Shown: piece after piece, positions 1-28,596 of the stretch
Layout: every line of letters starts with the position of its first letter
Position numbering within the stretch: the first letter of the stretch is position 1
Source: a virus
DNA length: 28,596 bases
IMG/VR virus record: IMGVR_UViG_3300046002_006149
Coordinates: 1-28,596 of that record
Direction: 5' to 3' (one strand)
Position numbers and translations under genes: made by a program
The notes under the pieces: model-generated
Told to the model about the DNA's origin: nothing
The model's input: only the letters and a program-made list of their open reading frames with translations
Databases searched by the model: none

Positions 1-2
1 AA

Positions 3-311
3 AAATCAATTAACTTACCAATTTCTACAATGGTAAAAGTTGCTGAGGAAAATATTAAAAATGAAATTAATAACCTTACTGAATCTGAAAAGAATGAAAT
101 TATATCGATAGTCTCTTTATCAAAAGAAGAACTTGAAAAAGAATTCAAAGAGTTACAAGAAGGTGTTATTAATAACTTAAAATCTTCTTTGAATGAGTCA
201 AAAGAAAGTGATATGAAAAGTATGATTGAAAAAACAATCGAAAAAATATCAGATTCAAAAACATCACATTACGACTTATACAAACTTAGAAAATTAAAAT
301 CAGGTCTATGA
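3..311 (+). CDS. C-terminal part of an unidentified protein (5' end outside window)
   Basis: The frame is open from the left edge of the window to the TGA at 309-311. The first ATG, at 30, has no plausible start context and the codons before it are open, so I read this as the 3' end of a longer gene rather than a 93-residue gene. The visible part is Lys/Glu-rich and predicted helical (probable coiled coil), ending in a basic tail (LYKLRKLKSGL). It lies upstream of the prohead genes, where T4-like phages carry portal and prohead-core genes, but I cannot match it to gp20, gp67 or gp68. Its stop overlaps the next start (ATGA), suggesting translational coupling. Function unknown. Confidence 0.6.
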   Translation, partial: KSINLPISTMVKVAEENIKNEINNLTESEKNEIISIVSLSKEELEKEFKELQEGVINNLKSSLNESKESDMKSMIEKTIEKISDSKTSHYDLYKLRKLKSGL

Positions 312-607
312 GTTCCAAAAAATACTTTTTTGGGTGGGGTAATATAAAAAAGGGTATTACCGAAATAATTAGAATTTACTCAGACAAACCATCATTTTTT
401 TCAAAAAAAAGAATTGAATCCGGTATTGCATTTATTATAGCACAATGGGGTATGGTTTTTTATCTTCTAAAAAAATATCCTGATTTAAGTATGACTGATA
501 TAATAATGTGGGCAACAATAGAGTTTGGAGTTTCAGGTTATATCCTTCACCAAATACAAAAAGAAAAAAAAGTAGAAAACTCTACCGAAGAAAATCAGGA
601 TAACTGA
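308..607 (+). CDS. Small two-helix membrane protein, holin-like in shape only
   Basis: This 99-residue protein has two hydrophobic segments, roughly residues 37-54 (IAFIIAQWGMVFYLL) and 62-80 (DIIMWATIEFGVSGYIL). They are separated by a short polar turn, with a basic N-terminus and a Lys/Glu-rich tail. The topology is that of a small inner-membrane protein and would suit a class II holin or a membrane-anchored assembly factor. No family signature is visible and no endolysin lies beside it, so lysis is only a guess. The start overlaps the upstream stop by 4 bases. Its last 13 bases overlap the end of the convergent bS21 gene. Confidence 0.7.
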   Translation: MSSKKYFFGWGNIKKGITEIIRIYSDKPSFFSKKRIESGIAFIIAQWGMVFYLLKKYPDLSMTDIIMWATIEFGVSGYILHQIQKEKKVENSTEENQDN

Positions 608-786
608 TTTCTTTTTTTCTGTAAATAAATAGCCTTGTTTACTTCACTTCTTTTCTTAACTGACTTCTTTGTAAATTCTTGTCTATCCCTTAATTGTTCC
701 GTTTGTTTTGTCTTGTACACTTTGAATTTATACTGCTTCAAAGCCTGTTCTAAAGAAGATGCGTTTTTTACTTTAATAATTATCAT
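595..786 (-). CDS. rpsU: Phage-encoded 30S ribosomal protein bS21
   Basis: This 63-residue, strongly basic protein has the bS21 layout: a short beta N-terminus (MIIIKVKNASSLEQALKQYK), a helical stretch containing TEQLRDRQEFTKKSVKKR, and a basic helical end (KAIYLQKKRNQ). The length matches Bacteroidetes bS21 (about 64 residues) rather than the 71 of E. coli. bS21 binds the 30S platform beside the 3' end of 16S rRNA. In Bacteroidia it is reported to help hide the anti-Shine-Dalgarno tail, with a tyrosine at position 54; a tyrosine lies exactly at residue 54 here. The gene stands alone, divergent from the capsid genes, with its own promoter-like sequence. bS21 is known from some other phage genomes, where it is proposed to bias host ribosomes toward phage mRNA. 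Confidence 0.88.
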   Translation of the reverse strand: MIIIKVKNASSLEQALKQYKFKVYKTKQTEQLRDRQEFTKKSVKKRSEVNKAIYLQKKRNQLS

Positions 787-804
787 ATTTTTTTTACATT
801 ATAC

Positions 805-812
805 TATAAATA
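805..812 (+). promoter_or_regulatory. Perfect T4 late-promoter octamer TATAAATA
   Basis: TATAAATA is the T4 late promoter -10 element recognised by gp55 with the gp33/gp45 machinery. Here it sits 78 bases upstream of the first gene of the prohead block (ATG at 891), on the coding strand, in a non-coding gap. A gp55-like sigma is encoded at 12798-13550. In an AT-rich genome one octamer can occur by chance, and the same bases may act as the bS21 promoter on the other strand. Confidence 0.45.
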
Positions 813-838
813 TACGGAAAAAAGTCATTTTTGACAAA
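806..838 (-). promoter_or_regulatory. Candidate Bacteroidetes-type promoter for bS21
   Basis: Read on the minus strand, TTTG (complement of 838-835) is followed 20 bases later by TATATTTAT (complement of 814-806). This resembles the Bacteroidetes primary sigma consensus TTTG-N19-TAnnTTTG, lacking only the last G. It ends 19 bases before the bS21 ATG. The same bases read TATAAATA on the plus strand, so the element could serve either direction. Confidence 0.4.
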
Positions 839-890
839 TTTCATTTTTAGACTTACATTTATGAAAAAATAAACATGAAAGACATGATTA

Positions 891-1340
891 ATGAAAAAAG
901 GAAAAACATCAAAACTAAACATTTTTGATGATGCAAAATGTTACTACGGTACGGTAGACTCAAAAAATTTCAAATCTATATACGTAGTATTACAAACATG
1001 GATAGAACCAATTACAGTAGATGAAAATTGGAATAGACTCGTAGGCGAGATAAAAAGACAAATTCAACATACATTATTAGAAGTAGTAGATACTCAAACA
1101 TTTGAAAGAAAACAAATTGTAGACTTAGATTTAAGAACAAGTGGAATACAAAAAAACAAGAAAAGCTTTATGAATTTAGAAATAACTTTATATGTTCATA
1201 ATAGTTTATTGGATTTCAAATCACCGATTTTAAGAGATAAAATTAAAAAGATTCTTAATAGTGTCTACTTAGATGACCTTAAAAATAACAAACATTTTAC
1301 TCTTAGCAAAACAAAAACTGAAGAATTCAAAGAAAGCTAA
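891..1340 (+). CDS. Hypothetical protein upstream of prohead protease
   Basis: This 149-residue protein is mixed alpha/beta with no membrane segment. It has a basic N-terminus (MKKGKTSKLNIF), a tryptophan-containing central part (LQTWIEPITVDENWNRL), a helix (GEIKRQIQHTLLEV), a beta-like stretch (FMNLEITLYVH) and a Lys-rich end. It sits immediately before gp21. In T4 this slot belongs to the small prohead-core proteins gp67 and gp68, but this protein is neither very short nor very acidic, so I do not assign it to them. Two ATGs at 875 and 884 are in another frame. Position suggests a role in head assembly; no function can be read from the sequence. Confidence 0.75.
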   Translation: MKKGKTSKLNIFDDAKCYYGTVDSKNFKSIYVVLQTWIEPITVDENWNRLVGEIKRQIQHTLLEVVDTQTFERKQIVDLDLRTSGIQKNKKSFMNLEITLYVHNSLLDFKSPILRDKIKKILNSVYLDDLKNNKHFTLSKTKTEEFKES

Positions 1341-1347
1341 TATTTAT
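1341..1347 (+). promoter_or_regulatory. TATTTAT element before gp21
   Basis: The sequence AATATTTAT starts right after the preceding gene and the element ends 14 bases before the gp21 ATG. It matches elements found before several other structural genes here. It may be a late-promoter or start-associated element; it has not been tested. Confidence 0.25.
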
Positions 1348-1361
1348 CTCTAAAAGAACTT

Positions 1362-2075
1362 ATGAAAATTTTAGGACCTAGCGATACAGGTAAAGGTATA
1401 TTAGTTGAGTGGGATGCAGGGATTATTAATCCTAACGAACCACGTAATCAAAGTATTATACGTGAATCTTACGGACAATTGGAACATTCTAAACCATTTG
1501 AATTTTATGCAACTCTTCAAAAATGGGGAGTTCCAAATAGAAACGGGAGAGTATATCCTGAAAAGATATTAAGAAGAGAATCAGAAAAATACCAAGACGC
1601 TATTAAACGTGGTATGTCTATTTCAGAATTAAATCACCCTGAGTCTTCTTTAATTGACCTTGATAGAGTATCTCACCTTATTACAGAGATGTGGTGGGAA
1701 GGTAATGTATTGATGGGTAAGATTAAATTATTAACCACGCCAGGTTTCCATGAAAGAGGTATTGTATCATCTAAGGGTGATGTTGCGGCTAACATGATGA
1801 GACAAGGTGTTACTATGGGGGTATCTTCTCGTGGTGTTGGTTCATTAGTTAAAAAAGGTGACCAAAACGAAGTTCAAGATGATTTTGAATTAATTTGTTT
1901 TGACCTTGTATCTTCACCATCTACACCTGGTGCTTATCTTTACTTGAATAAAGAAGATAGACCAAGATATGAAGAAAAATTATCAGAACACGATAATACT
2001 TCAGTAAGTAGTGGTGGCGGATTAGAGAAATCTGTTGACTTAATGAAAAGATTAACCGATTATTTAGGTAGATAA
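1362..2075 (+). CDS. 21: Prohead core scaffold protease, T4 gp21 family
   Basis: This 237-residue serine protease matches T4 gp21 (about 212 residues) in size and motif order. It cleaves scaffold and capsid precursors inside the prohead before DNA packaging. The likely catalytic residues are visible: His92 in ELNHPES, Ser155 or Ser156 in MGVSSRG, and an acidic site around Asp181 in ICFDLVSSPS. WGVPNRNGRVYP at residues 55-66 is also typical of the family. A Gly/Ser-rich segment (SVSSGGG) precedes a C-terminal helix, which could be removed by self-processing. The gene lies in the canonical order gp21-gp22-gp23, interrupted only by a small DUF4494-like gene. Candidate cleavage sites are seen in both downstream substrates. 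Confidence 0.95.
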   Translation: MKILGPSDTGKGILVEWDAGIINPNEPRNQSIIRESYGQLEHSKPFEFYATLQKWGVPNRNGRVYPEKILRRESEKYQDAIKRGMSISELNHPESSLIDLDRVSHLITEMWWEGNVLMGKIKLLTTPGFHERGIVSSKGDVAANMMRQGVTMGVSSRGVGSLVKKGDQNEVQDDFELICFDLVSSPSTPGAYLYLNKEDRPRYEEKLSEHDNTSVSSGGGLEKSVDLMKRLTDYLGR

Positions 2076-2085
2076 AAATTTACTT

Positions 2086-2295
2086 ATGGACGAAAAATAT
2101 TTTGTAGCAAAAATCACAACTGATATGGTTGATGATAACACAGGAAAAATTAAAAAAATGAGAGAAGAAAAACTTGTGAGAGGTTTTTCACCTACAGATG
2201 TAGAAGCAAAAGTTACTAAAGTTTATGAAACTTATTCGATGGATTGGAGAATCACCGCAATCGTTGAAAGTAAAATTGATGAAGTAATTGAATAA
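2086..2295 (+). CDS. DUF4494-like small phage protein
   Basis: This 69-residue protein starts 10 bases after the gp21 stop. Its pattern (KYFVAKITTDMVDDNTGKI, then KMREEKLVRGFSPTDVEAKV, then a C-terminal stretch ending WRITAIVES) resembles DUF4494. That family comprises short proteins common in Bacteroidetes phages and prophages with a beta-beta-alpha-beta layout and a conserved LV.. FS..EAE.. segment. The biochemical role of the family is unknown. Its position between the prohead protease and the scaffold suggests late co-expression rather than a proven role in the head. It is followed by a terminator. Confidence 0.7.
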   Translation: MDEKYFVAKITTDMVDDNTGKIKKMREEKLVRGFSPTDVEAKVTKVYETYSMDWRITAIVESKIDEVIE

Positions 2296-2315
2296 TTTTT
2301 TTACAATTTTTTAAT

Positions 2316-2339
2316 AAGGGACTTATGGTCCCTTTTTTT
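2316..2339 (+). terminator. Rho-independent terminator after the DUF4494-like gene
   Basis: AAGGGAC at 2316-2322 pairs with GTCCCTT at 2328-2334 around a 5-base loop (TTATG) and runs into a T tract. It separates gp21 and the small gene from gp22, so gp22 probably has its own promoter. Confidence 0.85.
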
Positions 2340-2399
2340 ATGCTCTTAATTTTTTTGGGGTAAAATATATAATATAATAATTTTTTTCAAAGTATGATA

Positions 2400-2406
2400 T
2401 ATTTAT
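2400..2406 (+). promoter_or_regulatory. TATTTAT element in the gp22 leader
   Basis: GATATATTTATTT lies between the terminator at 2316-2339 and the gp22 start, 39 bases before the ATG. Since transcription from upstream should stop at the terminator, some promoter is expected here, and this is the most promoter-like sequence in the gap (compare TAnnTTTG and TATAAATA). I see no convincing -33 TTTG at the right distance. Confidence 0.4.
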
Positions 2407-2445
2407 TTAATAAAATAAACGCAAAAATTATTGCTTAAAAACGAA

Positions 2446-4050
2446 ATGAGTTTAGAAAAAAACGAAAATTTAGTAGAGAAGGCTTTATTACAAATGAAGA
2501 CAATCGAGGAAGCTATAAGTGAAAATGCAAAAGGAATACTTGCTTCTACTATGAAGGAAGAAATCAGTGAACTAGTAAAAGAGTCATTGTTTGGCTCAAA
2601 ATCTAAATCATCTTTACACGAACAAGAAGAAGAAGGCGACGAAGAAGAAGTAAGCGCAGACGATGAAATTAACGTTGACGATGTTAACGTTTCAGACGAC
2701 GGTGTTGAGATGGGTGACGTTGAAGCTCAGGTAGGTCCTGAAGGTGGTGAATTAGATATCACTATGATGGGTGCTGGAGCTGAAACTGATAATGAAGACG
2801 AATTACCACCTCTTGATATGACGGGTGCAAAACCTGGCGAAGTATTGAAAGTGTTTAAGGCGATGGGTGATGAAGATGGAATTATCGTTGTTAAAGATGA
2901 TAATAAAATCCACCTTACTGATAATAACACTGATACTGAATATTTTATCGATTTAGGTGATGATTCAGAAATGTCTATGGAAGAACCTATGGAAAATATG
3001 AATGAGAGTGTGATTTATGAATTAGTCTTCGAAGAGGATGAAAAAATGGGTAAACACGAAATGGAAGAAGAGGATTATAACTTAGAGGAAGAATTAGATG
3101 AGGAACTTGACGAAACAATTTATGAATTGGAAGTTAGTGAGTCTATGAAACCTGTTGGAATCGGATTCGGAAAAATGAAAAATGGTTTATCTAAATCATC
3201 TGTTAACAACAAAGGTTTCGATGAAGATATGGAAAATGGTTTGAAATCAGAGAAAAAAGGAAAAGGTCCTAAATTCAACTACGGTAAAATTAAACATGGT
3301 GTTACTGAAAACTACATGGAAGAAGATTACATGGAAGAAGGATGGATGGATGAAGAAATGATTGATGATATGAAAACTGAATCTGACTACATGGAAGGCG
3401 ACTACATGGAAGGCAACTACATGGAAGGCGACTACATGGAAGGCAACTACATGGAAGGTGACTACATGGAAGGCAACTACATGGAAGGTGACTACATGGA
3501 AGGTGACTACATGGAAGGTGATTGTATGGAAGGTGATTGTATGGAAGGTGATGAATTACCAGGTGAAACCACAGAAGCATCAAGAACTATGACTTACATG
3601 AGAAGAGCACAAAGAGACCGTGTTGCAGCACCAAGTCAATTAAGAAAAGAATCTGTTGTAAAAGAACTCGATTTATTAAAAGAAAAAAATGAAGAGTACA
3701 AAAAAGCTCTCGATTTCTTTAGAAATAAATTGAATGAAGTTGCAGTTTTCAATTCAAACTTGGCATATTCAACTAGATTGTTCACTGAACACTCAACAAC
3801 AAAACAAGAAAAAATAAACATCCTTAGAAGATTTGATAACGTTGAAACTATCAAAGAATCTAAATCACTTTACAAGGCGATTAAATCTGAACTTGAGGGA
3901 AGTAACAACAGTGACGTAGTTACTGAGTCTATCCAAAGACAAGTTGTTAAAACACCTTCAAATGGTTCAGCATCTAATTTGATTGAAAGTAAAACTTACG
4001 AAAATCCTCAATTCATGAGAATGAGAGATTTAATGGCAAAAATAAAATAA
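2446..4050 (+). CDS. 22: Prohead core scaffold protein, T4 gp22 family, with a pentapeptide repeat
   Basis: The gp22 scaffold fills the prohead and is degraded by gp21. I start at ATG 2446 (MSLEKNENLVEK); the frame is open up to a TTG at 2431 but the ATG is the better start. The protein is 534 residues, against about 269 for T4 gp22. A helical N-terminus is followed by a very acidic Glu/Asp/Met-rich region, then a tandem DYMEG/NYMEG array (residues 314-368). The conserved C-terminal domain lies at about residues 404-485: a coiled coil, then RNKLNEVAVFNSNLAYSTRL, FTEHSTTKQEKINILRRFD and ESKSLYKAIKSEL, the part typical of marine T4-like gp22. It sits directly before gp23, as expected. Confidence 0.9.
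   Translation: MSLEKNENLVEKALLQMKTIEEAISENAKGILASTMKEEISELVKESLFGSKSKSSLHEQEEEGDEEEVSADDEINVDDVNVSDDGVEMGDVEAQVGPEGGELDITMMGAGAETDNEDELPPLDMTGAKPGEVLKVFKAMGDEDGIIVVKDDNKIHLTDNNTDTEYFIDLGDDSEMSMEEPMENMNESVIYELVFEEDEKMGKHEMEEEDYNLEEELDEELDETIYELEVSESMKPVGIGFGKMKNGLSKSSVNNKGFDEDMENGLKSEKKGKGPKFNYGKIKHGVTENYMEEDYMEEGWMDEEMIDDMKTESDYMEGDYMEGNYMEGDYMEGNYMEGDYMEGNYMEGDYMEGDYMEGDCMEGDCMEGDELPGETTEASRTMTYMRRAQRDRVAAPSQLRKESVVKELDLLKEKNEEYKKALDFFRNKLNEVAVFNSNLAYSTRLFTEHSTTKQEKINILRRFDNVETIKESKSLYKAIKSELEGSNNSDVVTESIQRQVVKTPSNGSASNLIESKTYENPQFMRMRDLMAKIK
3385..3549 (+). repeat. Eleven in-frame 15-bp tandem repeats in gp22
   Basis: The unit GACTACATGGAAGGC encodes DYMEG and occurs 11 times without interruption. 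The order of first residues is D, D, N, D, N, D, N, D, D, D, D. Variation is limited to GAC/AAC in the first codon, TAC/TGT in the second (last two units, DCMEG) and GGC/GGT in the last. Units 2-7 form three 30-bp doublets (DYMEGNYMEG). Degenerate copies (NYMEE, DYMEE) precede the array at about 3310-3340, and a DELPG unit follows it. Confidence 0.95.
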
Positions 4051-4080
4051 AATAAATAAACTCAAAAAAAAAATAAAAAA

Positions 4081-5901
4081 ATGGGAGCATTATTAGAATC
4101 AGGTCTTGTTGGTAACATTGGTTTGAAACACCTTAAAGTTATCAAAGAAGATACTATTAACAAATGGGATAAATTAGGATTCCTAGATGGTCTTAAAGGA
4201 CACATTAAAGAGAACATGGCTCAATTATATGAGAACCAAGCATCTTACCTAATCAACGAAGCGGCTGCAACTGATAGCTCAGGTTCATTTGAAACTGTTG
4301 TTTTCCCAATTGTTAGACGTGTATTCTCTAAATTGTTGGCTAACGATTTAGTTTCTGTACAAGCAATGAACTTACCTATCGGTAAATTGTTCTACTTTGT
4401 ACCTAAAATCCAAGGTTATGACATGGGTCAAGACCCAACTAACGGTGGTAATCACATCCCACCAATCGGTGCTCAAAACGGTCCTGCAAACGTAAACACA
4501 GGATATGGTGCAAATGACAAAAACCTTTACGATAGATTTTATGAAGGTAATGAGCCATCTTTAGACCCTCCAGGATTGTTTGACTATTCTAAAGGAGCGT
4601 TCAGTGCGGTTACTACTTCAGCTGATACTGTTGTTTGGTCTTCAGGTCAACTTGTAACTTCAGCTTATACAGCTGGTGAGTACAGAAAAGTATTAATCAA
4701 AATGACAGGATTTACAGGCGCAGGTGCAGGTAAATTAATCGGTCCTGATGGTCAAGCTATGGATAACGAAGCATTCCTTTCAGGATTAGAAGTTTACGCA
4801 GTAGCAGGAGCTCCAAACATTAACGCAGCGTTCTCAGGATTAGGTTCTAGTCCATTATTATTTAGAGTTGTTACTCAAAAATATGGTAGCGGTATCGTAC
4901 AGTACGGTTCAACTTCAACATCATCTTTCCCTGGTTCTGCAGGTTCTTACGGTGGTAATGACGGAAGTTATGATAACATCTGTAACGCAGCTGGTGAAAT
5001 CTATTTAGAAGTTGATGCTCAAGTACCATGTGCTATCGGTGCAAACTCTATTGACGGTTACTCAGGTATTACTACAACTGTAACTGGTCCAGCTATCAGT
5101 CAGTTCACATGTAAATGGAGAGTTTACAAAGAATTAGAATTCGAAGACAGAATTGGTGAGGTTTCTTTTGACTTACAGTCAGTAACTGTATCTGTAACAG
5201 AAAGAAAACTAAGAGCACAATGGTCTCCTGAATTGGCACAAGACGTTTCTGCATTCCACAACATCGATGCTGAAGCTGAATTAACAGCTTTATTATCTGA
5301 GCAAGTGGCGGCAGAAATCGACCGTGAAATTTTACGTGACTTACGTAAAGGTGCGGCTTGGACATTACGTTGGGATTACAACGGATGGAAAAGAGGTACT
5401 ACAGCTAACCCATTAACTCAATACACTCAAAAAGATTGGAATCAAACTTTGATTACAGCAATCAACCAAATTTCAGCACAAATCCACAAATCTACATTAA
5501 GAGGTGGAGCTAACTGGATTGTTGTATCTTCTGAGATTTCTGCTATCTTTGACGATTTAGAATACTTCCACGTATCTAACGCGTCTCCTGAGCAAGACCA
5601 ATACAACATGGGTATTGAAAGAGTTGGTACATTAGCTGGTCGTTACCAAGTTTACCGTGACCCTTACTTCCCACCAAACACAGTGTTGTTAGGTCATAAA
5701 GGTACTTCATTGTTAGATACTGGTTACGTTTACGCACCATATGTACCTCTACAATTGACACCTACAATGTACAATCCATTCAACTTTACACCTATCAAAG
5801 GTATTATGACACGTTACGCTAAGAAAATGGTTAACAACCGTTTCTACGGACGTATCACAGTTGATGGAGTTAGAACATTTGACTTGAGAGAATTGAGATA
5901 A
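4081..5901 (+). CDS. 23: Major capsid protein, T4 gp23 family
   Basis: This 606-residue protein forms the hexamers of the capsid shell. The N-terminus (MGALLESGLVGNIGLKHLKV) and VFPIVRRVFSKLLANDLVS (about residues 73-91) are characteristic of gp23. So is QAMNLPIGKLFYFVPKIQG, as are the C-terminal stretches around WRVYKELEFEDRIGEVSF and RYAKKMVNNRFYGRITVDG. A gp21 processing site of the (L/I)xE type is visible at I58-N59-E60 followed by AAA, close to the E65/A66 site of T4. It is somewhat longer than T4 gp23 (521); the extra length is mostly in Gly/Ser/Asn-rich loops between about residues 130 and 320, a likely surface insertion. The start follows an A-rich leader with no Shine-Dalgarno, and a strong terminator follows the gene. 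Confidence 0.97.
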   Translation: MGALLESGLVGNIGLKHLKVIKEDTINKWDKLGFLDGLKGHIKENMAQLYENQASYLINEAAATDSSGSFETVVFPIVRRVFSKLLANDLVSVQAMNLPIGKLFYFVPKIQGYDMGQDPTNGGNHIPPIGAQNGPANVNTGYGANDKNLYDRFYEGNEPSLDPPGLFDYSKGAFSAVTTSADTVVWSSGQLVTSAYTAGEYRKVLIKMTGFTGAGAGKLIGPDGQAMDNEAFLSGLEVYAVAGAPNINAAFSGLGSSPLLFRVVTQKYGSGIVQYGSTSTSSFPGSAGSYGGNDGSYDNICNAAGEIYLEVDAQVPCAIGANSIDGYSGITTTVTGPAISQFTCKWRVYKELEFEDRIGEVSFDLQSVTVSVTERKLRAQWSPELAQDVSAFHNIDAEAELTALLSEQVAAEIDREILRDLRKGAAWTLRWDYNGWKRGTTANPLTQYTQKDWNQTLITAINQISAQIHKSTLRGGANWIVVSSEISAIFDDLEYFHVSNASPEQDQYNMGIERVGTLAGRYQVYRDPYFPPNTVLLGHKGTSLLDTGYVYAPYVPLQLTPTMYNPFNFTPIKGIMTRYAKKMVNNRFYGRITVDGVRTFDLRELR

Positions 5902-5921
5902 TCAATTAAAAACAGAATAAG

Positions 5922-5950
5922 AAAAGGTCAGAGAAATCTGACCTTTTTTT
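5922..5950 (+). terminator. Strong Rho-independent terminator after gp23
   Basis: AAAAGGTCAGA at 5922-5932 pairs perfectly with TCTGACCTTTT at 5937-5947 around a GAAA tetraloop (5933-5936), followed by a T run. It closes the capsid gene transcript. Confidence 0.93.
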
Positions 5951-5960
5951 TTGTTCCTTA

Positions 5961-5967
5961 TATTTAT
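5961..5967 (+). promoter_or_regulatory. TATTTAT element before the DUF5872-like gene
   Basis: CTTATATTTATTAGT directly follows the gp23 terminator and ends 4 bases before the ATG at 5972. If it is a -10 element, the transcript would be leaderless or nearly so. The same 4-base spacing is seen before the gene starting at 12781 on the minus strand. Confidence 0.3.
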
Positions 5968-5971
5968 TAGT

Positions 5972-6682
5972 ATGAATAAAAATCTAAATGAGGCTACTTC
6001 TACTTCAGGTGATGCTAGAGGGAGTTATATAGGCCCATTACAACCAGGTATAAGATATTTTAAGAAAAATGTTATGGGTCCATTTACTGACCCTGTTTCT
6101 AAGTATAAAAGTCCTGATTTAGAATATGATTCTTATGATGGTAATATGGAAAGAACAAAAAAACAAATAGGTAAAGAAGAAAAAATTGCAAAAAAAATAT
6201 ACAACTATATTAAAAATCATCCAGAAACTACATCAAGTGATGAAGATGGTAATCCTATAAATCAGTTTCCTGATAAAAATAAAAAAATTGTACCAATAAA
6301 AGAATGGGTTGAGTTAGATAAGATTAATTTGAATGAAGATTTAGCTGTTTGGTTTGGTACAAAAAAGAAACCTAAGGGTTCTAAACAACCGAAAGGTCCA
6401 TGGGTTAATATTTGTCGTAAAGTTGATGGTAAACACCCCCCATGTGGTAGACCTGATACGTCAAAAGGTGCATACCCAAAATGTAGAGCTGCGGGGGTTG
6501 CAGGAAAAATGAGTGATTCAGCTAAAAAAGCCGCTTGTGCACAAAAAAGAAAGGCCGAGAAAAAAGACACTCAAACAGGAAAAGGTCAAAAACCCGTTAT
6601 GACTTCATACAAACCAAAAAAGAAAAGGACCCAAAATGAGTCCTTAGAAAAAATTATAAAAAATATTTTAAGTTCACTTTAA
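5972..6682 (+). CDS. Basic Cys-containing protein with a DUF5872-like C-terminal region
   Basis: The true start is ATG 5972 (MNKNLNEATS); the frame also runs up to a TTG at 5951 that overlaps the T tract of the terminator, which I reject. The protein has 236 residues. The N-terminal half is polar. The C-terminal half contains LAVWFGTKKKPKG, GPWVNICRKVDGKHPPCGRP and GAYPKCRAAGVAGKMSDSAK. This is the pattern of DUF5872-type phage proteins: conserved W, HPPCG and YPKC, then a Lys/Ala-rich basic helix. The cysteines could bind metal, but that is inference. It is the last plus-strand gene and overlaps the convergent gene end by 4 bases. It could be a virion- or DNA-binding protein; function unknown. 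Confidence 0.8.
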   Translation: MNKNLNEATSTSGDARGSYIGPLQPGIRYFKKNVMGPFTDPVSKYKSPDLEYDSYDGNMERTKKQIGKEEKIAKKIYNYIKNHPETTSSDEDGNPINQFPDKNKKIVPIKEWVELDKINLNEDLAVWFGTKKKPKGSKQPKGPWVNICRKVDGKHPPCGRPDTSKGAYPKCRAAGVAGKMSDSAKKAACAQKRKAEKKDTQTGKGQKPVMTSYKPKKKRTQNESLEKIIKNILSSL

Positions 6683-7146
6683 CAATAAGTTCCTGAACAT
6701 CTTTTTTGTCCGTCTAAACCTTTAATTTTACCTTTACATACTTGTATTGCGTATCCATTAGCATATGCCGAAGGATAAACGTCGTATTTTGCTTTAGCAG
6801 CTGCTTTACCACGAGCACATAATTTAGTACCTGTTTTTTTTCTACCTTCACCCATTACCATATCTTTGTCATCAATATTCATAGAAAGTTCCATACCGTC
6901 TTTTTTCGACTCATTCATTAAAAAATCAAATACTTGGTCCATATTATTCTTTGCTTCCGCAATATGGTCTTGCGCCCAATCGTGACCATTTTCTAAAATA
7001 CCTTCAACCATAGATTTATCTAAGTCTAATAGTAAATCACATTGTCTTCTCATTTGTTCTAAGTTAGAGAAAAACATATATCTATTTGACCTCATATCGC
7101 TGTCTTCTTTCAAAACTTTTTTAATAATGTAATCTAAATTTTTCAT
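6679..7146 (-). CDS. Phage protein with an ARGKAAAK...YPSAYANGYA C-terminal motif
   Basis: This 155-residue protein has two parts. Residues 1-90 are helical, with HDWAQDHIAEAKNNMDQVFD near the middle. The end is a basic motif, LCARGKAAAKAKYDVYPSAY followed by ANGYAIQVCKGKIKG and two more cysteines near the C-terminus. The RGKAAAK..(F/Y)xVYPSAYAN.YA motif is, from memory, frequent in marine and T4-like phage proteins of unknown function. It faces the DUF5872-like gene tail to tail with a 4-base overlap, and both proteins end in a Lys/Ala/Cys-rich basic module, perhaps for nucleic-acid binding. It starts 2 bases after the end of the large structural gene and is probably co-transcribed with it. 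Confidence 0.8.
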   Translation of the reverse strand: MKNLDYIIKKVLKEDSDMRSNRYMFFSNLEQMRRQCDLLLDLDKSMVEGILENGHDWAQDHIAEAKNNMDQVFDFLMNESKKDGMELSMNIDDKDMVMGEGRKKTGTKLCARGKAAAKAKYDVYPSAYANGYAIQVCKGKIKGLDGQKRCSGTYC

Positions 7147-7148
7147 AA

Positions 7149-8627
7149 TTATTTTTTATTAACAATTTGGAACTGAAGTTCTCTTTTATAAGTATCTATA
7201 TTTCTATCAGATACAACTTTTATATCTATAAAATATTCATTAGGTAATTTATCAGTAGTGTCAAATATAAAGTAGTAAGAATCGGGTGTTTTATTAATAC
7301 GGGTCCAATCTTGTACCTGTACCTCAGTATTACCACCTTCTTTAACATAAACTCTATAGTAAGCCTCAACACTACCAAGTATTTGGTTAGATGAATATGC
7401 CCTTTTGATTATTACGTTAACCTTTCTGATATCTGTATTTAATATCTGTTCGTTTTGTTTGATACCACTAAAACTAAATCCATAAATTTTTGGGGTATCG
7501 GTTGTTGAGCCAATTTGGTAGTTACCATACTTAGTTAATAATACAAATTGATTTTGGACGTTTGTAATGGACTTTGAGTTGATTGTTAGTCCACTCCATT
7601 CATCGTAGTAGATACATGGAATTGTAGTCCCTGTAAGACCACTAATAACAACTTTATAAACACCCTTTGTTACTCTACATGTAGAAAGACCCGTATAACC
7701 AGGTACGAGGTTCTCATTTGTATCTAAAATATTTACTTTAGGGTTAGAATCTAAATTGGTTGATACTCCATTCTCGTATACATACAAATATAAATTATTG
7801 TTGTTTCCTGCGTAGAATGTATTTCTATCGTCCAAGATTAAATCGTTATAATTTGTTTCTAGGTATGGTTCATAAAATGTCTGAGTATGTGGGGAAAAGA
7901 AACCGACAGAGTAATTCTCAGTTAAACCCGATATATTTTCAACAGAGGGGTAATATGCAATTATCCATCCGGCCGGGGCTGCCGTACCACCAGTCATAAT
8001 TGCGTTAATTTCATTAGTCATATCAAATTCAATATTTTCATTACCGAATTCAAAATGTTGAGTATCGACCACTGTGAGTGCAGAATAATTTAATCCTGTA
8101 AGTCCTGTTAGGGAATTTGTGTTGTTATATATACCTGGTGTCGACCAACCGGAAATTGTAGTCGATTGATACCAATTTGAAGGTCTATTTGAAAATGACC
8201 TATCGTTAAAATTTGTTACACCAAAATCATAATAATCATACCCAACACCACTATCCCATGTTTGAGTTGTACCCGTGTTACCTGAATATTTTGGTATTCT
8301 TAATAATAATAAATCAAATGATGTTGCTCTTCTTCTACCTTCACTTGTTTTGTCGTTCAATAACTCATTATCAAAGAAAGACGTGTTAGTCATTTTTAAT
8401 GTGTGAGTAGGAACTTGTCCGCAACTTGTAGATATAATACCGTTATTATAGTTGTTTGTTAAACCTGTTAAATCAATATTGAAAATATATCTACTAAAAC
8501 CTAAAGGAATTCCAACATTACTAACATTACCATAAAACAATTCAACAATCGGATTTCTACCCGTATTTGTATATGAGTTGTATAATATAGTATTTGACTT
8601 ACTAAAATAAGACTTATAAATTGACAT
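7149..8627 (-). CDS. Large Gly/Asn/Thr-rich virion structural protein (tail or baseplate)
   Basis: This 492-residue protein has no signal peptide or membrane segment. It is rich in Asn, Thr, Tyr and Gly with alternating beta-strand patterns throughout, as in phage tail, baseplate-wedge or fibre proteins. The middle region (YEPYLETNYNDLILDDRNTF) resembles beta-sandwich DNRLRE-type surface modules, a weak resemblance only. The C-terminal third, with immunoglobulin-like strands such as VEAYYRVYVKEG and PNEYFIDIKVVSDR, looks like another beta domain. It lies directly downstream of the gp5-like hub gene, consistent with a baseplate or tail-tip component. I cannot match it to a named T4 protein. 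Confidence 0.75.
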   Translation of the reverse strand: MSIYKSYFSKSNTILYNSYTNTGRNPIVELFYGNVSNVGIPLGFSRYIFNIDLTGLTNNYNNGIISTSCGQVPTHTLKMTNTSFFDNELLNDKTSEGRRRATSFDLLLLRIPKYSGNTGTTQTWDSGVGYDYYDFGVTNFNDRSFSNRPSNWYQSTTISGWSTPGIYNNTNSLTGLTGLNYSALTVVDTQHFEFGNENIEFDMTNEINAIMTGGTAAPAGWIIAYYPSVENISGLTENYSVGFFSPHTQTFYEPYLETNYNDLILDDRNTFYAGNNNNLYLYVYENGVSTNLDSNPKVNILDTNENLVPGYTGLSTCRVTKGVYKVVISGLTGTTIPCIYYDEWSGLTINSKSITNVQNQFVLLTKYGNYQIGSTTDTPKIYGFSFSGIKQNEQILNTDIRKVNVIIKRAYSSNQILGSVEAYYRVYVKEGGNTEVQVQDWTRINKTPDSYYFIFDTTDKLPNEYFIDIKVVSDRNIDTYKRELQFQIVNKK

Positions 8628-8641
8628 TTTGTATTTTATAT

Positions 8642-8648
8642 ATAAATA
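8642..8648 (-). promoter_or_regulatory. TATTTAT element before the large structural gene
   Basis: On the minus strand AAGTATTTATATATAAAATAC lies in the gap between the gp5-like gene and the 492-residue structural gene. The TATTTAT ends 14 bases before the ATG, the same spacing as before gp21. The plus strand reads TATAAATA at 8641-8648. Confidence 0.3.
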
Positions 8649-8649
8649 C

Positions 8650-10218
8650 TTAGTTAAGTCGAATATTGTTATTTAATACTTTTTGATATGCGTTGAACAT
8701 TGATGAAAGTAATTCATCGGATGTTAATTGGTCCACAGTTGTTGGTAATGGTGGTAGACCCGGATAAGAATGGACGTGAGTTATACAAAATCTTACGATA
8801 AGTTCCAAAAGTTCTAATAATTCTTCACCTCTTACCATTGATGAGGTATTAGGTTCTATATCGTCAAGTATATCAGACTTTTCAAACCCGTAGATACCCC
8901 TATCAAAATTTATTTTTTTCTTACCTTCAATTTCGGTTTCGTTTGATAATAAAAATAACCTTGATGCCCCAAGTAGTCCAACTGTATTGTTATTTAATAT
9001 TGCTCTACTTGGTACGTACACTGAATTTTGAAATTCGAGAGGTATTCTCGGTGAAAGTTTAGCATCAATAACCAACCCAAAACCTGGCGTAACATCGGCA
9101 TTTGATATTTTAACCAAAGACATTAACTTACTCATGTTAGAAGATGCAATAAGTTGTCCTGTTTGTGGATTAGTTACCAAATCATATACTTTTTTAGTTG
9201 GTCTATAATAGAATGGAAATTGTTCGCTTTGTTTTAATGCTGGTTGTAATAATGCAGTTTCAGGATTAGTTATAACACTTTTAAGTCTTTGAACTATTTC
9301 TAATGATAATTGTTCTAAATTCAAACCAACAGGTAATGTAATCATACGTATTAGTTGAACCCCATCATCTGTAGTTCCACTCAAATTTATTTGTGTTGTT
9401 ACATTAAAATTACCTGTTAACGTTTTTTCAGCTAACTTTTCAGTTCTTAACTGATAAAAATAAATCACACCAGTAAATGCTGAAAATTGATTTTCAGGAT
9501 TTAATACGTCGTATTCGATAAGATACTTAATTGGTTTTTTATTAGATACTAATTTTTGTCTAAATTGTGGATTACCAAATATGGTGTCGGTATCGAATTT
9601 TGATAATTGAAAAAATGCTCTCTTAGGTTCAAAATCAGGTATTTGACCTGTTGTAAATTCTTTGTGTTTACCGGCTCTTAATAGAACATCATTTTCTTTT
9701 ATAACCACATCTGCAGTTCCCCTACCATTTAGTGAAATATCTACAGGTTCAGGAAAAACACCATTACTTTTTTCATTTTTGTAAGTACCGTTTTGATTTT
9801 TAATTGGTGGTATTCTCGATGTTGAGTTAACGTAACCTGAACTTAATCTTGTTTGTGAAGATGAATCATCTTCATATTTTATTGTTAGAGGTGAAGAATA
9901 AGTACTAATCATGTAGAATCTATTTCTACCTGTTTTGATTTTTGTGTTATAGTAAAATAACATCACCTTTTCACCAACCTTAGGTACTTGATTAACGAAG
10001 TATGGTAAAAGTGGTAAATAAATAAATGGGTCAAAATCAGACCATGGACCGTTTTTGTTTGGGTCATTTGAATTTGGGTCAAATTTAGGATTTGAATTTT
10101 GTAAAGCAGTCTGATTTAATGTTTCAGGTTCTACCCTAATTCTACCTAACATAAGTGGGTCATCATTTGATATACACTTACCAAAAAATATTTGTTGACC
10201 ATCAATTAAATCACTCAT
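8650..10218 (-). CDS. 5: Baseplate hub protein, gp5-like OB-fold, without lysozyme domain
   Basis: This 522-residue protein has the N-terminal OB-fold signature of the T4 gp5 baseplate hub. It starts with QQIFFGKCISNDDPLMLGRI, continues through FDPFIYLPLLPYF, then VPKVGEKVMLFYYNTKIKTG, all within residues 8-115. T4 gp5 (575 residues) then carries a T4-lysozyme domain and a beta-helix needle. Here I see no E-x8-D-x5-T lysozyme site and no repeated needle strands; the middle is unassigned and the C-terminus is helical (ELLELLELIVRFCITHVHSY). The family forms the centre of the baseplate through which the tail tube passes. The protein overlaps the small upstream coiled-coil gene by 8 bases. Confidence 0.85.
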   Translation of the reverse strand: MSDLIDGQQIFFGKCISNDDPLMLGRIRVEPETLNQTALQNSNPKFDPNSNDPNKNGPWSDFDPFIYLPLLPYFVNQVPKVGEKVMLFYYNTKIKTGRNRFYMISTYSSPLTIKYEDDSSSQTRLSSGYVNSTSRIPPIKNQNGTYKNEKSNGVFPEPVDISLNGRGTADVVIKENDVLLRAGKHKEFTTGQIPDFEPKRAFFQLSKFDTDTIFGNPQFRQKLVSNKKPIKYLIEYDVLNPENQFSAFTGVIYFYQLRTEKLAEKTLTGNFNVTTQINLSGTTDDGVQLIRMITLPVGLNLEQLSLEIVQRLKSVITNPETALLQPALKQSEQFPFYYRPTKKVYDLVTNPQTGQLIASSNMSKLMSLVKISNADVTPGFGLVIDAKLSPRIPLEFQNSVYVPSRAILNNNTVGLLGASRLFLLSNETEIEGKKKINFDRGIYGFEKSDILDDIEPNTSSMVRGEELLELLELIVRFCITHVHSYPGLPPLPTTVDQLTSDELLSSMFNAYQKVLNNNIRLN

Positions 10219-10411
10219 TCATTCTTTTTTTATATTCTTTATAAATTTTGTTATACTCCTTTTCTGCATTATCTAAATGATTTGTTAATTTGATAATTAA
10301 ATCTTTTGTTTTATCAAAATCATCTTTTAGAAAATCCATTACTTCAACCAAAGACTTATTTGGTTTATTTTTGTAGTTTTCCAATATTTCTTTTATTTCT
10401 TTTGTGTCCAT
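10211..10411 (-). CDS. Small helical (coiled-coil) hypothetical protein
   Basis: This 66-residue, Lys/Glu-rich protein is predicted all-helical, with heptad-like spacing from about residue 20 (VEVMDFLKDDFDKTKDLIIK) to the end. It sits between the 665-residue structural gene (1-base gap) and the gp5-like hub gene (8-base overlap), so it is almost certainly co-translated with them. It may be a chaperone or minor component of the baseplate, but the sequence gives no family match. Confidence 0.7.
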   Translation of the reverse strand: MDTKEIKEILENYKNKPNKSLVEVMDFLKDDFDKTKDLIIKLTNHLDNAEKEYNKIYKEYKKRMNE

Positions 10412-10412
10412 G

Positions 10413-12410
10413 TTAAAAAGATTTTCCGTATCCTTTAGTTGGTTTTGTTGTACCTGGACCTGCTAGACCAGGTACGATTACTTTTAATGGTGGGATAAAA
10501 ATTTCAGTTTTACCATTCTCGGTTTGTTCTTTATTCATACCCGAAATGATATTTTTGAAAGCGTTGTTCATTTGATTTGGTGAACCATCGGGTAAGTCTC
10601 CTGTTGGTAGACCTGATTTTTGTAAATTCTCAATTACATTTGCAAATGCTCTAGTATCTGAAACCCCACTTAATAATCGAGACGCAGCTAATGCAAATGT
10701 CGGTAACCCAATATTGAGTTGGTTTAAGGCTAAATTTAACAACTTTAATATTTCATCAATCACACTTTTACAATTTCTAAAATCAATCAAAGCTTCACCA
10801 ACAATCAATAACGCGTATAATATTGCCGAATACATTTGAAGTTGTTTATTCTTAGCTTCCTTTATAATGTCTTGTATTATCCCATCAACTAATTTCTTAA
10901 TATCTCTTTTAACAATTGTAAATAATTCTTCAACATAAAGAGCAAAAATTCTTCTTATAAAGTTTACATTGAAATTTCTGAATGTTTTCATAAACCCGTT
11001 CAAATCGTCAAACGAATTATCTAATGTTTGAGATAAATTGTTGTTTACCGCTTTAACCATTATTAAAAAACCTAACATAACTTTAGGTGATAGTACAGTA
11101 CGATAAATTACTTTAGCCATCTGATTGATAACCTTTAAGTCAATATCTGCTTTTATATTTAAATCAACACCAATTCCAGGTACTAAATTATTCCAATTAG
11201 GGTCTTTTGATAATTCATCAAGTGCCTGTTCCATTAAATCTATTTGGGTACTTGGGTTTGTTTCCGTAATCACTTGGTCTAATGCTCCAAACATACCCTG
11301 AGTATTAATAGGTAACTTTACACCTTCACAGGATTCAAATTCAACAAGACCTGATGATATGTTATTTATTTCATTTTCAATAATTCTTAATTCTTGATTT
11401 GAAACTTCAAAAAAAGAATCATCAATTAAATCTTGGTCATTTAATTTTGCATTACCACTAACATCTATTCTTTTAGTTGGGTCGGAACATATACCCATAA
11501 TTCTTTTAATAACTAAATCAAACTTTTTTTCTTCTCTCATTTTATCGGTAGAAATCCCTAATTCAAAATCAAAACCACCGAATAATTGGTTTAACATTTC
11601 TGTAAAAATTGTATTAAGACCTAAAATATCAATACTTTCATAGTAATCAAATAAAAAGTCAGCGACCGTGTTTGTGTTATTTGGTTGCTGATTCAAGGTT
11701 ATTTTATAGTAATCACCAAAATTTGTAGGATTTACCGCTGGATAAAATTGTACATATTCGATATCAAATAATTGTTGACCTGATGCTCCATAATATTTTG
11801 TCCCATAATCCGTCTGATAAGATTGCCCAATATTTTGTAATCTTTTATAAAGTTCCCTATTTAAACTATAAGGAATAGCACCGGGTGATGAATCTTTTGT
11901 TTCATAATAATACTTAGCTGTTTCATCCTCAGGTGATAAAACTAATCTTTTGAATAAATCTATTTGACTAACTTTGATGTATATATCTTGGCCTAATTTG
12001 TCTTGATATGATTGTTCTTCTGAACAATCTAAAGTTTTTATTATTTCTTCAGTTAAGATTGTTTTTATTTGTGGTTTAGTGTTTTGAGCGGCTTGTAAAA
12101 ATAATCGTCTAACACTATCTAATGATTTGTTCTCGGAAGGTGGAAATGTTTCTCTAAATAAGTCTAAAAGTTGTTCTAATTGATTTTTTACTTCACTTTT
12201 TATATCATTTTTTAACTTACTAGTAAATGTTGCACCTGATTTCTCAAGCTCACTAATTTGTTTTACAACATCACTTTTTTTCTTATCTAAAGATTTTGTT
12301 GCGTTCTCTCTATTTTTTTCAAAATCACTTTTTTTATTTTCTACGGTTGTTTTATAAGCACTAATTTTAGTCTTTGCCTTATCATAGTCATTCTGTAAGT
12401 CTAAACCCAT
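10413..12410 (-). CDS. Large structural protein with N-terminal coiled coil
   Basis: This 665-residue protein begins with a long charged coiled coil (about residues 1-85, containing DKAKTKISAYKTTVENKKSD). A mixed region follows with Tyr/Asn-rich loops, then a long helical part. That part includes two hydrophobic stretches, MLGFLIMVKAV (about 445-455) and MYSAILYALLIVGEALIDF (about 530-548), which may be buried or amphipathic helices. The C-terminus is a Gly/Pro-rich tail (VPGLAGPGTTKPTKGYGKSF). It is embedded in the hub/structural cluster, which argues for a virion or tail-assembly protein. A tape-measure-like role is possible given the helices, but length and context do not prove it. No named homologue is recognised. 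Confidence 0.75.
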   Translation of the reverse strand: MGLDLQNDYDKAKTKISAYKTTVENKKSDFEKNRENATKSLDKKKSDVVKQISELEKSGATFTSKLKNDIKSEVKNQLEQLLDLFRETFPPSENKSLDSVRRLFLQAAQNTKPQIKTILTEEIIKTLDCSEEQSYQDKLGQDIYIKVSQIDLFKRLVLSPEDETAKYYYETKDSSPGAIPYSLNRELYKRLQNIGQSYQTDYGTKYYGASGQQLFDIEYVQFYPAVNPTNFGDYYKITLNQQPNNTNTVADFLFDYYESIDILGLNTIFTEMLNQLFGGFDFELGISTDKMREEKKFDLVIKRIMGICSDPTKRIDVSGNAKLNDQDLIDDSFFEVSNQELRIIENEINNISSGLVEFESCEGVKLPINTQGMFGALDQVITETNPSTQIDLMEQALDELSKDPNWNNLVPGIGVDLNIKADIDLKVINQMAKVIYRTVLSPKVMLGFLIMVKAVNNNLSQTLDNSFDDLNGFMKTFRNFNVNFIRRIFALYVEELFTIVKRDIKKLVDGIIQDIIKEAKNKQLQMYSAILYALLIVGEALIDFRNCKSVIDEILKLLNLALNQLNIGLPTFALAASRLLSGVSDTRAFANVIENLQKSGLPTGDLPDGSPNQMNNAFKNIISGMNKEQTENGKTEIFIPPLKVIVPGLAGPGTTKPTKGYGKSF

Positions 12411-12412
12411 GG

Positions 12413-12781
12413 TTATAATTGGTAATTTTGACCTTTATTATTATCAACATCTTTTTGTATCAAAGACTGTAGAGTATCTTCATCCATATCGGAAAGACTG
12501 AAAGATTCTTCTTTGGAGTTGTTTGATTTTTCCCATATACTTGATTGTAATTTTGACAAAGTAAGTTTTTTCTCAATGGTATCATTAATTATTTTTTGCT
12601 GTTCTTTAATGATTGGACCAATAACTGTCATATCCTCAGCATCTTTCAATAATGCCAACATCTTATTTTGTATCCTAATAGCTGTTGCTCTTTGCTCAAC
12701 TAACTCATTGTAGATTTCCTGCATTAAACCTAATACGGAATCTTTATTAAGATTTATTTCTTTTTTTCTTGTGCGGTTCAT
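12413..12781 (-). CDS. Small helical hypothetical protein between sigma factor and structural genes
   Basis: This 122-residue, charged, mostly helical protein has a basic N-terminus (MNRTRKKEINLNKDS), a long helical middle (EIYNELVEQRATAIRIQNKM and KEQQKIINDTIEKKL) and an acidic Ser/Asp-rich end (SLSDMDEDTLQSL). Size, helical core and position before large structural genes would fit a small terminase subunit of the gp16 type, but no diagnostic motif supports this and no large terminase is in the window. It ends 2 bases before the 665-residue gene and starts 16 bases after the sigma gene ends. Confidence 0.7.
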   Translation of the reverse strand: MNRTRKKEINLNKDSVLGLMQEIYNELVEQRATAIRIQNKMLALLKDAEDMTVIGPIIKEQQKIINDTIEKKLTLSKLQSSIWEKSNNSKEESFSLSDMDEDTLQSLIQKDVDNNKGQNYQL

Positions 12782-12785
12782 AACA

Positions 12786-12792
12786 ATAAATA
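12786..12792 (-). promoter_or_regulatory. TATTTAT element downstream of the sigma gene
   Basis: On the minus strand AAATATTTATTGTT fills the short gap after the sigma gene. It ends 4 bases before the ATG at 12781, the same spacing as the element at 5961. It could allow the structural genes to be transcribed independently of the sugar and sigma genes upstream. Confidence 0.3.
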
Positions 12793-12797
12793 TTTTA

Positions 12798-13550
12798 TTA
12801 TTGATTATGTATTTTTTTAAGAGTTTCTAAATAAAGAGTCTTATATTTTTTTAAATAAGTTCTTATTTCTTTTGTACTTAAATTGGTCATTTCTCTTAAT
12901 GTTAATAACACAATATTCTTGTTAAATTTGTTATTATCATTACCTATAAAAATATTACCATAGTCATCGAATAATTCAATGAGTGCATAACCCAACTTAC
13001 TTTCGTTCTCCTGTAATTCATTACCCCCAACATATTTTTTCAGGTCAATCAAGAAAACATCAATAATTTTTTCAGCATCTATTTTTTCAAACTCTAAATA
13101 GTAGACCATATCCGGTCTATTTTCTAAAGTACCGGATATGTCCTCGTATGAAATTTTTCTATTCGTTTCTTTTTGGTCTTTTAAGATTTGACCCATCAAA
13201 TAATTTTTACATATAGTACCGAAGTAAGAATATGCTTTTTTATTCTTTGCTGGTTTGAATTTGTCAACTTTAGTCATTAGAAAAGAATGCGTATCCGTGT
13301 GAATATCGTTATAGTTCATATCTTTCCTATAAAGTTTATATCTTCTTATGATTGATTCAATCATCTTATCAAGAGGGTCTCTTAAAAATTCATTATAAAT
13401 AACTTCTTTTTCGTATTTTGTTTCAGCTATAATATAAGCCTTAACTGCCTCTTCCTCACGTACATCAAAGTAATTTGCCTTTTTTACTTTCTTTTCCGTC
13501 TTTTGCTCTTCGTATGTAACCTCAACAACAGTTCCAGACGATACAAACAT
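12798..13550 (-). CDS. 55: Late-transcription sigma factor, T4 gp55-like
   Basis: This 250-residue protein has a sigma region 2-like core at about residues 55-125. EFLRDPLDKMIESIIRRYKL is followed by HTDTHSFLMTKVDKFKPAKN and KAYSYFGTICKNYLMGQILK, the pattern of T4-type gp55 in environmental phages (core-polymerase binding and -10 recognition). The last 33 residues (LREMTNLSTKEIRTYLKKYK onward) look like a helix-turn-helix, as in sigma region 4, which classical T4 gp55 (185 residues) lacks. The N-terminal 50 residues are an extra Lys/Glu-rich extension. gp55 directs host RNA polymerase to late promoters TATAAATA. Its start overlaps the stop of the upstream glycosyltransferase gene by 1 base (TAATG). 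Confidence 0.82.
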   Translation of the reverse strand: MFVSSGTVVEVTYEEQKTEKKVKKANYFDVREEEAVKAYIIAETKYEKEVIYNEFLRDPLDKMIESIIRRYKLYRKDMNYNDIHTDTHSFLMTKVDKFKPAKNKKAYSYFGTICKNYLMGQILKDQKETNRKISYEDISGTLENRPDMVYYLEFEKIDAEKIIDVFLIDLKKYVGGNELQENESKLGYALIELFDDYGNIFIGNDNNKFNKNIVLLTLREMTNLSTKEIRTYLKKYKTLYLETLKKIHNQ

Positions 13551-14356
13551 TACGCTTCTTGTGCTTCGTATTTTATGTTTCTATCTGCAGTAAAGAAATG
13601 TTCTTTTTTTGCTGAGTCAATCCAAAATGCGATTTCATTGTCTGAAATTCTATTTTGACCATTTTTATAATTCCAAAAAATAGAACCTTCTCTAAAGTTC
13701 ATGTGTTTGTAACCAATTCTTGGGATAGTCATAATTTGAGCAGAATTGTATGTAAGACGAAGTAAAAACTCATAAACAAATGTCAGCTTAAAAGATGGTT
13801 TGAATCCACCATTATCTAAGAATGTTGATTTTTTTATAACCATACCACTCGTTTGAAAGTTTTGGTATTCCATTAAAACTTCATTTGTCAAATAACCAAT
13901 CTCAGAGTTCAAACTTGCTGCAAATGTTGCTTCATTTGTAAAACCAACAAACATACCTTTTTCGTCAGTATCAACAACTAATGCTAAAAATGCATCTACT
14001 TCTGGATACGCTTCAGAATATCTTTTTACATTCTTAAACCAAATTGTTGAGTACTCATCATCAAATTCTAAAATACTAACTAACTCGGATTTAGCGTTTT
14101 CAACACCAAGATTAATTTGAGATGAGAAATCCACTTTACCTGTGTTCTCAACAAAATTTACAGTTAGTCCACTATAGTCAAAACTTTGTAGTTTATTTTT
14201 TAATCCATCTTCATCTGAATGTACCACAACTAATTCGGTTGGTTGTACTTGTTGAATCTGTAAAGATTTAATTGCTCTTTCATAATACTCATCAAAATTT
14301 CTTTGTTTCGATGAGTTAATAGGTAAAATTACCGATACGTCTAATGTGTTTTCCAT
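13550..14356 (-). CDS. Glycosyltransferase family 2-like (GT-A fold)
   Basis: This 268-residue protein starts with the GT-A beta strand VSVILPINSSKQRNFDEYYE. It contains a helix for nucleotide-sugar binding (INLGVENAKSELVSILEFDD) whose LEFDDEYS (residues 96-103) takes the place of the metal-binding DxD motif. Later it has MVIKKSTFLDNGGFKPSFKL and a C-terminal acceptor region. GT2 enzymes transfer a sugar from a nucleotide diphosphate donor to a glycan, lipid or protein. There is no membrane segment, so it acts in the cytoplasm. It lies between a GT-B enzyme gene and the late sigma gene, at the downstream end of the sugar cluster. Donor and acceptor cannot be told. Confidence 0.8.
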   Translation of the reverse strand: MENTLDVSVILPINSSKQRNFDEYYERAIKSLQIQQVQPTELVVVHSDEDGLKNKLQSFDYSGLTVNFVENTGKVDFSSQINLGVENAKSELVSILEFDDEYSTIWFKNVKRYSEAYPEVDAFLALVVDTDEKGMFVGFTNEATFAASLNSEIGYLTNEVLMEYQNFQTSGMVIKKSTFLDNGGFKPSFKLTFVYEFLLRLTYNSAQIMTIPRIGYKHMNFREGSIFWNYKNGQNRISDNEIAFWIDSAKKEHFFTADRNIKYEAQEA

Positions 14357-14360
14357 AATA

Positions 14361-15428
14361 TTAATTTGTTTGTTCTGTTATATTCAATTTATCCAATTGT
14401 TCTTGGAATGCTTCAGCTCTTGAATTGAAAATATCATTAAATAAATCTAAAACACTACTTTCAAATTTTGATTTATTTTTAAACTCGTTAGAAGTAGTTA
14501 ACATGTTCTCATATAATTTTTCTGAGATATTATCCTCCAACCAATTTTGTACAAAGTTAGCTACAACGTCAACTATATCGTTTTCATTGTTTACCCATAC
14601 CCCATTTTCATCATTCATCCAAGTAGGTAACATATTTGGAACCTTACCAATTACCGGTGTTCCCGATGACATAGATTCTAATGGGAATGTACCAAATGAT
14701 GATTCGGCATCCACCCATACACTTAAAAACGACTCCTTCAAGAATTTAGAAAAGTCAGTCAATGAGATACCTCTCATGTCTCTAAATGTAATCCATCTAT
14801 ACTGAGGGTACTTCAAATAAAATGTTTTGATAATTTTAGCAGTAGCTCTTTGGTCTCTTGTGTGAATAGAGATAATTGGTTTAGAAGGTTTTTCTTTTTT
14901 ACTAAATGTTTCATCGATGTAAGGTTCAATTAAATCCACACTTACATTTTTCATAATTTCAGAAATATAATTTTTTTGAGTTTCTGAAGTTGTAATACAT
15001 TTATAAACGCCTAATTGAGACCATGTAACACCAGGTGCTAAAGTTTCTAACATATGGTCATATGCTTGACACAATACAATTTTACCACACGGTAAATTTT
15101 TAATTTGTTCCATTACGTGACCATACAATTCAGGAATAATAATTACATCTTCTGGTGAGATAGAAAGATTCTGACCATCAATTGCTTGATGGGGTAATTC
15201 CATGTACGATTCATTTAACCATGAAGAAACACCTTCATAATCTTTTGTTTCGTGAATAAGAATAGGATTATATCCATTTTCTTTCAATACGACCGCAAAA
15301 TCATAAATGTATTTTATCGAAGCTTTTGGGTTACCTTTTGTATCTTGCACTAAAAGGTAAATACGTGCCGTCTTGTCTTTTAATTTTTCAATTGAATTTT
15401 CAATTTTAACAATTTTTTCTAAGTCCAT
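14361..15428 (-). CDS. Glycosyltransferase, GT4-like (GT-B fold)
   Basis: This 355-residue, two-domain protein has an N-terminal half with IYLLVQDTKGNPKASIKYIY. The C-terminal half carries the donor-site hallmark AESSFGTFPLESMSSGTPVI at 241-260: Glu242 and Glu251 correspond to the E-x7/8-E pair, and G-T-P-V-I-G is the usual loop. It is close to the family's normal length of 350-400. It has no signal peptide or membrane helix, so it is cytoplasmic. It lies 4 bases upstream of the GT2 gene and 3 bases downstream of a small hypothetical gene. A role in glycosylating a phage product or host surface glycan is inferred from the cluster. Confidence 0.82.
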   Translation of the reverse strand: MDLEKIVKIENSIEKLKDKTARIYLLVQDTKGNPKASIKYIYDFAVVLKENGYNPILIHETKDYEGVSSWLNESYMELPHQAIDGQNLSISPEDVIIIPELYGHVMEQIKNLPCGKIVLCQAYDHMLETLAPGVTWSQLGVYKCITTSETQKNYISEIMKNVSVDLIEPYIDETFSKKEKPSKPIISIHTRDQRATAKIIKTFYLKYPQYRWITFRDMRGISLTDFSKFLKESFLSVWVDAESSFGTFPLESMSSGTPVIGKVPNMLPTWMNDENGVWVNNENDIVDVVANFVQNWLEDNISEKLYENMLTTSNEFKNKSKFESSVLDLFNDIFNSRAEAFQEQLDKLNITEQTN

Positions 15429-15431
15429 TTC

Positions 15432-15713
15432 TTAAAATTTTTTTATTATTTTATTTAATAGTAATGTATTAAAAGAAATTTTGAATGGTATAGACAATTC
15501 TTTTGCGCTGTGTAAGCCTAATGAATCATCAATTGATTCTCGTTCTGAAAGAACAATTTCCATTAATAACTTAAATGTTTCATATCTTGTAACACTTATT
15601 TGTTCATTTTCTGTTTCACCCGAAATAGGAATTAACTTAGAGTTAGCTAAACTAACTTGTGTTTCTAGTTCATCTACGTCGAAGTAATAATTTTCACCTA
15701 AAAATGGTATCAT
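15432..15713 (-). CDS. Small hypothetical protein beside PhoH and glycosyltransferase genes
   Basis: This 93-residue soluble protein (MIPFLGENYYFDVDELETQV at the start) has a helical middle (TRYETFKLLMEIVLSERESI) and a basic hydrophobic end (LLNKIIKKF). I recognise no family. It overlaps the stop of the HAD-like gene by 4 bases (ATGA-type coupling) and ends 3 bases before the GT4-like gene, so it is made with them. Its steady position in the operon supports a real gene. Confidence 0.7.
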   Translation of the reverse strand: MIPFLGENYYFDVDELETQVSLANSKLIPISGETENEQISVTRYETFKLLMEIVLSERESIDDSLGLHSAKELSIPFKISFNTLLLNKIIKKF

Positions 15714-16363
15714 AATTCTATATTATTTATTAATTCATCAAAATCTTTTAACGATTCGATTTTATGTTTAGTTTTTATTGATTTATTATAATCCGTTTCG
15801 TATTGAACTACAATAATGTTATCAGGGTGATTCTCAATCAAATCAGGGTTTGCCGTTAATAACACATCTATTTTTTCCCACATTTGGTCAATTGTTGTGG
15901 TGGAATAAAATTTAATGTTTTCTATTAGACAACCAAACTTTGATAGGAAGAATAAAGTTGCGGGTTTAGATTTACCAATTTCATCTGAAACTATATAGAT
16001 TTCATAGTTATCTCTATTTTTAGTATAAAACTCATTCAAATCATTAAATGAGTAAGTTTCACAAGAACCTGCATGACCAAAAAGTTGCATAGGAAAATCC
16101 TCAAACATGAAATCATATAACTCTTCATCAGACTTAAATGAAAAGTGATTTTTAAGGTCTAAAGAATCCACAGGTAATGTAATTTTATATTCAAAAGACT
16201 CTTCAACCTCATCTAAAGTTGTATTACCTGATAAATCCAACGAAAACGTTTGATTAGAATTTTCCGCCTCATAATTTTCAATCATATGTTTTTCATATAA
16301 TTGTTTGAATTTACCAATCGTGTCTCTTAAAACACCGTTAACCTCAATCCCTATTCTCTTCAT
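15710..16363 (-). CDS. HAD-like protein with degenerate catalytic motifs
   Basis: This 217-residue protein starts MKRIGIEVNGVLRDT, where HAD phosphatases and nucleotidases have (I)DxDGVLRDT. The nucleophile Asp is replaced by Glu7 and the general acid Asp by Asn9. Motif II appears intact at YIVSDEIGKSK (Ser126, Lys131/Lys133). Motif IV, usually DVLI(T/D)DNP, reads DVLLTANPDLIEN with its Asp gone. The fold is therefore probably HAD, but hydrolysis is doubtful; it may bind a phosphorylated ligand or protein. It overlaps the PhoH gene by 20 bases, so the two are coupled. Confidence is good for the HAD resemblance and low for function. Confidence 0.65.
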   Translation of the reverse strand: MKRIGIEVNGVLRDTIGKFKQLYEKHMIENYEAENSNQTFSLDLSGNTTLDEVEESFEYKITLPVDSLDLKNHFSFKSDEELYDFMFEDFPMQLFGHAGSCETYSFNDLNEFYTKNRDNYEIYIVSDEIGKSKPATLFFLSKFGCLIENIKFYSTTTIDQMWEKIDVLLTANPDLIENHPDNIIVVQYETDYNKSIKTKHKIESLKDFDELINNIEL

Positions 16364-17099
16364 CGTATTTTACTAAAATTTTACTAATTAATGGGTTTCT
16401 AACATTCTTAGCATTTCTAAAATCATAAACACCAATATCATCAATTCCACTAAACCTCTGTAAAGCGTCGTAAAGACCTGATTGTTTTTTATCTTTATAT
16501 CTGTCGGTTTGTTCTAAATCACCTGATATAAAGAACTTACTATTAAACCCTATTCTTGTCAATAGTAATTTCATTTGATTTGGGGTTGCATTTTGCGCCT
16601 CCTCAAAAATTAAAATAGAATTATCAATATTCATACCCCTCATATAAGCTAATGCAAATACCTCGATGATTTCTGAATCCTTAAGTTTTTCTCTTGCCTC
16701 TTTTCCGATAATTTTATTCAAAAGATAATATGACGGAAAGATATACGGGTCCAACTTTTCTTCTAAGTTACCGGGTAAAGAACCTAATTTTTCTTCGGCT
16801 TCTACTGCCGGTCTTACAATTATAAGTTTTTCATATGCGTTATTAGGGTCCATAAGTAAGTCAACCGCAGCTTTCATAGAGATATAACTTTTACCAACAC
16901 CTGCAGGTCCTGAACAAATTGTAATTTGATTATTCATCAGTAAATCATAATAATCTTTTTGATTGTCTGATAAAAACTTACTTTTTTGCTTTTTCTTTAT
17001 TACTGAGTTTATAAAATCTTTTTTTGAAAAAGATTTAGGAGTATTTAATTCTTCTGTTTGTGGTGATGGGGTTGTTGTTTTTTTTCTTGTTGTACGCAT
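16344..17099 (-). CDS. phoH: PhoH-like P-loop ATPase
   Basis: This 251-residue protein has a Walker A GPAGVGKS at 64-71, RPAVEAEEKLGSLPG at 96-110 and a Walker B-type ILIFEEAQNATPNQM at 162-176, followed by ISGDLEQTDR. These are the PhoH family marks. The N-terminal 30 residues are a basic, Thr-rich extension. PhoH is a very common auxiliary gene in marine T4-like phages; the family includes predicted RNA/DNA-directed ATPases, and its phage role is debated. Length matches phage PhoH proteins. The gene lies 3 bases downstream of the SDR gene at 17103-17921 and overlaps the HAD-like gene. Confidence 0.93.
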   Translation of the reverse strand: MRTTRKKTTTPSPQTEELNTPKSFSKKDFINSVIKKKQKSKFLSDNQKDYYDLLMNNQITICSGPAGVGKSYISMKAAVDLLMDPNNAYEKLIIVRPAVEAEEKLGSLPGNLEEKLDPYIFPSYYLLNKIIGKEAREKLKDSEIIEVFALAYMRGMNIDNSILIFEEAQNATPNQMKLLLTRIGFNSKFFISGDLEQTDRYKDKKQSGLYDALQRFSGIDDIGVYDFRNAKNVRNPLISKILVKYDEENRD

Positions 17100-17102
17100 A
17101 TT

Positions 17103-17921
17103 TTAGTTATATAATGTTTTAGAAAAATCTTTTAGTTCCTCAATTTGTTGTTTTAGTGTTGGGATTTCTATTTCGTGTGTGTAAGTACTACTGATACTTC
17201 TATCACACGAAATTTCAGTTTTTTTTGGAGTTACTTGAACATCTAAATCGTAAACTTCACTTATCAACTCAACTAGTTCTTTTTTAGAAACGGTATTAGA
17301 GTGAATATGTCTAGTGCCAACCCAAAATAAATTTCTTTCAATCATTTCTTTGCAAATTTTAGCAAACTGTAAACACGTTACACCATTCCAATAATGATTA
17401 GTAAATCCGAAAACTGTTTGACCTTTAACTGATTTAATCCACTCAATTAGAGACCTTGTTTGACCAACTTCTTCACCAATAATAGATGTTCTTATAACCG
17501 TACAATTTTTAGGTTCACCTAACGCTTTAGTCATACCATAAACATCATTAACATCATATTTATCATTTTCATTATACGAACCCTTATTACCGGTATAAAC
17601 ACAATCAGTAGTTGGGTGAATCATCTTAACTTCTAATCTTTCGCTGACGTTAGCTAACATCCTTGGAAAAACTGAGTTTATTTTTATTGCGTTTAAGTCA
17701 CCCAATTCATCAACTCTTGGTTTAATCGCTCCTGCACAATTTATTATGATGTCATTTTTTTTGATAGATAAATTTAATAACACACTTTCTATTTCATTTT
17801 CCGATGTGTTTGAACCATCAATTAAATTTCTACCAACTTTAATAACTTCATAATAATCTTTAAGATATGTTGATACATAATTACCTAACATACCATTACT
17901 TCCAAATACAAATACTTTCAT
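17103..17921 (-). CDS. NAD(P)-dependent sugar reductase, RmlD-like SDR
   Basis: This 272-residue extended SDR has the Rossmann motif GSNGMLG at 7-13, INCAGAIKP at 60-68, a TTDCVYTG strand with the active-site region at 104-111, and the catalytic pair Tyr128/Lys132 in VYGMTKALGE. This matches dTDP-4-dehydrorhamnose reductases (about 280-300 residues), which reduce the 4-keto group of a nucleotide sugar. The next gene upstream is an RmlC-like cupin, so the two could act in series on a 4-keto-6-deoxy sugar. Substrate is inferred and other 4-keto sugars are possible. Confidence 0.82.
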   Translation of the reverse strand: MKVFVFGSNGMLGNYVSTYLKDYYEVIKVGRNLIDGSNTSENEIESVLLNLSIKKNDIIINCAGAIKPRVDELGDLNAIKINSVFPRMLANVSERLEVKMIHPTTDCVYTGNKGSYNENDKYDVNDVYGMTKALGEPKNCTVIRTSIIGEEVGQTRSLIEWIKSVKGQTVFGFTNHYWNGVTCLQFAKICKEMIERNLFWVGTRHIHSNTVSKKELVELISEVYDLDVQVTPKKTEISCDRSISSTYTHEIEIPTLKQQIEELKDFSKTLYN

Positions 17922-17934
17922 AACTTAAATTTTT

Positions 17935-18354
17935 TTATCTATAATCTTCATCCCAAATGTTCCATTTATCATAATCTTCTCTAATATCATCACCTAAACT
18001 TTCTTCAAGTGTGGATGTTGAAAAAAAGATTATTTTTGTGTCATCCTCTAATGATTTAAACCCATTATAGTTACCCGGTGGAATCCATAAGATTTTAGGA
18101 GATTTATCACTAAGTACAAATTTTTGAACTTCATTTGTTTCCATATTTACCACACCAATAAGTGCCGAACCTGCAGTCACATAAACATATTTACCTTCTT
18201 TTTTGTGTCCGTGCCATGCTCTGATAAAACCTTGTCTATGGTTTTCCACTTGATAAAATCTTTTAACGTTTTGAAAATCAAAATCATTTACGAATCTTAC
18301 TGAACCTCTGTCATCAACGGCTAAACCACCATTAATTAATTTTGTTGTACTCAT
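17935..18354 (-). CDS. RmlC/WxcM-like sugar epimerase or isomerase (cupin)
   Basis: This 139-residue cupin has a short DDRGSVRFVNDF start, RAWHGHKKEGKYVYVTAGSA (beta strands with the His that in RmlC acts as base), ILWIPPGNYNGFKSL (cupin motif 2) and a C-terminal EDYDKWNIWDEDY. It is shorter than canonical RmlC (about 180) and closer to the WxcM/FdtA-type cupins that isomerise or epimerise dTDP-4-keto sugars. It sits between two SDR genes, with a 4-base overlap with the upstream one and 13 bases to the downstream one, so it is co-expressed. The exact reaction (3,5-epimerase or 3,4-keto-isomerase) cannot be settled from motifs. Confidence 0.78.
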   Translation of the reverse strand: MSTTKLINGGLAVDDRGSVRFVNDFDFQNVKRFYQVENHRQGFIRAWHGHKKEGKYVYVTAGSALIGVVNMETNEVQKFVLSDKSPKILWIPPGNYNGFKSLEDDTKIIFFSTSTLEESLGDDIREDYDKWNIWDEDYR

Positions 18355-19307
18355 ACAAATTCTTTATTTTCTTTTTTATTTTTTAAGAATGCACCATTGT
18401 GGTACACTTTATCTTCAGGGTTCATTACCCTACCTTCTTCAAACATTTTTACCATTCTTAAAACTTCTTCTTCAACAGTTACTTTTGGTTTGTATTCAAA
18501 AACTTCTAACGATTTTGAGTTATCAACCTTATAGTTTCTAGCGTCTTGGAAAGAGATTTCAGTATAATTGATTTTTGTATTAGGGATGATATCAACTATT
18601 CTTTCACCTAATTCTTTTATCAAAACATTTTCTTTCGCCAAAACAAAGATACCTGAATGTCTTTTATCACAGGCTTCTACAACATACTCGGCGATATCTT
18701 TAACTGCAATAATCGGTCTCCATTGTTCTCCTCCGTTAATTGTTATCTCACCATCTTTGATTGCCTTCATAGTTAATACATTAACAACCAAATCCATTCT
18801 TAATCTCGAATAAGTGTCACCTAATCCAAATACGGTACCCAATCTAAAAATTGTCCCGTTTCTTTGTTGGATGTACTTTTCAGCTGCTAACTTAGTTGAA
18901 GCATAAGATGATAATGGATTAGTTCCACTTTCTTCATTTAGTAAACCATCCTGAGCACCATAAACAGAACATGTGGACATAAATACCAAATGTTTACTTG
19001 GAGAAACTACCTCACAGAAGTTTTTGATTGATTGGAAATTAATCTCTTCAGTTAACTTATGGTCCACACTACATGCTGGGTCGCCTACTAATGCGGCCAT
19101 TAAAACTATCACGTCAAAATCGTTTGAAATTTCGTATAATTTTTCAGTGTCTCTTATATCACCGTAAATAAATTTCACGTCTTTCAAATATCGGTTCTCA
19201 TATAATAGATTATCGTAAACAGTAACATCAAACCCATCTCGGATTAAATAATCACAAGTCAATCCACCAATGTAACCTGACCCACCTACTACTAAAACTT
19301 TTTTCAT
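18351..19307 (-). CDS. NAD-dependent nucleotide-sugar epimerase/dehydratase (SDR)
   Basis: This 318-residue extended SDR has GGSGYIG at 8-14, an FMSTCSVYG strand at 109-117, the catalytic pair Tyr135/Lys139 in SSYASTKLAAEKYI, and a sugar-binding RP(I/V)xV-type segment (EQWRPIIAVKDIAEYV). The family includes UDP-glucose 4-epimerase and nucleotide-sugar 4,6-dehydratases; which one cannot be decided. I start at ATG 19307 (MKKVLVVGG), which leaves a 1-base gap to the upstream gene; ATG 19319 (MVNKMKK) is possible and would overlap it by 11. The C-terminus (VMNPEDKVYHNGAFLKNKKE) is an extension beyond the usual fold. It overlaps the RmlC-like gene by 4 bases. Confidence 0.82.
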   Translation of the reverse strand: MKKVLVVGGSGYIGGLTCDYLIRDGFDVTVYDNLLYENRYLKDVKFIYGDIRDTEKLYEISNDFDVIVLMAALVGDPACSVDHKLTEEINFQSIKNFCEVVSPSKHLVFMSTCSVYGAQDGLLNEESGTNPLSSYASTKLAAEKYIQQRNGTIFRLGTVFGLGDTYSRLRMDLVVNVLTMKAIKDGEITINGGEQWRPIIAVKDIAEYVVEACDKRHSGIFVLAKENVLIKELGERIVDIIPNTKINYTEISFQDARNYKVDNSKSLEVFEYKPKVTVEEEVLRMVKMFEEGRVMNPEDKVYHNGAFLKNKKENKEFV

Positions 19308-19308
19308 T

Positions 19309-19662
19309 TTATTTACCATATTTTTTTACCTCAGGATTAAAACCCGCAGATTCATCACCACCGTTTATTCTAGAAATTATACCGATTAATTTTTCATCAA
19401 TACATTTTTTTAATCTAGCTCTTTCTCTAACTAATTTAACGTCTTCGACAGATGCCCATGACTTGAATTCATTATCATCCTGTCTATCCATAACTTCGTC
19501 TTTTAGTTTATACAACTTGAAATTTACAATTGATAACCTATCAACCAATTCTCCCATGGATAATAGTGTTTCAAAAGAATTTTCAGGTAAATCGTAACTG
19601 TTGTCGTATTCTTTGATACTCTTTTCAATTATAGTATCGATAATTTCACTTAAGCTTCCCAT
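19309..19662 (-). CDS. Small helical protein with a GELVDRLSIVNFK motif
   Basis: This 117-residue protein is predicted mainly helical. SMGELVDRLSIVNFKLYKLK (about residues 35-54) is followed by a second helix rich in Arg/Lys (VRERARLKKCIDEKLIGII). A similar layout occurs in two other small genes of this cluster (20953-21147 and 21144-21407), suggesting one small family. From memory it is reminiscent of DUF4254-like proteins linked to polysaccharide loci, but I cannot confirm that. It overlaps the upstream aminotransferase-type gene by 13 bases. A structural or partner role for sugar enzymes is possible; function unknown. Confidence 0.7.
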   Translation of the reverse strand: MGSLSEIIDTIIEKSIKEYDNSYDLPENSFETLLSMGELVDRLSIVNFKLYKLKDEVMDRQDDNEFKSWASVEDVKLVRERARLKKCIDEKLIGIISRINGGDESAGFNPEVKKYGK

Positions 19663-20966
19663 TGTTTTAAAAATTCATCTACTTTGTTTATTATTGTTTC
19701 TATGTGTTCTTCAGTATTTACTTGTGAAACACCAATCATTAAAAATTTTTCTGTGATTTTGTCCGCATTTTCATGAGTACCATATGATTCCCATAAGTGT
19801 TTACTCTTTTGGTATGCTGGATGCCTCATTAGATTACCACCAAATAAAACTCTAGTTTCAATACCATTTCTTTTCAAATGGTCCACTAAATGTTTTCTAT
19901 TAAATGGTGCGTCATCAGGAATTAAAAATGGAAATGAAAACGGAGAAACCTCATCATCAATTTCCCAAACCTTAAAGTTATATTTTGATTTAGTAAAGTA
20001 GTCGTATAATTTACGATAATTACTTTTTCTTATTTCGCTAAACTCACCAATTCTATCAATTTGTTTTATCAACATCGCCGACTGAAGTTCCAAAGGTTTT
20101 AGATTATACCCCAAATATTCAAATTGGTAATTCACCATATAATCAGACGGTAAATCACAATTTTTTGTTAGTTTGTTGATAGGACAAAATAATTCAGGAT
20201 GTTCAGACCTAATACAACAATTAGGTGAAGAACAATATCTACCCCAATTTCTAAATCCTCTCATAGTTGCGTGTAACTCTTCGTCGTTAGTTACAATTCC
20301 ACCACCTTCACCCATTGTAATATGGTGTGCTACATAAAAACTGAACGTTGCCGCCTTACCATACGCTTGAATAGGTCTTTCATGGTAAAACGTACCATAT
20401 GAATCACAGTTATCAAAAAACACATGAATATTGTATTTTCTTGCAATATCCAATATTTCGTTAATTCTTGTTTTGAAACCTAAAGTGTGCGCAACAAAAA
20501 GACCTTTTATTTTATCGTCTGACTTAATTGCTTCTTCAAACAATTCAGGATTAAGATTTAGGTCTTCTAAATCGATATCTAAAAACACAGGTATTAGTCT
20601 ATTCTGTATAATTGGGTTAACTGTTGTTGGGAACCCACAAGAAAGTGTGATAATTTTATCACCATCTTCAAAATACAACTCTTTCGCTGCAGACATTAAA
20701 AGTAGATTTGCAGAACTACCCGCGTTACATAAAAGACCATAATTTCTATCTGATATTTTTGCTAACTTTCTTTCCGCTTCAACAGTAAATTTACCTGCTG
20801 ACCACCAATCAGAAAAAATGGCATCCAACATATTTGAATACTCTTCATTACCTAATACGGGTCCCGAATAACGTATTTTTTTTCGATTAGAGTCTTCTTC
20901 ATTTTTTTTATTTACCCACTCGGAAAATAAAACTTTTATTTGATTTTCAATATCAACCTTGTTCAT
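19650..20966 (-). CDS. DegT/RfbH-type 3-dehydrase (PLP enzyme with His instead of Lys)
   Basis: This 438-residue fold-type I PLP protein belongs to the DegT/DnrJ/EryC1/StrS group. The catalytic segment reads FYVAHHITMGEGGG (211-223). Where ordinary aminotransferases have the PLP lysine, this has His214, the mark of the RfbH/E1 (DdhC) and ColD 3-dehydrases that remove the C3 hydroxyl of a 4-keto-6-deoxy sugar. DNCDSYG (185-191) is the PLP pocket. A Cys-rich insert with five cysteines (Cys245, 250, 251, 261 and 270) follows and may hold the [2Fe-2S] cluster of E1-type enzymes, though its spacing differs. It points to a 3,6-dideoxy sugar. The gene overlaps its upstream neighbour by 14 bases and the downstream one by 13. 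Confidence 0.85.
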   Translation of the reverse strand: MNKVDIENQIKVLFSEWVNKKNEEDSNRKKIRYSGPVLGNEEYSNMLDAIFSDWWSAGKFTVEAERKLAKISDRNYGLLCNAGSSANLLLMSAAKELYFEDGDKIITLSCGFPTTVNPIIQNRLIPVFLDIDLEDLNLNPELFEEAIKSDDKIKGLFVAHTLGFKTRINEILDIARKYNIHVFFDNCDSYGTFYHERPIQAYGKAATFSFYVAHHITMGEGGGIVTNDEELHATMRGFRNWGRYCSSPNCCIRSEHPELFCPINKLTKNCDLPSDYMVNYQFEYLGYNLKPLELQSAMLIKQIDRIGEFSEIRKSNYRKLYDYFTKSKYNFKVWEIDDEVSPFSFPFLIPDDAPFNRKHLVDHLKRNGIETRVLFGGNLMRHPAYQKSKHLWESYGTHENADKITEKFLMIGVSQVNTEEHIETIINKVDEFLKQWEA

Positions 20967-21147
20967 TCTTAAAAAAATTATCTAATTGTTCAGTTAATTC
21001 GTATTCTCGGTTTATTAGTCTTTCACATTCTTTTGCTGAAACTTTTCTTTGCTCAACGGGTAAGGACTCGTCTCTTACAATTGAATTGTGTTTCATCCAT
21101 AATAACCACATTTCTGTTAGTTCTGAAATTAGTTCACTGAATTTCAT
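20953..21147 (-). CDS. Small helical hypothetical protein (second of three similar)
   Basis: This 64-residue protein is all-helical. MKFSELISELTEMWLLWMKH is a hydrophobic/Trp-rich first helix and ECERLINREYELTEQLDNFF is a charged second helix. The two-helix pattern, with S-E-L-I near the start of the first helix, parallels the proteins at 19309-19662 and 21144-21407. It overlaps both neighbours (14 bases with the RfbH-type gene, 4 with the 87-residue gene), so it is coupled to them. No function can be assigned. Confidence 0.65.
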   Translation of the reverse strand: MKFSELISELTEMWLLWMKHNSIVRDESLPVEQRKVSAKECERLINREYELTEQLDNFFKNEQG

Positions 21148-21407
21148 TTTTGATTGTGTTTGTGGATGTTATAAGTTTTGATTTTTTTCAAAACAATATT
21201 TTTTTCTTTACCTGTAACTACTTTGTCAATTTTATCATCCAAATAATTTGCAATGACTCCCCTGTTTTCATTAAGAGTCATCATATTATTTGTTAGTGTT
21301 ACATACTCCTCATCTGATATACCCTCAGAGTGTAGTTTTTCTCTTAGTGTGAAAATTTTAATATTTTCAATAACTAATTTGTCTATTAAATCGCCGATAC
21401 TATTCAT
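21144..21407 (-). CDS. Small helical hypothetical protein (third of three similar)
   Basis: This 87-residue protein begins MNSIGDLIDKLVIENIKIFT, very like the GELVDRLSIVNFK start of the 117-residue protein downstream. It continues with a Met/Asn-rich second helix (NNMMTLNENRGVIANYLDDK) and a basic tail. It overlaps the SDR gene upstream by 8 bases and the next small gene by 4. It probably folds as a helical hairpin. It may be a partner or chaperone of the adjacent sugar enzymes, but this is inference. Confidence 0.65.
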   Translation of the reverse strand: MNSIGDLIDKLVIENIKIFTLREKLHSEGISDEEYVTLTNNMMTLNENRGVIANYLDDKIDKVVTGKEKNIVLKKIKTYNIHKHNQK

Positions 21408-22194
21408 AGTTTAATAATATACTTTTTTTATGTTTTAATAAAGAGTCCACATAATTTTTCATATCCTGCTCCCAAGAAGTTAACGTGCAGAATTTTTCTA
21501 ATTTTTCAGTGGACATTAAGAACTTACCGTAGTTTGTGAAGTCCCTTTTTATTTCTGATACTTGATTGATTTTTTTATTACCACCTAATAAATCGTTTAT
21601 ATAACAACCATATTCGTAGTGTGTGGTAAACCCTTTGTTTGATAAGTTGAATATCCCAAATAGATTTTTGTTTTCAAGTTCATAGTTTATAACTTGTAAA
21701 ACTTGATTTAGACTAGTAGGGTTGAAGGGGATGGTATCTAAAATAACCTCATCACTTTTTATTATGTGTTCAGTTAATTTATTTTGTTTTGAAATGTCTA
21801 AATGTCCGTATAATTTACCTACCCTAAACGATACTCCGTTTTTTATCAAAGATTCTCCTTTTTGTTTTTGTTCGCAATATTTGTATTCATTTGTTGTTTT
21901 AGAATCTTCAGTACAAAAACCATTATCATCATATACATAATACGATGAAAAATTTATAATTTTTGCTTTCGGGTAAAAAGTTTGTATATCTTCTATAACT
22001 TTATAGTTTGAGTAGTTGGTCTCCTCTATATTCTTTTCACAGTATTCTAAGTTAGGTTTACCAATACAGTTAATAACGTAATCATATGTTTTACCATTGT
22101 TATAAACCTCTCTTTTTTCTAAGATGTCAACATCTAAATTTTCATTTATATAAGAACCTAAATAACCTTTATGTCCTAATAATAAAATTTTCAT
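21400..22194 (-). CDS. Nucleotide-sugar SDR (RmlD/epimerase-like)
   Basis: This 264-residue protein has the Rossmann motif GHKGYLG at 7-13, VINCIGKPN at 40-48, NFSSYYVYDDNGF at 81-93 and catalytic Tyr106/Lys110 in YCEQKQKGES. It is short for the family (300-340), with a reduced C-terminal substrate domain. Most likely it is a reductase or epimerase acting on a dTDP-, UDP- or GDP-linked sugar. It is one of five SDR-type genes here. Its start shares one base with the stop of the upstream GT2-like gene (TAATG). Confidence 0.78.
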   Translation of the reverse strand: MKILLLGHKGYLGSYINENLDVDILEKREVYNNGKTYDYVINCIGKPNLEYCEKNIEETNYSNYKVIEDIQTFYPKAKIINFSSYYVYDDNGFCTEDSKTTNEYKYCEQKQKGESLIKNGVSFRVGKLYGHLDISKQNKLTEHIIKSDEVILDTIPFNPTSLNQVLQVINYELENKNLFGIFNLSNKGFTTHYEYGCYINDLLGGNKKINQVSEIKRDFTNYGKFLMSTEKLEKFCTLTSWEQDMKNYVDSLLKHKKSILLNYE

Positions 22195-22967
22195 TACATA
22201 TATTTTTTAGTGTAAGATGGGTGAGGGTCAACCTCACTTATTTTTCTTCTGGCTTGTGAAATGTGTGTTGGTGGATGAGGTGTTGAACTTGGTGTCCATC
22301 CTGCCCATGAAGATTCCCATTTGTTTTTGAAAACAATTTCATTAAACATATCATTCATAGGTAGTCTATCTTCTATTTGATTCGCCACTCTATTTGTAAC
22401 ATCTAAATCGTTATGTATTGAACTACTTTCTTCTTCAGATGAGTTATGACTATACGTACCTTGTGCTGGGTAGATGTTTACTGGAATGTTATGTTCAGAG
22501 GCTCTTATCATAAAATCTACATCAAAATGCGGACCTAAACCAAACCCTTCATCAAACCATCCCATAACAGGTATGATATCCTTATCAATCATAAAAACCG
22601 AATGGTTTTCAAGTAACAAATATCTAGATTTATTAGTTATCCCCGCTTTAATTATATTAAACCAAGATGGTGTTAAAAAATGAATATCAGAACTTGCAAA
22701 AACTATATATTTTGTGGGGGACAACATAATTCCTAAATTCCAAGCCTCAGATAATGTTGTTCTATAAGAACTTTCACATATTCTAATTTTTCTATCAGGG
22801 ATTGTGTTACAAAATTCCCTTAATTCTCTGATTGTCTCTTCAGATGAATCGGCATCAACCAAACAAAAATTAACATTTTTTGGTGTTGTTTCGTCTGCTG
22901 ACTTTATGGACCTTTTTAATAGATTTATTCTATTTCTAAAAGACCATACAATTGTTACATTTTCCAT
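22194..22967 (-). CDS. Glycosyltransferase family 2-like
   Basis: I start at ATG 22967 (MENVTIVWSFRNRINLLKRS), which puts the GT-A first strand at the N-terminus; ATG 22994 would add nine residues and a 40-base overlap with the methyltransferase gene. The protein has 257 residues. FCLVDADSSEETI (34-46) and the helix LSEAWNLGIMLSPTKYIVFA are typical. SSDIH at 92-96 takes the DxD position, and MGWFDEGFGLGPHFDVDFMI matches the GT2 acceptor/metal region. It probably transfers a sugar in the cytoplasm to a glycan chain or protein; donor unknown. The upstream neighbour is a methyltransferase, so a methylated sugar is conceivable. Confidence 0.82.
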   Translation of the reverse strand: MENVTIVWSFRNRINLLKRSIKSADETTPKNVNFCLVDADSSEETIRELREFCNTIPDRKIRICESSYRTTLSEAWNLGIMLSPTKYIVFASSDIHFLTPSWFNIIKAGITNKSRYLLLENHSVFMIDKDIIPVMGWFDEGFGLGPHFDVDFMIRASEHNIPVNIYPAQGTYSHNSSEEESSSIHNDLDVTNRVANQIEDRLPMNDMFNEIVFKNKWESSWAGWTPSSTPHPPTHISQARRKISEVDPHPSYTKKYM

Positions 22968-23611
22968 TTTTTTGGTGTTAAAATTGCTGAACATCTAGGT
23001 ACTTGACATTCCGAATTAATGTCAACCCCTAATTTATTTATATATTTTATTGGTAAATCGGACATAACGTCCAAGTCATAATATTCAAACAAATGATTAT
23101 AATAAAAAACTTGTTCTTGGTAGGTTTCTTTTTCAAAATCAAACCAATCATGAATGAAAATAGGAACTTTAAAATTAGTATATTTTAAAATATGGTTATA
23201 AATCAACTCACCCATACTTCTTGAGTGTTCACAATCTATAAGTATGAAATCAATTTCATTATTATCTATATATTTTTGAACTACTTCATAAGACTCATAT
23301 AAATCTATTTTATCAAATTTTAAATCTGTAAAATTCATACATTCTAGTGCGAAAGTTTTCCTTTTAATCCCGAGAACATCTAAAAGTTTTGTTGTGGTAC
23401 CCGAACCCAACTCTAAAACTTTTTTGATATTATTTTCTCTTAAAAAAGTTTCTAATAAGAATAAGTCGAATGGGTTTACACCCAAATGAATTAATTCTTC
23501 ATATCTGGTTAAATTAAAATTGTCTACTACATTTATAATTTTATTAAAAATCTTTTGATAATTGTAAGTATAACCGGGTCGATTTATTATATAACCATAT
23601 TCGTCTGCCAT
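22955..23611 (-). CDS. SAM-dependent methyltransferase (class I)
   Basis: This 218-residue protein has a Rossmann-like SAM motif I VLELGSGTTT at 65-74, FALECMNF (the motif after strand 2) and FILIDCEHSRSM (about 120-131) in the position of motif IV. The overall layout resembles small-molecule/sugar methyltransferases of the methyltransferase-24 type. It has no DNA-methylase NPPY/DPPY motif, so it is unlikely to modify DNA. It lies inside the sugar cluster, overlapping the GT2-like gene by 13 bases, so sugar O- or N-methylation is the natural guess. Its start shares one base with the upstream epimerase stop. Confidence 0.78.
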   Translation of the reverse strand: MADEYGYIINRPGYTYNYQKIFNKIINVVDNFNLTRYEELIHLGVNPFDLFLLETFLRENNIKKVLELGSGTTTKLLDVLGIKRKTFALECMNFTDLKFDKIDLYESYEVVQKYIDNNEIDFILIDCEHSRSMGELIYNHILKYTNFKVPIFIHDWFDFEKETYQEQVFYYNHLFEYYDLDVMSDLPIKYINKLGVDINSECQVPRCSAILTPKKWKM

Positions 23612-24618
23612 TACATTTTGTCTTTCATATAATTTATTACCTCTTGAATAGAGTTATCTAAACTAATAACGGCTTCAAATCCTAAAAGTTCTTTTGCTTT
23701 TGAAGTATTAGGAATTCTTTTTTGTACATCATATTCGTAACCAGCGTCACAAACATGATTAAATGGTTCATCAGGTCTTAAATACCCCCAAATTTTTTCG
23801 GCAAGTTCTAAAACTGATGTTGCTGTTGATGTTGATAAATTGAAGTCATTGTTAATTGCTTTATCTGATTCCATAACCATTCTAATACCACGAGCTAAAT
23901 CACTACCATTAGTATAACATCTTACTTGGTCTCCACAACCTAAAACGTGTAATGGGTTTTGTCCCTTTAATATTTTATTAATTAAATCAGGTAATACGTG
24001 AGACATCATTAGTTTAATATTTCCTGACGTAACTTCATGTTCAGAAATAGAATCCTCTTCACCAACACCTACACAATTGAATGGTCTTACAATACTGTAA
24101 GGTAAACCATATTGCTCAAACGCACCTTTAGCAAAATACTCAGATGCTAACTTTTGAAATCCATAAGTTGAACTTGGTGGTGGGCAATTTTTAATTTCAG
24201 TTTCAGGAGTAGGGTATACTGTAGTCTCTTCAAATACCATCGAACTCGACATAACAATAATTCTTTTTAACCAACCTTCTTGATGACCTTTAATTGCCGC
24301 GTCAAATGTTTGGGCTAAAATTCTTTCATTAGTTGCTAATAAATCATATGCGTATTTGTGAAAATAAGAAATACCACCAATCATAGCAGCACCTGCAATA
24401 ATCATATCAGGTTTTTCATCTGAAACAATTTGTGAAAATTCATCAGTTAATACATCCGCAACATAAAGTTTGAAGTTGGGATTTTTATCTTGAGGTCTAC
24501 TTACTTGACCGTACTTTGAGTAGTTATCAATACCTACAACTTTGTAACCATTTTCTAATAATTCTTGGCAGATGTAACTACCGATAAATCCTTGACTTCC
24601 TGTTAATAAAACTTTCAT
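23611..24618 (-). CDS. NAD-dependent nucleotide-sugar epimerase/dehydratase (SDR)
   Basis: This full-length (335-residue) extended SDR has GSQGFIG at 7-13, VADVLTDE, IVMSSSMVFEE (121-131), catalytic Tyr152/Lys156 in STYGFQKLASEYF, and SIVRPFNCVG followed by VRCYTNGSDLARG, the sugar-binding part. It resembles UDP-glucose 4-epimerase, GDP-mannose 4,6-dehydratase or dTDP-glucose 4,6-dehydratase families. Because the RfbH- and RmlC-type enzymes downstream need a 4-keto-6-deoxy sugar, a 4,6-dehydratase is expected; this and 18351-19307 are candidates, not proven. The gene lies 5 bases downstream of the UDP-sugar dehydrogenase-like gene. Confidence 0.83.
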   Translation of the reverse strand: MKVLLTGSQGFIGSYICQELLENGYKVVGIDNYSKYGQVSRPQDKNPNFKLYVADVLTDEFSQIVSDEKPDMIIAGAAMIGGISYFHKYAYDLLATNERILAQTFDAAIKGHQEGWLKRIIVMSSSMVFEETTVYPTPETEIKNCPPPSSTYGFQKLASEYFAKGAFEQYGLPYSIVRPFNCVGVGEEDSISEHEVTSGNIKLMMSHVLPDLINKILKGQNPLHVLGCGDQVRCYTNGSDLARGIRMVMESDKAINNDFNLSTSTATSVLELAEKIWGYLRPDEPFNHVCDAGYEYDVQKRIPNTSKAKELLGFEAVISLDNSIQEVINYMKDKM

Positions 24619-24623
24619 AACTT

Positions 24624-25418
24624 TTAATTTTTTCTCATACCGTTGAACACGGTTGTTTTAAATTTATTATTCTCTTTATCTAAGGTTTCGAACAAATTTA
24701 ATTCTAACCCTAATTCTTTAACAAAAGAACTTAATGCTTTAGTATCTTTTGGTAAACAAACTCCACCGTACCCTCTAAAGTTTTCATTAACATCTAAGTA
24801 AATGTCTTTTGTAGTTCCTCTTTTAACAAACGTATCTTTCACTTTAGAATAATCGACACCTAAATTTTGACAGATTTCGTAAAACTCATTTGCAAATATT
24901 ATTTTAGTTGCATTATAAACGTTAGAGTAGTATTTAAGAAGTTCGGCCTCAGTTGAGTTCATCATTGAATATGTTTTAGGGTAGTTACCGTGACACTTTT
25001 TAATTTTTTCAAATACTTCTTTTGAATCTGTACCCACAGCTAACAAATCGTGATTTTCAGTAAAGTCTGAAATCGCACATCTTTCTCTTAAAAACTCAGG
25101 AACAAAACACATATTAAGACCTGTCTCATCTTTTAGTCTTTGTGTTGTTGTTGGTTTCACCGTTGATTTAATTGCCACAATCCCTTTATAGTTGTGTTCT
25201 TTTAATTCTAATATTACTTTCTCGACAATACTAACATTACAACTTCCGTCTTCATTCGATGGTGTTGGGACACAAATATAACATATTTCCGTGTCCAAAA
25301 CATCTTCAATCTTTGTATTATCTTTTATGTCATGACCCGTAACTTTATGACCTAATTTCTCAAAACCATATTTACATGCTGAGCCAATAACACCTAATCC
25401 AATTATACCTATTTTCAT
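24624..25418 (-). CDS. UDP-glucose/GDP-mannose dehydrogenase-like, lacking the C-terminal domain
   Basis: The protein has 264 residues, against 390-450 for normal enzymes. The N-terminal NAD domain (GLGVIGSA at 7-14, ICVPTPSNEDGSCN) and the central domain with the catalytic Cys221 in GYGGVCLPKDTKAL and the Lys172 region NATKIIFANEF are present. The C-terminal third, which completes the UDP-sugar site, is missing. The stop is clean and the next gene follows 5 bases later, so this is not an obvious frameshift. Full-length enzymes oxidise UDP-glucose to UDP-glucuronate or GDP-mannose to GDP-mannuronate. A truncated, possibly partner-dependent dehydrogenase or a related sugar/hydroxyacid dehydrogenase is plausible. 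Confidence 0.82.
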   Translation of the reverse strand: MKIGIIGLGVIGSACKYGFEKLGHKVTGHDIKDNTKIEDVLDTEICYICVPTPSNEDGSCNVSIVEKVILELKEHNYKGIVAIKSTVKPTTTQRLKDETGLNMCFVPEFLRERCAISDFTENHDLLAVGTDSKEVFEKIKKCHGNYPKTYSMMNSTEAELLKYYSNVYNATKIIFANEFYEICQNLGVDYSKVKDTFVKRGTTKDIYLDVNENFRGYGGVCLPKDTKALSSFVKELGLELNLFETLDKENNKFKTTVFNGMRKN

Positions 25419-25420
25419 CT

Positions 25421-26197
25421 TTATTTAATTATTTTTTCAATATCAATAATAGTGTCTTCTAACAGATTTGTATACACTTTTTCTGTGTCATACCAAAAAC
25501 ATTTTTGTGCGTGAGGAGAGTGGGTACTAGAGTTTTCGACTATATAATCATCCGAATTTAAACCAAAGTTAGAGAAGAGTTTCTGTGTAAATTCTTTTAT
25601 ATTTGTTAAAACACCAGAACCTACAATTGAATCTTTTTCAATGTTATTTATTTTATCGACTATCATTTTTGGGTGAATGATGTCTCTAAAAATATTTATG
25701 TTACCAACCTCAACTTTAGATTTATTTATAAGGGATTCAAAAATCTTTGCAAATAAAAATCCTTGTTTTCTATATGGTGAATTAAAGTTAAAAGGGTGAA
25801 TAAAAAAAACATTTTCCATTTTACCTTTATATTGTTCTTCCTTTACTTTCTCAAATAATTTTTGTTTTGAAAAAATGTAATGACTGTATTGATAGTCAAA
25901 AGGAAGACTTTCATTTATTGGTCCATTATAGTTATTCCATAATTCACTTGAACCAAACAAAATAATCTTATCATTATTATCTGAAAGTTTTTTAGCTATA
26001 TCAAACGTATAATTGACATTAACATCTATATAATCTTCAATTGGGAGATTTAAGTAGGTTCTTTGTTCTGCGAACGTTAAAATAACTTTACTGTAACCAG
26101 TATCTAATCCTTCATAATTTCTTGAGCTCACGGAAATAGTATCTTGTGGGTCAAAATAATTTATAAGTTGGGAGGTATTTCCTACTACTAAGTTCAT
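25421..26197 (-). CDS. Degenerate SDR/sugar-epimerase-like protein
   Basis: This 258-residue protein follows the SDR layout. The N-terminal strand is MNLVVGNTSQLINYF, where the usual GxxGxxG is mostly lost (only one glycine). IILFGSSELWNNY matches the SS(x)YVYG-type strand and Tyr107/Lys111 in HYIFSKQKLFE match the catalytic pair. FRDIIHPKMIVDKI resembles the RDYIHVxD segment, and VFFIHPFNFNSPY the R-P-F-N sugar loop. Without the Gly-rich loop, NAD binding may be altered. It could be a reductase with an unusual cofactor site or a non-catalytic member. It sits 2 bases upstream of the dehydrogenase-like gene. Confidence 0.68.
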   Translation of the reverse strand: MNLVVGNTSQLINYFDPQDTISVSSRNYEGLDTGYSKVILTFAEQRTYLNLPIEDYIDVNVNYTFDIAKKLSDNNDKIILFGSSELWNNYNGPINESLPFDYQYSHYIFSKQKLFEKVKEEQYKGKMENVFFIHPFNFNSPYRKQGFLFAKIFESLINKSKVEVGNINIFRDIIHPKMIVDKINNIEKDSIVGSGVLTNIKEFTQKLFSNFGLNSDDYIVENSSTHSPHAQKCFWYDTEKVYTNLLEDTIIDIEKIIK

Positions 26198-26200
26198 ATC

Positions 26201-26974
26201 CTAATAAAAATGAAGTCCGCCAAAAAATCCATTACCCTGATGTGGGTCCAAGTTTTCTAATAGTCTACAGTGACTATTAACTTTTGCAGGTTCCTTTAAT
26301 AACGTTTGTAATGCGTCACTTTTAGCTATTGAACACTTGTAATAAATTTCATTAAATTTGTTATTTAAATAACTGTCAGTCAAACTTTGTTCAATTTGTT
26401 TACGACTTCCTTTTGCTCTTTCGTGACATGTTTTGAATAGGTCAGTTCTTATAAACAAACCAGGGAATTCAAAAAACCAATCGTTTTTAAATTCTTCCAT
26501 TCTTCTGAATACGAGATAGTTATCGTTACCCAAAATTTTATTCTCTTCCATAAACTTTAAATCTCCGATAAAATTTGTTGCACTATCAAATTGGGTACCA
26601 CCCAAAGTCATGGACACCATACCACATTTTCTACCATCAATTTCATGATTGAAGGTATATTCTAAATCTTCAATTTTAGGTAGATTTGCCTTTACGTCAT
26701 CTTCGTTGTAAAAAATATATTCGCTATCAATATTTTCAAATACCCTATTCATTGATAAAATTCTACTTTTGAAATTATCTATTAATACTGTCCATCCATT
26801 TTGTTCTAAAAATTTAATAGTATTCCAATCAACAGTATGTCCATCAAATTGGTCTATTGAAACAATTTTTTTACAAAACGGAAAATTTTGTTGGTCCATA
26901 TGAATGATAGTTTCCATTAACCATCTAAGTCTATCAGGGTGAGCAATACCCATAATAAATGCAGTTATATTCAT
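26201..26974 (-). CDS. Glycosyltransferase-like protein (GT-A fold)
   Basis: This 257-residue protein shows the GT-A pattern: an N-terminal strand (MNITAFIMGIAHPDRLRWLM), IVSIDQFDGHT (38-47), and FYNEDDVKA at 88-96 as the acidic metal-binding motif. An acceptor region (FFEFPGLFIRTDLFKTCHER) follows. The C-terminal part ends in an unusual HQGNGFFGGLHFY. No membrane or signal segment is seen. It probably adds one sugar to a growing glycan or a protein. It follows another GT-like gene with a 3-base gap and precedes the degenerate SDR gene with a 3-base gap. Donor and linkage are unknown. Confidence 0.72.
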   Translation of the reverse strand: MNITAFIMGIAHPDRLRWLMETIIHMDQQNFPFCKKIVSIDQFDGHTVDWNTIKFLEQNGWTVLIDNFKSRILSMNRVFENIDSEYIFYNEDDVKANLPKIEDLEYTFNHEIDGRKCGMVSMTLGGTQFDSATNFIGDLKFMEENKILGNDNYLVFRRMEEFKNDWFFEFPGLFIRTDLFKTCHERAKGSRKQIEQSLTDSYLNNKFNEIYYKCSIAKSDALQTLLKEPAKVNSHCRLLENLDPHQGNGFFGGLHFY

Positions 26975-26977
26975 AAA

Positions 26978-27724
26978 TTAAAACGTTTTGATGTGGTGTT
27001 TATATGTTGTAAAGTAACTGATTAAATTTGGTGCTAAAACTGACTCGTCCCATTTTTTATATGTTTTATTTTCATATAAACTTTTATAAAGGTTTCTGTC
27101 CTCATAATTCATTTCTTCTTTATGTTGAATCAATGTGTTATTTGGTGAATCTTCAGTCCACTTTGTGTCATAATAACCTTTGTTTATATGACCTAAATCC
27201 ATCCACGTACTGTTAATCGTTTCTCCATTATAATTTCTCTCTTCAGCAACATCACCAACAAAAATACCAACATCATTTGTTCTCAGTCTATTCCAAAAAT
27301 CTGTATCCTCAAATTGACCACCTTCAAATCCTTCATCAAAAAATCCAACAACAGTCATTAAATGTTTATGGAATCCGAAAAAATGAAGACCATCAAAAGT
27401 AACTAGCCCGTAACCCTCATCAAGTTTTTGTTTAATCGTTTCAAAGTGTTCGATTGTGGGTCTTTGTCTCCAAGATGCTATAATAACATAATCTGTTGGA
27501 CAATTTTTAATACAATGATTCCAAATTTTAACTAAAGGTCTTCTTTCAGTTGATTCAACATGTATGAATGAAACATTCTCATGTTGTATATAATCTTCGT
27601 CTTTTCCATTATCATCAACAACTATAATTTTTAAATCACAGTTATTAACTAAGTGTGTAATTGCTTGGTTTGCAAATGGTAAATTATTAGAATTTACCGG
27701 TAACATTATTGTGTAATTTTCCAT
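26978..27724 (-). CDS. Glycosyltransferase family 2-like with unusual SWRQRP in place of DxD
   Basis: I start at ATG 27724 (MENYTIMLPVNSNNLPFANQ), just after the upstream stop; ATG 27736 would add four residues and an 11-base overlap. The 248-residue protein shows the GT-A features LKIIVVDDNG (31-40) and the helix VKIWNHCIKNCPTDYVIIAS. The usual DxD position reads ASWRQRP (83-89) instead of an acidic triad. VVGFFDEGFEGGQFEDTDFW closely matches the later part of GT2 enzymes and supports the family. Loss of DxD occurs in some GT-A enzymes, so activity remains uncertain. It lies at the upstream end of the visible sugar operon. Confidence 0.75.
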   Translation of the reverse strand: MENYTIMLPVNSNNLPFANQAITHLVNNCDLKIIVVDDNGKDEDYIQHENVSFIHVESTERRPLVKIWNHCIKNCPTDYVIIASWRQRPTIEHFETIKQKLDEGYGLVTFDGLHFFGFHKHLMTVVGFFDEGFEGGQFEDTDFWNRLRTNDVGIFVGDVAEERNYNGETINSTWMDLGHINKGYYDTKWTEDSPNNTLIQHKEEMNYEDRNLYKSLYENKTYKKWDESVLAPNLISYFTTYKHHIKTF

Positions 27725-27725
27725 A

Positions 27726-28544
27726 TTATTGAACATTTATACTTTCTCCTCTCACGAAATGATATGTTACACAATCCTTCACTAATAACTCTTCGTATCC
27801 GTCAAGTTGTAATGTATCATGTATCGCAACATCACCAGTTATCCCATTTCTAAAAACAGGTATTGGTCCATATTTTGACCATTCTTCTTTAGTCATCAAC
27901 CATGAACAACCATCAACTCTATTGATGACCCCAAGAGTTGTTTGTAGTTGAGTTGGTTTACCCCAGTGTTTTAAACAATCGTCAATCGTTAATACCTCTT
28001 GGGTTAAATCTCTATTTATTCTTGATATGAATTTTTCATATCCTTCATAATCAAACGTGTCGAACGTGAACCCTAAATCCATAGTGAAGTGTCTACTAAT
28101 AGCATTAATTTCTCTAATTCTTGTGGTGTTCTCTATCGTGTTTGCTTGTAGAATAATCTTTCTATGTGGTTCATTAATTCTAAAGTTTTCTGCAATTTCA
28201 TATAGTCTAATAAAACTATCTTTAGAAAAAACTTGGTCGGAACCACCTCTAAAAACATAACCTTCAGAAGATTTCTCATAACCTAAGTTCCAACAAGCAT
28301 AAAGATTATCAATAAATGTGTTGTATGGTTCATCGTAGATAACATGAGTTAAACCATTTTGATTACAATAATTTATCAAGCTTTCTGTTACTGCTGGCGG
28401 TATATTATTATTTCTATAGATTATAATAATGAATTCTTTTTCACAAGGTAACCTATCAAACCCCGCGTAATTTCTAACATTCTCTACGTGACCTTTTAGT
28501 AAGTTCAAATCCTTACCGATTATTGTATAATATGTAAATTTCAT
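27726..28544 (-). CDS. Glycosyltransferase-like protein
   Basis: This 272-residue protein starts MKFTYYTIIGKDLNLLKGHV, and strands such as CEKEFIIIIYRNNN, YVFRGGSDQVFSKDSF (97-112, in the DxD place) and SWLMTKEEWSKYGPIPVFRN resemble GT2-like proteins in phage and bacterial glycan loci. It is cytoplasmic, with no hydrophobic segment. The start ATG shares bases with the stop of the truncated gene to the right (ATGA, 28541-28544), so the operon continues beyond the window. The family call is weaker than for the other transferases. Confidence 0.65.
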   Translation of the reverse strand: MKFTYYTIIGKDLNLLKGHVENVRNYAGFDRLPCEKEFIIIIYRNNNIPPAVTESLINYCNQNGLTHVIYDEPYNTFIDNLYACWNLGYEKSSEGYVFRGGSDQVFSKDSFIRLYEIAENFRINEPHRKIILQANTIENTTRIREINAISRHFTMDLGFTFDTFDYEGYEKFISRINRDLTQEVLTIDDCLKHWGKPTQLQTTLGVINRVDGCSWLMTKEEWSKYGPIPVFRNGITGDVAIHDTLQLDGYEELLVKDCVTYHFVRGESINVQ

Positions 28545-28596
28545 AGTTGTTCGTTAATTGTGTTTATAATAAATTGAAGTTCTTCATCGGATAGTT
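28541..28596 (-). CDS. C-terminal end of an unidentified gene running off the right edge
   Basis: On the minus strand one frame is open from the window edge and ends LSDEELQFIINTINEQL before a TGA at 28543-28541, which overlaps the next ATG by four bases. The other two frames close quickly. The end is helical and acidic/polar. Only 18 codons are visible, so no family can be named. Confidence 0.55.
   Translation of the reverse strand, partial: LSDEELQFIINTINEQL

Follow-up and report, generated by a model that had tools for sequence, protein, structure and literature searches.

bS21 is the ribosomal protein most often carried by phages, and we know of no proof of what they gain from it. At the locus described here, a phage whose genes show hardly any Shine-Dalgarno (SD) sequence encodes a bS21 of its own, standing alone on the reverse strand directly ahead of the prohead protease and capsid genes. 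The gene lies in the window, i.e. the whole stretch of 28,596 nucleotides that was analysed (IMG/VR record IMGVR_UViG_3300046002_006149), and it is the sole copy of bS21 in this 28.6-kb record. Such phages were already in the literature. Bacteroidetes phages of 293-331 kb have been described in which a reverse-strand bS21 is surrounded by genes for terminase, portal, protease and capsid (Chen et al, 2022; PMC9723584). In that study, 54 of 61 phage bS21 had Tyr54 and the remainder a different aromatic residue, this residue was tied to blocking of the anti-SD, and phage bS21 was found to be expressed with structural genes in lake metatranscriptomes. The late exchange of host bS21 for the phage protein in ribosomes, which the original prediction put forward, is likewise a hypothesis of Chen et al, and only its late expression is backed there, by metatranscriptomes of related phages. 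The pairing of bS21 with an SD-less phage, held to be little discussed, was in fact discussed by these authors and again by McNutt et al (2023; PMC9976891). The core of the finding is consequently not new, since the phage type, Tyr54, the anti-SD idea and late expression were all published in 2022. What is new here is modest: an upstream element of the type that precedes virion genes is common to the phage bS21 genes, and an SD is patchily distributed among them; a search of the main text by Chen et al found neither point.

Table 1. Features of the bS21 locus and of related genes in the window.
Feature	Coordinates	Strand	Remarks
Small convergent ORF, 99 aa	308..607	+	overlaps the bS21 3' end by 13 nt; present in 44/99 bS21 loci
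bS21 coding sequence, 63 aa, Tyr54	595..786	-	ATG start, stop codon 595-597; PF01165 and 7JIL match
A-rich leader TAAAAAAAAT-ATG	787..796	-	no SD, duplex +0.6 kcal/mol
TATATTTATA promoter-like element of bS21	805..814	-	conserved, sense orientation, strand-specific
Divergent neighbour, 149 aa	891..1340	+	in 99/99 bS21+protease loci
ATATTTAT element ahead of prohead protease	1340..1347	+	
Prohead protease, Peptidase_S77	1362..2075	+	PF03420, 84 bits; phrog_207
Major capsid protein Gp23	4081..5901	+	PF07068, 240 bits
Probable phage late sigma factor	12798..13550	-	family-wide Sigma70_r2/phrog_234 signal

The identity of the gene is well defined. Its product (MIIIKVKNASSLEQALKQYKFKVYKTKQTEQLRDRQEFTKKSVKKRSEVNKAIYLQKKRNQLS) matches the PF01165 profile at 32.6 bits (31.6 in a second search), against a curated cut-off of 27, and its best match in the PDB is the bS21 of F. 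johnsoniae (7jil_z, E 8.6e-11, residues 1-62 gap-free), followed by a Bacteroidetes-like bS21 (9i5v, E 4.6e-10). Both alignments run without gaps from residue 1 through 57 or beyond, so that Tyr54 of the phage protein corresponds to Tyr54 of F. johnsoniae. The latter stacks on A1534, and the Y54A replacement affects SD-bearing mRNAs (PMC9723584; PMC9976891), raising SD-dependent output in F. johnsoniae (PMC9976891). The predicted 63-residue Bacteroidetes-type bS21, with Tyr54 in the position of anti-SD contact, is thus upheld; of the span 595-850 assigned to it, the gene itself is confirmed with its 5' end at 786, the remainder up to 850 being intergenic. In every inspected phage sequence of the group the residue at this position is aromatic, namely Tyr, with His in three (L057, L064, L277) and Phe in one (L079).

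The rRNA-binding C-terminal half is conserved throughout the phage group and shares its conserved residues with F. johnsoniae bS21, whereas the N-terminal segment differs: Phe21, Val23, Tyr24, Lys27 and Gln28 of the phage protein stand against Arg, Phe, Asp, Gly and Thr of the host one, and these differences are kept in the whole group. The conserved core and Tyr54 suggest a like-for-like function, and bS21 is essential in F. johnsoniae, with a dedicated supply loop (PMC9976891). It is therefore possible, as a tentative explanation, that the phage merely tops up or repairs the pool of bS21 late in infection, preventing a shortage that would limit 30S assembly and leaving selectivity unchanged; an N-terminal segment consistently different in the phage clade would, however, be unneeded for a plain top-up. 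The five divergent positions match those named by Chen et al (PMC9723584), whose favoured reading is that the altered N-terminal part contacts mRNA, re-targeting ribosomes towards phage and away from host transcripts beyond what occlusion achieves. We consider this unlikely, since the divergence could also reflect drift or a means to outcompete host bS21 for its site, and the leaders of the phage genes, discussed below, also weigh against it.

The distribution of the gene shows that it is not a chance ORF: relatives of bS21 are encoded in 174 viral stretches according to one scan (202 in a second scan, with alignment), and each of the 99 loci that combine bS21 with the protease keeps the divergent neighbour. 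No isolate-level record closer than 55% was found in the phage collection. In a tree of only 64 columns that carries a long-branch warning, the phage bS21 group into a single clade, separate from the sampled host bS21 (support 100/99), which points to a gene that phages have kept for a long time. The same reverse-strand bS21, upstream element and divergent gene, the latter of 145-148 aa and about 105-110 nt from bS21, recur in distant phages (L398-L417). The gene has been dispensable at least once, because a close relative (L313, protease 86% identical) has the 149-aa gene and no bS21, either at the locus or in its 22-kb record; its interval 4380-4560 is also devoid of the 308-607 ORF, with ~87 nt left between the 149-aa gene and the gene upstream. 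Two records of the set are of a different kind. One IMG/VR contig (L397) carries a Chryseobacterium-like bS21 with His at position 54, same-strand neighbours and no phage-type element, and is possibly bacterial DNA within the viral set. The other, titled Limnohabitans (L165), holds a Flavobacterium-type rpsU with a strong SD, probably as the result of a binning error.

The surroundings of the gene are those of a T4-like phage with capsid genes next to bS21, as had been proposed, the Peptidase_S77 protease and Gp23 being recognised by their profiles (Table 1). As judged from its linkage, the divergent neighbour is probably what Chen et al named bS21_CN (fam498, a hypothetical gene linked to bS21 on the opposite strand; PMC9723584). 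Its predicted fold is weakly like that of phage neck and tail-terminator proteins, the model being good (pTM 0.82) and its PDB matches all above E 0.001. The scaffold-position gene (2446-4050, plus strand) contains an acidic repeat (MEGDYMEGNY...) at 3300-3590. On the minus strand, a long block (13550-28544) comprises genes that resemble, by eye, nucleotide-sugar and glycosyl-transfer enzymes (aminotransferase-, epimerase- and glycosyltransferase-like) and also, at 16344-17099, a PhoH-like ATPase. No TerL was recognised in the 28.6-kb window. The phages of Chen et al (clades a-e; PMC9723584) likewise have a reverse-strand, Bacteroidetes-type bS21 amid protease and capsid genes, with Tyr54 or another aromatic residue, a divergent hypothetical neighbour, PhoH-like and sugar-synthesis genes, and no essential difference was found in this comparison of features. 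From these features the window would belong to a freshwater-type Bacteroidetes bS21 phage of the same kind, all tested features matching, at a level above that of clade. A bS21 is also encoded by the Pelagibacter phage HTVC008M (Mizuno et al, 2019; PMC6375957), whose host is of another phylum and whose protein, here compared by presence, enters E. coli ribosomes as cited by Chen et al (PMC9723584).

The translation start of bS21 is the first of the two aspects in which the locus adds to the published picture. SD strength was measured as the energy with which the 16S tail AUCACCUCCUUUCU pairs to the 22 nt that precede the start codon. By this measure, -7 kcal/mol is attained in two of the window's 35 genes and -10 in one, and the other phage genes have an SD strength no better than that of shuffled sequence beyond noise; the claim that the genome has almost no SD holds in this sense, at about the shuffled level and without depletion. 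A depletion seemed to be present relative to the region 42-62 nt upstream, and was rejected because shuffles of the same composition pair equally or more weakly, which makes it an effect of composition. An SD-like site at 26978-27736 (-12.8) lies within upstream coding sequence and was taken as a coincidence. Ahead of the window bS21, A occupies positions -3, -6 and -13, and A-3/A-6/A-12/A-13 are positive determinants in F. johnsoniae (PMC6847099). No distinguishing feature of phage mRNA was found here on which the re-targeting proposed by Chen et al could act, the SD being close to shuffled sequence and the A-rich leader also host-favoured.

The host gene is organised in another way. The rpsU of F. 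johnsoniae bears an extended SD through which bS21 is autoregulated, the SD-bearing mRNA being translated well only by bS21-lacking ribosomes (McNutt et al, 2023; PMC9976891); the phage gene has no SD and a virion-type upstream element. Among rpsU genes labelled as Flavobacteriales, 18 of 21 have an SD of -16.8 kcal/mol or stronger, the three exceptions without a strong SD being two Weeksellaceae and one unclassified member of the order, and in the sampled Bacteroidales the presence of an SD is mixed. The extended SD of about -14 to -21 kcal/mol, by which autoregulated Flavobacteriales rpsU were defined, is absent before the window bS21. Most of its phage relatives similarly have no SD or only remnants. 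Two phage lineages (L203 (G002), L299, L304 and L305) nevertheless carry AAAAGGAGG before bS21 (-12.2), which in one of them is the strongest SD among 158 scored genes, just as host rpsU stands alone, and the 735-kb phage LR756501 has a bS21 SD of -12.1. An SD-less leader is thus not required for phage bS21. The SD-bearing phage proteins form one clade (99/93), yet fall in two places in the protease tree, which suggests that the bS21 gene may have moved between phages together with its leader.

The second aspect concerns timing. The promoter-like sequence predicted on the bS21 side of the divergent region corresponds to TATATTTATA, and ATATTTAT or a one-letter variant is found 22-28 nt ahead of 42/42 distinct phage bS21 starts. 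Over 299 sequences taken upstream of genes in the group, ATATTTAT is the top 8-mer by strand bias, with 92 sense and 3 antisense occurrences, these counts not being independent as the regions come from related sequences. In a 292-kb relative it is present in the tested interval of 29/321 genes, whereas the antisense form is seen in 3 and shuffles give 4.2. Among the genes sampled there that bear the element, those with a PHROG function include tail tube, baseplate wedge and one transcription regulator, and sampled control genes include helicase, UvsX, endolysin and peptidase. Window genes that have the element, or its form relaxed by one letter, ahead of them are bS21, the protease, the scaffold-position gene, 5972-6682 and 12413-12781, amounting to 5/15 genes against 0/21 of the sugar/glycosyl block (Fisher p 0.008), the tight packing of which lowers the chance of a promoter by itself. 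The bS21 element differs by one letter from TAHHTTTG, the -7 box of Bacteroidetes (PMC6847099). The original prediction suggested that bS21 might be timed apart from the capsid genes. Against this speak the element that bS21 has in common with the protease and tail genes and the co-expression with structural genes reported by Chen et al; bS21 probably shares the late timing of the capsid genes, and a shared late promoter is the simplest reading of the common element, one that fits these expression data.

Late transcription in T4 relies on the gp55 sigma factor and the late promoter TATAAATA. The window phage resembles T4 in being T4-like, in having a probable late sigma factor and in the short AT-rich element before virion genes; it differs in that its sense element is ATATTTAT. 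At 805 the plus strand reads TATAAATA, which was considered as a late promoter of T4 type serving the capsid side and rejected because of the antisense bias of this motif in the 299 upstream regions (5 sense against 41 antisense), ATATTTAT being the sense form. The product of 12798-13550 is probably the late sigma factor and a candidate for reading ATATTTAT. Its family, present in at least 596 viral stretches, shows Sigma70_r2 in 28/30 members (best E 8.7e-4), 27/30 match phrog_234, a late sigma factor (best E 9.3e-4), and the Foldseek list consists mostly of sigma factors, none below E 0.001. This family-wide signal is consistent, and weak for any single sequence: the search with the window protein alone gave no PDB match and nothing at E 0.01 in Pfam or PHROGs. 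The position among virion genes and the virion-type element would also suit a bS21 that acts off the ribosome, for instance packaged in the virion, a possibility raised by Chen et al (PMC9723584), or bound to phage RNA. We hold this to be very improbable, given that the rRNA-binding C-terminal half is retained in the group, as expected of a ribosome-bound protein.

The reading that we favour, and regard as fairly probable, is that of a working Bacteroidetes-type bS21 that is made late, replaces host bS21 and keeps the anti-SD occluded, outside the host feedback. The phage would make bS21 late, alongside the virion proteins, using for it a separate promoter on the opposite strand. Phage bS21 would then replace host bS21 on the 30S subunit, mostly on newly made or bS21-deficient subunits, and its conserved C-terminal helix and Tyr54 would keep the 3' tail of the 16S rRNA tucked away. 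With the tail occluded, ribosomes would stay in the SD-independent mode that is needed by SD-less phage mRNAs, and the host loop should have no hold on translation of the window bS21, which has no SD. Incorporation into ribosomes, occlusion, escape from feedback and preference for phage mRNAs are here what we infer, and strengthening of the occlusion, as the original prediction had offered, is not supported. The argument of feedback escape has no object if the rpsU of the host is without an SD, as in Weeksellaceae and many Bacteroidales of the sample.

From the published loop and the retained Tyr54, it can also be hypothesised that phage bS21 turns the feedback on the host. Produced late in infection from a message without an SD, the protein would fill bS21-lacking ribosomes, hide the anti-SD and shut off the SD-dependent rpsU, its own mRNA remaining translatable; host bS21 would dwindle and new 30S subunits would carry the phage version. 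We regard this extension as doubtful. If it is true, the lineages that kept or regained AAAAGGAGG on bS21 would be under the same loop and offer a natural comparison. In Bacteroidetes, bS21 controls whether the ribosome can read an SD, and a strong SD is usually found on the gene for bS21 itself. With some bS21 genes of this phage group bearing the SD and most lacking it, it becomes testable whether phage bS21 represses host rpsU and itself escapes the loop.

Follow-up and report, generated by a model that had tools for sequence, protein, structure and literature searches.

The tandem array described here, which lies in the putative scaffold gene of an uncultured virus, is likely to be an in-frame minisatellite that expands a spacer region, tolerant, disordered and for the most part acidic, in a core protein of the T4 type. 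The DNA analysed, referred to as the window, is the whole stretch of 28,596 nucleotides at positions 1 to 28,596 of IMG/VR record IMGVR_UViG_3300046002_006149. The array consists of in-frame tandem units whose copy number differs among close relatives, as is characteristic of a coding minisatellite, and it occupies one of two hotspots at which other clades carry tandem units unrelated to it.

The 534-aa ORF that contains the array lies between a prohead protease of the S77 (T4 gp21) family and a major capsid protein of the Gp23 family (Table 1), an order that matches T4 genes 21-22-23 and places the ORF where a gp22-type (T4_CASP) protein is expected. The ELNH and GVSSRG motifs of the protease (the His and Ser motif positions) align with the T4 gp21 structure 5jbl. 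Like T4 gp22, the protein has strongly acidic stretches and many E/S and E/A junctions (the slash marks a potential cleavage point). Unlike T4 gp22, it has a disordered middle with tandem arrays and is about twice as long, as originally noted (534 aa versus 269 aa), and it has no detectable similarity to gp22 of T4 or the cyanophages. Pfam and PHROG searches with the ORF returned no match to a scaffold family (PF25623, phrog_237), whereas T4 gp22 itself, run as a control, matched PF25623 at 7e-89; comparison of the ORF with T4 and cyanophage gp22 by hhalign gave a probability of <1%. Membership in the T4 gp22/T4_CASP family by sequence (Pfam, PHROG and hhalign) was thus rejected. The gp22 label of the original prediction is upheld by gene order beside gp23 and a functional-looking S77 protease but not by sequence similarity, and since gene order is kept while profile similarity is absent, it holds by position only. 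We infer a scaffold from the position and character of the protein, not from similarity to the gp22 family.

A tblastn search with the ORF against 50,697 phage records returned no match and thus revealed no direct homologue in named phages. By hhalign, the C-terminal core matches WWT39314.1 of Microcystis phage Mel-JY01 (E 1.5e-9, 96%, 75 columns) and QQO92121.1 of Flavobacterium phage immuto (E 1.6e-5, 79%, 68 columns), and the ORF thus shares this core with a family of proteins found at the scaffold position. These two proteins resemble the ORF in gene position, in the homologous C-terminal core and in having an acidic middle, but they lack the DYMEG array and are shorter (366 and 413 aa, respectively). 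The immuto protein (L093, 3707-4948; annotated as 'DNA polymerase phi-like') has a tandem duplication of its own of roughly 60 residues. To judge from some of the closest named phages, the host of the group is perhaps a member of the Bacteroidota. Elsewhere in the window, the minus strand carries a long sugar-nucleotide and glycan block (13550-28544) encoding glycosyltransferases, epimerases/dehydratases, a DegT-type aminotransferase and a UDP-glucose/GDP-mannose dehydrogenase family protein, with a PhoH gene inside it at 16344-17099. In the gap between the scaffold and capsid genes, an A-rich run at about 4068-4075 is one A shorter in the window than in L001, L002, L091 and L092, probably through an error in sequencing the homopolymer or as a variant of no consequence.

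Table 1. Features of the head gene region of the window, in order of position
Feature	Position	Strand	Residues	Remarks
Prohead protease, Peptidase_S77 (T4 gp21 family)	1362..2075	+		PF03420, E 1e-23; ELNH and GVSSRG motifs
Scaffold-like ORF, 534 aa	2446..4050	+	1-534	ATG at 2446 (MSLEKN...), the start conserved in relatives
Conserved N-terminal helix	2455..2592	+	4-49	pLDDT 72-79 at residues 11-40
Candidate protease site VKE46/S47	2581..2586	+	46/47	V, E and S invariant in 35 sequences
Predicted disordered acidic middle region	2959..3570	+	172-375	pLDDT under 50; contains the array
Repeat hotspot 1	3007..3147	+	188-234	Arrays EMDESYD, EMYEEDD and EGDYHME in other clades; DYMEG in L109
Repeat hotspot 2	3304..3573	+	287-376	DYMEG array in the window; MMEDDD or EMMEMDD in other clades
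Degenerate units NYMEE-DYMEE-GWMDE	3310..3354	+	289-303	Just 5' of the array
Array of 11 in-frame 15-bp units	3385..3549	+	314-368	Six DYMEG, three NYMEG, two DCMEG
Weaker candidate protease site E377/A378	3574..3579	+	377/378	Just 3' of the array; P3 is Thr; invariant
Conserved C-terminal helical core	3634..4047	+	397-534	AlphaFold2 helices at 397-484
Candidate protease site IKE471/S472	3856..3861	+	471/472	I/LKE in the family; E and S invariant
Candidate protease site VTE494/S495	3925..3930	+	494/495	E and S invariant
Candidate protease site LIE514/S515	3985..3990	+	514/515	L and E invariant; S in 30 of 35
Major capsid protein, Gp23 family	4081..5901	+		PF07068, E 6e-71
Candidate maturation site LINE60/A61, major capsid protein	4249..4266	+	60/61	LINE unchanged in all relatives with the N terminus present

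An AlphaFold2 model built from a 35-sequence alignment (mean pLDDT 48.7) predicts helices at the two conserved ends of the protein, a small alpha/beta element at residues 130-169 and a disordered middle. Across the family the standard deviation in length is 2-4 residues for the conserved segments designated N, K and C and 19-21 residues for the hotspots, while total length varies by 4%. Other clades carry unrelated, mostly acidic tandem units at both hotspots, including a 16-residue unit, which makes the DYMEG array one case of a family-wide habit. Not every hotspot is acidic: in L071-L078 the net charge of hotspot 2 is neutral or positive, and GMKGH repeats are present in L066. Residues 130-217 of the L066 scaffold contain the adjacent arrays GMEDYGMKGH and EDQEYNEQHNF, which are His/Lys-rich and not purely acidic. 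The distant relative L109 has DYMEG units (around 5300-5360) at hotspot 1, not hotspot 2, which suggests that a second site has gained this peptide unit, by independent origin or by spread. At the position of the array in the window clade, six relatives (L018, L027-L029, L031 and L034) possess a basic insert like HDYKRRxGHKxGDVxGHYKDYE, which may have been lost upon array expansion.

The 11 units follow one another without interruption in the order D D N D N D N D D Dc Dc, and the tandem structure scores 238 in TRF, far above chance. The position, unit length, copy number and frame of the array, and its lack of interruptions, were all exact in the original prediction; its title of eleven DYMEG/NYMEG repeats describes the nine [DN]YMEG units but not the last two, which are DCMEG (GATTGTATGGAAGGT). 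Codon usage in the array departs from that of the window genes: all nine Tyr codons are TAC, which makes up 35% of Tyr codons in those genes, and 5 of the 11 Gly codons are GGC, which makes up 3% there. Every unit contains an ATG, a possible internal translation start. The uniformity of the array codons relative to the rest of the window suggests copying at the DNA level, as expected of recent duplication. At the same time, the 20 DNA unit types encode just 6 peptide types, so that some constraint on the peptide sequence is probable.

Hundreds of relatives were found in IMG/VR, and 78 loci were retained. At hotspot 2 the DYMEG array is confined to one close clade and is absent from most of the wider family. 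Relatives in the array clade have 2-11 units, and a single fully supported clade of 13 members includes counts of 1 (L018), 2, 3, 4, 5, 6, 9 and 11; some copy numbers may be assembly-limited since 6 of the 30 contigs with an array break off no more than 100 bp from it. The window (11 units) and L002 (9 units) share 4,746 bp with zero mismatches and differ only by a 30-bp deletion of two units and one homopolymer A. Similarly, L099 and L112 are identical over 9.4 kb (zero mismatches) apart from one 15-bp unit (7 versus 6 units). Arrays with equal unit numbers also diverge, as the window and L044 differ at 12 positions in the 165-bp array but at one position across 1,335 bp of flanking sequence (Fisher P 3e-11). 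Copy number therefore varies between related phages, by whole units on otherwise identical genomes, as the original prediction anticipated, and together with codon homogeneity these differences bear out its proposal of recent expansion.

The array is proposed to have arisen from a single E-x-D-Y-M seed by tandem duplication, either through replication slippage or through recombination between units. The ExDYM seed is conserved as a single copy in sister clades, where the residues that follow it differ. Assembly would probably be carried out by the conserved helices at both ends of the protein, while the middle may be a spacer, long, negatively charged and tolerant of length changes, that acts as an electrostatic or volume filler of the prohead core. 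At maturation the S77 protease would then digest the spacer along with the rest of the putative scaffold. The reading frame and an overall acidic composition rich in Met and Tyr would be kept by selection, with unit number close to free.

The original prediction suggested a more specific role for the array, in which each YME/G unit would be cut after its Glu by the prohead protease and the scaffold thereby reduced to 5-residue peptides before packaging. T4 gp21 cleaves after Glu in L/I-x-E and reduces gp22 to peptides, the SPN3US protease uses A-x-E and phiKZ uses a related motif (PMC9026906, PMC9958956, PMC5694885); prohead proteases of giant phages tolerate other P3 residues (PMC5694885). 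Several points agree with shredding of this kind, including the E/G junction in every unit of the window, the occurrence of multiple redundant sites in known propeptides and cores (PMC9026906, PMC5694885) and the presence of DYMEG at hotspot 1 as well in L109. For a relaxed motif (any hydrophobic P3, x-E/small), which was widened after the data were seen, the count is 3 among 12 independent repeat units (a de-duplicated set) compared with 0.8 expected (P 0.035); a P of 0.002 obtained over 16 units was discarded because those units are not independent. Given this weak positive signal, cleavage by the protease within the array is possible.

Shredding as the function of the array is nevertheless unlikely and is not supported by the comparison of relatives. 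P3 in the array is Tyr (nine units) or Cys (two units) instead of L/I, which suits the relaxed hydrophobic motif only, and the strict (L/I)-x-E/small motif is found in 0 of 12 independent repeat units. The conserved candidate sites of the window phage carry I, L or V at P3; E402/S is a further invariant or near-invariant junction at which P3 is polar or charged, as at E377/A. The ORF has the sites expected of a gp21-type substrate outside the array: strict sites fall in invariant columns and are enriched in the C-terminal core (89 versus 15 expected) but stand at chance in the middle region (27 versus 31 expected), counts that are descriptive since the shuffles over the 45 proteins ignore kinship. 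T4 gp22, as a control, has 8 [LI]xE[AGS] sites versus 1.3 expected. Within arrays, MED and MKG units lack the Glu/Gly pair, and the one unit by which the 6- and 7-unit contigs described above differ is of the MED kind. In relatives that lack the array, the single-copy ExDYM is followed by EG, AG, DD, ED, GG, ES, EM or VD, giving seeds such as DYMAG, DYMDD, DYMGG and DYMEM. DYM is thus kept while Glu/Gly is not, and conservation does not favor cleavage in the array. Furthermore, the invariant E/S sites of the flanking helices are retained in relatives without an array. The giant phages phiKZ and SPN3US likewise have propeptides whose discarded segments carry multiple Glu-specific sites (PMC5694885, PMC9026906), but the main sites there match the protease motif and have been demonstrated by mass spectrometry or in vitro assay, whereas the DYMEG unit is at most a candidate site that fits the motif poorly.

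Less likely still, and argued by analogy with the contingency loci of bacterial surface genes, is that a fast-mutating in-frame repeat might keep populations mixed in scaffold length or in the number of protease sites and so tune maturation or head size. It is also improbable that cuts on either side of the array free it and that the head retains it in the form of one or several strongly acidic internal peptides like those of T4. The array is flanked by E312/S313 and the invariant E377/A378, and the T4 gp67 sequence has an acidic tail after FLIE/G, but P3 is Lys or Thr at the flanking sites and the array is missing from most members of the wider family.

A further improbable reading, ranked just below release of acidic peptides, is length tuning, the alternative named in the original prediction; it is compatible with the data and holds that repeat number sets the size of the scaffold core and hence the size or shape of the head, acting as an evolvable ruler. 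Keller et al. reportedly found in 1988 that mutations in T4 genes 22 and 68 alter head length, and the whole-unit differences between near-identical genomes could be read as changes to such a ruler. However, near-identical genomes presumably need equal head volume, yet their copy numbers differ. The raw lengths of hotspots 1 and 2 are negatively correlated (Spearman -0.36, P 0.03), but with tree-corrected contrasts the correlation is not significant (P 0.96, sign-flip test), and inside the array clade it is -0.46 (P 0.14). Length compensation between the hotspots was rejected as unproven since it was lost after tree correction. Least probable of all is that the copy-number differences are artefacts of short-read assembly of the repeat, for while contig ends near the array point that way, four more contigs (L089-L092) have an identical 11-unit allele, down to its D/N and GGC/GGT pattern, which speaks against random assembly error, and alleles differ in distinguishable unit types that are clade-specific.

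A minisatellite that expands a tolerant spacer thus accounts best for the array. No precedent for repeats in phage scaffold proteins was found in the literature searched. The BACON repeats of crAssphage are likewise tandem copies in a phage protein and an evolving repeat (PMC6949934); in the window, by comparison, the unit has 5 residues, lies in a disordered core protein and changes in number between otherwise identical genomes. In this wide uncultured T4-like group, the head-core protein has almost constant ends and a disordered acidic middle in which tandem repeats are gained and lost. The invariant E/S junctions predict the positions at which the prohead protease of the group cuts, and the alleles that differ in repeat number on otherwise identical genomes offer a natural series with which to ask if head assembly depends on scaffold length.
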